64,000 nucleotides of DNA. It comes from Thuidium tamariscinum (taxonomy: Eukaryota; Streptophyta; Bryopsida; Hypnales; Thuidiaceae). The notes under the pieces were generated by a model. The model worked only from the letters and a program-made list of their open reading frames with translations. It had not been told where the DNA came from and searched no databases. The stretch lies in the NCBI GenBank assembly GCA_947034885.2, contig OX344758.2, positions 3,536,501-3,600,500 of the forward strand. The letters are read 5' to 3'. The stretch's first letter is position 1. Every line of letters begins with the position of its first letter. This document shows, piece by piece, positions 1 through 64,000 of the stretch. The position numbers and the translations under genes are program-made.

Positions 1-59
1 CCATTCGTTCAGTTCTCCTAATTCTTTTTTCACCTACATTCTCTGTCCATTCAATCTCT

Positions 60-640
60 AACAAATATTGACAATTTTAACCCTAGAACGTCTGGATCCA
101 TCTCCAAAATTGGCTACTTTGGAAAAATCATTATAAAGTATTATTTGTTGGAATATTTTGAACTTGATGTACAAATAAAAGTTGTAGATTATGAATTTCA
201 GATTCAATCTGTACAGTTAGATTCACCAATGCTTTCATCAAATTTTTTTTATAAATTTTGAAAAAGAAAATTCTGAATATCTTTTGAATTCAATTACAAG
301 CAAAATATTATCATTTTCTGAGTGAAACTTGTTGGAATGGATTTTAAATGAGGTTCTCTTCATATGCTGATTTTTTGAATTTTTTTTGTTCTTTCAATCT
401 ATGACCTCATTTTTACAAACCCAATTCTGAACTAAAATCATTGCAATTTTTGGCTTGACAAACTTCCACATTTGTAATTTTAGAAAAATATAAACTCTAG
501 TAACACCAAATCCAACCGACAGATAGGACAAAAACTTGATGAAGTATCACCACAAATTAGATGACTTGCATCCAAGCTATAATGAGAAAGAAAACTGAGT
601 TTCATTCTGTACATTGTCCAGAAATTGGACGTCGGCGCGC
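60..640 (+). repeat. dispersed repeat, copy 1 (partner 39980-40560)
   Basis: Long stretches match 39980-40560 in the same orientation, for example 'aaaatcattataaagtatt', 'gaggttctcttcatatg' and 'accaaatccaacc'. Both copies end near a 'cagaaa.t.gac' segment. They are diverged by substitutions and small indels. No coding capacity is visible. Confidence 0.75.
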
Positions 641-794
641 TTAGGGATTAATGGCCTCCGGAGTGATGAAAATTTTTAAATATATAAAGAGGTGAAATAT
701 AGATGATAATTTATTTATTTGTATTGGATACATATATTGTACAGTGGGGTACCAATTAAAATGGTGTTTTCAAATTTGCAACGAAAGAAATTAT

Positions 795-1465
795 GGTGCT
801 TCCAACTTTGACAACCTCTTGAGAACTAAAACATTGGTTTTTTACCATGAATTTTTTTTTCAAGATCATCTATAAGTTAAAACATGTGTGCCAAATTTCA
901 AAGCCACAATATTTGCACAAAAAAAGATATTCAAAATCTACCAACATGTGTTGTTATGAAAAAAATTTCACTACTTTCAACTTTGAACACACACATAAGG
1001 ATTGAATTTCTTTTTGCCATGAAATTTTTGGTATGAAATAAAATCTATGTTTGTAATATGTGTAAAAAATTTCAAGGTCAAAATATTAATACAAAAAAAG
1101 ATATTCAAAACCTACCAACATGTGTAGTTTTGAGATATTTTCACAATTGTCAACTTTGACACCTTCCCAAGGGCTACAAAATTAGTTCCTTCTGTTGAAT
1201 TTTATTTGGTGAAATCAATTCTATGTTGATAATATGTATTCCAAATTTCAAGTTCAAAAAACTTACCCAAAAAAAGACATTCAAAATCTCCCAAGATATG
1301 TAGCTCTAGGAAAGTTTTTACAATTGCTAACTTTGACACCCTCCCAAGGGCTGAAAAATTGTCTATTTAACATGAAATTTTGTCATGAGATCATCTCTAT
1401 GTTGATAATATGTGTGCTAAATTTCAAATTCAAATGACTTATCCAAAAAAAGATATTCAAAATCA
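795..1465. repeat. degenerate tandem satellite, ~180-bp unit, about 4 copies
   Basis: Four successive blocks start near 797, 977, 1157 and 1330. Each begins with a variant of 'caactttgacacc', continues through a 'catgaaattt' segment and a 'ttgataatatgtgt' segment, and ends with 'aaaaaaagatattcaaaatct'. The copies are clearly diverged, so this is an old array. Confidence 0.75.
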
Positions 1466-4329
1466 TAAGAAAAACACAATCATTTGCCAACAAAAGAAAA
1501 TACAAAATTTTGGTTAATTTAATGATAGTAACTAAGTAGAGTAAGTGATTTCCACTTTTCACACACAAAATAGTGAAATTAGTTTGTCCTACAATAATTT
1601 CTCAACATTTGACACTATTATGTAAATGTTTTTAGTAATTGTAAAAGAATGTACTATTTTTGAAATAGGTATTGTTGTAATTGGGACTCATGAACCTCCA
1701 TTTGTACAAATGGAAATATTTTTAGAAATATTTTTAGACTTTGATGGCTAGTAACCTAACTTTCCTCGATTTCACTCTTTTGTTTGTGTAGCTAAGTCCA
1801 CATAATTGCAACATGCTTACCTAGGCTGTAGTGGATTAAAATACTCCTGGCTTGAATGGGCTTTGCTCGATTGTACTGATTCGGGTGGATTGGCCCCCTC
1901 GCTCGGCCTTACCATGTTTTACCAGAGGTGCAATCAAAACAAAAAGTCCCCTAGTTTGGGCCATGATCACCCCTACTTGCTTAACCCCCTAGCTAATCTG
2001 GGGTCTCTAATTGCAAATATGAATTCAAAATTAACAAAAAAAAGATTTGTGTGAAAAATAAAAAATTACAGCATTTTACCCGAGTGACCGAGCGAGGGGG
2101 TCAGTTCTCCCTGCCCAATTTTGCTCTCTTTATTTCAAATGGGATATTATTTTTTTCTACTTTGCTTCCTTTTTCCCCTAAACACTGTGAATTCCATGTA
2201 TTGTGGGATACAGGCCACTATGGCGACCTTTTCAAATGATGCCGGTATCAATGCTTTGGAGGGTCGGTGGTGTTGAGTTTTTGCATCTCACCGCAAAGCT
2301 CACCTTAACCCTCCAGGGATTGAGGAGGCAATGGAAACCAGCTCCAAAAAACACCGGGATATTCCAATGGGATTCTGCCAACTGGACCCATCAACCTTTC
2401 AAGCAATTCACCTGTAAATGGTGACCATGGAAATCATTTCTAAGGGTGCCATGGGAATCAAGGGTTTAAGCCTTAAACGACCAGCCGGTGGCCATGAAAA
2501 TCCTGAATTTTGATACCGTGGGAATCATTAATTCGAAAAAATTTAAAAGCTTTTGTTGGAAGTCAAAGTCTTGTAGAAGATCTTCCCTTTCCACCTTTAA
2601 TTTTGAGGATGAATAATTGTATTTCTATCCTATACAAAAAAGATTCTCTCTTGTTCATGGACCAGAATATAGCTTGCGTGTCGTTTAGGGGTTAAAGAAC
2701 AATCCAAAAGCACTCATTGGATGTTAAACTATTCTACAAGACTTCTAATGTTTACATAAAATTATGAGGATGAATGGTTTCACTTTTGTCCTATGTAGAA
2801 GGATTCTTTATCATTCATTGGCAAAAAAAACTATTGTGGCATCCTTTATGGGTTGTTTATAATGCAAGTTTAATTTTCTTGAAAGTATAAAACCTCACGA
2901 TATTCATTCGGATAAGGAGAAAACAACCTAAAATTGTCAAAATAAGCAATTTTGTTGATTTTTCGAGGGACTTGCTTGTAGGGAAAAAAACCCAAGAAAA
3001 ACAAAAATATTTTTGTAGTATTAACAATTGAAAATCATGAATACAATCCCTAAAATTCTTTTGTGTATAGAGACCCAAAATTGATTTTAAAAAATTGTCT
3101 CCAAAACAAGGTCAAAATCTTCACCAATATTTATTTTTTAACAAATTCAACTATAGGATACTTTGGTTAACTTGTTCAAGTACATTGTTCCAAAATTTTA
3201 GAGAGAATATCTCCACCAATTGGATGTTCAATAAGCTTAAACCTTAGCTTTTCCAGACCTTCTAAGAGGTGAAGTTTTGTCTTTCAATATTTTTAGGAGA
3301 AAAAACATGTGTATCCTATAACTTGTGCATTTTAGTCAATAAGTTGAAAAACATGTTGAGAATACATTCAAAAAAAATTTAAGCAAAAAACTTCATATTC
3401 ATTTTTTTTAAATTGTAAAGTAGAAAAGTGTTACTAAATGAAAGATAAATGTAATATGCCAATAACTTTTAGACAAATATGAGGATCATGAATCCAAATG
3501 GTGAGAATGTTCTAGTAAAAAATTCATGTAATTTTATTTCATTTGAAAAATTTCAAAGTTAGAAGCAAAAGATGACTCCATTTGTTGCTCGGATTGTTGC
3601 TTCAACCTTTCATTGGCCACAAAAGAAACTCTTCATAATTTTTACCTCATTATTCAAAATCAAATTTGAAATTCAACAGTTCAAATGTTTTTGAAGAGTT
3701 ATCAATCCCTACAATCTCAAAAGAATAAATAATATTCTTTTAAAACATATTTTGTTGCCTAATTTGACATTAAAATCCCAAAAATCCTTTTTACTTTTGC
3801 ATTATTTATCGGATTGACATGAAACAAAGCTTCACAAGCAAATTATGATGAATAGTATCCATCTTAGGAAATTCATCCTAACAGTCCAAATTATGAGGTC
3901 AAGAGAGCTTGCCTAAGTTGTCTTACAGCGACCAAAGTAAACTACTTGGTCTTCTAAGAATTAATTCATAATAGTTAAATAAACACATCACCAAATTCCA
4001 TTGACCCCAATTTTGGTGCTTCAAAGAATTCTTCTTATGTTTTTTTCAAACTCTAACTCCTTGTCTCTCATTTCATATACTATACAATTAATTCTAATAC
4101 CTTTAGAAAATCAAACATGCCATAATTGCCTTAATAGCAAAACCAATAGGAAGAAATCCTTGTCTACAATGACTTGTAGAAGTGGACTTTGAATTCAAAT
4201 ATATTTTTAAAATTTGAAAAAATAAAATTCAAATGTTTTCATATGGTATCCAAAAAAACACATATTTAAAAGTTTTTCATTTTTCTCTTCATTCCTCGTC
4301 ATTAGTGATTTTTTCTAGAAAAAATTTCT

Positions 4330-4960
4330 AAGTTTTTGATTAGTTTAACCCTTAGAGGATCATAGCCATTTTTCTATCAAAAAACACTAAAATCTATCAT
4401 TTTTGTTGTGTTCACCCAAAGAAAACAAACAAAACATTTTTAAAAATCTAATTGTGGGATCTTGTACTTTATTTGTCTAAGATTAAGTAGTATGAATTTT
4501 GTGAAATTTGATTTTACAAAGTGGAAGATATTAGCATTCAAATTTGAAAAAAAACACTTTTTTGAACACTAGCTTGCAATTTTAGATGACTTTGTCATTA
4601 ACCATTTGTACACTTTTTTTGCACTAAATGAACTTTGAATTAAAAGAATTTTGTCTTAAAAAATTGAATTGAAACTACAAAAAAAACTTTTAACAAAATA
4701 TGCTTGATTTTCATTCTTTAAAAAATTGTTCAATAGAAGTAGGTCAAAGATTAAATGAAAAACAAAATTGTTAATAGCTTTAAGATAGGATTGAAATACA
4801 ATAATCCCAATGGTGAGATTGTTCTCACAAACAACCTTAACCTTGTGAAACTATTTAAAAAAAAATTGTGAATATTAAGTATACAATTGAATTCTATAAA
4901 TTATTTTTTCAAGAAAATTCTCAAATTACCCATAAAATATTATCTTAAAGAAAAAAAAAT
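4330..4960 (+). repeat. dispersed repeat, copy 1 (partner 63380-64000)
   Basis: This aligns in direct orientation with the last ~620 bases of the window. Shared landmarks are 'ggatcttgtactttat/cttgtc', 'ttttttgcacta' and 'aataatcccaatggtgagatt'. The second copy probably runs past the window edge. It is a non-coding repeat of unknown class. Confidence 0.7.
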
Positions 4961-7275
4961 TGTAATTGTAATTTCAAGTTGTTGTGGATTTACTTTTCTT
5001 CTTACCATAAGGTATAACTTTTGATTGTGGGCATTGATTGAAATGAAAATTATATTTTCACAAATCTAATAATTTTTCCTATCTTTTGAGATCATGGGAA
5101 CCTAGCCAAAATATATTTTGTCCCTTGAGGGTACAATGGATTCAACCATTGTTATCTAGGTTGATTTTAACAAGGCCACAATGAAGGTGTACACTCCTTG
5201 AAAGTGAGCCAAATTTTTTGACATCTTGACTACAGTAATTATGCTCAAATTTGTGCTTGGATGATTTTAAGTATAATTACAATATATTCTTTCTTTTCAA
5301 TATATACAAATAGAGCATATATGTACGTACACCCATAATTGATACTTCTTGATATTAGTAAAAGCATGGGCCTTTTAAATTAGAAAAATAATCCCTATCA
5401 AGACCCTACTAGTAAGCTTGAGAAGATGTAGGTCTTTCAAGAGATGTTTCTTAAGTGTACACAATCCATATTTTTGTTGGTGAAAATGTACACCTATTTA
5501 TGAGAGCCAAAATCAAACCATTTAATAATAAGAATAGTACTTAATTAATGGATTTTTTGGACACATTTAAGTGTAATTACAATGTTATGAGAGCTTAAAT
5601 TTGATTTCTATATGATTTCTACAAAATAGTGAAATTAGATCGCTTTACACAATTAGACTGCATTATATCAAGAAAGTTATTTCACAAGCCATCAAAGTGA
5701 ACAAATATTTCTAAAGATATTTCTATTTGTGTACATAGAGATTCATGAATCCCAATGACAACAATACCAAATTCAAAAGTAGTGCATTCTTATACAATAA
5801 CTAAAAATGTTTACTTAGTATCAAATATCAAGAAATTAGTGTGGGGCATTAGATGTTTTTTGAGGGTTTAGAAGACTATTTCAAGCCTGTTTCCAATGCT
5901 AGGAACAATCAAAATTAAAAAAAATTCTTAAATTTTTTTTAAGATTATTATATGATGTGGCAATCTCTCAACCACGTCAAATCGTTTACATGGCAATTCC
6001 CACAATATTCCCACAACATTCCCATAGTCGGTAACTTGCAATCTTCTAAACCGTAGAAAAACATCTAATTCAATCTGATAACAAAACATTATATAGAGAT
6101 ATAACTACAAATTCTTCACATGCATGTACATTTTGAGCCTTCTTTCTATTGTCAATAAGATCTAATGTATGTAATGTATTTCAATAAAAGAGACTATGGT
6201 ACATATATCCATTTTTAAAATGTATACTAAAAATGTTGAAAATAAGTAGGTACTTGGTGTACAATATTCAAACCATAAAAAGTAAAATTTGGACATGGTT
6301 CTAGAAATTTATGTAGTTAAAGTTCCAAAATTCTTAATGAAACCATCATATCCAGATCATATTAAGAGTGTTTCAAATTCTTTTTAGAATTGCCAATAAG
6401 GTCACAATGCACTTGTAATAATTTAACAATAGAAGCTACTCTGTATGGCATGAATGTTCAACTACTAGACTTCCTACCTTACAGTCAACTTTCTCTAATT
6501 GCACACTTCCTACCTAAAATCACACACTTTGTAAAATCATGCACGTCAAATTCTTGCCTAAATTATACTCCCATTATTTACGAGAGTCTATAATTGGCTT
6601 TAAAAACACCTATTTTCAAAACTTTAAAAATTTGTAGCTTATTCATTAAGTCTCAAAAAAAATGTGTTCTAAGAAAATCTAGAATATCTGACCCCACACA
6701 AAAAAATTCCAATATAACAATGCAAACAATACTGAATTGCTTATTTGTGTGATTTTAGGTGAAGTTGTCTCCTCTCTGTTGACATACTCTGTAATTGCAC
6801 AATCTCTTTACATTCGTCATGTGAAGGTACGAACAAAAGTGGTAGCTGCAATTATCCCCAATGCAATCATCTTCACTATTAATGAAAAAAGTAGGGCCCA
6901 CACTAAATTAATATACAGATTCTCAAAATACCAACTTCCAAGCATATCTTGCATTGCTTTGAGTTCATTCAAGCATTCACATGTTCAAATGAGTACAGCG
7001 AAAAGACAAAAGTCACACGAAACAGCAACAAAGAAACGTGCTTGCAAGAAACGTGCAGATACAAAAGCAAAAATAAGTAAATTAAGTTGAAGGTTACACA
7101 ATTTCTTTCACGACAAAGAGCTAGAATTAACACGTGGATGCGTAACAGAACGACCCACGTTATATAAAATCATGCTAAGCTAAATACAAATGTCTTTTAC
7201 AGTACAACCAATTAGATCCACGTCGTGTACAAAGCCACACTTCTAAATCTTCTCACTTGTGGGAAAACCGCCAAG

Positions 7276-10257
7276 TCAAGCATGCCGAGGATCCTTACCA
7301 AAGCCCATGAGGACGTGGGTGACCATCATGTTGCCACGGCGCCATGTTTCTGCCAAACGCCCCACCAGTGGTAACCTCACAGACTGCCTGTCCCACAATG
7401 GATTCTCGTCCCACCTGCAAACAATAACATAAGTTTAATTCCTTGTTGTGAGATTGGCTGTAAAGTGAATGTTCACATAGAAAGATTCTAATCTAAAACT
7501 AAGTTATTCTTCACATGCAATAGATCGAAACAGCTGGTTGGATCAGAATCTTACGTGTCATGGAAATTCGACTTATAACAAACTAAGATAATTGTAGAAA
7601 AATGTGTACTGGAAACCGCCCTCGCTATGGATATCAACCTACAAGTTTTCGAGATATTCAAGTGAAAGTAATAATTCAATTCTTTCTTGACTGCAAATCA
7701 GGGTTTGCGTTGAAATCAGACTCTTAAGTATGTGGAATTGCTTACCTAAAAGATGCAAATTAAATTCTTTGCATATGCAATAATTACGAAAGTTGATTGG
7801 GTCATCCTCTTACGTGTCGTGAAAATTTAGGAGAAACATTCAGAATTGTAGAGAAAATGTGAAACCACCCTCCCAGTTATTGGATATCCAACTTACAAGT
7901 CTACGTGTCGCACAACTTTTCCTTCTTCGATCTGCAGAACATAACTATCCGTGATCAGAAACCTTATCCTTCGCCTAGATTGACCAACAACAACTCAATT
8001 GCAAAAACTTTCACCAATTCATTGACTTACTTGGACGCATTCGCAATTGGTGAAAGCATAACTAAATTTCTATGGCCACTGATCTTCAAGTGGACATGGA
8101 ATTGTCTATTATCCCTTCAGTAGTGAACTACTATCGAAGGGATTTTGAATGAATAACTGTTTTGAATGATATCAACAAATTCAACTCTTGCACCCAAAGA
8201 TCTCTTCATTTCCCTAAACATCTCCCAAAAGTCACACTCCAAGGTTGAAAATGCTTCTTAATGAGAAGCAAATAATGTCCCCAACTTTGCATCCTTGTGT
8301 GTAAGTTCGACAACCGAGATGATCAACCTCCGAACAAATACATTCAGAAGAGAATTAGTTATGATGCCCTCATACTAACCTGAAGTTTGATGAGAGAGCG
8401 CATGTCGATGGTCTTCGACAAAATCTTGTACTGCTGCAGGTTATGAAGCCGAATCTGCCATACGTCCACTAACGTTTATCATCCAGTGCGATAAGCAAAT
8501 GAAGATGAGATTGATACAGTGAAACAAAGCAAGCGCAAGCGATCACTTTAGAAAACACGATATCATCAGTCACAATGCTCTTGGCCCAGCAATGTTGATA
8601 AGTCATAACAGACCAACGACTCGTGGTTTAAAATGACCACTTCAAGTGATCATGTTGTGAAAAACAGTAATACAGATGGGACCAAATTCTACAATAGTTA
8701 GAATTAATGAAGAGCATCGCACGATTTGGGCAAAAAAGACATAGAGTTGGACAAAAGAAAGCTTCGATATGACTTATTCAAAAATGCTGAAAAAAACATA
8801 GGGGACAGTTTGGAAGAGAAGACTAGTAAGCATAATACCTCTCCAGAATTGGGAGTCTTCTCTTCCTCTTCTACAGTGTACTCCAACATCTTACCCTCCT
8901 TGAAAACCTGTCAGCTTTCAACAGTCAGTACAGTCTGAAGAAATACATCAAACCTCAAACGTTTATCAGCACAAATTTTTCGAAAACACTCTTTGTGGAA
9001 CTCAAGCAGTGACTAGATAAAGATAAAGTCCGTAGAGTCTCGTAATGATATTGAAGCAAACATATGGTTCATTCTGCACAATTTCACCACTTTAAATACT
9101 GATACCTACGAAAACATTATATACAAGATTTATCACATGCATTTAAAAATTGTCAATGAGGATGAATTAACCTCAGTAACATGGAGCTAGCACAAATGTG
9201 AAGGCTGAGAATAATACCTTGGGAATGGAATAGAATGCAGATTTTATCTGAGCCACACTGCAAACCAACCGTGACCACCCAAAACATTAGCTAAAACTTG
9301 TGATGAAAATGTTCTCCAAGGATGACGTATCAATCCAACGTATTTGTAAAAGGCTTGACTCAAAAGACCGAAATAAAAAAATTATCATTAACCCTACAAT
9401 CCTGAGTGATCAGACTCAGGTTGATCCAAGTCAAAAACCCTTTACAAGTTCAAAAAACGAATTCTAGTCTCTAGTTTCTATGGATGTGTTCGCGTGGAGA
9501 AAGATTAGAAAAATAATTTGATTTATTTGAAAGATTAATTGGAATTGCAAGTTGATTTATCTTGTAATATCTTGGAGAACACATACACTTTCTTCCACTT
9601 GAAAATTTTTAAGTACCAATTTCGATAAATTTCTGTGAGTAAACCAAGCATATATGTGCATGTTCGAATACACTATTATAAGCTTCGTTCTCTAGGAATT
9701 AATTAGCAGGATACAAATCCATTTGAGAAATACAAACAGTACGCACTACTGTAGTTCACTTTCTGCAAGAAGAAACTAAAAAACTAAAAGCAACACATGC
9801 ATTGGGATTTTAGAAATCAGCTTACCCATTAGCTCTCATGAGAGGATCCTCGAAAGTGGCATTAGGGGCGTATATCTCGTAATCAGCAGCTGTTGCTTTG
9901 CAGTTGTACCTATAAGATGAAAAAAAACAGAATTAAAATCTTTCCCAAATGGTCCTCGTTTCTTTCCATGAGTATTGTTACTCTGAGGGTGCAAGAATCC
10001 CAAAAGCCATCAAAATGTCAAACTCCCAGTACTCTCCAAAGTCTACCAAACTAACCCCTTAAAAATAAAAAATTCACGGTATTGATATATAACCATTTTC
10101 TTGATCGTAAAATGATAAATAATATCCAGAAGGGGCCAATCTGTATAAGAAGAACAACCAAGAGGTCGACTCACAAGTTGAGTATGTGCGGAATGATATT
10201 CGTGGCAAGTCGCCCGAGCTCCTTGCTTTTATCAACACTTGCCATCCCAGTCGCCAT
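7276..10257 (-). CDS. NTF2/SnoaL-like family protein (7 coding exons)
   Basis: I assembled seven exons by hand: 10257-10175, 9909-9826, 9257-9218, 8907-8839, 8454-8380, 7931-7897 and 7414-7276. All introns have GT donors and AG acceptors, and the phases join without a break into 174 residues ending in TGA. The order of motifs is typical of small NTF2-fold plant proteins: an N-terminal helix, then YEIYAPNATFEDPL, a VAQIKSAFYSIPKVF helix, IEEGKVVRHVDLWDENPLW, and a C-terminal RLAETWRRGNMMVTHVLMGF segment. NTF2/SnoaL folds are cone-shaped alpha+beta barrels, often ligand-binding, and the role of this member is unknown. The start ATG lies two bases into its exon. A likely 5'-UTR exon ends at 10535 (donor GTGAGA); its frame into the ATG has a stop upstream and no ATG after it. 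A transit peptide encoded by a differently spliced first exon remains possible. The least certain junction is the acceptor at 8454. Confidence 0.8.
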
Positions 10258-10534
10258 TCCTGCACACAATTCCCACCCATTTCCGCAAATTCATTCACCA
10301 AAAAAAACGATACTCCAATTCCCAGTCTAAAAAACCCTAAAGAACTTAAAATTTCTTATTTACAAAATACCCAATTCAATTGTAAGAAACAACCCATATA
10401 GACCCCAAATTCTACATCACCAGAATCTGTGAAAAGCACTCAATGCTCAAATTATTCACAAAACCACTCAAATTACACAAAACGAAAGCTCCCAGATAAC
10501 CTCCCCAAACCATGAGCAACAACCCAAATCTCAC

Positions 10535-10920
10535 CGGGAATGCTGGCCACAGCTCGACTTGCAATCGCAACACACCAGCAAATGTATCTCTCGGGCAATT
10601 ACAGTCGCTCTCTACACCAGAAGTGCACGGCAAACTTTTCGTGAAGTGCAGATTCTTCGTGGACAGAAATCGGTCTCTCCAGTTGCTTGGAATTGCTGAA
10701 ATTTGTGCAGGGAACTGAAATGAAGAAGATGAAGATGCGTGGAGTTGAGATTTTGTATCGAACTTCCCTTCGGTGATGGGCGTACAGTAGATTACTTTTT
10801 GAGTCAGCATTTGTGAGCATGCCAGTGAGAGCTTTGTTGCATGAGCGATGAGCCAAGGAGTATCGAGCAAGTGGAAAGTGCAGAAGGAGGGAGGTGGCGG
10901 TGTTTGGGGTGGACAGCATG
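10535..10920 (-). promoter_or_regulatory. probable 5'-UTR exon and promoter-proximal region of the NTF2-like gene
   Basis: This block is GC-richer than its surroundings. It ends at 10535 in a good donor that pairs with the acceptor before the start exon (10259). Open frames here end before the splice or do not join in frame with the ATG, so a leader is more likely than coding. No TATA box was chosen with confidence. Confidence 0.4.
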
Positions 10921-10998
10921 GAAGTCTGCGTGTTCAGCCCAGGTGTTGGAAGGAAAAGAGTCTCTCTTGCAATTCACGTACTAGGAGGGCAGTTTGCC

Positions 10999-11329
10999 TA
11001 AGGTAAGAGGTCCTATAATGGACCATCTAAGGACTGAAACAGAATTTCAGGGAGGTAAAACTTCTAGAAATATTTTTCTGTAAATTTTTCTTGAAAGGCA
11101 AGTAGAATTGACATCTAACCCAAGTTGTTTCATATTTTTCTGAACTTTGTGGAATCAGTTATCAAATTTTGAAGTTGAAAGGGCATAGGGCTTTAAAATG
11201 GTGCCCTAGCTACAATGTACACTGTCAGTACATTGCTGAAGGCTATGAAAATGAAACATGTACAAGTATTGTACATTTAAGATAGGGCACCATTTTAGAA
11301 CCTGCTCCATTTAAGAGCCTTCTACCTTA
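10999..11329 (-). mobile_element. MITE family 1, copy B (inverted relative to copy A)
   Basis: A 331-bp element bounded by terminal inverted repeats: TAAGGTAAGAGGTCC at the left and AGAGCCTTCTACCTTA at the right. Its interior matches copy A at 11509-11826 in inverted orientation. It contains no ORF and is therefore non-autonomous. Confidence 0.7.
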
Positions 11330-11369
11330 CAGAGTCTTGCCAAAAATGTATACTACGGGAACATGAGCA

Positions 11370-11945
11370 CTAAGGTGAGTACACCTCAAATCACATAAAT
11401 AAGCAATTCAGCATAGTTTCCATTATTATATTGGAAAATGGTTTGTGGTTTGTGTTGGTAGTCAGAAAGGGATTCAAGATTCTCACTTAGGAGGCATTTT
11501 TTGGACACTAAGGTAGGAGGCTCAAACTCCAACATGGCATTTAGAACCAAACATGGCTCAGAGGTACATTTTGATTTCTGCAATATTCTAAAATGTACAA
11601 ATTGTGTACATTCTAGGTAGTGGTCGCTTTTAGAGCCTTGTAGTTTTCAACTTCAAAATTTCATAACTAATTCCATAAAGATTCAAAAAATAAGAAACAA
11701 CTTGGGTTGGATGTCATTTCCTCTTGTCTTTCAAAGAAAATTTATTGAAAAATATTTCAAGATGTTTTCCCTCCCCAAAATTCAGCTTTAGCGCTTAGAT
11801 GGTCACTTTATGGACCTCCTACCTTATATGAGTAAACTACAAATTTTCAAAGTAATGAAAATAGATGTTCTTAAAAGTATTCATAGACAAGAATCTGTAG
11901 TATGTAATTTCAGAAAGTGTGCACTTTTAGGTGTAGTTACCCTAG
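11370..11945. mobile_element. MITE family 2 element (outer), interrupted by a family 1 MITE
   Basis: The ends are CTAAGGTGAGTACACCT and, inverted, AGGTGTAGTTACCCTAG. Related termini (CTAAGGTGGGTACACC) bound elements at 52580 and 53028. The family 1 copy at 11509-11826 sits inside, so the family 2 element was here first. Confidence 0.6.
11509..11826 (+). mobile_element. MITE family 1, copy A (nested)
   Basis: An element of about 318 bp with TAAGGTAGGAGGCTC at the left and GGACCTCCTACCTTA at the right. Related copies are at 10999-11329, 55454-55784 and 58810-59126, with degraded pieces near 49860 and 50370. No coding capacity. Confidence 0.7.
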
Positions 11946-12181
11946 AACATTCACTATTGTAGATGAAACTTGGGATGTATAAATCCACTGGTATAACTAT
12001 TATATTCTTCATTCTATTTTAATGTTGCTATTCATATAGTGTTACTCCGACAAACATCGGGGCACAATAAATAGAACTTTCATCATTGATTTTTGCAGAT
12101 TGTACTTCAATTCACTCAAAGTTTTATCATCAATAATTGTCAAATGTTCTTTAGTTCTATCACAAACACTATAGGTGGCAA

Positions 12182-12294
12182 AGAATCCAAACTATTAGTA
12201 ATCAAGTTTCTTTGCACTCTAAATAGTGTTATAGGTACTTGTAATACTATTTAGAGTACAAAGAAAAACTTGATCACTAATAGTTTGGATTCTT
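12182..12294. repeat. long near-perfect hairpin (113 bp)
   Basis: The arm beginning AGAATCCAAACTATTAGT returns as its reverse complement at the right end. The arms are about 50 bp with a few mismatches and a loop of about 10 bp around 12230-12245. It could be a foldback MITE or a small-RNA-producing hairpin. Confidence 0.75.
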
Positions 12295-13380
12295 AGAATC
12301 ATGGGAGCAACACTAAGCAAAATTGTCTCAAATACTATAGTGGTATCTATTTAGTGTGAATCACACTAAATAGAATGATCAGTGTAATAGTCAAGTTTGT
12401 TATGCAGATCTTCTTGTAGGTCATTTTCCTAATCTACATAGCCCAAATTTGTACTAATAATTTGTAAAGCAAAAGAAGCAAAAGAATATTTTAAATGATC
12501 CAAAGCAATTGAAATTTGTTGCAAAATTGTATACAAAAATTGTCAGCAAACGATGCAATGATTGAATTCACCAAATTTGAAGAGATTAGTACTTAGTTGC
12601 ACTAAATTTAATGTTTTCCATATAAAATAATCCCTCAATGTAATTAAGATTTAAATAACAAGTACTTAGTATTCCATTGTCCAATAAAAGGCATGTACTT
12701 TTGTAATTAAACAATATGATGCCAAAAATGGGTGGAAATAGGGGGAAAAAAATTGTATCGTCCTTGACAAGTACGCAATTAAATTCAATTAAGCTCCTCA
12801 ATTGAGACCATTCTAGAGGCCTCTTTAAGGGTTCATAAATCTTCTAATAAATACATGCACACCCTAGTTTTTCAAAAGCAATTTGTATGCAATTCAAATA
12901 CATATTAGGCCAATGACAATAGAAGAAAAACTTGTTTGCCACAATTGGCTAAAATGTAACTAAGTGTCCTATACAACTATCTTGCTACTTTAGACCTCTC
13001 CATTTGCACCAAATTAGTTGTCATTGTTTTATGTCATTATTTTAAATCATTACTCTATTGTTATAACTGCAAAACAGTTGTGGAATGAAGCATAGAAAAT
13101 GCTTTAGCTACAAAACAATCATAGAATGAACTATAGGATTACGAGAGTTGTAAAAGAGTTCAAATTTAAAACAAATGAGAACTAATTACCATTCATCATT
13201 AATCACAATTGCCAATGTAGGTAAATATGTGCTTTATGGAATCTATTGTGTCAATTTGTAGTTGCAAAAAACAACTAGGAAACAACTAGGATGTAAATGC
13301 AACTATAAAATGACAAATAGTTGTTTCTTACTCACATTCTAGTCGCTTCCTAGTCGTTTCTTAGTTGCATCTTAGTTGCA

Positions 13381-13530
13381 TCCTAATTACAATCATTCTA
13401 GTTGTCGCATTCTAACCATTTGCTAGTTGTTTCTTAGTTGCATCTTAGTTGCATCCTAATTACAATCATTCTAGTTGTCGCATTCTAACCATTTGCTAGT
13501 TGTTTCTTAGTTGCATCCTAGTCATGTCCA
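13381..13530. repeat. tandem repeat, 73-bp unit, about 2 copies
   Basis: The block starting 'tcctaattacaatcattcta' at 13381 repeats almost exactly at 13454. It lies in a wider stretch (13.3-13.55 kb) of degenerate 'tcttagttgcat' and 'ctagttgt' variants. Confidence 0.8.
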
Positions 13531-15230
13531 AAATGAATTCTAGTTGTCTCTTAGTTGTTTTTGAAGCCAATTCCTCATCATCTTATATCAACTATCCCAT
13601 ATCAATTATCAAGAATACAATAAAGTTGAACATATAAGACTTGTAAGTTATTTTAATCTTATGTAATGAATTATATCAATAGACTATTATGACTTTTATA
13701 AATAGTAGATTTCTACATTTAGTAGATTTTTTAGTTTATAGAATCTAAAATATTTAAAATCCTAATAATTTTAAAATCTACAAATCTACAAGTCACAAAT
13801 GAATCACAATGAAGTCACATTTAGGTTGCAATGAGGTTGCACATGAGTTGCAATGAAGTTGCTAATACAATAACAAAACATGATAAAAATCAAGAGTAGT
13901 TTTTCTTGCCACAGTTTTGTACACAATGACTACACCCAAAATCAATGTTTTTTTGCATTTTTTCACTGGAATTTTCAAAAAAATTGAGCGTATAGTGTAT
14001 CGTTGAAAAGATAATGAAAATAACTTTCCAATAGTATATTACACGTCCCAAAATTCAAAAAATTGTAATGAAAATTGCAAAAGAAGTTGACTGTTCATTA
14101 CATGCGTATTTACAAAACCATGGCAAAAAAACCACACCTGATTTTGAGTGTTGTTTTTCTTACCAGATTTTGTCATAGTGAAACAAGTTGCCAACAAGTG
14201 GGTGGATGCATGGTTTGGTGTCTCAATAACCATATTACAAGGTTGATTTTAGAGAGGCGCATGCATTTCAATGTAAATATCTCACAAAGTATTATTTTTT
14301 TAATACTATTTTTGAATTAAAAAACATATTAACTTGGTTAAAAAGACATCCATGTATTTATTTTTAAAATCAATGTCTATCAACATTGAATTATTGATTC
14401 TCAAAGATAAATGTATACACTATCACAATAGTTAATTGTATGCATATGGACTTTTTTTAAAACACAAACACATAGAAATGGTTTATAGTGAATAATGCAT
14501 GAGTAAATGAAAACATTCTTCATCTAAAAATGAATTCTTTGGTGCCAATATCATTGTATTTTATATGGTTACAAATGATTATAGAGTGACATTAGGTTCA
14601 ATTTTTGAAAGTCATTTTTTAATGAATTTATTTTTTTAATTTTTTTAATTTTTTTAATTTTTATTTTTTGATAGTATATTTGAAGTTCTAAATGAGCATG
14701 TTTACCAATTGACCATTTATGAAGTCTATTTTTAGATATGTATATGTAAACTTATAAAGACTCTTTTTAGATGGCTTTCCTTTGTTAACTAGTGAATCAA
14801 CTAGTGACAAATAGTAAGACACCAAATTATGCATCCACCCAAGTTGCAAAGCTCATTGATTGAGCTGTGGTGGCAAATACTACATCAACAACCATGTCAG
14901 AGAAGCTCATCAACAAAGTTCCAAGTAAGTTGTTGGATGAGAAACAACCTAGTTTTGTTTTGTGACTACAATTTAACATGTGACTTGTCCATACTCCATA
15001 GCAATTAGAGACCTTTAGATTATCACTAGTCACAAATGTTAAATGCAACCCTAATATTAGTTGTTCTTTGCAATTGGCAAAACCTCATTTTCTTCTAATG
15101 TAATGAATTTTTCAAGCTTCAAATTCCTCTCAAGACATACTCCGAATTTCCAACTATTAGTAAATGAAAGTTAACTTTTTGTATTTTAAGCATTTTACTA
15201 TTTTATAGGTTGGATCCAAGTTATAAAAAG

Positions 15231-15967
15231 GTTAGGGGTGATTGCAAGAAACACTTGTCCTATTTTTTGTCCCCTTGACCTCCAACAGGTAGTTTTTTGC
15301 TCATAACTTTTGCATCGTTTTCCCTATGAACTTGAAATTTGGAATGAAGGTGTACACAAAAGTTTTATATGTTTTGTAATTTTTTCAATTTTTTAAAAAT
15401 TAGTTTACTATTTTTAAACTGCCCCCGATTGGCTGTCTATCTTGGCCATTTTGGGGGGTTTTTAGTCCTATTTTTGACCCAAAAATACAAATTTTGAGCT
15501 GAAAATTGTCATGCTTATATCTATAGTATAGTTACACAATCCCTAAAAAGGATTTTTGAAAATATAAAACTTTCCAACTTCCACATGTCGTCAAAGTGGC
15601 TGACTTTGCGCAAGTGTAGAGAATAGAATTTATTTTTTCCAAAGATGAAATTTGTTGGAAAAGAAAGACCTTTACTTGAAGAAAAAAAGTATTTTTTATT
15701 TTCATTTTTTGAATTTTTAAACTATTTTTACCATATTAGTGAAAAAAGAGCTATTTTCATTGTATTTTCCATTGTCTATAACATTTAGAGAAATTTTTTA
15801 TTAGGTCTGAATTTCAAGAGACATAATATTCTCCTTACTCTTCAAATTATCCATATTTTTTCAATTTAAATTTTTTTTATTTCAAAGGGTCATAGGACTC
15901 ACAGGACTCATTGATTTTGAGCCATTTTGAGCCAAAACCGGTAAGTGTTTCTTGCAATGACCCTTAG
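15231..15967. mobile_element. MITE-like element with ~24-bp terminal inverted repeats
   Basis: The left end TTAGGGGTGATTGCAAGAAA matches the reverse complement of the right end (15943-15967, TTTCTTGCAATGACCCTTAG) with two mismatches, and the match runs on into ACACTT. The interior is AT-rich and non-coding, about 737 bp in all. Confidence 0.65.
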
Positions 15968-15999
15968 GCTTGACAAGAAGTTAGCTTCATTGTGGGATT

Positions 16000-18900
16000 A
16001 TGTTTCTTCAAGGGTTTAGCCTTGTTGAAAGGTTAGGTCTTGGGTAGTTGGCCTTGTAAAAGGATAAGGGTTTGGTTTTGCATTTATTCTATATTCTTAA
16101 CAACTCTGTGATCTATTTCAAGGTACTTAAAGTCTTGGCTTTTGACCTTGAAGGTCATTACTAATTCTCTTTTATATTTTTTTATCTCCAAATGCATAAA
16201 TTTGAAATTAGTCTTTGCTTGGATACCATTCTTTTCATTGTGAAAATAGTATGTTGTATTCTTTTTGTATAACTTGTTCTTTTCTTTAATATTTTTGTCA
16301 AGGTTGAACTTTTGAACTTAGAGAGCACAATAGGCAAATTTAAGAGGGTTTGGAGTGCTATTTCATTAAATAGGTTTTGAGGTTGAGGTCCAAGGTTGAT
16401 TTGTGATAGGATTTGTTGGAAACTAGTTTTTTTTAAGGTTGTGGTTGGTATAAGTGTAGGGTTAGGGTTTCTTAGGTCTTTGGCAATTTTTTTTGTCTTA
16501 CAAACACTCATTAAAGCCAAGAGCCTTGTCCTTTTCAACATAGACAATAATCCCTACGACAATGATCTCAATTTATGTCATGATTTTTTGAATTTTTCTA
16601 AAGATAGAAAAACTAACTAGCTTTTGGGGAATATAGTTCTTTTCCAAATTAGCCCTTGGAATTAAAGCTTTGCCCAGATAAGCTAGAAAATTAGGAGATC
16701 AAGTAGCAAAAACAAATTGAAAGTTTGAATTTGAAAAGAATTATTTTCTCATAGATTATATTTTTGTTTGTATGAAAAGCTTTTATTCATTTCATTTGAA
16801 TAAGTTATGTAAAAGTTATGGGCAATCTTGTTTTTTAGGCAATCTAAGCATCTTTTCGAAAAGAACACCTTATAGGATTCATCCTTGAATGCAATTCTTA
16901 CAATTAAAAAAAAAGAGTTCCAAATAATTTAGTTTGCTTGCTAGAACAATCACACCATTGAAATTAGTGCATTTTAATTCCATCCTAGAGATATTAATAA
17001 TTTAGATTTTTTTTCTTTCTCATACCTACTTCTATTTAATAAAAAAAATTAATTTAAAATTAAAAAAATTTCAATTCATTTTTTTATTAGACTCTCAATT
17101 GAATTTTCTACTATAAAGATTTGAATCTCAAAACTCTATAGTGCAAAAAATTTTAGTTAAAAAGGTTTAAAGTAAAAGAAAACTAGTTTCACAATGTTCT
17201 AAGATACAATGTTTTTTTCACTTTAAATGTAGATATTTTGCAATCTCATGGCCAAATTTGTTGAAATTTATTCCAAACATTTCCATGCTAATTAAGTATA
17301 AGCTCTTATGATAAGATGTCCAAAATTAATCATTTTAAAAAAAAAATGATTATTTGCAATAGCATAATTTAGTGGAATAAAGGCCTTAAGTTTGTCCTTT
17401 AGGGATTAATATCATAGTATAAAACAAAGTTATCATGTTATTCTAAAATTTGAAAATCAACAAACCATTGTTCACTATAAGAAAAAAATAGTGTCTAAAT
17501 CAACATGTAAATGAATTCATAAATATTTATAAACATTGATTATTTTTGTTGATTAGGATGTCTTGATTTGAAAATAATCAACACAACTATATTGATTTCA
17601 TTTCAAGATGTGTTTAAATTATTATTATTTCAATACATAGACTCTTGTATAGGTAAGAATCACTATAGCACGCATGACTATCACAATAGTAAACCCACAG
17701 CATAGATAGGACTATGAATTTTATTTAATTAGAATTTCCTTTAAAAAATTAGTTCTATATTCAAAGTAGTTCAATATACACTTGATTATTAATCATTGAG
17801 TATCTCCTACTTTGGTGCTAGAAGAGAGAACAAGACAAGCTCTTTATATAAATAAGGTGGTAGAAAATAGAACAAACTACATGAGATATGTAATTTAGGA
17901 TGAATCTTGATGAAAAGGTACTCAACCACTCATCCTTAAGCTTTAATTGCCTAAATAACTAAATATGGTCTATTTAAAATTTTATGCCCATTTTGGTGCA
18001 GGTAGTTAAATTCATTTGATCGTTTAAAAAAAATTTGAGTTATTTTGATGGTTAATTATTGAAATTTTTTATTTTATTACTAAAAAAGTATGTATCCAAT
18101 TATTGAGAGGTCTTCAAAAGTATATACATACCATTAGTGGAGAGAAAAGCTTACTAATTTTATTACATTTCTTGGCTTTACACAAAGTTTGGCAATTTCA
18201 CTTAATTTGAGATCTAAGAAATTATACTAATCCATTTGCTTTGAAAATGGTCCCAATAGAAAGATTAAAGTATATTTATGTATTTTACTATTGAAAATTT
18301 TAAACATGCAAGTGATGAATTAGAGCTACTTTCAATTTTTAACTCAATTTGAATTTTTATTTTAAGAAAAAATGTTTGTTGGGATTATTTTTTTGGAAAA
18401 ATATGTCACACTTTATTGTACATGTCAAGGTTAGAGGTGCAAAATTAAGTATTCACTTAAAGATATTTGGAGATGGTTCTTTAGTAGATGAGGATATTGC
18501 ATAAAAGAATTTTAAGAATAATTAATTATATGTGGTATAGAACTTTATAAATATATTAGAATTTTTTTCACATGTTTTTAAATATACAAAAAATTAATTT
18601 TTTGTTTTTATTAGTGCATGAAATTTCTATAAAGTTGTCTTAAATGTCTTATTCTAGTTTTTCAATTATTTTTCTATAATTTACTTATTGATATGTCAAA
18701 GTACCAATTATCTTGAGATTTTGTACTATTGACCACTCCCATTTAACAATTATTTTGACTACTCAATTTTATTACTATCTTTGTTTTTGAAAAAGATTTC
18801 TTTTTTAATAAAATACAGAGGAAAGACGTGTCTTATTGAAAAATAAAAGAAATAGGATGCAATGACGCTAATATCTGAGCATGAAAATGTAAGCACATGA

Positions 18901-20520
18901 ACCTTGGTCATATATAATCATAGAAAGTTCCTATAATATAGACACTTATAATGTAGGTGTATACACTTGTAGATTCATGTGCTTATGATCCTAGACTCAT
19001 ACAAGAACAACCCTCTTCAAGATGTAATCTTTGCAAAGTCTAGGCATAATTTTTTTATTTTTAATTTAAAACTTTTTAAATTTCAAAGTATAGTAGAAGA
19101 AATATCATATATTGTAGCAAAGCACAACAAAAGATTTAATTCTTTTTCTTATAATCCATTCCAAACATTAGATTTAGATTCTATTTTAAAAATATTTTAG
19201 CATTTTTTTCACATTTCCTATATTCAAAGTACAAGATGATACATATGGAAGTATTTTTTTTTTTGTTGTAACTCTAAAAATGAGCAATCCTACCTGAAGG
19301 GTAAACAAATGAATACATATAATCAAGCATGCCTTCATTCCACAAATATGAATATGCTATTCATGAGTTTATCATTTTTGCGTTTGTTGAACTAGAATTC
19401 TAGTAATTCTACTACTAGGGCCAAATTTTGAAGTCTTATTAGAAAAAAAATTAGGACTATAGAAACCTATGAATTCCCTCAAATTCCTAGAGTGTTTTTG
19501 GATTATGGAAACTTGCCACATTTATATGTTGACATGGCCAAGATTGTAACATGTTATATTATATTAATTAATTAATATTAATATTTAAATTAATTTACAA
19601 TTTTAAACACTCTTTGAAAATTTCAAATTCAAAAAAATATTCAAAAACTCAAAAACTCAAGCAAGAAAGGCTAGTTTACAGTTCTTTGACAACTTACATA
19701 GGAAACAAGAAGGGGAACAAACCCTAAATGGCCCTTTATTGCCCTCAAAATTCATCTAATGACAAATTCTATTGAGTTCATTGAATTCATAAGTGGAAAA
19801 TCAAATAAGAAGAATAGTCCAAGATCAACTCTAAGCAAGTTGTGAGCTTTACAATTGCATCAAATTATTCCCTTTTTATACACATGGCAAAGGATTGCTT
19901 CATTTTTTTAGTCATAAGTGACGCAGCTTTTGATTTATCATAATATCAATGTAGGTATTCAACTTAACCACAAAGTCAAAAGTTACGAAAATTGTTGGGC
20001 CTTAAAGCTACTCCTTGGGCACATCTTGTGTGAAAATTTCAAAGAAAAATAAATAAAAACTCCATTTGTAATGAGCTATCCAAAATTGCTATGTTGCCAA
20101 AAAACGCACCTCAAGGCTTTAGGGGTTAAAATATTCTTTGATTTTCCATTCAATTACAAAATCAACTGTAAATCCATTAAGTAAAAAATACATGCATTTG
20201 ACCTAAAGGGCTGCCCATTGGGCTTCAAACCTTATTGGCATTGAAGTCACTATATCTTTTGATGCCTTTCCTTTGTTCTTCATTCCTTATATTACCTTAT
20301 GTTCTCCACGTTGTCTTTCTAATCTTAATTCCTATATAAGGGGTTTTAGAGCTTTGGTGTGTTTTGAATATTTGAAATTATGAAATAGATTTTAACATCA
20401 TTAGAGGGCATTTTGAAGACATTTTGTTTAGTATATCTTATGCTAGATTTGAAGTGAAGTTGCTTTTACAGTCTCTATTTAAAGTTTAGGTGCCATTCAT
20501 GGCTTTTTTTCTTCATTTTT
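16000..20520. other. AT-rich intergenic region left of the large element
   Basis: I see no gene. ORFs are short, phenylalanine- and lysine-rich, and match nothing I know. About 19930-20140 is related in inverted orientation to 30595-30790 ('ccaaaattgctatgttgcc' against 'ggcaacatagcaattttg'), marking another dispersed non-coding repeat. Confidence 0.6.
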
Positions 20521-20548
20521 AAGGCCATATTCGTTAAATTGAGAAAAA
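20521..20548 (+). repeat. left terminal inverted repeat of the large element
   Basis: Starts AAGGCCATATTCGTTAAA. The first 21 bases are the exact reverse complement of 39361-39381. The outer flank is ATTTTT. Confidence 0.75.
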
Positions 20549-21039
20549 ATGGCCATAATGAGAACTTAAGTCTCCTTCATTTCAAAGATAAGTTGTTGAA
20601 GGCAAAGATAAATATTTAACAAGGCCATGAGTACAGAACATTTTCCATGTGGAATGTGCCTTGGATACCAAAAGACTTTGACGAGAAGATCGCAACTGCA
20701 GAAGAGAGTTCCATACAAGGGATTGAAAAATACGAAACAATTACAAAAAAAAATTTTACATTGAAAAATATTCTAAAGATGCTTCAGAACTCATGTATAC
20801 ATGAAACTATTTTCCTCACATGTCTATATACTTCACTTCCTAAGAAATGAAATCCCAAAACCTATTTGTGATTGGTTAGGGTGATGTATTTTATGTCTAA
20901 ATATAAACGGCACATGCTAATGGATGGGTGCATTGAAATTTTTCCTAACCAATAAGTGGTTGCATTATATGAATGTATAGTCTATTAATAGGGATGAATG
21001 TCAACCAAGGCCCTAGGGATATGGACACAAATGTCTCAA
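20549..21039. other. left subterminal region of the element
   Basis: AT-rich, with no recognised gene. A 67-codon ORF at 20647-20850 (plus) has a somewhat codon-like start (MWNVPWIPKDFDEKI) but no known relatives and a lysine-rich end. It could be an exon relic. The region probably also contains the 3' end of the leftward transcript. Confidence 0.4.
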
Positions 21040-21951
21040 CTACCCATTCTTCTTCGGGGAAGCATGGCTATCACTTTCCTCTTGAGCTTTCAGCTTAGCT
21101 AGCCCTCTAAGAATATCCTCGCGGCGAGAAGGCCTAAATTTAGGTTCCACACTAGGAATGGTCCACATCCCCATCTTCATGAGTTCCATAGCCTCCCTAC
21201 GATCACTTCGAGGAACGCCTGTGCTTGAAAGTGACCTGGAATTTTGAGGAGGCCGTTTAGGCAAAGATCTGCAGAGGATATTTACATTAAGATCTGCACT
21301 GGCAGTTGGCCGATCGCCATTCGATCGCCGGTACCCCGCGAGCACAACTACTCGCGATAGAGGCCCTACGAAAGGCGAAGATTCACACCTTACGAGTGTT
21401 GAAGGTGCAGATCCAGCAATGCCGTGCAACTGCTCAGCATCGTCGGCACTGCGGGAAGCACAAGGTACCTTCCTCTTACGTCCTCTCGTCGACAAATCTA
21501 CCCCAACATCCCATTTGACGATTTCAGGGGCTTCGGGGGCATTTGCAACCGGAACATCGTCTTCGTCTCGAAGATCTTCCGCAACTGCTTCCGTGTCCGC
21601 ATATAGTTTCCTATGTACAGCCATTTCAACACGGGGAGTCGGCGACTGGGATCGCAGTCGACTAGGCTTGGAGATTGGCCACTTCAGAGGAGATGGTGAG
21701 CAGACGGGAGTTCTGGGTGGACCCTTGCTCGGTGGACTGTCAACTGCATCATCATCGACGTTTCCCTTAGAGAAGTCGATGGCAGTAGATGCCGCATCTG
21801 TGGCCGAACACAACATAATAGGTCTGGAATCAACAGAAGGCACGCCGCTCCGCTCATCGAATTCGGACGTGTCGGACAGCGTCGCGTCCGATCCGGAAAG
21901 TAAACTCCTAGTTAGTGGCTGGGGACGAACGGCCTTAAAACCTCCTCCAAT
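21040..21951 (-). CDS. leftward gene, last coding segment: basic/serine-rich nuclear-type protein, unknown
   Basis: The frame is open from a good acceptor (TTTTCCAG before 21951) to a TAG-free end at 21040, giving about 300 codons. It starts IGGGFKAVRPQPLTRS and is rich in S, P, D and R. A basic cluster STRGRKRKVP about halfway along looks like a nuclear localisation signal. The C-terminal part (RREDILRGLAKLKAQEE) looks helical. I recognise no domain. No ATG is present at a sensible N-terminus, so it is probably the last exon of a spliced gene. The upstream frame meets a TGA next to the palindrome at 21986, and the phosphatase segment ends in its own TAG at 22164. It could be a separate 3' gene whose first exon I cannot place. 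Confidence 0.45.
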   Translation of the reverse strand: MGGGFKAVRPQPLTRSLLSGSDATLSDTSEFDERSGVPSVDSRPIMLCSATDAASTAIDFSKGNVDDDAVDSPPSKGPPRTPVCSPSPLKWPISKPSRLRSQSPTPRVEMAVHRKLYADTEAVAEDLRDEDDVPVANAPEAPEIVKWDVGVDLSTRGRKRKVPCASRSADDAEQLHGIAGSAPSTLVRCESSPFVGPLSRVVVLAGYRRSNGDRPTASADLNVNILCRSLPKRPPQNSRSLSSTGVPRSDRREAMELMKMGMWTIPSVEPKFRPSRREDILRGLAKLKAQEESDSHASPKKNG

Positions 21952-21985
21952 CTGGAAAAGGAAAAATGCGAAGGAGCCCCTCCCA

Positions 21986-22006
21986 TTATCCTCGAATCAA
22001 AGATAC
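21986..22006. repeat. 21-bp palindromic repeat, copy 1 (imperfect)
   Basis: Left arm TTATCCTCG intact, right arm TCAAAGATAC diverged in the same way as the copies at 35071-35237. It lies in the gap between the phosphatase segment and the last coding segment. Confidence 0.7.
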
Positions 22007-22163
22007 TCAACCAAATGAAGGAGACACTCAAGAATACCACAGCGCAACCAAGATGAAGTTGAAAATGAAAAACATTATATTTCAAATGGATAATATTTAC
22101 AGATGAATTCCAATTCCTCTAAATCTAAAACTAATTCTACAAATGCGAAATCGCACGGAAGAA

Positions 22164-23171
22164 CTATGTCCTGCATCGCTCTGGTTTGATCACTATGCCC
22201 ATCCCCGGGAGCACGTAGTTGCACCCGAAATTCCTAGCCGACTCCCTCAATCCTTCCAACATATGACCCACGCCATACGAGGAACGCATCAACGGGGGTT
22301 GACCTATGCGGTTTGTGTCAACAAAATCACGCAAGCGCCCGGGGGGACAATGTTCACTAATTCGCTTCAGCAAGGGGAGGAGGGCTGACATCAACACTTT
22401 GTCCCCACGATGGAATTGATTCCACGACTCCAAAAATATTGCGTTCCCATTGTTATTCAAGATACTCTTTGCCGGGGAGTCATCAATAAGAATAGTGTTG
22501 TCTGCGTTAAAATACATGGGATCCGTAGGCCGCGTGAACAACCGTTCATCGAGGATTTTCAAAAACAAATGCTTCGTAGGGTTGAGTCCCTCAAAGAGAA
22601 AATTCCCTGGTGAACGCTCAACGGTCTTGCAGTGCTCCTGACCGTATACAACGAAGGCCTCTAAGTTGTTCTTGTAGAGAAACCGGACAATGGGTTCGGC
22701 GTTCTTGTGAACCATGGAGCTCCATAATACAATACGGTTTGCTAATTGGCCGACTTCCCTCAAGAAGTCCCTCAAATTGGGACGAACGAAGATAGCTTTC
22801 GACGCAACTAGCGTGGGAACCCGATCCGAGAAAACAAAGTCCTTTGGATAATGGACAGGTTCACTCTTATACAAGGTCCTATTCTCGCAATGGCAAAGCA
22901 CTCCGTTGAGGTCGAAGACGAGGTTCAACCACTTCTTCGGCCTAACGGGTGCTACCGAGGCAACACTCCGGGGAACTCTCTCTCCACCGCTGCCCGTGAC
23001 TACCTGGTAAAATCAGAAACAAGAGAGAAGTGGCGTTACTTGTTGAAATGCAGACCCAGGTGATCCAAACAACGGCAAATCCCATTGCCTCCCACTAAGC
23101 GATTGCAGAATCCCTTCATTAAAATCATGTTTGAGTGCCAAAGGACGATGCAAATATTTCAGCCCCATGCG
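22164..23171 (-). pseudogene. leftward gene, FCP1/NIF-like HAD phosphatase segment
   Basis: This segment begins with CGC at 23171, after acceptor TTTTGTCCAG, and ends with TAG at 22164. HAD motifs of the FCP1/NLI-interacting-factor type are plain: motif I VFDLNGVLCHC, motif II IVLWSS, then NTILIDDSPAKS. Canonical FCP1 enzymes have DxDx(T/V) in motif I, where the second Asp is the general acid. Here that residue is Asn (DLN), so catalysis may be weak or lost. An in-frame TGA at 23013-23015 interrupts RMGLKYLHRP...SAFQQVTPLLSCF from FYQVVTGSGG. GT and AG signals around it would make an intron of only 36 nt, which is too short for plants. It may be the C-terminal part of the composite leftward gene or a separate gene. 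Confidence 0.65.
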
Positions 23172-23757
23172 CTGGACAAAACATATGCAAAAACAGATGG
23201 TTACCAACGACTTGAATTGAACTCTGTACACGAATATTTATTTTCCGAGAATTAAATTTACATGTGGTAGCACACTTGCTAAAATTCTACCGTCTCTGTA
23301 CAATCCAAAACCACGCCCACTATGTGACCTATACTACAACGAACGATTTAAAACGGGAGGTTTGCCGACGCATGTCAATCACTAACTCTCCACTCCCTCC
23401 TATCAACAGGACGAGACGATATAAGAGTCTCTCACTACAAAACGCAGCAAGCATCAAAGACAGAACAGTATTCATCACTCAGAATTCCCAGAGACACAAT
23501 CAAGACGGTAGGGGTCAGATGTCTGCGGCGATACCTGTCCAAACGCCAACTCCATGGCATCCTCATTGCCATCACCGTAATCGACTTGTTCTTCGTCTTC
23601 GTCATCGGGTGGGTTCTGAGACTCCGCCTCGTAATTTCGAATGGGAGACGTTGTCAGAGGCGGTACTTCTTCATGCACCTGCTCAAACTGCTCATCATCA
23701 GCGATCAGGGAAGCGCAATCTTGCTCCCGATAATCCTCATCAGGAGGGGTATTGGAA

Positions 23758-23778
23758 TTATCCTCGACCCGAGGATAA
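23758..23778. repeat. 21-bp palindromic repeat, copy 2 (in coding frame)
   Basis: TTATCCTCG and its complement CGAGGATAA around ACC. On the minus strand it reads NYPRVEDN within the acidic tail. The flanking A/T pair extends the symmetry to 23 bp. Confidence 0.9.
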
Positions 23779-23937
23779 TTCACACAAGCTGCAAGTCCAG
23801 CAACGAGACTCGTAGTGCAATCAGTCCTTTGTTTGGGATTGGGTTGCTTGTCGTAAAGAGGAAGGGCCAAATCCTATGAGTCGTCAGGAGGAGGGGAACA
23901 CAATTGCTTGGGAGATGCAACGGAATGAGGGAGATCT

Positions 23938-24120
23938 TTATCCTCGCCTCGAGGATAATTGGCAACAACCGGAGGAGAACGATTTTGCCTTCTGGGGGAG
24001 GGCGAGGGGGTCACTGACTTATCCTTGCCTCGCGGATAATTTGCCACAACAGGAGGAGAGCCTTTTTTCTTTCTGGGGGAGGGCGAGGAATTGAATGATT
24101 TATCCTCGCCTCGGAGATAA
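23938..24120 (-). repeat. three palindromes within an 81-bp (27-codon) tandem repeat
   Basis: Palindromes at 23938-23958, 24019-24039 and 24100-24120 are exactly 81 bp apart. The unit between them encodes SPSPRR/KxxxSPPVVA. The first is a perfect palindrome apart from its centre. The other two carry substitutions in one arm (CCTTG, CGGAGA). The array expanded in whole codons and so kept the frame. Confidence 0.9.
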
Positions 24121-25219
24121 TCCCCAACTCTAGCAGAGTCCAACTGTACTGACGAACCATTCTTATGCGGCCCATCCGCATTTGCATCATGAGAGAGTGC
24201 TGCACTCTTAGCATTTTCCGCCTTTAGACGAAGGTTCTCCTCCTTCATCCTCTGCAACTCAGCCCGCATATTCTCCTTCTCCAATGCCTCCTCCCTCCGA
24301 ACCCTGGCGATCTCCTCGTTACGTTTTTGCCACTAATCGGACTTCTCTTGTTTCACCTCCAATGCCCTTGGAGCTGAACCGCTTTGAGAAATCCCTGAAT
24401 TCTTTTGCGCGTCAGCGGTAGTAACCTCTGCCAACGTCCCCTGATCTTGCGGTGCAGATGATGTCGCAGTGTCCGGGATGGGTGCATCGTAATTCAAATG
24501 CCTGAGGTCATCGTAAGAGTCCCCGTCGCTTAAATCTATAATTTCCTTGCCCTCGTAATCCGGGGCCACCTTCTCAGACGCCATCTGTATTTCCTCTTCA
24601 ATCACTGAAGACGACAAGCGCTGTCGGGGTCTCACCTCAAAATCATTGGCGGTGAGCTGCAGATCTGAATTCTGAACAATATTGACGTTTGTCCCGAATT
24701 CGTCAATGCCAAGTTCCGCTCCATCTCCCTGCGGCACGGAGTCCTCCTTCTCAAGAGATCCCTCAATGTCCTCTTCCTCGTCCTCCCCAGTATTGTCCAC
24801 TACTGCCTCCTTCCTCCTTTGCAGGACCACTTCCTCCCTGACCACCTCCGCGGGTTCTTTCCCTTCGGGAGAACCATCTTTCTCTGATGAGTCTGGCGTG
24901 GACTCAAAGTCAGGTTCAGGGGACCGTAACAAACGTGGCCGAACGTAGTTGGGCTTATAAGGCGAGTTGTCGTGAAGAAAGTCATTCACGTCCGCTGCGA
25001 TACCACGCCTCACAAGTTGTAGAAGCTTCTCCCTATGGTGTCTATCTGCTACAGCGTAGCAGAACATGCCGCAAAGCTGCAATACACGGTAATCGAATTA
25101 ATAAAGGACCAACTTCTGTATGAACCCAGGCTTACCAAAGAAAACAGAACTCATAAAGAGAGTACCTTTCACCAGCAAATAACCATATCGATTTCATCAA
25201 CTCTATACACCCACAGAGA

Positions 25220-25357
25220 TTATCCTCGAGACGAAGATAAATGATCAAACCCAGAATTTATCTTCAACCCGATGATAAGCTAGTCTGCTTATCATTGACA
25301 TTTTGACTCAAAATGGCTTCTGTGAATTTCACTGGTTTATCCTCGACCTGAAGATAA
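25220..25357. repeat. three 21-bp palindromes in one intron
   Basis: Copies at 25220-25240, 25258-25278 and 25337-25357 lie in the intron (25385-25077) between the methyltransferase-like exon and the next exon. They are separated by unrelated AT-rich DNA, and each has one or two arm mismatches. Confidence 0.9.
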
Positions 25358-25385
25358 TAAAACGAAAAACGAGGAAGATGATTAC

Positions 25386-26714
25386 CTTTGCGGCAAGTAA
25401 AAACTTCGATCCCCCGTAGATGCTGAGGACGTTCTCCCCCCTCGTAGCAAAACTTTGAAGAACGTCGATATAGAACTCCATCCTAAGCTCGCTAGGATGG
25501 GATCTGAATTTGGACTCGGTATTAAACCGAAGGTCCTTGTAGAAGGTGCCGTCGGAAGTGGTATACACCTTCTTCAAAGAACTGTGCTCTATCGGAGCAC
25601 CGTCTTTGTCTTTTCGAATTAGAAAGAGAAGCTTCACTGGAGGAGGGTCCTTCCGCGCTGTGGAGCTGTTCAACTTCTCAGCCTTGCACTCGATGTAGAG
25701 AGCGGTCTTCACCACATACTGCTTCATTTTCTTCTCCGCGTAAGCTAAAGCCTCCTCGTATTTGAAAGCATTGGTCGGAACTCACATCCACACATCTGGA
25801 CTGACCAAAGTGGGCCTCATATGGTCGGATAAAAACTTTAGAAGCGGCAACAGCGGATCAGGTTGTTCTGATCCCGGAATCGGTCTGGGAAGTTGTCTGA
25901 AGTCAATGACTCCAAAAGGAAGCCCTCGCTTTTGGTAAGTCCAAACGTGACTGCTGCTGAAGCCTTGAGGAAAGCAATCGTGCCCACGAATCTGCACTTC
26001 CCCTTGAGACGGCTTCACGCTGCTCTTGAGGAGAAGAAATCTCTTCAAGAGAGGGAAGACTGTAGGAAACACCTTGTCCTTATAGTCCACAGCCGTCTTC
26101 AACTTCCCCTCGTTGGTTAGACGCTTCACGAAGAAGGACGCCGGCAATGCGTTCAGCAAAAAATTCCAAGAAGTTGAACTGAAGAGGTGTTTCTCTTTCC
26201 ACTCTTTCCATACACCGTCCTTTACATCTCCTTTGCGGTCCTTCAGCCTCAAGCTCTTGTCAATAGCCATGAACTCCTCGAGAACTACCTTCTTCCGCTT
26301 TCGACGCTCTACCCAGTCAGCATGGGACATATTGTCTTCAACCAAAAACTTCGACTTCCCCACTGAGACTTTCGGGTATGGCAAAGAGCGACCTAGAGTT
26401 TTCCCTAGGAGATGGAGCACATACTCATAGAGATCGTGATCTGTGAAGTGCCCTAAATGCTTGAAGAATTCTCTCTTCAGCTCGAAAGTCTTGAGGTTGA
26501 AATTCTTGGCTTTCCGATATGGCTTCCCTGTGCACGGATCGATAAGAGTCCCTTCCGTGTGGCGCTTCAGAAACGTCTCCCATAACAGGTACGTCTCATC
26601 ATCCAACGTTACTATTCTGATTTCGTTTTTTACGTCGGATTCTTTGTTGACTCTATTCCCGTCTTTCTCCGAATTCACGCTCTGGTATCGAAATATCAGA
26701 GCCTCTACAAATTT
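25386..26714 (-). pseudogene. leftward gene, central segment with degenerate DNA-methyltransferase-like end
   Basis: The exon starts at 26714 (acceptor CTACAG, then KFVEALIFRYQSVN) and ends at donor GTAATC after 25386. It is one continuous frame except for TGA at 25782-25784, between SPDVW and VPTNAFKYEEALAYAEKK. The long N-terminal part (LIDPCTGKPYRKAKNFNLK, FTDHDLYEYVLHLLGKTL) is unfamiliar. The last ~40 residues, MEFYIDVLQSFATRGENVLSIYGGSK continued by the next exon, are laid out like the C-terminal SAM-binding end of N4/N6 DNA methyltransferases (helix, 'GE.VL', 'GGSK', then 'AK...AVAD'). The GSGT-like glycine motif is degraded and I see no NPPY-type catalytic motif. A non-catalytic relic is the best reading; the assignment is an inference from fold pattern. 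Confidence 0.45.
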
Positions 26715-26785
26715 CTGTAGCGTAGCAATCCAAATTGACATTAGTATTGATCCTAAACATAATCTGATGACACTTTGTATTACAG

Positions 26786-26890
26786 ATATCCTCGACCTGA
26801 GGATAATCGACACAGTAATGAGCTCAACCAGAAACTGTGATGAAGAAATTAAGACTCTCGATACATGCATTATCTTCGACTCGAGGATAA
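26786..26890. repeat. two 21-bp palindromes at an exon-intron border
   Basis: Copies at 26786-26806 and 26870-26890. The second directly follows the best donor of the ParB-like segment (TGTTTT then GTAATTATCCTCG on the minus strand), so part of the palindrome would form the start of the intron. Read through instead, it again gives NYPRVEDN in frame. Confidence 0.85.
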
Positions 26891-26899
26891 TTACAAAAC

Positions 26900-27950
26900 A
26901 GCATTAGCTGGTAGGCATTCTTGTCGAACTTGGAACCATTATTTCTCCTCTCCGGGTCTGATTCCACAACAGTAGGTCTCTTGGAACTAACCCAGATCGA
27001 CCGACATAATCAAATTTGATTGCCCCAGGTTGGTTGACTATGCTTTAGATGGTTAGTCCTATTGTACCAGCCCGAAATTTGAGTAAGTTTCTCCGCGCTT
27101 AGGCTCCACACTATCGTGGCGTCCCACGTCTGGAGTTCCTGTTTTCTTTTTTCACAGCAACCACCTTTTTGAAGCTGCTTCGATGCAGTGATGCTGTGCT
27201 GCCCATTGATGATGAAGAAGCTCCCATCTTTAATTTCATCCCAACTTTTCGGTTGCTCCTTTAAAAGACTTTTTTTCTCATCAATGGGTGTGAGGCAGAT
27301 TGTCTGACGCTGCCTCTTGTCCAAGAGACCGACCAAGAATTCCTTTGTTTCAGTGACAATCTTTTGCTCCAACTGCTTGATAATGTATTTAGGCCTTGCT
27401 AAGAAGCATTTGTCAATGGATACAGTGAAAGTCTGTGGGTCAAAAATAAAGCAATCCTTGCAGTTATTCCAGAAGTTCTCCTGGTATGCTGCTGCAAGCT
27501 CGTACTTTTTGATAGGTTGGTCGTCCACAGCCGCTGCTGCCGCCACGGTTGTTAAAGCTGACCCTAAACTACCAGCCGCTGTAGCTCGACTCAGTGCCGG
27601 CGCTCTCTAGCGCTTACCGCTACTCTCCCCCACCTCTGTAGTGCTCGATTTACGCTTCCTAGGCTCAGCTCGAGCAGAACTGGGTCCGGAGGTCCCTCTC
27701 CCAACTGATGCAATCTGGGACGCTAGGTGGGACACCTGCCTATTCTGTGATACCCCTCGACCTGTAGCACCTGACTTCTCGACGTTAGTCAAAGCATATT
27801 TCTCCAGATCGCGTAGGAGTAAGTTCAGTCGTTTCGCCATGGATCCAACGTCTTTTGTGAGCCATGGATGAAACTTCCTTGTCATCTCTCTCCAGGGTTG
27901 TTCTACCGGACAGTACGACTTCGCGACAGACAGACGTCACGCAACGTCTA
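26900..27950 (-). pseudogene. leftward gene, ParB/DGQHR-like segment with two in-frame stops
   Basis: The frame opens near 27950 (KSYCPVEQPWREMTRKFHPWL), passes ATG at 27885, and reaches the KNAYQ end near 26900. It is interrupted by TAG at 27607-27609 and TGA at 27010-27012. Sequence on both sides of each stop is in the same frame and looks like protein (after TGA: LCRSIWVSSKRPTVVES). The recognisable part is DGSFFIINGQHSITASKQL, which resembles the ParB/DGQHR nucleotide- or nuclease-fold signature (G-Q/H-H-R/S), followed by WDATIVWSLSAEKLTQISGWYN. ParB-like domains occur with DNA methyltransferases in phages and mobile DNA, which fits the next segment. I see no helix-turn-helix of canonical ParB. 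Catalytic competence is unknown. Confidence 0.5.
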
Positions 27951-28095
27951 GTAGAGCCCTCGTGATGTCTCATTGACTAAAAATCAAGTTGACTTAAAAA
28001 TAAATCATTAGAAATTTAAAATTTTGACATATATAAGTTGGGTTTCAATTAAGTGTTTCAATTTTATGAATACATATTACATTCTTCATTTAGGT

Positions 28096-28680
28096 TCATA
28101 GTAATAGTAAGATTTTTATTTTTTTGAGCTGCTGAAAATGAACTTTCGCGACGAGGTGGGACACCCTTCGTAACAAGTTGTCACCATGACACGCGACGTT
28201 GGACGTCATACACGACATCCAAACCCATAAATATGTTCGACAAGACAACCCTGTCTCTCTCGCAAGATTTTCGTTTGCTGCCTCCTGCAGAGACTTGATG
28301 AGCTCATCCAGATCGAAATTGGCTGTGTTGGCATCATGGTGGAAGACAATCGAGTGAATGTGCGGGAGTTCCTCGCCCTTGTCATTGACTACTTCCAGAT
28401 TCAGGACGACATATTCTTTTTGATGATCCTCCACGAATGCAACCTTCTCACTCACATTGAAGAGTTGGAAGTTCGCCGCCCCCTTTATTTTCAGACGAAG
28501 GAATACGTAATTCTTGAATCTATTGATGCCCATAGTCCATGATTCGACAACTGACTTCAGCTTCCACAAGTCGCCATACTGGTCCTCCATGTCCGCGAAG
28601 AATGGCGCATCTCCTTGCCACGTGAATGGCTCTATGAATGGCCTTGTTGCCGAGTAGTCGTAATCACCTTCGACAGCCAT
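28096..28680 (-). CDS. leftward gene, N-terminal exon, unknown function
   Basis: ATG at 28680 begins MAVEGDYDYSATRPFIEPFT. The segment up to about codon 140 (FDLDELIKSLQEAANENL) has a composition unlike the AT-rich background: a string of beta-type stretches (NYVFLRLKIKGAANFQLFNV, EYVVLNLEVVN, PHIHSIVFHHDA) and then a helix. No family is recognised. The 3' splice to the ParB-like segment was not resolved. The frame runs on to 28096, but the end (KKIKILLLL) is probably intron. Six palindromes lie just upstream, in the probable 5' region. I take this as the start of the leftward transcription unit because of the clean ATG and the direction of the following exons. Confidence 0.5.
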   Translation of the reverse strand: MAVEGDYDYSATRPFIEPFTWQGDAPFFADMEDQYGDLWKLKSVVESWTMGINRFKNYVFLRLKIKGAANFQLFNVSEKVAFVEDHQKEYVVLNLEVVNDKGEELPHIHSIVFHHDANTANFDLDELIKSLQEAANENLARETGLSCRTYLWVWMSCMTSNVACHGDNLLRRVSHLVAKVHFQQLKKIKILLLL

Positions 28681-28729
28681 TTAGATTCGCACAATTGCAA
28701 TTTTTCAGACCGTGAGTATAGTGTTCATA

Positions 28730-29000
28730 TTATCTTCGGTTCGAGGATAATTTTACTTTCTTTACTGGCCCATGCCCGGAGACTATGATCATTGCTCTTT
28801 AGCCGAGCATTATATTCGTCGAGCGGTTTGAAGCATTATATTGGTCGAGTAGTTTGAAGCATTATCTTCGCGTCGAGGATAAACTACCATCTCAGAGGAG
28901 TATAGGATGTTTCGTTTTGATTAGCAAGTTGTTAAGTCGTAGGATTGATAGAGGATGTGAAGTTCGTCCTCTCCGAGTATTATCTTCGCTTCGAGGATAA
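28730..29000. repeat. three 21-bp palindromes upstream of the leftward gene
   Basis: Copies at 28730-28750, 28862-28882 and 28980-29000. All have left arm TTATCTTCG and right arm CGAGGATAA, so they share one T/G mismatch position, while their centres differ (GTT, CGT, CTT). Confidence 0.9.
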
Positions 29001-29099
29001 TTGTCTCGTGCGGTTTTCAGAGCTTTGGTTCAGTCCTGATTGTTTTTCTTCAGGGGCTGTGTGGGTAGTTCAACTTTTATGTTGTCGAATGGAGGACAA

Positions 29100-29162
29100 C
29101 TATCTTCGAGCCGAAGATAGTTATCTTCGAGCCGAGGATAATTATCCCCGACTCGATGATAA
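29100..29162. repeat. three back-to-back 21-bp palindromes
   Basis: Palindromes at 29100-29120, 29121-29141 and 29142-29162 abut with no spacer. The first is CTATCTTCG-centred, the second is standard, and the third has two changes. This head-to-tail packing suggests a duplicable 21-bp module. Confidence 0.92.
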
Positions 29163-29289
29163 CTCTTGCTTTCAGTGTACTACCACCTGTATTCCTGAAT
29201 ATTCTGGATGTCCACTACGTGGAAACCCTAATTTCAGTCTTCTATTCTCTTGCACTATTGTTTTTGTTTTATTGTTGTTTGCAGACTAC

Positions 29290-30258
29290 TGAATAGTTTC
29301 AAATACGTACAATGGAATTACCTATAGAATGAGGTACCTGGGATGCTGATACTTGTACCAAAAGGACAGAAATTAGAGTCTGCGATGTCAGGAAAGTGAG
29401 AGTGAACGCACTTGAAATTGAAGACACTGTGCATGTTCTGCTTTCTGAAGATTAGCATAAAATTCAAAAACAAGACGCAAGTTCAATGCAATGTTCAATT
29501 CAGAGACGCACTGTGCAAACCATGCAACAGAATTCTCACCTAGAAATTCACTGGAAGCTTAAGGTGCAACCTCGTCACGCAAAATCCTCACCGAAAGCTT
29601 GAGCTGCTACCTTGTCACGCAAACTCCTCACCGAGCAAACACAGCTTCCGGGAGCACATCCGCAAGCAACAGTGCGACCAAATGCGGTATGTCGACGCCC
29701 ACACCCAACCTCGCATGCGCCTCCCAAACACTCCTCCGGCACGCTAACGCTCCGAATTGAGGTGGACCACGGCGTGCGAAGTTTGCAAACTAGGGCGGAC
29801 CAAGATCCAAAGAAATATAAAGCAAACAACAATGAAGCCGCGAGGCGATGCACACAAGACCAGCAACAGGAAAAAACAAACAGACGCTCAAACGACACTG
29901 AGGCACGGCAGGCCCAACTCTCACGGAAGCAACTAAAGAAGACACGTACAATCCTGTACAAGGAAACACGCAATTGTCGACGGCGCGCAACTCCGAATGC
30001 AGGAAACGGCGACACCCACGGAGCACGGCGCGCGGAGCGAGAAAGCACGAAAAAAAAAACTGCGAATGTGAAACCCTAACCTCGGACAAGAGGTAAGGTT
30101 GCTGGTGAAGCCACGTGGGTTGCACCCCTTCACCGCGACATTGGGAGCCTACGACCATGCTTTTGGTCCAATGACTAGGAGGGGCTCAAATTCTTCTAGA
30201 AGGGGGGGGTTCATTTCTTTTCAATGAGTCTTACCATTCTAGGGGGTAGTGGAAGCGT
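29290..30258. other. GC-richer central block between the divergent genes
   Basis: No palindromes after 29162. A 158-codon minus-strand frame (29575-30048) and an overlapping plus-strand frame (29612-30079) are open, but both are arginine/cysteine-rich and look like chance frames of GC-rich DNA. The block may contain the leftward promoter and leader. A short direct repeat of 'cctcaccgaaagcttgagctgctac' type sequence is present near 29550-29620. Confidence 0.4.
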
Positions 30259-30470
30259 TTAACCCTTCAATGACGCTGAAGCCATTTTCTGGTCAATGAC
30301 CGTCAGGGTTTCTTTTTATATAGGACCAAATTGCAATCATTCATCCTTGGAATTACGGGTGGCAACAAAGATCTTGTAATATAGTGCTTTGACTTCCAAT
30401 GTGTGTTTCTACATTTTTTATATAACCTATGATTCCGACGGAGGTAGCATCCGTTTTCTTGAATGAGAAA
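30259..30470. mobile_element. degraded piggyBac-like MITE nested in the large element
   Basis: Begins TTAACCCTTCAATGACGC and shares internal landmarks with 56305-56535, for example 'tactttgacttccaatg' against 'gctttgacttccaatgtg' and a right part 'ccgt..tcttgaa'. Its right terminus has decayed (no intact GGGTTAA). Confidence 0.5.
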
Positions 30471-33400
30471 CTTCTTTTTTATAAATCTTTAAAGTATTGT
30501 ACAGCAGTTTAGGTTCTTACCTATAATACTATATATGAGATGTTGTTCTCTACAATGTTGACAAACGATTCCTCAGTATCTAAGAACGTAAAACACTAAA
30601 GCCCTTAACTATGTTTTTTGGCAACATAGCAATTTTGCACAACTCACCATGAATGGAGTTGAAGGTTTATTTCTTTGAAATTTCCACACAATATAGGTCT
30701 AAGGAGTACCTTCAAGGCCCAAAAACTTTTGTAACTTTTGAATATACGATTGACAAGTTATGGCTTGATATGTTACTTACTTTGAATTGCAGGCAAGTAA
30801 GGCAACAAGAATTTTTTTTATAAAATTCCTTTTTCTAATCATAAAAATTCAAAATTGGTTCATTAGATTTTTATGTATGTGGGAGGCTTTGAATTATTCC
30901 ATATCAATAAATTAATTAAAATATATATGAGGAATTTAAGTTTGGGGCAATTTCTGGGTAGGTGTAGAACCTTTTTTTTACGAAAAAGTTTCAAATTCTT
31001 TATATAATTCAACTTTCAATATTTATGAAAAGAAAAAACATTCGGGAAACATTGTATAATTATGACAATACTTTCACTATTGAGATTGACATTTTTCATT
31101 ACTCTAAGTAAATTGTTCACAATTTTGTACTTTAAAGCATTTTCTACTTCTTTCTACTTAGTGTTTTTTCCCTATGTGTTATACAATTCCAAATGATTTG
31201 AAATTTTTTGAACATATAGCCAACTTGCATTGTAAGATGAATTGAAAGAGTAACCGTCATTTTGAGTATGTTTTCATACAAATATAACCTTGTAAAGGCT
31301 AGGTGCCCGGATTTTTACAAGGATAAATACATGATTTATCTCAGTTAACTACAAAATCCTATGATTAAATATGTTGGAAAGAAACGCACTTGTATTAGAA
31401 ATCGCAGTTCCAGAGTAATTTGGGTGGAAACATAATTAGAATAAAACCTTTGTAGGTGAAATGTCCAAGTTTATTTTCAATAATGAAATACTAATGCCAA
31501 ACCCATTCATTTTAGTATTGAGCTATGTGTACTTTGTGAAAAATTGAAATTGCTTTTAAGAAGTTCAACTTTTACAAGACGTCTTTTCTTGCTAATTTTG
31601 TTAGTATGAATTATTTCGAAGATTAAAGAGTTGTACTTCTGTCTTTCCGAAAGTTAATAATATTTAATCATCTATTTGAAAGACCTCAAATGAATTCATA
31701 AAACCCTAAACTATAGTCAAAGAAGAATTTGAACTGAAGGACTAACATTGGAATAAGAAGTCAACTATGGAGTAATTGCTAAAGATTTGGAATTTGGTTT
31801 CAGATATATATATGTCACTATTCGAATTCTTTGTTGTTTGTAATAGTCTAACCTCATTATCTCAACTGTCTTCAGGTTTCAAGAGTATTTTTGCACAATT
31901 TCTTGTTTGATATTGTACCCCGTTTTCCATTTTAAAAAAATACATGCACTAGTTGTACCGAATCCAAAGTTTTAATAGAACTACAACTTCCCAAAGTATC
32001 CCCAAAAATTAAATTGAATAGCAGAACCTAATTATAATGAGAAAAAAAAATAGATTTATAAACCTATGAAAATGTGGGTGGTTGGCATTACTTATTTATA
32101 GATTCAATTTACAACCAAAATAACAGTGAGTGTGCTAAACTGGTAGAAGGTGGATTCCCTATCTTTTAGTTGCAGTTCACATTTTTTGTAGAGACCCAAG
32201 CCCCTAAATCACAAAGTTTGATAGTATAATATTTGTATACAATGGGTAAAGCCGTTTTCGTTTCAATCATGGCTTTTTGGTACTTCCTAATATTTATAGG
32301 AATTGCATGTATATGGTAGTCTTTTGTACCACGCCATGTGAAAAATTCAATTTATGCATTTATTATTTATTATTTAGTATTTGGTGCATGATGTTATGAG
32401 AAAGAATGCTTTCTTTTAGAATACATGGATCGAAACTTCAAATGTTTTCCTTTTCCATATTTCCTTTCTACCTCTTTACTCTTCCCAAATTTGTAACTAA
32501 TGGTAATCAACATAAACAAAAAAAATAATTCAAGTTATGAACTTATAGAGTGGCAAAATATTGTCATTTTTTGAATTTTCTATTTTATGTAAATTTTTAG
32601 GAAATCAAATGAGGGATCCTAAATACTCACACATGATGTGTAAAGGTTATTCTAAAGAATTTCCACAAGGTGAAATTTTCAGAGAACTTGTCACCAAACA
32701 GTATAAGGTAAAGGGAATTACATGTACAGTATCAATTAATTAATTATTTTTTTATATCTGTTCATAAGTTTTCTAAGTGAAATAATATAATATGTGATTT
32801 TGAATCCAAATTTTAGGATATTGAAGGCTCATCTCTAAGACTTTTAGTTCCAAAATATTAAGATTTGCAATTGAAATTCTGAATTGAAGTCACAATCATT
32901 AATTTGGAAAATGACATTTATACTATTAGTCTTCAATCCTAAAAGATCCTTATAATCACATAAAAAACTTGTTTCCATGTTGTAGTATTATTTGGCTACA
33001 AAGTAATCTTTACCCTCTAATCTTGTATATTGTGAATTTATATGATATTCATCTAGTATGTTGATGGAGACATAAGCAATAGTTTACTTTGGAAGATTAT
33101 AAAAGTACTAGAGTATGTTGAAATGATGTTTATTTGTACTAATTTTAAAATTTGTTCTTTTGACAATGTATAAATAAATTTCACAATAGAGGGTCAATCA
33201 TGGTGAATTTGAAGTACACAATGGTTACTTTTTGAAATGAGAGAAGTTTTAGAAAGACTAAAAAGAATAGGAATTTTTTTAATTTTAAATTTACCTTATT
33301 TTTTCATTTATGAGTTGCATCTAATTTTAAAAAAGGCATGGAGAATCACAAAGTTAGACTACCTTTTCATTTTAGACCCTAAAGAACCCTAGTCTTTGAT

Positions 33401-33900
33401 GTAATCTTATGCATTCAATGTTTGTTTGAAACATGAGCCTACTTTGCCATTTCATTTTTAAAAAACTGATCTCCAAAAAACACAAAGATTCAACTTTGTA
33501 GATGTGAGATTTGGAAATATATAAGGAAAATAAGTAAACTTTAGGATTTTAGGAATTAAACTTAAGCATACTATAAGACAAAAATCAGGATGATAGGATC
33601 AATTTCTCAAATTCCAGAGGAACAAGTAATAGATGTTGGTGGGCCGCCAAAAAAGATGGAATTTTTTTAAGACAATGAAAAGTTACCTTTATAGGGAGAG
33701 GAAGATAAGAAGACACGTAGCCAATATACACAAAAGCAGGACGCACAAATAATTTGGAATGTTATGATTTCCAAATCTGGACAGCCGTTGAACTTTGTAC
33801 CTCTGGCCCGGATGTTATGCCGGCTTAAAAAAAGGTTGCGGCATAAAATTCCGCCAGGTGGATATCGATCGTGCAAGGGAATTCTAAAATTCCACGGGAT
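30471..33900. other. 3.4-kb AT-rich stretch without palindromes inside the element
   Basis: No gene seen. Composition matches the host intergenic DNA rather than the element's coding parts. It includes a dispersed-repeat copy (30595-30790, related in inverted orientation to 19930-20140). It may represent later insertions that split the element's central spacer. Confidence 0.45.
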
Positions 33901-34310
33901 TTGGTGAAAAGTTATTCGGCAATCAAGTTGAATACCATTTAAAGGTGGTTCAGAATTTCAGAGCCCCTTAAACCAGGTACTTCTCCCCTACGCCCGAAGA
34001 ATCTTCACGGTTTGAAATGCCGTCACCTTTCCCGCCCACTTCATCCCACCGCCTTCATTCCATCGTCTTTCTCCCCAAGAATGCCATTGCTTCATTTCTG
34101 CCTCATTTTCGTGCCTTTTGAAGACGCTGCTCCGCCGGCGCCTTGCGGTTCTGCATTCCGTTTTCTTCTTGCATTTGCCGAAGTATTTCTACTTACGCAC
34201 GTCCCGATTGTTGTATGTTCATGTAGCACTTCTTTTACTCTGCTGCACTTCTTCTCTTGTTTTAGGTGTCTTCCATCTTCCTTAGTCCGTATGATTTGTT
34301 AATGTCACAG
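33900..34310 (+). promoter_or_regulatory. probable promoter and 5' leader of the rightward gene
   Basis: A pyrimidine- and GC-rich block unlike its surroundings, with a 96-codon open frame (34012-34302) that has no family resemblance. It ends in CTTGTTTTAGG-type sequence just before the 56-bp repeats. It is best read as a leader exon of the rightward ORF, with an intron to near 35.9 kb. No TATA box or start site is fixed. Confidence 0.35.
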
Positions 34311-34313
34311 CAC

Positions 34314-34705
34314 ATTTCGTTTCTGAACTTACGATTCCTGTTGTTAGTTTGTGTTAATCTTCTCTAAGTATTTCGTTTCTGAACTTACGATTCCTGTTGT
34401 TAGTTTGTGTTAATCTTCTCTAAGTATTTCGTTTCTGAACTTACGATTCCTGTTGTTAGTTTGTGTTAATCTTCTCTAAGTATTTCGTTTCTGAACTTAC
34501 GATTCCTGTTGTTAGTTTGTGTTAATCTTCTCTAAGTATTTCGTTTCTGAACTTACGATTCCTGTTGTTAGTTTGTGTTAATCTTCTCTAAGTATTTCGT
34601 TTCTGAACTTACGATTCCTGTTGTTAGTTTGTGTTAATCTTCTCTAAGTATTTCGTTTCTGAACTTACGATTCCTGTTGTTAGTTTGTGTTAATCTTCTC
34701 TAAGT
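34314..34705. repeat. minisatellite: 7 nearly identical copies of a 56-bp unit
   Basis: The unit begins 'atttcgtttctgaacttac' and contains 'gttagtttgtgttaatcttc'. Copies start at 34314, 34370, 34426, 34482, 34538, 34594 and 34650. The near identity of the copies means recent expansion. It has no spacers, so it is not CRISPR-like. Confidence 0.95.
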
Positions 34706-34876
34706 ATTGATACCACAACATGTTTGTTTTTTTCTTGTACGTGTCGTATGTGTCTCGCGAAAGCATTGAAACATGAGCGAGTTCATTATGCTCTTGTCTG
34801 TCGTGAGAGTGGAAGGCTTGCGAAAATAACGCCGTGAAATCTGGAATACTGTTTCAGACAAAAGAACTCCTAGAAT

Positions 34877-35018
34877 TTATCTTCGCCTCGAAGATAAAGT
34901 GTGAACTACCCTATCCTCTCCCCGGTGATCAAGAAGTACTTAACCTTTCCGGGAAGACAATACGAGAAGTATCCTCGCCTCGAAGATAAACTAGTACTCA
35001 TCCTTGACTCGAAGATCA
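34877..35018. repeat. three 21-bp palindromes upstream of the rightward ORF
   Basis: Copies at 34877-34897 (perfect arms TTATCTTCG and CGAAGATAA), 34969-34989 and 34998-35018. The last one has changes in both arms (TCATCCTTG, CGAAGATCA). Confidence 0.85.
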
Positions 35019-35237
35019 ATTGAATAGTATCAGTACCTAGTGGAAATATTGGATAATATACTTTCTCCATTTATCCTCGACTCAAAGATCAATTGAATAG
35101 GATCAGTACCTAGTGGAAATATTGGATAATATACTTTCTCCATTTATCCTCGACTCAAAGATCAATTGAATAGGATCAGTACCTAGTGGAAATATTGGAT
35201 AATATACTTTCTCCATTTATCCTCGACTCAAAGATAG
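35013..35237. repeat. 73-bp tandem repeat (3 copies), each with one palindrome
   Basis: The unit runs from 'aagatcaattgaatag' through 'cagtacctagtggaaatatt' to the palindrome. Palindromes lie at 35071-35091, 35144-35164 and 35217-35237, exactly 73 bp apart, and all carry the same TCAAAGAT right-arm variant. A diverged copy of the same unit lies at about 35390-35471. Confidence 0.92.
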
Positions 35238-35348
35238 ATGAAATGTATGGAGACTGAATACAGCATCAAGTAATATCGGATTATGCCGTAACAAGACAAT
35301 TAAAAGTTCTTAAATTCAGTAAACACATACAAGTATACAATACAAGAA

Positions 35349-35471
35349 GTATCTTCGCCTTGAAGATAAACTAGTACTTATCCTCGATTCGAGGATAAGT
35401 TGAATAGTATCCATACCTAGTGGATGAATTGGATAATATACTGTCTCCATTTATCTTCGAGTCGAAGATAG
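35349..35471. repeat. three 21-bp palindromes
   Basis: Copies at 35349-35369, 35378-35398 and 35451-35471. The middle copy is perfect and extends by one C/G pair on each side. The 34969/34998 and 35349/35378 pairs share flanking sequence (aagt...aaactagtact), so a two-palindrome block was duplicated. Confidence 0.9.
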
Positions 35472-35590
35472 ATGAAATGTATGGAGACTTAATACAGCAA
35501 CAAGTATGATCGGATTATGCCGTAACACGATAATCAAAAGTAATTAAATGCAGTAAACACATAGAAGTACATACGTCCTTACTACTTCAG

Positions 35591-35927
35591 ATATCTTCGA
35601 GTCGAACATAATTTATTCTTATGTGAACCCTCTACAGAAATGTAGAAGAATATCTTTTTGGGAAAAAGACATTAAGAAGTACGAAATAATTACCTTTCCT
35701 TACTTATCCTCGAATCGAGGATAATTGTGACATGGGTTATATTTGTCACCGGTACTCAAAACATTCCTCTATTTCATTGTGCAATTTTGATATTAATTAT
35801 TCTGATGGTTAATTTTGTTTGTTATTTTTTGGGGAGTGTTTCAGATTTGGTCAACTGTATGAGTTGCTTTACTGGATTAAATGTTCAGAAGATTTTGCTG
35901 AAGAATTTATCCTCGAATCGAGGATAC
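35591..35927. repeat. three 21-bp palindromes just before the rightward ORF
   Basis: Copies at 35591-35611 (ATATCTTCG, right arm CGAACATAA), 35704-35724 (perfect) and 35907-35927 (last base changed). The last lies 41 bp upstream of the start codon. Confidence 0.9.
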
Positions 35928-35967
35928 ATTTCATTCTCTGACAAATGATGCTCTATGTTGCGCAAAA

Positions 35968-38814
35968 ATGGCAACCCCCGAGATGAGTGAGTTCACAGGA
36001 TCTTTGCCAACGTTGCCGGATGGTGTTTCTGCTTGCGAGGGGATCCCTCGATCTTCTTGGATCACTAAAGGCGTTACTTTGACGAATGAAGCTGGAGTTG
36101 AGGTAGCAAGAGCGATTTGCCACAACGTCGATGCGTCCCTTGTGATTGACATGGACGGGAATCCACTCGGAGATGACCGTGTTGTAGTTCAAATCGCACA
36201 ATCTCTAAATGAGGTTGATGTTCCATCTACTTGGATGTGGTCCATGCGATCGTGGCCCATTTCACGTGTCTTCCTTCGAGGTGCTAGTCTGTATGATCAT
36301 GACCAAACTCACATATTCAAAACTGCAACAACTGCATCAGGTCGGCGTGTTCGAACAGGCGTTCGAACTTATGAGAGCTCTCGTGAGATAAAGGAGTCTG
36401 CAAGTACACCAAAGAAAGAAGCTCTTTTAATTACTCGAGCCATTTCAGAGGTGTCCACGGTGGTCTGTTGTAGGCAGAATTGCTTGCAGCCATTTCCTCG
36501 TGGGGAGATTCAAGCCATACGAAACCAACTGTATGTTCAAGGTGGTGTTTACAATCGTCAATCTTATTTGCTTGGTGTACACAAGCAAATCCACCATGAC
36601 TCTAATGGAAGGGAGATGATTACTTTAGCATCTCGTGAGGTTTGTCCTACAGCTTGGTGTGTTATCCACAGAGTTCATAAATCTACCTACTACAGGTACA
36701 GAGAGCAAGCAAGAAATGGTAAACAACCTGAGCACCACGGAAATGTTGGCTTGAAGAAGCCACGCACTCAAACATTGCAAGCAACCGCCACGCTTCGATT
36801 AGTTCTAGAGAGGAGTGCGGACCAAATGCCTCACAAATCAAGGACTCTTCCATCTGGAGAGAAAGTTCCTTCGATGGTCCTCCCTTCAGCATTTCGATGG
36901 AGTGAAACATTGCCTGAGATTAATAGCATCAATTCCTCCTTCCAATTGAAACATGTTTCAGCAAGTGGATTGAACAACATCCGTCGTGCTTCTTTTCCAG
37001 AATACGCTCCCAAAGCTCGTGGGGACAGTTTTGCTCGCTGTGGGCAATGTGATAGATTGAAGCAGTTGAAGAATGCATGTACTCCACGTTCGCATGCTCA
37101 AGAAGTGTGGACTAAAAAACTGAAAGTTCACCTAGCAGGGCAACAAGCACATCGGGAATTGTATTATGCCAATCATTTGACGTCTGAGAAGTCCCCCGAC
37201 AAGATGCTCACCATAATTCATGATAAAATGGATCACTCTAAGACTGCTTCTCCTCATTTCTCTCATAAGAACAAGGGCAATGATTCGTTCATGAAGATGC
37301 CACTTTCTGTTACAGGCATGATTGCGCATGGACATGGAGATGTTCGGTACGCGCACTATGGTCTGGATATCTTTCCAACAGACTCAAACCACACAATTGG
37401 ATCTATTGCAAAATTGTTGCGTGATTTGGAGTCTGAACCTAAAGTTTCATCTCAAAAGGTGTTTGAGAAGGATGATCCTATTCATCCTTTATCAGTTGCA
37501 ATTTTAGAGGGGTCACAAATCTGTGAAGACTCACTTCCTCCTTGTCCTCAGGAAGTCATTCTAGCTCAAAGTCTTCCTCCAACATTGACACTTCAACTTG
37601 ATAATGCATCAGGTGACAACAAAAACCGTTGGGTTTTTGCATTTTGCTCTCTACTTGTCTATAGAGCAATATTTCGTGAAATCTACATCAATTTTCTCAT
37701 TGTTGGATACACTCATGAAGACATCGATGCTCTTTTCGGTCGATGGAGTACTAAGTTAAAGACAAATGACTACCCTACAATTCCAAGGTTGATGAAGTCC
37801 TTCATGGATTGTGAGACACAACCAGTGATTCCACATTTCATTGAAGAGGTTCCTGATTTCAAAGGCTATGTAGAAGGTTATTTGCATACAGGTGATGATT
37901 CTTTACAAGGCCATTCTCAAGCCCAACAATTCAAATTTTACAAAGACTCCAATGGATGGCCATTGATGCAATACAAGATTCTTTGCACAGATAGTGATTG
38001 GCTGCCGATTGAAGGTGGAGGGATTCGATTATGGAAAGAGACTGCAGATGGGCGTCCAAAAGTTCCGAGGGGTACTCCGAAACCATTGGCTCCCCAACAT
38101 ATGCGTTGCTTTGATGAGGTTATGAAGGGTTTAGATGGCTACATTGATTTGTGGAGTACAATGGCTAATCAAGACTTGTCAGGAGAATTTCGAAGGAAGA
38201 TTGAGCCGGTGAAAAAGTATTGGGAAGGTGTGCGAAATGCATTACTTGAACCACTTGTAAGGCGGGAGACCTTGCGAGATGGATTTTGGCCGCATTCAAT
38301 TACCTCCATTGAGGAGGTAGATCACTACCTTGACAATGGCACAATGCATGAGGAGTTTGCAGAAGATGCTCCTTTTGTTGGACGAAGACGTGATCGTCCA
38401 CTTCCTTCATTTCGTGTTGGCCGTGATGTGTATGCAGGTTATTTTGTGGCTGTGCGTCCTGCTGATGGTGATTTGCGTCCATTTTGGCTTGCTCGGGCAT
38501 TGACAAATCCTAGTCCCGATCCTGCGCATGTTAATTTCATTCAGCTACAGTATTGGACACCTACATCTTTTCAACACATTGATGAGAACACCTATACTGG
38601 ATGGAATACTAAACAAGGGAATGGTTGGAGCGAAGATAAGGCCATATCTTCGAGTTGGGTACACATTGATTGCATCATGACTGGATGGAAGCCACATGTG
38701 AGAGCAGGAACTTCGGATCCGAAGATCAAAATTCCCAAGAATCAAGTGGCTATCATCAAAGCATCAGTACATGCATATGTATCCAACGAAGACAACAATG
38801 CATCAACGGCGTGA
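35968..38814 (+). CDS. DUF7869-like protein, candidate transposase of the element (948 aa)
   Basis: A single intact frame from ATG at 35968 to TGA at 38814; the next in-frame stop upstream is TGA at 35899, so this is the first possible ATG. An N-terminal region contains CCRQNC (about residue 167) and a zinc-knuckle-like FARCGQC...C (about 355). The core has IIHDKMDHSK (about 415), HGDVRYAHYGLD, LQLDNASGDNKN (about 541) and VGYTHEDIDALFGRW (about 580). These match the pattern of the DUF7869 family as I know it, found in uncharacterised proteins of plants, animals and protists. The three conserved acidic sites (D in HDKMD, D in LQLDN, E/D in HEDID) are spaced like a DDE/RNase H-fold triad; that is my inference. 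The C-terminal part (DVYAGYFVAVRP, WVHIDCIM) resembles a small reader or SH3-like module. Codon use differs from the AT-rich host DNA around it. Confidence 0.72.
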   Translation: MATPEMSEFTGSLPTLPDGVSACEGIPRSSWITKGVTLTNEAGVEVARAICHNVDASLVIDMDGNPLGDDRVVVQIAQSLNEVDVPSTWMWSMRSWPISRVFLRGASLYDHDQTHIFKTATTASGRRVRTGVRTYESSREIKESASTPKKEALLITRAISEVSTVVCCRQNCLQPFPRGEIQAIRNQLYVQGGVYNRQSYLLGVHKQIHHDSNGREMITLASREVCPTAWCVIHRVHKSTYYRYREQARNGKQPEHHGNVGLKKPRTQTLQATATLRLVLERSADQMPHKSRTLPSGEKVPSMVLPSAFRWSETLPEINSINSSFQLKHVSASGLNNIRRASFPEYAPKARGDSFARCGQCDRLKQLKNACTPRSHAQEVWTKKLKVHLAGQQAHRELYYANHLTSEKSPDKMLTIIHDKMDHSKTASPHFSHKNKGNDSFMKMPLSVTGMIAHGHGDVRYAHYGLDIFPTDSNHTIGSIAKLLRDLESEPKVSSQKVFEKDDPIHPLSVAILEGSQICEDSLPPCPQEVILAQSLPPTLTLQLDNASGDNKNRWVFAFCSLLVYRAIFREIYINFLIVGYTHEDIDALFGRWSTKLKTNDYPTIPRLMKSFMDCETQPVIPHFIEEVPDFKGYVEGYLHTGDDSLQGHSQAQQFKFYKDSNGWPLMQYKILCTDSDWLPIEGGGIRLWKETADGRPKVPRGTPKPLAPQHMRCFDEVMKGLDGYIDLWSTMANQDLSGEFRRKIEPVKKYWEGVRNALLEPLVRRETLRDGFWPHSITSIEEVDHYLDNGTMHEEFAEDAPFVGRRRDRPLPSFRVGRDVYAGYFVAVRPADGDLRPFWLARALTNPSPDPAHVNFIQLQYWTPTSFQHIDENTYTGWNTKQGNGWSEDKAISSSWVHIDCIMTGWKPHVRAGTSDPKIKIPKNQVAIIKASVHAYVSNEDNNASTA

Positions 38815-39360
38815 AGATGTTTATTTTTTAGTTACAAATATTAGGTAGCTATTACTAGAAGTATTTGGTATGATTTATTATTTGTGGAAAAAAATTTTAA
38901 AAGCATAAAAAGTTTTCTAGTAGAATTAATAGTTTTTATATTATTTTGGTAGTGAGTGAAGAAATATTTACAAAGATTTAGTCTGCAAATTATTTCTTAA
39001 ATTGATTGTATTGATATTTTCTGAATATTGAAAGCAACAATGTTGCATCCTATTAAAATTTTGTGTTTTTCATGTCTCCACTATATTGTTTGATATGTGG
39101 TGGTTTATTTTTTTAATTTACATTGTCAATGTTTGTTTGTTTGAAATGCAAATTTAGACTTGCTATGTATTCTTTGATTGTTTATTAATTTAGAACTCAA
39201 TATGTCTATTGTGAATTCTTCATATTATGCTTCACATCTCATTCATTTCTAAAATGAATTTGGCATCTCATTGTCTTAATTAATTGAAATGTCTCAATTT
39301 AAAGAACACTTTCACTTTCTAAATTTAGGCTTGCAATTAAAAAGAGATTGCACATTTTCC
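38815..39360. other. right subterminal region of the element
   Basis: AT-rich, non-coding, presumably the 3' UTR and polyadenylation region of the rightward gene. 'ctcaatttaaag' near 39293 partly repeats the inner end of the terminal repeat. Confidence 0.4.
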
Positions 39361-39381
39361 CAATTTAACGAATATGGCCTT
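39354..39381 (-). repeat. right terminal inverted repeat of the large element
   Basis: The last 21 bases (39361-39381) are the exact reverse complement of 20521-20541. The outer flank is TTTTC. Confidence 0.75.
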
Positions 39382-39979
39382 TTTTCAAGAAGTGTTAAAG
39401 TGTTGATATAAAATGTTATAGTAGTGCTCCAAATTTTACCATCCATCCACATTTTCTATAGAAGGTATGACTTTAGCACATATAACATGTCCATAATTCT
39501 ACATTGTCATTTTTCAATCAAATTATTTATGGAGGGTGCAATCTAGCACTATAATGCCAACAGAAAACAAGCCCTAATGCCAATATTGTGTCAATGCTTA
39601 TGTCAATGTAGCTAGAAAACATGGCAATTCCTATTAAGGGCCTCGTGTTGTATAAGACTAGTTGGCAAAGTTCATAGGGAGAGCTAAATATTAAATAAGC
39701 AAAGTGAGCAAATTGTAGGGGGACATGGATAGCGAGAGATCTAGTAAAAATTTCACATGTAACGATTCCTTTTAAGATTGGCCAACCTCCACCAATGAAC
39801 TTGTCCACTGGTTTTGGTCAACCTCAAAATCCTCTTTCATTGTTCACCAAGGCTAACAATACAAGCAATGTTCACTTCTTCTTTAATTGTGCCATCCACC
39901 TAAAACACTCCAAGATTTCAAACTTGAAGATTGTCTTTCTAGCAATGAAACCCCATCTCATTTGTTTACAAAAATGGAA

Positions 39980-40560
39980 CAAATAATTAAACCTAGAATG
40001 TCTAGAATCATGTATAGAATTGACGATTTGGAAAAAATCATTATAAAGTATTATTTGGAAGAATATTTTGGGATTGTGATACAAACAAAAGTTATAAATT
40101 TTGAGTTTTAGATTCCATCCATATGATTAGATTCTCCCAATGCTTCCCCCAATATTTTCCTATAAATTTTGAAAGGAAAATTTCAAAATTCCTTCAAAAT
40201 TCAATTACAAGCAAAATATTGTCATTTTAAAAGGAAAACTTGTTGGAGTAGGTTTTAAATGAGGTTCTCTTCATATGGTGATTTTTGGAAAAAAATTTGT
40301 TCTTTTATTCTATGACCTCATTTTCACAAATTTGGTTTTGAACTACAGTCAATGCAAGTCAACCACTTGACATACTTCCACAATTGTAATTTTAGAAAAT
40401 TATGTACTCTAGTAATACCAAATCCAACCCTTGAATAGAACAAAAACTTCATAAAGAATTTCTAGAAATAATGATGACTTCCATCCAAGCAGACAAAAAA
40501 GTAGCTTTGAATTTGTTCATCATCCAGAAACTAGACATCTACCCTCTCCAGGGTTAAAAT
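39980..40560 (+). repeat. dispersed repeat, copy 2 (partner 60-640)
   Basis: Direct-orientation relative of 60-640; landmarks are given there. It lies 600 bp outside the right end of the large element. Confidence 0.75.
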
Positions 40561-42046
40561 TAAAATTAAAAAATAAAAAGTGTTGAAGAGTGTCCAATTA
40601 GAAGAGTGCCTCTTTTAGGTGCAGAACCCTAACCAACTCATCAAGCTTTGTGAATGTCATGGGAACCCTCAGCCCCATGTCAACGTCGCACAATCTTGCT
40701 AATAAAAGCCAGAGATCACGGTGCAAAGAGTCCAGGCTGCACCCCACCCACTGTATGAAATTCTGGCACATCTCCGGACAATCATCTTCGAAGGACGACA
40801 TTGACGAATGCGTGCACGGGAAAGGTGACGCTCATCCGTAGACTTTCAGAAATTCAAACCTCTTAAACGGAGCCGATCAGTCGAGAAACAGTCTCCACGA
40901 ATCGCTCACCGATTACGAATCAAGTCTAGATTCAAGGACGACTCTGTGGCAGAATCGAGCCTTCAATTGTCAAAGGAATTCTACATTTCTACAGTACAAG
41001 ATCAGAAGATTTCAACCGACGCAGAGTCTCTGGCTTTGGGCTCAACACTGTACCGACCGAGGCGGTATTCAAAGTCAACATTTGGTATATACCTCATTCA
41101 TTTCCTGTGCATTAAGTTACAATGAAGCAGTTGTTGAAATGCTTCAGTTATTCATTGTGCAGCACTGCAGCAGTGCATTGTAGATGAGGCATATTTCGAA
41201 TAGGAGACTGCAGTAGGGGTTGTGAGCAGCAACAATTATTACATGTTAACGTCGTTCACTCGTTCTCACTTCGTCATTAGATCAACGTTCATCGTATATT
41301 GAAAGAACGCATCTATATGAAAGCAGAAAGCGCTTACTCATTAATTCTCATAAACATACTTCGATTGCGTACAATCCCAGTTCCATCTACGATCTTTTAA
41401 CAAATTATACTTTGCTTTTAAAATCGTTGAAAAAAGTTTAGATCACAATGCATATAGCCTCCAATTAGAGTACGTGGTTGCTGTGTCACTCGCTTTGCCA
41501 GAAGGGCTCCGAGATCGGCCTTGAATGAACGGACTCTTCCTGAACACTAGTTCCCAATATAACTCTCATATGCAATGCGTATACTCACAAATCCCAATAT
41601 CAAAATACAGAAATGATCACGACATTTTCCGATCATACCCTGAGAATCTATCATGTAGTACACACCTCTAATCGGACACTTCCCACATACGTCGAAGAGT
41701 AATGCAATTTGAAATTGAATAGTACTTCTAGCTCCACCTCAGAGTGAATCGCGGGTACACAGCATTACGAAAGCATGAAACCACGACAGCATGAGAAGAG
41801 ATGAAACCAGCGCCATCATACAAGAAGAACAAGCCAACAAGCATATCCAACCACGATGTGCATCAGGCAAACGAACAACTCCAGAATTCTGTACCCGATC
41901 ACGTATGCCCTTCCATGCCAATCATCTGTACAAATGCAGCTGTCAACAAAATTGCCGCTCTCAACAGTCTCAACCGAAATCACCCGTAGAGTACGAAGCT
42001 ACCTATCCACAAATAATAAGAATGTTGTCCCTCCTCTCATCAGAGT
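40561..42046. other. intergenic region downstream of the MIP1-like gene
   Basis: Less AT-rich than other spacers. It probably includes the 3' UTR of the MIP1-like gene. A 67-codon minus-strand ORF (40598-40801, MSSFEDDCPEMCQNFIQWVG) has a fairly codon-like composition but no recognised family; it could be a small gene or an exon relic. Confidence 0.4.
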
Positions 42047-45000
42047 CTACATGCAGAAATGAAACCTCTTCTTCTCACAATCCTCCCCAGAGCCCAAGGC
42101 GGCAAGATCGCCGCAGATGCTTTTCGGAAACAGATACCGAAAGGCGAAGCTATACGGCGCCACCAAGAACGGCGACATGGGGTTCCATATCCGTCGCCGG
42201 TGACGTTGCTGGACGCACTCGTAGATGACGGTGACTTGGGAGATTGGGAGGAAGCGGCACACCCACTCCAGCACGCCGTCGTCGTCCACGAACTCGCGGG
42301 CGTAGTTGTAGACGAGCTTGGGCAGGAGCACGCGGGACTTGGAGGTCAGGCCCACGGTGGCTCGCAAGTAATCTTGGAAGGCGCTGTCGAGCTCGTCGTG
42401 GATGTGCTCCGGGGTGTAGAGACGCACCATGGGCGACGAGTGGCCACCGCAGGACAGCGCGAAGTTCACCAAGGGCTCGGGCTTATCGATGCCGAACTTG
42501 ATTTGCTCCTCCGTTAGCTTCTTGTTGTGGAGGGCCATGATCAAGGCCTGGGGACACAAGTGGGCAAGCAGAAACGTCAGTTTGGATACAAAATGGAGTC
42601 TCAATCTGAGAAACATATCTTCATGCCACAGGGGACACATTTCCAAGCCAAATCTGCACACAAAACTTAACCAGGGACACATTTCCCAAGCAAAATCTGT
42701 ACACAAAAGTTTAGCAGGGGACTCATTTCCAAGCCAAGTCTATCCACGACGTTCCACAGGTGACAATTGTTGAGGTTTGTGGAGAAATATTGAGGTTTAG
42801 GGTTCACAATACAGGTTTGCTGGCAAAAGTTGAGGTTCGTGGGGGAGATGTGAGTTGCAGAGAATTGCGGACAGATGCCCTGCAAGGAATGCACTGGGAG
42901 ACCCTGATCGAACTGCAAATGCAATTCGAATGTTCATCCCGATTCTTTTGCATTGCATCCTTCTTCTGTTTAAACCAAAAGATGGTCTAAACGATTCGAT
43001 GACAAGTGCTGAAAGAATAGAAACGGTTATTGAACCTAATATGAGTGTACTTTTTGGCTTATCAAAGGGCTTACATTGAACACTACATCATGAGTTAAAC
43101 CTAACCTTCTCAATCGAAAGAAACGTGGCACATCTGTATTCACTACATTATGGAGGACCAGGTAGAAAGCTGTATGCATTTTCCAGGTAGAAACTTGTTC
43201 AATATTTCATTTTCCAGCTCCAATGCAAGGAGAATCGAGTTGAAGTAATTCATTGAAAGCCATAGCCAGAGGACTTCAAAAAAGGGGTCGGGGAAAGAGG
43301 AAGGTTCCAGCTCGCGCACAACTGTGACTCTACTTAGTATTACTTTGTTCCTCTAGTGCAAGACGAGAATGTAAACTGGGCCTGCAGGACTTACAAATTG
43401 TGGCCGGTGTAACATGATCTTGGCCTTCAGAAGATTACATTCGATTGCAGCAGCATTGAACCAGTGTCCTCCAACGCAATAAGCTGCCTTTTGCATCAGT
43501 GTGAAGAACTTGAGGTCGCTTCTTGGGATTCCGTAGGCTAGGAAAGCCTGACAACAACATTCCCAGATGACCGACAGTGTTAACATTCCAGTGCTACAAA
43601 TTTTGCTTCGAAGCAGGAAAACTACAACAAGAACAAGAAAAAAAATAACAATTTCTAAAAGAATTGCAAATGAGCTTACATGCATAAGAAGGGCATTGTA
43701 GAGATTAATCCAAAACGCCAGCTTCTCCTCGTGAGTCATTACTGAGGGGTCGACTTTAGCCAGACGCTCCACCAGTAACCTGCACCCAAAGTCCTACAAC
43801 TATTAGTGATCCGGCTCGAAGGTTTCGTTCAGCTGCAGCACACATTCCACTCTTTACTAATGTACACTAAGCACTCTAATCACAGTTCGTGGAGAATTGT
43901 GTTTGAAAACAATAATACATGTTATCCAATACCAAAACTGATGGAACAACCTATCATCATCTAGGCAAGCACCATTAACGAATGTGGTTTCGAACTCCTC
44001 TTACGTTCTGAAAGCTTAAAAAGAAGCACCAAAATCCATAAAGAGACTTGAAATTCAGAGCATTGCCACATTCCCACATTCTACAATCCATCTGACACTC
44101 ACCCTTAAAGTTATACCAACCCCAAAACGCACTCCAATTCAGTTTCCACTCGAAACTTCGTGAGCGCAGGAACGAAACGAACCCAATTTGATTTAAGACT
44201 TGCACTCAGAAACCAAGACAAAAACTCACCGAAACTTGCCGAGACTATGCGCCACATACTCGAGCTGATTCTTCCCAACCGACAACCACGGTACCTCCTC
44301 CGCATCCGAATACGGTCCAATGTTCGCCCAAGGGAGTTTCCCCATGGCCTTATACGGATCCCTCGTCGTCTCTCCCCCCATGACGTCCCCATACACCCTA
44401 GGATTCAGTTCCGGACTTCTCGCACCCACTGGCAGCAACAGGGACGGCGACGAATCCGAATGAGAACTCGACAAGGACGACGACGTCGACAAACGCCCCG
44501 TGTGCGAGGACGGCGACAAAGGACACTCCTGGGAAGCTCGCGACTCAGACGAGCTCGGCTCCGCCAAGTGACAGAAGATGTCCACCATGCAGGAAACCAT
44601 CTCCTCCGAGACGCGGTTAGGGTTGGAAGGAAGAAGACGGACGGGTTCCCTGCAGCCCATGGAGACGGAGCTCGGGCGAGGAGAGTCCTGGTTGACGGAG
44701 GATTTGCGAGGAGAGGTCAGAGTGGAGACGTCGTGGGAAGACGAGGAAAGGGAGTGGTCTTGGCGTTTCATGCCGCGGCTGCGTCGGAGCTTGCGCATGC
44801 GTACATCGTCCGTGAAATCCTGGATGGGAAGGAATGCAGGAGAAAGCAAGGTTAGATGCTATGGTAGAATTGGCAGGAAAAGAGAGGTTTGATGGCTCGA
44901 CATTGGGGTGCATTTAGAGTGAAACTCCAGTAGCAATCCAAATGCTGGACCCTCCAATATTAGGGAATCCACCTTGGAAATTGCAAACTCTAAATCCTTA

Positions 45001-47649
45001 AAGTCGGGAAGATGGCGAAATTTCAAGAGGTTGGCAGGTTGCAGGCAGGACACAGCCGTCTGGAAAAACAAAGATGTATGGGCTAAACATGTATTTCAAT
45101 GTCCTCTAAAAAGTTTGTCGGAGCGCGGAATTGAAGATTCTTCAAGGATTGGGCAATTACTCTGAATAGTTGCGCATCTCAGAGTGCACTTTAAAAAATG
45201 CGAACCCAAAAACGACAATTTCGCGAAGATAGCGACATTTCAAGAGATGGACATTTTTGGAGGCAATGTCTAGGACCAACAGAGCTGTCTATGACGACGT
45301 GTATTTCTCTGTGATTTAATAAGTTCATCATCGTGCGAAATTGAAAGATACTTCAAAGATTGGGCAATACTGAATTGTTGCCATTCAGTGCATTCTTCAA
45401 ATACTGTGTAATGCTGACTATAAGGAACTAAGAGTCCTCGGTGTAGGTAAACTAAGTGAAGCATTTCTTCCTCTATTAAAACCTTTCAAACCAGCGTTCA
45501 ACAAAAGTCGTGCTCAAAATGGGAAGAATGGTACCTCATCAAGGATGGAGGAACAATCGAGTGGTTCCGGGGCGTTGCTCCTCTGGAGCTCCACTTCCGG
45601 AGTCGGATTCGCAGACCGGTTGTTAGGTGAGGCCGCATCGTCCACATTCGAGGAGGAGAAGTTCCAGAACGCGAGGCGCTTGGTGGACACGAGCAACCGC
45701 GCAGGGTTCAATAGTTTCAGACTTGGCGATGATGAATCGCAGGGTTGTTGGCACGCCGCTCCAGGCGTAACGGGCGTGGTGGTGCGCGGGGGCTCGCCGG
45801 GAGTGAAAGGAGACGACAACGGCTGGTGCAAATTTGATGGCGTAACCACGGGTGCTGTCAACGGGAGACACGTCGTCGCATCAGGAGATGAATCCTGGTG
45901 AATCCGCGCGCGATCCTTCGAGTTAAGCTGCAGGACAAAATCGTGAGCATGCAAATCACAACAAGCAGCTATACTGCGAGAGGCTCTGTGCCTAAGTCCC
46001 GAAAACGTGAAACAAGGAAACCGGAACGGTGATGAAGGAATAGTTTCCCCCTTATCATTTTTTATTCTTCAGAGCTACTTAAACTTCCTCATAGTAACAA
46101 CAGTTAATGCAAAGCCTCCTCCCTTGCAGTCCAGAGAAGGTCTGCAGGACACTCGTCGGGTTCAGAGGAGCCACTCGCGTCGTTGGATAAACCTCGTCAT
46201 ATGAAGCATTCACATTCTTTCAATGACGAGCTCTTCCACCGTTGGAAGAGCTTCCCAAACTCAAGATGGATAATGACTTTCGACTGATCTTCATGCTTTG
46301 TGATTGCAGACTCATCTCCATGCTACCAATTGCGGGTTTAACATCTCTTAGATCGATAGACTATGGTTGACTGAAAACTCTTGCCCAAGAAGTTCTGAAC
46401 TGAGACGTATTAAACCGACTACTGGCGGAGACTTCTCTGCGACTAATAGAGCAGATAGATTTTCAAGGGCCCCCCAACAGTAACACGTTCCTATTGATCC
46501 CGACATTATGATGTTGAAAGCATTCGACTCAAGGTTGAACATATTTAGCTTCCTGAATTCAACTTAGCAACACCCAGCAGAACGACATTTAGAGTTGCAA
46601 CAAATCTTGAGTTTAATCCTCTTGATCCTGCCCTTCAAATATTAGAATCACTGAACGCTATGAACACGGTGTCTATCCAAAATTGCCATGAAACCCGAGA
46701 TTCGGCTCACGCATACCTTTTTCAAGATGGGCGGCAAGACCGTTTGCGGCGGCTGCTGTACGTCCAGCGCGGTCCATAACGCCCGCAAGCTCTGTCGCGG
46801 GGACTTGGGCGATCCCCTCGGTGACTTGGGCGGCGTGCAAAACTCGAACTGCTGCTGCGATGCCTCGGGCTCCGGTGCCGCCGTGTGCAGCAGCTCCTTG
46901 AGCGTCGCGAGCGTCGACGACTTGGCCTTCCTGTTCCCTGGCGACAGCAGCGCCGTGCGCACCTTTGGCAACCTGGGAGGCGACGCAGGCGCCAGTTTCG
47001 GCGACGCAGGCACAAGCCTGCTTGTCAATTGAGGTGACAGCGGACGCGACGACGACAATACAGGCCTCGCCACGGGTAAAGTGTGCTCGATCGCCTCGCG
47101 CTTCGTCCGCTCGTGCACGATGCCCCATTGAAGCGCAGTCGCCTGCGTCTCTAACCGCAGAACTGTGGCTTCCAACATCGCGATATCGGTAAGCAGCCGC
47201 TGCACATTGCTAGGCAGGTCATGCAGAACGGACTCGGGAAGCTGGGCAGTGCAGGAAGCGTGCGCGAGGGCGCTTTGCAATGTGCTGTGAAGTTCGACCT
47301 CTTTCTCGAGCTGCTGGTGCAACTCCACCACCTGGGAGAGCACAACCAGTGAGCCCACAGGTGAGCACCACTGCCGACGCAATTCGATCCAAACCCAAAA
47401 AAACCCAAAACAATAGCAAGTCCATGGAGAAGAAAGGCAAAGCGCGAGCTTACTTCATTTTCGAGTTCAAGGCGCCGAAGAAACTTCTTGAACGTGGTGC
47501 TCTTCACGAGCTTCCGCAAAGCTACTTCGTCGACTCCCTCCTCTTCCGCGGTCCGCGCCTCGTGCATATATTTCTGAACGAGACGAAGCTCAGTCGGCGA
47601 TGGAGTCACGCTCCCATTCTGATACTTCTGCACTTCTGGCTTGACATGC
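42047..47649 (-). CDS. MIP1-like leucine-zipper / DUF547 protein (7 exons resolved, N-terminus open)
   Basis: Exons resolved by phase and GT/AG: 47649-47454, 47331-46717, 45927-45535, 44819-44230, 43779-43680, 43547-43395 and 42547-42047. They give 848 residues plus a missing N-terminal piece (the first listed exon begins on the third base of a codon). The N-terminal coiled coil (RRLELENEVVELHQQLEKEVELHSTL split over the first two exons) is the Lzipper-MIP1 region. A long Ser/Pro-rich linker follows. The C-terminal DUF547 domain has NRVSEEMVSCMVDIFC, HEEKLAFWINLYNALLMH, VGGHWFNAAAIE, KPEPLVNFALSCGGHSSP and FRYLF. The family was named from a MADS-box-interacting ternary complex factor in Antirrhinum; biochemical function is not established. 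DUF547 is complete, and no stops or frameshifts were found. The stop at 42047 gives a normal family C-terminus. Confidence 0.85.
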
Positions 47650-49300
47650 CTGGCAATTCCAACACACACGCACAAAAAAACCAGATATATAAGTGAACAA
47701 ATCAACACTAGCGTCGCGTGTCATCACACCTGGCCTCACCCAGTCACTCTACCTATTGTATCCACTGTGCTTGCAGTAACCTCGGTTTTCACAGTGAGCA
47801 CACAACCCTTCGCTTGCTCGAATAACCAATTCGGTAGCCAATCTTAACAAAATAACAAGTGCACCAATCTAATTACGAGAGTGGCTGCACAAGAAATGCC
47901 AGGCTGCAGGATTTCCGAAGCCATGACAGGGTCCCAACTCCCAAAGTAAGCCATACCCCGCAGGCTTCAACGTCACCAATGGCTTTGGCTTCGTATGCGC
48001 CTGATCGGGACGCAATAGCGATACGCCTCCTCCATCAGCAACCTCTCGGCCTCGCATTGGCATCTCTCGCGCGGTGGCCCCCAAGCGGCCCCAACGCCTT
48101 CCTTGCTCCTGCCAGCCGGTCTCTCCGGCGCGTCCTCTCACCACCATTCAATGCTCCAATGGCGCACCCTGCCTCCTCACGAATTCCGCATCTTCCTCTT
48201 CATCCCTGCTCGCCCCGAATCCCTTCCCAAATCTCTCACAAATGCGACAACCTCTAAACCAAACGGCCGATCGGTTACAAAATTGCCCTCATCTCTTCAA
48301 ACAGCTTCCATCCACGTCGTTTCCGCTTCACAATCTCATAACACTCTCCACCCGACCGAGCTCCCTGTCCTCATCTTCACCTTCCTGAAAGATACACGAC
48401 CTCCCCTTGTTCCTTGCAGACATTTCGCAAAAGCTGCTAGCGCCGTTTACCAACAACCCCCAACCTCCAAACCAGAACTGTAACTTAACTCACACAACTG
48501 AAGCTTCCGCAGCCCCTTGCGCAGAAGCTCACACCACGCATGCGCATGCGAATTGACCTGCAAAGACCGAATATGCCCACCCGAGACGCACGATCTCTCG
48601 CCAGGAACAAACGAATATCGATAAGCCAGCCGACTTCTATTCATGCCCCCAGGACAGAGCAGGGAAGGGCCGGGCAAGTTGCGGATTTCGACATTGCCTC
48701 AGTCAAAGGCAAGGGACGCATGGTGGGTGGGTCGACTCCAGCCAGGGTCCGCCCGTGGGTTCACGGAATTCACCGGGACGCACGTTCAAATTTCCCTAGG
48801 GCCCAAGTCTAGGGACCGAGGCCAGGGACCGAGGGCTGGGACCGTGGGAGGGAAAACCCGCGACCGGTTTGTCGTACGCTTTCCGGAAGCTCTACAGATG
48901 CGACAAAGCGGGTGCGCAGGAATAGGGCTCTTTCTTTCACGCCGCGTCTCTTTCTTTATGAATAGTCCTTATTTGCCGTGGCGCCACTTGTTGTTACCGG
49001 CTGGGGCCGGTCTCGGGCGGAGGAGACTACTGGCGGTGGCCGGCTAGGAGTGACGGGGGGTAACTTACTAAAAATTAACTGGAGTGTAAAGTTAAAGCAT
49101 GGGTTGTCTGCATGGGCTGGGGACGTCCAAGGAGGATTTTGCAGTGGTATAATTAGGGTTTCAGATCTTCGCTGGTGGCCGGGCGCCGGGGGGAGTCCGC
49201 CCCTCATAACTTAACGGCTTTGGAATTCCCAGTTAAGGTAAAAAGGCTACTGGTTCAATTTGTACTAGCCTAGGTCATGGAGATTCGTGTCATATTCTTT
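47650..49300 (-). promoter_or_regulatory. unresolved 5' exon(s), leader and promoter region of the MIP1-like gene
   Basis: A GC-richer block with many open frames on both strands. The missing N-terminal exon should end with two extra bases and join at 47649; I could not choose one. A short run of 'agggaccgagg' type repeats near 48810-48860 suggests a promoter-type GC-rich region. Confidence 0.35.
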
Positions 49301-51408
49301 AGTTTCGTAATTATCTCTCGTCACTGACGTCGGAACTTTGCATGCAAAAGGTATAATATAGAAGTACGTATGTATTCCAAAGCGGAAAATACGGTGCAAA
49401 GCAGATACTATGTTGAAATACTGTGCGGATGGACGTGTCAGGAACGGTACCTATTGCAAAATTCGTTTAGATTTCCCTCACGAGAAAATGTGTATTTTTT
49501 TTATAAGCTAGTCTGCTCTAAAAGTGAGCAGTGTCTTAAAATAGCCCCTGCAATTGAGGACTAAAAAGACATCATGCAATTTTTGTATTTCTCAACTAAG
49601 TGGTTAGGTGTTTCTTGATTATATTTAAAATAAGAATTAGTTGTTAAAGTACCTTCTTTCAACTATTCAAAAATCTGAAATAATGATTTATTCAAGTATT
49701 CATTTCAGTTTTAGAAAGGAACGCTTCTAGAAACAAATGCTATTATTTTTTTCATGTTGCAGTGCTAGTTCTTGAAGCAAGCTAGATTTTTTTTCAAACT
49801 GCGCATGCATGGGTTTGCAAGGCCTACTGATCACAGATAGGGCCCTATGCAAGACTGAGTTTGAAAATTCATAACTAATTCAATAATGCTTCAAAAAATA
49901 TGAAACAACTTGTGTTAGATTCCTCGTTTGTTTTTCTTTCACTGAAAAATGAGTGAAAATATTACCATCCAAAAAAATACATGAAAAAGGCAGACCACCC
50001 TTAAAGGAGCAGTTTATGAGCCTCTTCCCCTAGTTTTAAAAGGGAATTGTGATTGATAGTAAATGGTCTGAAGAGGAAGTGAGAGTGCATTAGGTTGTAG
50101 TGGGGATTGATTAAACATGCAATGTGGTCCATTTCGGAAAATTGCAACATGTATACATTAATATATTTAAAATCAAATTTGGATGGCCAACAACCACTGA
50201 GAAAAGTATATAAAATTTAAAATCTTTAAAACTACCATAGGTCACATTAAGAACCCTCCCTTGTCCTTTATAGCAAATCAACAAGCTCCTTCTAGATTTT
50301 CCCATCTCTCTTAACAGATTACATGTGTTCGCATTTTGTCAAGCCTATAGTCAAAAATAGGTACTTAGGATTGCAATCTTTGAAAAATCATAACTAATTC
50401 AATATTGCTTTGGAAATTATGAAACCACTTTTGTTGCATGCGACATCTATTTTTCTCTCTTCGAAAAATAAAAATAAAATATTTCTCCCCACATAAGCCG
50501 ATGAAAAAACGCAACCAGCCCTTAAATGGTCACTTCTAGAATAAACTACCTTAAAGGGCACTTCACACTAGGGCAAAGAGCTCAAGAGACTAGAAATTTC
50601 CACCAATTACATTGCCAAATTCTTGTTTCTTTGCATTCAGATTGGTGGAAATTGATTGCCTTGTATGTATATATATGTATATACACTTTGAAAACAAATA
50701 TTAATACCCATACAAACATATTTCAACAACTCAAATTTTTAAAAGTTTCAACAACCAAGCCAAGTAATGAAACTATACATTGCATTGTCAAGAGAGAGAG
50801 AACAAGATGGTCGCTTTTAACAACCACTGCATTTGAACTTCAAAACTTTACGGGTTTCACAAAGAAAAGAAAAAAGAACTTCAAAACTTTGTTATTAATT
50901 CCAAAAAAGTCCAGAAATTATGAAACGTCTTGAGCTAACTTATATTCCAAGTCCTTTTTTCTTCGTACCAAAATGTACTGAAAATTGTTTCAAGGAGTTT
51001 CTTTTTCTTTTTTGGAAAGAAGGAGTTTAAAAAATTGTTTCAAGGAGTTTAGCTTCCTGTCATGCAATCAATCAGCTCTGAAAAGGTCAATATTAGACAT
51101 TTAGACCGATGGAACTCCTGGTACAGTGAGTACAAGAGCGTCAATTTGAAGAGTACAATATTGCGGACTTTGAACTTCTGAATCGCACGGTATCTAGGTA
51201 GGTCAACGAGAACAGGAAAATGGTATTTGAAAACAATTACCCATTTGAATTTTGAATTTTTTTTTAATTTCTCGTTTCATTTGGGTCAATAAGAAATTAA
51301 ATAAACTAACAAATGCATAACTTGGAAATTTTGCCGTGCCATTTTCATCTCTTATTTATTTTTTTTAGGAAGTTTTGCTGTAATTTTTGTATTTCATCTT
51401 CCCTCATG

Positions 51409-51471
<63 letters not shown>

Positions 51472-52570
51472 GTATATATAGTTGTATTTTGGTCATCCAA
51501 AGGATTGAATATGAATATTTTTGTGTTTAATCCAAGTGGTTCTTCAAGAATACTATTCTCAAGCCTAATTTTACATCAATCCAAACAATAGAGAAAACTT
51601 TGTGAAGTTGTTTCTTACATTGGATTTGATGATGTCCTAAGAAAGGAATACAATCATGCAAATAAAGTGAATCGTAAAGGAACCCCGGGTTTGAAATAAG
51701 GGGGTCAGAGGGAAGTATAACTGAGTATAGTATAAAAAAAAACACGGCACCAAATTCCTTTGGACCTCAGTTTTGGTACTCCAAGGAGTTTAGTCCTATG
51801 TTTTCTCCAAACTCCAACTCCTAGTTCAGCATTCCACCCACTTTACGATTAACTCTAATGACTCCACAACATTTTCATGTCAATCAACAACTTTTTTTCC
51901 TTTCCTTCATGAGATTTGTCGTGACGGATCTCTCTCATATTTGTTGTCTATCTAGTTTTCAGTTTGGTCTAATTAGGTCGTCCGAAATTGAAACCCAGAT
52001 ATTGTTGGATTTCTTTACATTTCTCTTGGATGTGTTTCTAACTGTGTTACTAATGTGTTTCAAAGAAAAAGAAAAAACTGTGTAAGTTAGATTGTGTGAA
52101 CTGTGATGCTCCAAAAAGGTTCCCAGCCCATGTTTAAAAAAAGGAGTGTGGGGGTCCCAACCAATTGAAATAAGAGCTCCCAACCATTGAGACCTAAGTT
52201 AAGAGTTCCCTCATCCACTACCATCTGAAAAGATAATTCCAAGTGTGTCAAATAAAGAAACTGAAAGTCTGTCTATCTACCTTTACAAAAAGGAAAATTT
52301 ATCGTCACCTCCGTTTTCCAAAAAATAAGGAAAATTTATCACCCAAGTTTCAATTTAGTTGGAGGCAGTGAGTGGCTTCAAAAGCCACGCTTGGGTGATG
52401 GGTAGCATATTGCTTCACTTGTGCATTAAATTTGAAACCCAGTTCAAATGAGAAGAATTTTGGATTTGCCGTCTACCCAATCTCAGCTTGTGAAGAATAT
52501 TCACAAGCTCGATGCCAAACTTTCGAACAGAAAAAAAAAAAGTGAGGTAGAATGAAAATACTGAAGGTAA
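49300..52570. other. AT-rich intergenic region
   Basis: No gene supported. Degraded relatives of MITE family 1 occur near 49860-50035 and 50370-50545 ('aaaattcataactaattcaataatgctt' type sequence). Confidence 0.55.
51411..51468. repeat. (TA)n microsatellite
   Basis: About 27 uninterrupted TA units after 'tatatgtata'. ORFs reading YIYIYI here are artefacts. Confidence 0.98.
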
Positions 52571-52579
52571 GAAGTACCC

Positions 52580-52857
52580 CTAAGGTGGGTACACCTAAAA
52601 GCGCCACTTATTCATACTGTGCCTAGTAACTGTGATTATGCTGTTCAAATTTTTATACAGTCTTGTTGGCGAGTGAGAGCATGTTCCAACGCACCAAAGA
52701 ACATAAGATTTGGATACCACGTGCAAAAGTTATTAACGGTTAAAGTTTGTTTCTAAAAGCGCCATCTATAGTTTGGGTACATGACTGATTTTGGAAATGT
52801 ATGCACCTCATAGATGGCGCTTTTAGGTCAAGTGCCATTTTGGGTGTACCTACCTTA
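52580..52857. mobile_element. MITE family 2, short copy
   Basis: Left end CTAAGGTGGGTACACCTAAA and right end TTTGGGTGTACCTACCTTA are inverted repeats with few mismatches. It contains 'gatggcgcttttaggt' internal repeats. About 278 bp, non-coding. Confidence 0.65.
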
Positions 52858-53027
52858 ATGCATTTCAACATGTAAGATGTGGGAAATGCATTGTGAAATT
52901 GAGCTCAATTTGTACAAACATAAGGATGAGGAACAATGAAGAAAAAAAAGGTATCTCAAAAATGATTATTTTATTCAATATAAATGCAGGTTTTTCATTA
53001 GGATTCACTCCAGTTTCTTAGACTCAT

Positions 53028-53578
53028 CTAAGGTGGGTGCACCCAAAAGCGCTAGGAATTAGGTTGTGCATATTTCCAAGGTTCAGTGGTGAATATCGAA
53101 TTGAAGAGATGAAAGAGAACTGCAAAGATGGAAGGGAACTACAATAAATTTTTTGATTCTTCAAAATTTGACACTACAATAGGGGTAGAAAATTTTGACA
53201 ATAGAAAGATTGAATGCACTTGTAGGCTACAGTGAAAAGGAGCATTGGCATTGAAAAAGTTGCACACAAAAGCATGCAAAAGCAACAGAGAGGGAAGTGG
53301 AAACCACTCAGAAAACTCAAGAGGAATTAAAAAAAACTCAAAAGAAATTGAAGAAAGTTGTGTGGCTCGTACAACAAGTGGCAACAAGTATGTTTGTCAG
53401 AGCTTACGGCATCTTTTGTAATAAGCTTCAAAGCTTTGTATATGTCTTGAAAGCATCCATGCATGTCTGAGAATATATGGAGAGAGTCATTGACAATTTT
53501 TATCATAAATAAAAATGTTTTCAAGGCTACTTTTAGGTGGCAGTTTTAGACACTTGGTGCTTTTGGGTGTACCCACTA
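53028..53578. mobile_element. MITE family 2, longer copy
   Basis: Left end CTAAGGTGGGTGCACCCAAA and right end TTTTGGGTGTACCCACTATA. About 550 bp with a different interior from the short copy. Short ORFs inside are not convincing. Confidence 0.55.
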
Positions 53579-55453
53579 TATTATGGTTAGCTTTTAGCAC
53601 TTCTCCCTAAGCAAGAAACAAAGAGAGATGATTGGATGAGAAGGTACAAACAAAAAATCTTTTTCAAAAAATAGTTTATCCAAGTGTTGTCTACAATAGG
53701 TCAACCTATAAAGCCATTAAAGGGAGATTGTTTAAAATAGGTACTTCTACCTTAAGTATACCCAAGAATGTGTTTTTTCCAAACTTGTTCCCTGTGTAAA
53801 GTCCTTTAATCCTGAAAAGGACATTTGGGTCATCAAGATGTTCTATAAAATTGGATATTAGTTTATCTGTATCTTTTAGTTCCTTTGATTCTTTGTAGGC
53901 TTTCAAATAGGAAAAGAGAAAATGTAAAAATATCCTACCGAAAGACTTTTTATTTGTTTTTGTATACTTTTTCCCCATTCAATGGAAATTGTCCATATCT
54001 TTCAAAGATAAAATAAAAATTGGATATCAGAATCATAATGGATGAAAATGTTCAAAAAGCCAACCAATGATGAGCTTCTATCCTCCTTAAAGCAATGTAC
54101 AATAAAGATAGTTACACCTTTTCCATTAAAAGATGAACAAGTAGTAAAGAAGCTATGACTCCCCCTCTTATCAAAGCTATTATTAAAACATTTTGATAAT
54201 CATTCCAATGCAAAAAAGACACATTCAAATTGTGATTTTTTTACAAAGGAATGGTCATCGATCGCACATTCAAATTTGATTTAATTGGAATCCAAAACTT
54301 AATAAAAATGATGCATTTTTTGAAGAGGGAGATAATAGTATTAAAAAATTGATATTCAGTTGAATATTCCAAATACTGTAATAAATATTTTTTGAAACTA
54401 AGTTTTTGGGGCTAAGATTCATCTTTTAAAGGTTGAGATTTTTAGGCTGACGTATTATTACTTCAACAAATACAAGAGTGAATTGGAAAGGAGACATTTT
54501 TGGGCACACATACCTCATTCTTAAACTTTGCATATGTAATATTAAACCTTCAAAATTTGTTATCTATGTAAGTAGTTTAAAAATAATGATTAAGGTATGT
54601 AGTTATTATATATCATTGAAGGTACATTATTAGAACTTGAACAAAAAAATTGTAATAATTACTACAATATGTTGATATTGGAGTCTTTATTAATTCAAAA
54701 TTTTTAAATAGTGAATATTTTGTGAACTAGTGCAACAACCATATATAAGACAAACCCAATGTAGATGGGACAAAATTTATCTACTTGCATCATTGCATGT
54801 ATTAATTCTATACATGCAATGAAGCACTCGAGATTGTTGGCTAAGATGAGTAGACATATACAAAAATTTTAATAGCATTTGAGAAGTATAAGTGAGAAGA
54901 AAATTAGCTCCAATTAATAGGATTTTTTTCTTTGCAAAATAAAAATACAAACCAACTAGCCCAAAGTGGCTTAGCAGGGAAGAAATTAATTCCAACTCGA
55001 AGGACTAGCATTAATGAAGACCAACTCTATAAAGAACTAACATATTTGTTCCTTCAATGAATTTCAAGTCTCTTTATGACAATAAAGTCATTTTGACCTT
55101 CTCACATAGTTTGTTGGGTTACAATGGTAAATACTCTACCAACACTCAAGTTTGAGCTCACGACTACTTTACTAGTGAGTGAAGGCTAAATCCACCTTGC
55201 TAAGGTTGTAGGTGATGTTGAAAACGGTATCATAAACAACAAATGAAATTTAGCAACTAAACAAGCCTACGAGTTTCATAATGGTGGGAAAAACAAAAAC
55301 TTTACTACATCATCAATTTGATGTGGCTTAACTTTGGTGACATCAAATAATAATATTTAAGAATTAATACTAATATTTTGACTAGTAGTAGTTGGTTATA
55401 ACTTTAGAACCAACCCTAAAATGGTCTTCTATGGCCTCAAATCTCATCTCATG

Positions 55454-55784
55454 TAAGGGAGGAGGCTCAAAAAACCGCTTAGGCTCAAAAACTGTCCACC
55501 TTCTCAAATGTACATTGTTTGTACATGCTATTTTTCATCTTTACAAGAATGTACAGAAAGTGTACAATTGAGGGTTTTGATTGTTTTAGAACTCTATGCC
55601 ATTTCAACTTCAAAAAATCATAATTAACTCCACAAAGCTCCAAAAAAATATGAAACAAGTCAAGTTAGATGCCAATTCTACTTGTCTTTCAAGAGAAATT
55701 TTCTGGAAAATAATTCGAGAAGTAAAACCTCCCAAAAATTTAGTTTCAGCTCTTACATGGGTGCTTTATGGACCTCCTCCCTTA
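55454..55784 (+). mobile_element. MITE family 1, copy C
   Basis: TAAGGGAGGAGGCTC at the left and GGACCTCCTCCCTTA at the right. The interior 'aacttgtctttcaagagaaa' region matches copy A. An 89-codon ORF crossing its end is a by-product. Confidence 0.65.
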
Positions 55785-55862
55785 TATCCATCCACCTCAA
55801 ATAATTTTAAATACACGGAAGGTAGGTTTATTCCAGTCAAAATTGTATCGGCCAACTTATAC

Positions 55863-56288
55863 TAAAGTAGAACCACCTAACCCAATCATTTAAGCAATTC
55901 TAGAACAGTTGATGAGCAGTATGAGGCTATGCAAATTTTTCTCAAATAGAAAGATAGGAACTATGGAGATTGCAAAATCTTCGTAATCTTATTCCCAAAA
56001 CTAAAATGACTATGATTTTTGGAAGCCAAAAAGTGCTTAAAACCTATAGCCAATGTCTAAAGTCTTCTAATTCAGATCATAGCCAAGACCGCAATTCTAC
56101 TTAGTACTTTCTACACACTTTATGACACTTTGGGACATGTGTCATGACTTTATTAGTCCCAATCTTGAAAATGGAATAAAAGTACATTCCAAGCTTTGAT
56201 TGGAAATCTCTTCTAGCCTTGATTGGAAATAGCCACATTCTACAAGTTGGGTATGAGACCCTAGTTGGGAATAGGCGGCTCTACCTTA
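55863..56288 (+). mobile_element. MITE family 3, copy 1
   Basis: Termini are (T)AAAGTAGAACCACCT and GGCTCTACCTTA. The interior ('gacactttgggacatgtgtc', 'aatgtctaaa.tcttct') matches 62664-63086 over nearly the whole length, and its ends match 57208-57592. Confidence 0.7.
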
Positions 56289-56304
56289 AGTTTGAAATTT
56301 TCCA

Positions 56305-56535
56305 TTAACCCTTGAACGACGCCGCGGACGTTTGGCGTCCGCTGAATGACAAAGAATCTTTCTTTCCATGACAGAAATGCAACTTTTCATCCTCGGTATT
56401 TGGGGGTGGACAAGGAAGATCTTCTACGATACTTTGACTTCCAATGCATATATTTGGCTTCTTCAAAGTAGGTGATGTCACACGGTATCAAAATGCATGA
56501 TTTTCACGGCCACCGGTCCGTCCTTCAAGGGTTAA
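56305..56535. mobile_element. piggyBac-like MITE with TTAA target sites
   Basis: Bounded by TTAA at 56305-56308 and 56532-56535. The termini CCCTTGAACGACG and CGTCCTTCAAGGG are inverted repeats. The pattern TTAA-CCCT...AGGG-TTAA is characteristic of piggyBac-derived elements. An internal GCGGACG...CGTCCGC hairpin follows the left end. 231 bp, no ORF. Confidence 0.75.
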
Positions 56536-56689
56536 ACCCTTTCAAAAAGAATCCAGATTATCATTACCGAATTATTATTATTATTATTATTTGAACAAAT
56601 GGATTCCAGAAATGGATTCCAGAAATCATTACAGAAATTGAATGAACCTACATTGGATGAGTGGGCAATGATCTATACTTCAGTTATAG

Positions 56690-57110
56690 CACGGACACTT
56701 TTCATCCATTCTGGCATCACGAAATGAGTGCGGCGGGGTTTGACAGAGAGCAATGATTTCCATCATTTTTTTTCTTTTTCTCTATTTCACCATAATTGGG
56801 CGATAATTCGCCACTACTACTTAAACCATCCCTGCTCTGAGTGCCTGGCTGGTCTGGGGGAGTCTGGCGGAGCCGGCTTACCCTTCAAGAACTCCTCAGG
56901 AAGTTAAGCTTATGACTGGGCGGGGTGCAGCTCAGCTCTGCCTGTCCCAACATCCCTGGTGTCAATGATTGCAAGGGCGGAGGCAGTCCACAATTCGAGA
57001 CTCCAATCATCTTGGCATGCGCCACAGAACCAGTCTGGTTTTTGTTTGTTTCCTGTGTTCTTTTAAGAACCAACTGACAAATGAGAACCAGTTACCAGTG
57101 TGCTTTTTTT
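56690..57110. other. GC-rich island without recognised gene
   Basis: GC-rich on an AT-rich background. A 62-codon minus-strand ORF is open (56885-57073) but matches no family. Possibly a transposon remnant. Confidence 0.35.
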
Positions 57111-57207
57111 TTTATTAATTTTTGAAAGACAGGGACAAATGCCAATCACCAGTGTACATCTGGCAAGACAACGCAAAAGGATGACAGGGAGTGGAGAAGT
57201 CAGCCAG

Positions 57208-57592
57208 AAGGTAGAACCACCTGTAACCGATCATTTCACCCCCAACTTAAATGCCCAAGGCAACCAAAAGTGGGGTAGAAGAAACTTTGAAGTTAAATAA
57301 AGCCTTGCCAAGTTTCTATTTTTAGTAGTTTCTATTTTTGGAAGATTCTTTTTGAAGTCTAGTTTTAGCATCAATAATCCGATTTTGAAAAAAAATGAAT
57401 GATTATGATTTTTCTGTTCAAGATTTAGTGCAAGGATTTGCCATTGCAATCTTGACATTCTATAATCTTAAGGACTCTTTTTTAACATGCATCCCAAACT
57501 CTAGTTGAAAATCTATTCTAGGCTTATTGGAAATAAATCAAGTCTATAGGTTGGAGATGGGGTGTTGATCACTTATAGGTGGCTCTACCTTA
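57208..57592 (+). mobile_element. MITE family 3, copy 2 (diverged interior)
   Basis: Ends AAGGTAGAACCACCT and AGGTGGCTCTACCTTA are a clear inverted pair. The interior shares only blocks with the other copies. Confidence 0.65.
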
Positions 57593-58079
57593 TTCAATGA
57601 AGGGCTAGTTGCATTTGACCCCTCAATGCCTAAGGGGCCCAAAAGTGATCCCATATAGTTTGGAGGTCCAATTCAAAGTAATGTTACCTTTGCATCCAAT
57701 GTTTAAATTCAATCAAACTTGTTGGAAAAGTTGTACATCCTAATATAAAAGGAGATTTCATAGCATTAAGAAGTTGTTTCAATCGTGTTCCCCTATCTAT
57801 GAACTAGTCACTTCTGACTAGATTAAATAAATAAATAAATAAAAATAATAATAATATTATGATCTAATGTGGCAATTGCTCAACCAGGTCAGCTCGCTTA
57901 TGTGACATATTTCAGCAAGTTTCTATAGTCCAAGAACTTATATTCTTTCAAAATACATAGAAATTCTCTTATAGTTTGTTTTTTGTAGTAAATTTTTAGA
58001 CAATCCAGGATGTACGATTTTGGAGGAAGTCAATCAAAGTTCACAAATTCAGTTTGAATTTACCAAATTGCAATTGAAA

Positions 58080-58790
58080 ATTGCAACTTCATATAATGTT
58101 TTTTTAAAAATAAAATTTATTTGATTATATTCGTCTAGAAGTCTAGTTATTGTGGTCAAATTTTCATGGCAATCCAAGTTGTTTTGAATGTTTGAGAGCA
58201 ATTCAAAGTTAAAAATTACACATTTTTGGATTACAATGAACTTTGGCAGCTTGTTTCTTCTTCATACAGTATTCCTTTTGTTCTAATGTTTTTTGGAAAA
58301 AGTTGTGCATTTTAGTCTAGTTTATGTGACTAAAATATCATATCAATCCAAGACTACATTATAAGTGACTAAGAAGCATTTTAGTAGAATGTTTAGTTAT
58401 CAATGTGTTTGTTGCTTTCTCTTTTTTGCTATTTTTTTGACATTTCAAAGTCATTTTGCAAACACAATGAGTCAATTGAATGACATTTTTTCACCAATGT
58501 ATTTGTATGTTGATTTTGAAGCACTTTTAAGTTTAAAGTTTTTCACTTGAGTAGGTTTAGAAGTCACGCCTAGATGTATTTTTAGGAAAATTTCAACATC
58601 TTTTTTCAATACTAAAACATTATAATTTTGCAATCTATGTGGCAACATGACTCTTTATTTGATCCACGTCATCTATGACATGTACACTAGATGTGTGACT
58701 AGAAGTTTGTATGGTTGAGATTTTCATACCTTACTGACTTGTAGACTTATAAGGCTTGAGAAGCAACGATGTTTTTAAGTCCAAAAAGGG
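58080..58790 (+). repeat. dispersed repeat, inverted partner of 61680-62560
   Basis: Its reverse complement resembles 61680-62330. Landmarks are 'cagcttgtttcttcttcat' against 'gaagaagaaacaagctgc', and 'aatactaaaacattat' against 'ataatgttttagtatt'. Confidence 0.65.
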
Positions 58791-58809
58791 CTTGGGCCTT
58801 GAAGGGTTA

Positions 58810-59126
58810 AAGTAAGAGGCTTGAACTCTAATTGGGCATTAGGAGTTAATATGACTTAGAGGTACATTCTTCTTTATTTAATGTACCAAATTTGTACATT
58901 TCAAGAGGTGGTTGCTTTTGATGATCACATGTGACAACTCTTTTTCAACTTCATAAATTTATAACTAATTCCACGAGGCTCCAAAAAAAATGAAATGACT
59001 TTGATTGTGTGCCTACTTTACTTGTCTTTGAAGGAAAAATTTGATGAAAAATATTTCAAGATGTTTTACTTCCCTAAAATTTAGTTCCAACCCTTTATAT
59101 AATTGGTTTATGGACCTCCTATCTTA
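58810..59126 (+). mobile_element. MITE family 1, copy D
   Basis: Left end (T)AAGTAAGAGGCTTGAAC and right end GGACCTCCTATCTTA. The interior is clearly related to copy A ('atatttcaagatgttttac'). Confidence 0.6.
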
Positions 59127-60249
59127 GAGGTGAGGTCCAAGTTGCTATGGAAGAGGCACAAAGATTGCTTTACTTGTAATTGGACAAAAAGTTCAAATTG
59201 TTGCAATCAGCCTCAAGGAAAATGACATAATTTCTTGCCAGAAAGCATCTTTGATTCAAGTGCCCTAAGATATTGAATGATGTGTGAAATCCAGTTTAAG
59301 TAGTGAATTTCTTATAACATTTAGTACCATGCGTTGTTGTTGCCTTGGATTTACAGTGGACGGTGTGGAATGTTCTACATTTAAAAGTTGGTTTCATTTG
59401 TAGCTAAATGGATAGGTGGAAATGAAAGCCTGGTGCTTTTGAAAAATAGGTAATTTTGATTGCAAACTTGCCCATGAATATTGGGCCAAAGTAATAAGAA
59501 TTGATTCATGTTGCAATGATTTTGTCTACAACAATGTATAACCAAACAATAGTCTTCATATTGGAAAGGATATTATGCCCTCCACTGATGTCAAGGAAAG
59601 CTAGACTTTAGCTAAGTCAAGGATCAAGATTGGTTGAAGAACCATCACTATGACAATTTTATTCACTATAAGAAGTCCCCTTTCCAAAGATACAAAAAAT
59701 GATCCCTACGTCATCAATAAACAATGTTATGGTAGAAAAACCTCAACCTTCCCATATAAGAATGTTATAGAAGTCAAGTACAACAGACTTCACATATTTC
59801 AAATTGTGCACTTACAATCTTCAGTATCTGAATGCAAGATACTTTTCAAAGTACTAAAGGCCAATCTATTATATATTAAATACAGATGGTCACGACCCAA
59901 TGTTACAAAAATGGTCACACATTCATCCACAATATATTTCATCTAATCCATTTTCTCCTAAGTTCAATCAATGTTACACTGCAACATGTGTGTGCTAGTG
60001 ATCTTCTAATTTCATTTCATTTGGCTTATTCCCCCGTTTCATTTCTTCTTCTTTTTTACAAAATTGAAATGGAATTTCAAGTAATCTTCCAATTAGTTTT
60101 TTTCTTTTTTCTTTTCCTTTTTGACCCAATTGAACCGGAATTTCAAGTGATCTTCCAAATGAATTCCGTCTCCGAATGCAGATCTGACATAGGAACGACT
60201 CACTAAAATATCTTACCTTTTTCCTGTTAAGATTTTGTTACGATTTTTA

Positions 60250-61640
60250 AATTTTCTTTTTACCCAAACGGACAATTTCCATTGATAAAAAAACTGTTAA
60301 GATTTCCAGAGCACTCACTCGGGCAGTTGGAAAGGGTCCGTCCGTCCACCTTTTAGCACAGCAACCAAGACCACCCAACTTAACCCTAAACCGGCTCCAG
60401 GAGCAGGAGGCCCTCGGTTTCAAAACAGCCCCCATTCGCCAGCCAGGATGATTAACTTAAGTTCTGGCTCCTGTGTTGAGCTCCGTGTTGCAGGAGGCGG
60501 GACAGTCGTCCTTATTACTGCCCTTGGCCTGTGGACTAGGCGGACGCTGCTACGCTGCCGGCCTGCCTGCCGGACGTCACTTCCCGTCTTTAATTGCGGG
60601 AACGGCAGGGCGGAGCCGGCACTCCTCCTCCAGCTTAATGGCGCAAATCTTCCTTGCTCGGACTGGATACCCTCAGGCGGACCCCTTCAATGCCCAACGG
60701 CTGACTGCCTGACGGGCGGGCGGGCGGGCTCCTCCGGCTGGCTGGGACACCCAGACCAGCCTACCCTCACCACACTAATTCTCTCACCTGCAGGGAAGGG
60801 GAACTGAACGGGGAAGAAGATAATTAACTGGTTCTCTCACTAGCTTCACCCTGCTGACTCTCTGACTTGGCCCAGGCACTCAGGCTGTTTATTTGTTTAT
60901 TTTTTGGGAAACAAATGAAAGCATCCCCACTGGTTACACATCGGAGAGGCGCAGCCAGGGGGTGCTTGCCGTGCCAAAATCCTTTGGCTAGCCACTAGCT
61001 TCGTTTTTGCCCCACGGAAAGATAGGCACCACACACGGCGAACTGATCTCGGCATGGCAATTGCGAATGTCAGAGTGCCATGATGTTGGAATGGGGTGAA
61101 TCTATTTCCACTCGAATCTCGGTGCCACCCAACCATTCGTCGGTGACGTTGAAACACTGGTGTTCAATGTCTACACTATCTTCAATGTTGTGCTCCGTGC
61201 CTGGAAGACTATGCCCTCTGACATACCGCACCACAGCCAGGGTTCACCATATGGCCATCTCTTCCCCATTTTTGGCCGTGCAAGGCCAATTTCTTGGCCT
61301 CACAGTGCCTCCTGTGGGGGCAAGCATTGTGGCCGGGCATGACTAGTCGATGAGTTTGCGTCATATCTTGCGGCCTATGGGGATGCTCTGAAATGGAGGC
61401 TAGCCAGGTCTTTTATTGGAAAACAGGCAGTGACCATTAAAAAACAAAAGGAAAGAAAAACAATCAATCCAGCTCACGCAGGATATTCAACCTTGAAGGG
61501 AGGTTAATAGAGAGATGCCACTTGGGCTTGTGGAAAGTACCAGAGCAAAAGACCTCGTTTTTATACCAAGTATTCAGGAATACTTGGGTGAGGAGGCCTT
61601 GGTTGGCCAGGTCTTTGGATGTCTCTCCTTGTAGAAAAGG
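60250..61640. other. second GC-rich island, no recognised product
   Basis: A CG-rich block with open frames on both strands (for example 60448-60807 plus, 60897-61157 minus), all Arg/Pro/Cys-rich with no family resemblance. Possibly an old retroelement or transposon remnant. No tRNA or rRNA pattern seen. Confidence 0.35.
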
Positions 61641-61679
61641 TTACCTTTTATTCAACCCTAGAGTGACATTCAATTTTTA

Positions 61680-62560
61680 GGGTTCAAAAACATCATTGTT
61701 TTTGAAGCTTTATGGATCTAAATGTCTTTGAGTTATACAAATCTCAATTGAACAGTCTTGTAGTGTACATGTTGTAGATGACATGTACAAAATTTGAAGT
61801 CATTTGCCCGCATTGATTGCAAGATCATAATGTTTTAGTATTGAAAATGGATGCTGAAATTTTCCCAAAAACACATTTGGAGGTGAAATTTGATTTCTAA
61901 ACCTACTCAAATGAAAAAAACTTTACACTACTAAAAGATTCAAAACTAGTAAACAAACACATTGGTGAAAAAAAATTCATTCAATTGACTCATTGTGTCT
62001 ACAAAATTACTTTGAAATGTCAAAAATTAGTAAGAAAAATTGCAAAAAACACATCTAAAGCTAAACCTCCTTCTACTAGAATGTTTTTGAGTCACTCATT
62101 AATTCTTGGATACACATGAAAATTTAGCCACACAAACTAAACTAGTATGTGCAACTTTTTCAAAAACAAATGATTGAAAATGAACTCTTTGTGAAGAAGA
62201 AACAAGCTGCCGAAGTTCACTGTACCACAGTAATGGCAAGATTTCAAACTTCAAATTGCTCCCAAACATTCAAAACAACTTGGATTGACATGAAAACTTC
62301 ACCACAATAACTATACTTTAAGGGGAACAAAACTCAACAAATTTATCGAAAATGAACAATGGATGAAGGAAATACAAGGCCCTGAAGTTGCAACCCTAAA
62401 ACGCAGTTTGGTGAACTCAAATTGAAGTTGTGAATTTTGATTGGCTTCCAAAAGATCAACACATCTTGGATTGATCTGAAAATTTTACCATACAAAGTAG
62501 AGGAGAGAACACAATTTTTCCAATAAGTTATATTGAATTTAGACATTGGATGCAAAATTT
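61680..62560 (-). repeat. dispersed repeat, inverted partner of 58080-58790
   Basis: See the partner for shared landmarks. The two copies could form a large inverted repeat with a ~3-kb loop. Confidence 0.65.
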
Positions 62561-62663
62561 ACAATACTTTGAATTGGACTTGAAATTGTGTGGGGACACT
62601 TTCTGTCCTCTTTGTCACTTTGGGGTTAAATTATTTGTATAAAAAAGAAGGCAAGATAAGTAC

Positions 62664-63086
62664 AAGGAGGTAGAACCACCCTTATCCAATCACTTAAAGC
62701 AATTTTGGAACACATCATGAGGAGTATGAGGCTATGCAAATTTTTCCCATGTAGCAAGATAGGAAATACGGGGATTGCAAATTCTTCACAATTTTATTCT
62801 CAAAACTGAAATCACTATGAAAGCCAAAAAGTGCTTAGAATCCATAGTCAATGTCTAAACTCTTCTCATTCCGATCATTCAAGTGACTACTTTCTTAATT
62901 GGTACTTCCAATATACTTTATGACACTTTGGGACATGTGTCATGACCTCATTAGTCCCAACCTTGAAAATGAGGAAAAGGTACATTCCAAACTTTGATTG
63001 GAAATCACTTCTAACCTTGGTTGGAAATAGACACATCCTACAAGTTGGGAATGGGTCCTTGGTCAAGAATAAGTGGTTCTACCTTA
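62664..63086 (+). mobile_element. MITE family 3, copy 3
   Basis: About 423 bp, the closest relative of 55863-56288 in the same orientation. Termini GGTAGAACCACC and GTGGTTCTACCTTA. Confidence 0.7.
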
Positions 63087-63379
63087 GATAGAAACCCAAT
63101 AAATTAAAGGACCTTCTTCCAAATGGAGCCCTTAAGTAAGTGAAATTAGATTAGTCAATTGTATTGTTGAGGATACAAGTGGCCATCATTTTCTAAATTG
63201 CATAAATCTCAATTGAAGGGATTTGGATAATTAGAGGGATCCATAAGATGCCCTTACCCTACACTAATTTTCTCGATGTTTGATACTATGTAAATATTAA
63301 GTAATATAGTTGTACAAGAATTAACTACTTTTGACTTACATTTTCTCTTGGAAAGAAATGGAAACAGTTTTCATTGTAT

Positions 63380-64000
63380 AAAGTTAACCCCTAAATTCCC
63401 AAGGCCATTTTTCTATCAAAAACCACTCAAAACAGCCATTTTTTCTGCAATCGTCCAAGAATACAAAAATTAATTTAAGAAAATCTAACCATAGGATCTT
63501 GTACTTTACTTGTCTTAGGTCACATGGTAAAAATTTCATGAAGTTTGACCGTATAGATTGAAAGATATTAACGTTCAAAGTTGAATAAGAAAGTTTTTTT
63601 GAACATTGGACTGCAATTTCAAACGACTTTGACCGCCAATTGTGAATTTTTTTGCACTACATACTTTGAATTTTTAAAAAAATTATGTTGAAGAATTGAG
63701 TTGAAAGTCTAGGAAAAAAAATTCAAAAAAACACACGCTTGATTTTCATTCTTTAAAAGAATACTAAATAGAAGTAGGTCCAAGATTGGAAAAAAAACAA
63801 AATTGTTAATAACTCCAAGATGGAATTGAAAGACAATAATCCCAATGGTGAGATTGTTTTAGCAATCAAACACAACATTCTCTAAGAAAAATTGTGAAAA
63901 ATTGTGAAAATTGCATTCAAAAATGAACCCTACAAGTTATTTTTTCAGGAAGATGCTAAAATTGCCCGAAAAACAAAATTGTCTTTAACTTTCTCATTAT
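63380..64000 (+). repeat. dispersed repeat, copy 2 (partner 4330-4960), cut by window end
   Basis: Landmarks are given at the partner. Divergence is moderate. Confidence 0.7.

Follow-up and report, generated by a model that had tools for sequence, protein, structure and literature searches.

Organisation of the locus

We analysed a window of 64,000 nucleotides, i.e. the whole stretch C10:3536501-3600500 of the source genome (363 Mb). It contains an element of 18.9 kb, at positions 20521-39381, with two divergent genes, A and B, and an array of 21-bp palindromes (Table 1). The element is bounded by 27-nt inverted repeats that are 96% complementary. The outermost 21 bp of these are perfect and correspond to the 21-bp repeat that a preliminary description had placed around the coding blocks. 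The coding blocks stop 519 bp (position 21040) and 567 bp (position 38814) inside the left and right termini, as against the approximate 520 and 570 bp given there. The ~27-bp element ends read AAGGCC[AG]TATTCGTTAAATTGAG.

Two other features were observed around the element. An inverted repeat pair with 79-83% identity lies at 20000-20127, outside the element, and at 30591-30717, inside it; this is probably another repeat family, adjacent to and nested in the element. Minus-strand matches to DUF547 and Lzipper-MIP1, which are plant families, at 42047-47382 are ordinary plant gene pieces; these neighbouring matches led us to regard the host as a plant.

Table 1 Features of the element and of its insertion site, in window positions.
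Feature	Position	Strand	Basis
Left copy of the 4-bp target-site duplication (TTTT)	20517..20520	.	reading of end pairs
Left terminal inverted repeat	20521..20547	+	inverted-repeat search and genome copies
ORF C, ~318 aa in other copies, without known domain; 5' border approximate	21040..21978	-	copy comparison, Pfam
Palindrome upstream of ORF C, 1 site	21986..22006	.	motif scan
Gene B exon 4, HAD/NIF phosphatase-like domain	22164..23003	-	ORF, Pfam, alignment
Gene B exon 3, acidic/coiled linker, in-frame palindromes, one stop in the window copy	23535..25076	-	borders via other copies
4 palindromes in gene B exon 3, three within 81-bp tandem units	23758..24120	.	motif scan
3 palindromes in gene B intron 2	25220..25357	.	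motif scan
Gene B exon 2 of 443 codons; the window copy has one TGA	25386..26714	-	genome matches
2 palindromes in gene B intron 1	26786..26890	.	motif scan
Gene B exon 1 with IINGQH motif, one stop in the window copy; 3' border approximate	26908..28680	-	copy comparison
362-bp insertion in gene B exon 1	~27892-28254		not present in three close copies
6 palindromes upstream of gene B, three head-to-tail at exact 21 bp	28730..29162	.	motif scan
12 palindromes upstream of gene A, some in 73-bp and 234-bp tandem units	34877..35927	.	motif scan
Gene A, 948-aa DUF7869 protein, reading frame intact	35968..38814	+	ORF, Pfam match, copy comparison
Right terminal inverted repeat	39355..39381	-	inverted-repeat search and genome copies
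Right copy of the 4-bp target-site duplication (TTTT)	39382..39385	.	reading of end pairs

Copies and mobility of the element

A search of the source genome with the element ends returned further copies: the left and the right terminal 120 bp each have at least 40 matching places (the best 40 scored of 69 and 64 candidates, respectively). Exact copies of the 19-bp terminus AAGGCCRTATTCGTTAAAT number 56 in the genome, against 0 for its reversed control. The two ends are separated by 17-22 kb at many loci, and some pairs reach 66 kb. Among the 20 end pairs read, 16 are flanked by an exact 4-bp target duplication, two by a duplication with one mismatch and two have no convincing duplication. The duplicated letters mostly vary by locus, with TTTT, ATAT (twice), ATTG, CACT, CTAG and GGGT among them.

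Uninterrupted sites were found for one copy, at C11:16.05 Mb. Its flanks, joined with one copy of the 4 bp, align with 8 other loci at 81-99% identity, along 191-194 of the 194 bases; these empty sites are paralogous and lie in a tandem-like repeat, and the empty-site evidence covers this one copy. When the flanks of 11 copies were joined, none of the sequences compared in that test spanned the junction. A ~170-bp tandem repeat related to these empty sites is present near contig ends, at C3:15292-16997 and C9:24847535-24850464, and is possibly a subtelomeric satellite.

Internally deleted copies, which the preliminary description had named as strong support, and miniature copies were not seen with exact ends, no facing pair among the 56 exact 19-bp ends being closer than 17 kb. 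Left-end matches that stop at about base 93 were considered as miniature derivatives; they include sister subfamilies with full-length copies, several of them read whole, and are therefore not evidence for deleted copies.

The 18.9-kb element is thus one large mobile unit, as had been proposed, and its mobility is fully supported by the many copies, the 4-bp duplications and the empty sites. Chance or artefact is ruled out by the copies of the ends, the target duplications, the empty sites and the shuffle control of the palindromes given below.

Gene A

The protein encoded by gene A matches one Pfam family only, DUF7869, with an E value of 7.7e-45. Most of its length is matched at no fewer than 48 scored places in the source genome (952 first-look candidates), with 62-100% identity, and 13 of these 48 places are stop-free. 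The DUF7869 domain itself has at least 150 matching places (the best 150 of 855 candidates). It was found in none of 14 control genomes, a weak control, the ten named ones being all prokaryotes, and no mention of DUF7869 was found in the literature searched. A PDB search with the A protein gave no meaningful match to solved structures, and a weak scan of viral contigs, by only 2-6 peptide patterns, returned no relative of A.

Three stretches, DKMDHSKT, LQLDNASGDNK and HED, are identical in the five A proteins aligned and, read by eye, may correspond to a DD(E/D) triad. These motifs and the context of the gene make it likely that gene A is a transposase. A 56-bp unit is repeated in seven perfect copies upstream of gene A, at 34314-34708.

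Gene B and ORF C

Comparison of copies showed that gene B is a single gene on the minus strand, with four exons separated by GT-AG introns. In the copy at C7:17.71 Mb, 1640 codons, one of them a stop, precede the end of the gene. In the window, gene B is broken by stops and by the 362-bp insertion in exon 1, and this copy of the element would depend on other copies. ORF C may be a separate gene or a further exon.

The preliminary description had read this region as a ParB/methyltransferase/HAD gene. The HAD part was upheld: exon 4 matches Pfam PF03031 above the cut-off, with an E value of about 1e-17 (1.6e-17 in one scan), and the dullard-like NCBIfam profile with an E value of 9e-10, under the cut-off of that profile. 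The catalytic motif of the NIF/FCP HAD phosphatases is DxDx(T/V). The six copies aligned all present DLNGVL at this place, in which the second Asp is an Asn, and hence depart from the catalytic motif. A PDB search with the HAD part gave four matches with E values of 0.18-0.67, two of which are phosphatases.

The ParB part was not confirmed by profile. One of the two copies scanned gave a PHROG ParB-like match in exon 1, sub-threshold with an E value of 0.044, and the Pfam scan of the B protein, done with one copy, gave no ParB match. The search with PF02195 returned no match in the source genome, against matches in 10 of the 14 control genomes. Exon 1 carries IINGQH, which by eye we take to be a ParB-like motif, in all six copies scanned; the copy at C7:7.67 Mb presents IINDQH. 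A ParB assignment for the N-terminal half of B is plausible on these sequence features.

The methyltransferase part found no match in any profile collection used for B (Pfam, PHROGs, NCBIfam and PDB). Exon 2 itself gave none in Pfam, PHROGs or NCBIfam, scanned with one copy each, nor in the PDB with a five-copy profile. A DPPY-type motif is absent from exon 2 in the six copies examined, and FxGxG is absent from its expected C-terminal position; the sole pattern of the latter type, VSGSG at residue 279 in one of the six, is away from that position. An active methyltransferase in B is not supported by these sequences.

The PDB searches with B exon 1 and with B exon 2 gave no meaningful match. 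Additionally, scans by 2-6 peptide patterns, which are weak, found no relative of exon 2 in viral contigs and none of exon 1 in prokaryote contigs, and the phage comparison gave no match better than E 6. An origin of genes A and B from a virus or phage was set aside on these scans and comparisons, which is a weak exclusion.

Conservation of the two-gene unit

B exon 2 has at least 96 genome matches, with 41-100% identity, and the HAD exon at least 139, with 43-100% identity. The association of the two genes was analysed with 95 B exon-2 matches, one fragment being dropped. A match to gene A lies within 30 kb of at least 63 of these 95, head-to-head in 61 of the 63, compared to a mean of 6.1 and a maximum of 12 under random placement. 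The other 32, among the matches listed, have no scored A match within 30 kb. The HAD exon lies 1.5-8 kb downstream, on the same strand, for 76 of the 95; among the matches listed, 112 of the 139 HAD matches are near an exon-2 or A match and 27 are near neither.

Between subfamilies, the dN/dS ratios of the two genes are 0.05-0.28 overall. For gene A they are 0.07-0.10, and 0.13-0.17 in comparison with the lineage at 62% identity. For gene B exon 1 the ratio is 0.10; dS is saturated in 17 of the 21 comparisons of this exon, and 2 of the 4 unsaturated ones are between subfamilies. Exon 2 gave 0.05-0.11, with dS saturated in 14 of 21 comparisons and with 5 of the remaining 7 between subfamilies, and the HAD exon gave 0.11-0.28. 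ORF C gave 0.23-0.42 in the six pairs of four copies. Recent pairs of copies presented relaxed ratios, 0.2-0.7, and 2.7 for gene A in the C7-C8 pair at a dS of 0.003, which we read as decay after insertion. Judged by these sequence ratios, genes A and B are under purifying selection between subfamilies, and the A-B unit is old and selected. As gene B is both linked to A and selected, it is a conserved working part of the element and not a passenger.

The dS values between the copies at C7:17.71 Mb and C2:6.20 Mb are uneven (0.39 for A, 0.99 for B exon 1, 0.85 for exon 2 and 0.21 for the HAD exon), which suggests recombination between subfamilies. The copies are also unevenly distributed. Contig C11 (17.5 Mb, 4.8% of the genome) is strongly enriched, with 31 of 95 B exon-2, 16 of 48 gene-A, 47 of 150 DUF7869 and 57 of 139 HAD matches, counted among the matches listed. 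One possibility is that C11 is a sex or accessory chromosome that does not recombine.

The palindromes of the element

The 21-bp palindrome is built of two TATCNTCG half-sites with 3 bp between them. If up to 3 mismatches to TTATCYTCGNNNCGARGATAA are allowed, the window contains 28 sites, all within the termini as first described, and the 45 kb of the window outside the element contain none; with up to 4 mismatches, 29 of 29 window sites are within the termini. In twenty shuffled versions of the element (mononucleotide shuffling), 0.1 palindromes were found on average. Several palindromes are held in tandem units, of 21, 73, 81 and 234 bp.

The 11 copies of the element that were scanned all contain palindromes, 16-31 per copy, and the placement is the same: upstream of A, B and ORF C, in introns 1 and 2 of B and in the exon-3 linker. 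At up to 3 mismatches, these 11 copies are free of sites over the ~1.4 kb next to the left end and the 3.4 kb next to the right end; one site with 4 mismatches in the window copy lies 1.04 kb from the left end.

Genome-wide, exact TTATCYTCGNNNCGARGATAA occurs 465 times and the relaxed motif TATCNTCGANTCGANGATA 1225 times, the reversed control being 0 for both. The 50 relaxed sites listed are all on C1 up to 23.07 Mb. An A or B match is found at no more than 20 kb from 46 of them, although such zones make up 1.85% of this stretch of C1; the other 4 are far from any listed A or B match. At the two diverged loci read (L057 and L059), whose B exon 2 is 40-41% identical, both introns of B named above still contain palindromes, which differ from the relaxed motif by 0-3 mismatches. 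One letter of the half-site is variable: in the window element it is C in 28 half-sites, T in 24 and A in 2, in the lineage at 45% identity it is C in 18 of 18, and at three loci with a B exon 2 that is 40-42% identical it is A, C or G and never T. The palindromes are therefore specific to the element and conserved in placement, with one half-site letter that drifts between lineages.

Relation to known systems

The termini are inverted, shared and dispersed, the target duplication is fixed at 4 bp and empty sites exist, as in TIR (DD(E/D)) transposons. The target duplication of Sola1 transposons is of 4 bp, the length observed here. As this duplication and the layout of the element fit Sola1, membership in Sola1 is likely, on these two features and not on protein comparison. 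A Sola1 of Physcomitrella appears in the table of a review (PMC9033089). The Sola2/Fanzor chimeras, in the available passages of their description, also combine a Sola transposase with a second gene and have a 4-bp, AT-rich duplication in Sola2, but the second gene there is Fanzor1 and not B (PMC3627910).

The preliminary description had presented the element as undescribed, whereas its kind has been described in Ectocarpus in 2025, as Sola1-1_Ec32, a giant Sola1 transposon of 21.5 kb (PMC12477816). According to the available parts of that paper, the transposase of Sola1-1_Ec32 and a large accessory gene are encoded on opposite strands, and ParB-like and amino-methyltransferase domains are reported for the latter (PMC12477816). 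The element studied here differs in that the host is a plant, in that B is ~1640 aa long and ends in a HAD/NIF phosphatase-like part (for 76 of 95 exon-2 matches), and in that no profile recognises a ParB or a methyltransferase part; furthermore, the parts of PMC12477816 available make no mention of a palindrome array. Likened by description and layout, the element is a variant of a kind known from algae, and its palindrome system looks new: palindromes and HAD fusion were not found described in the titles, abstract starts and passages that made up the literature searched.

VANDALs are MULEs, and we know of no sequence relation between VANC21 and the present element. The likeness to VANDAL21 of Arabidopsis lies in a second transposon gene and in a family-specific motif that is dense in non-coding parts, often in tandem repeats. 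VANC21 removes methylation and binds such a short motif, which is dense in non-coding VANDAL21 sequence (PMC5735166), and its targets form tandem repeats and, like the protein, vary between related elements (PMC5735166, PMC10398659; passages available). As far as these passages go, VANC21 recognises YAGTATTAY, whose copies all point the same way within an array, in contrast with the palindrome here, and binding and hypomethylation are shown for VANC21, whereas they would be predictions for the present element. The dense and family-specific motif of a VANC-type system was found here, with some sites also in exon 3.

In the bacterial ParB-parS system, a ParB protein and its palindromic sites share a replicon. 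The present element likewise unites palindromes with a putatively ParB-like protein, but the ParB match is sub-threshold (E 0.044), no ParA-like gene was noticed and no partition role is expected.

A model for the element, and alternatives

The palindrome is element-specific, regulatory in position, tandemly multiplied and changing between lineages; the explanation that fits this best is a docking site for a protein that the element itself encodes. Gene B is a better candidate for this protein than gene A, because it is a fixed partner gene, has a partial likeness to a palindrome-binding family, and the sites avoid the ends, on which a transposase acts. The drift of the motif does not single out B, as A diverges between the same lineages too.

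The reading that we prefer, with a probability of about one half, is that of a giant cut-and-paste transposon of autonomous type and Sola1-like build, in which B docks on the palindromes and keeps the element expressed, in a VANC-like manner. The transposase A would recognise the ~27-bp ends and insert the element with 4-bp target duplications. Gene B, transcribed opposite to A, would encode a large element-specific protein with a putative ParB-like N-terminal half, a middle that is perhaps a decayed methyltransferase fold and a HAD/NIF phosphatase-like C-terminus. A dimer of B would bind the 21-bp palindromes in promoters, introns and the one linker and, once bound, would sustain expression of the element in the face of silencing by the host, or regulate the element, in the way VANC acts on VANDALs. 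Both the binding by B and the anti-silencing outcome are inferences.

A more specific version is tentative, and we hold it to be possible rather than probable. It would be a self-recognition system common to the whole family of this giant land-plant transposon. A ParB-derived, HAD-fused B would load onto the dispersed palindromes as onto parS sites, spread or cluster over its own element, and shield the element from silencing or coordinate its expression, protein and code drifting together.

The idea that the palindromes are methylation targets, and that B is an active N4-cytosine or N6-adenine methyltransferase marking its own element, has been offered for Sola1-1_Ec32 with its ParB-like and amino-methyltransferase domains (PMC12477816, passages available). 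For the present element it is doubtful, since B has no methyltransferase profile match and exon 2 of six copies lacks the DPPY-type motif and an FxGxG at the expected place. The conserved CG and GATA of the palindrome would suit such targets, and the end of exon 2 (ENVLSVYGGSKFLLAAK) resembles motif I by eye.

Many internal binding sites occur in En/Spm-type elements. The co-occurrence of gene A with the motif would likewise be consistent with palindromes bound by transposase A as internal enhancers of transposition, but sites that, at up to 3 mismatches, avoid both ends of all 11 copies and that sit in introns and promoters make this unlikely. Sites of a host transcription factor, exploited for the expression of the element, would account for the clusters upstream of both genes; we consider this improbable, as a host site is expected at host genes, whereas 46 of the 50 sites listed adjoin A or B genes, the window has none outside the element, and the letter drift tracks element lineages. 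Finally, RNA hairpins for small-RNA processing or splicing, which the 9-bp arms, the 3-nt loop and the location of several sites in introns could recall, are very improbable, as the palindrome is symmetric in both strands and occurs also upstream of both genes, partly in exact 21-bp arrays, and inside exon 3.

If B does dock on the palindromes as preferred here, the element would represent a second, independently built, transposon-encoded system of sequence-specific self-recognition beside VANC, with a palindromic code. The many diverged lineages within one genome would make the co-evolution of protein and site directly testable, and so would be the role of the ParB-type accessory genes in the giant transposons of algae.
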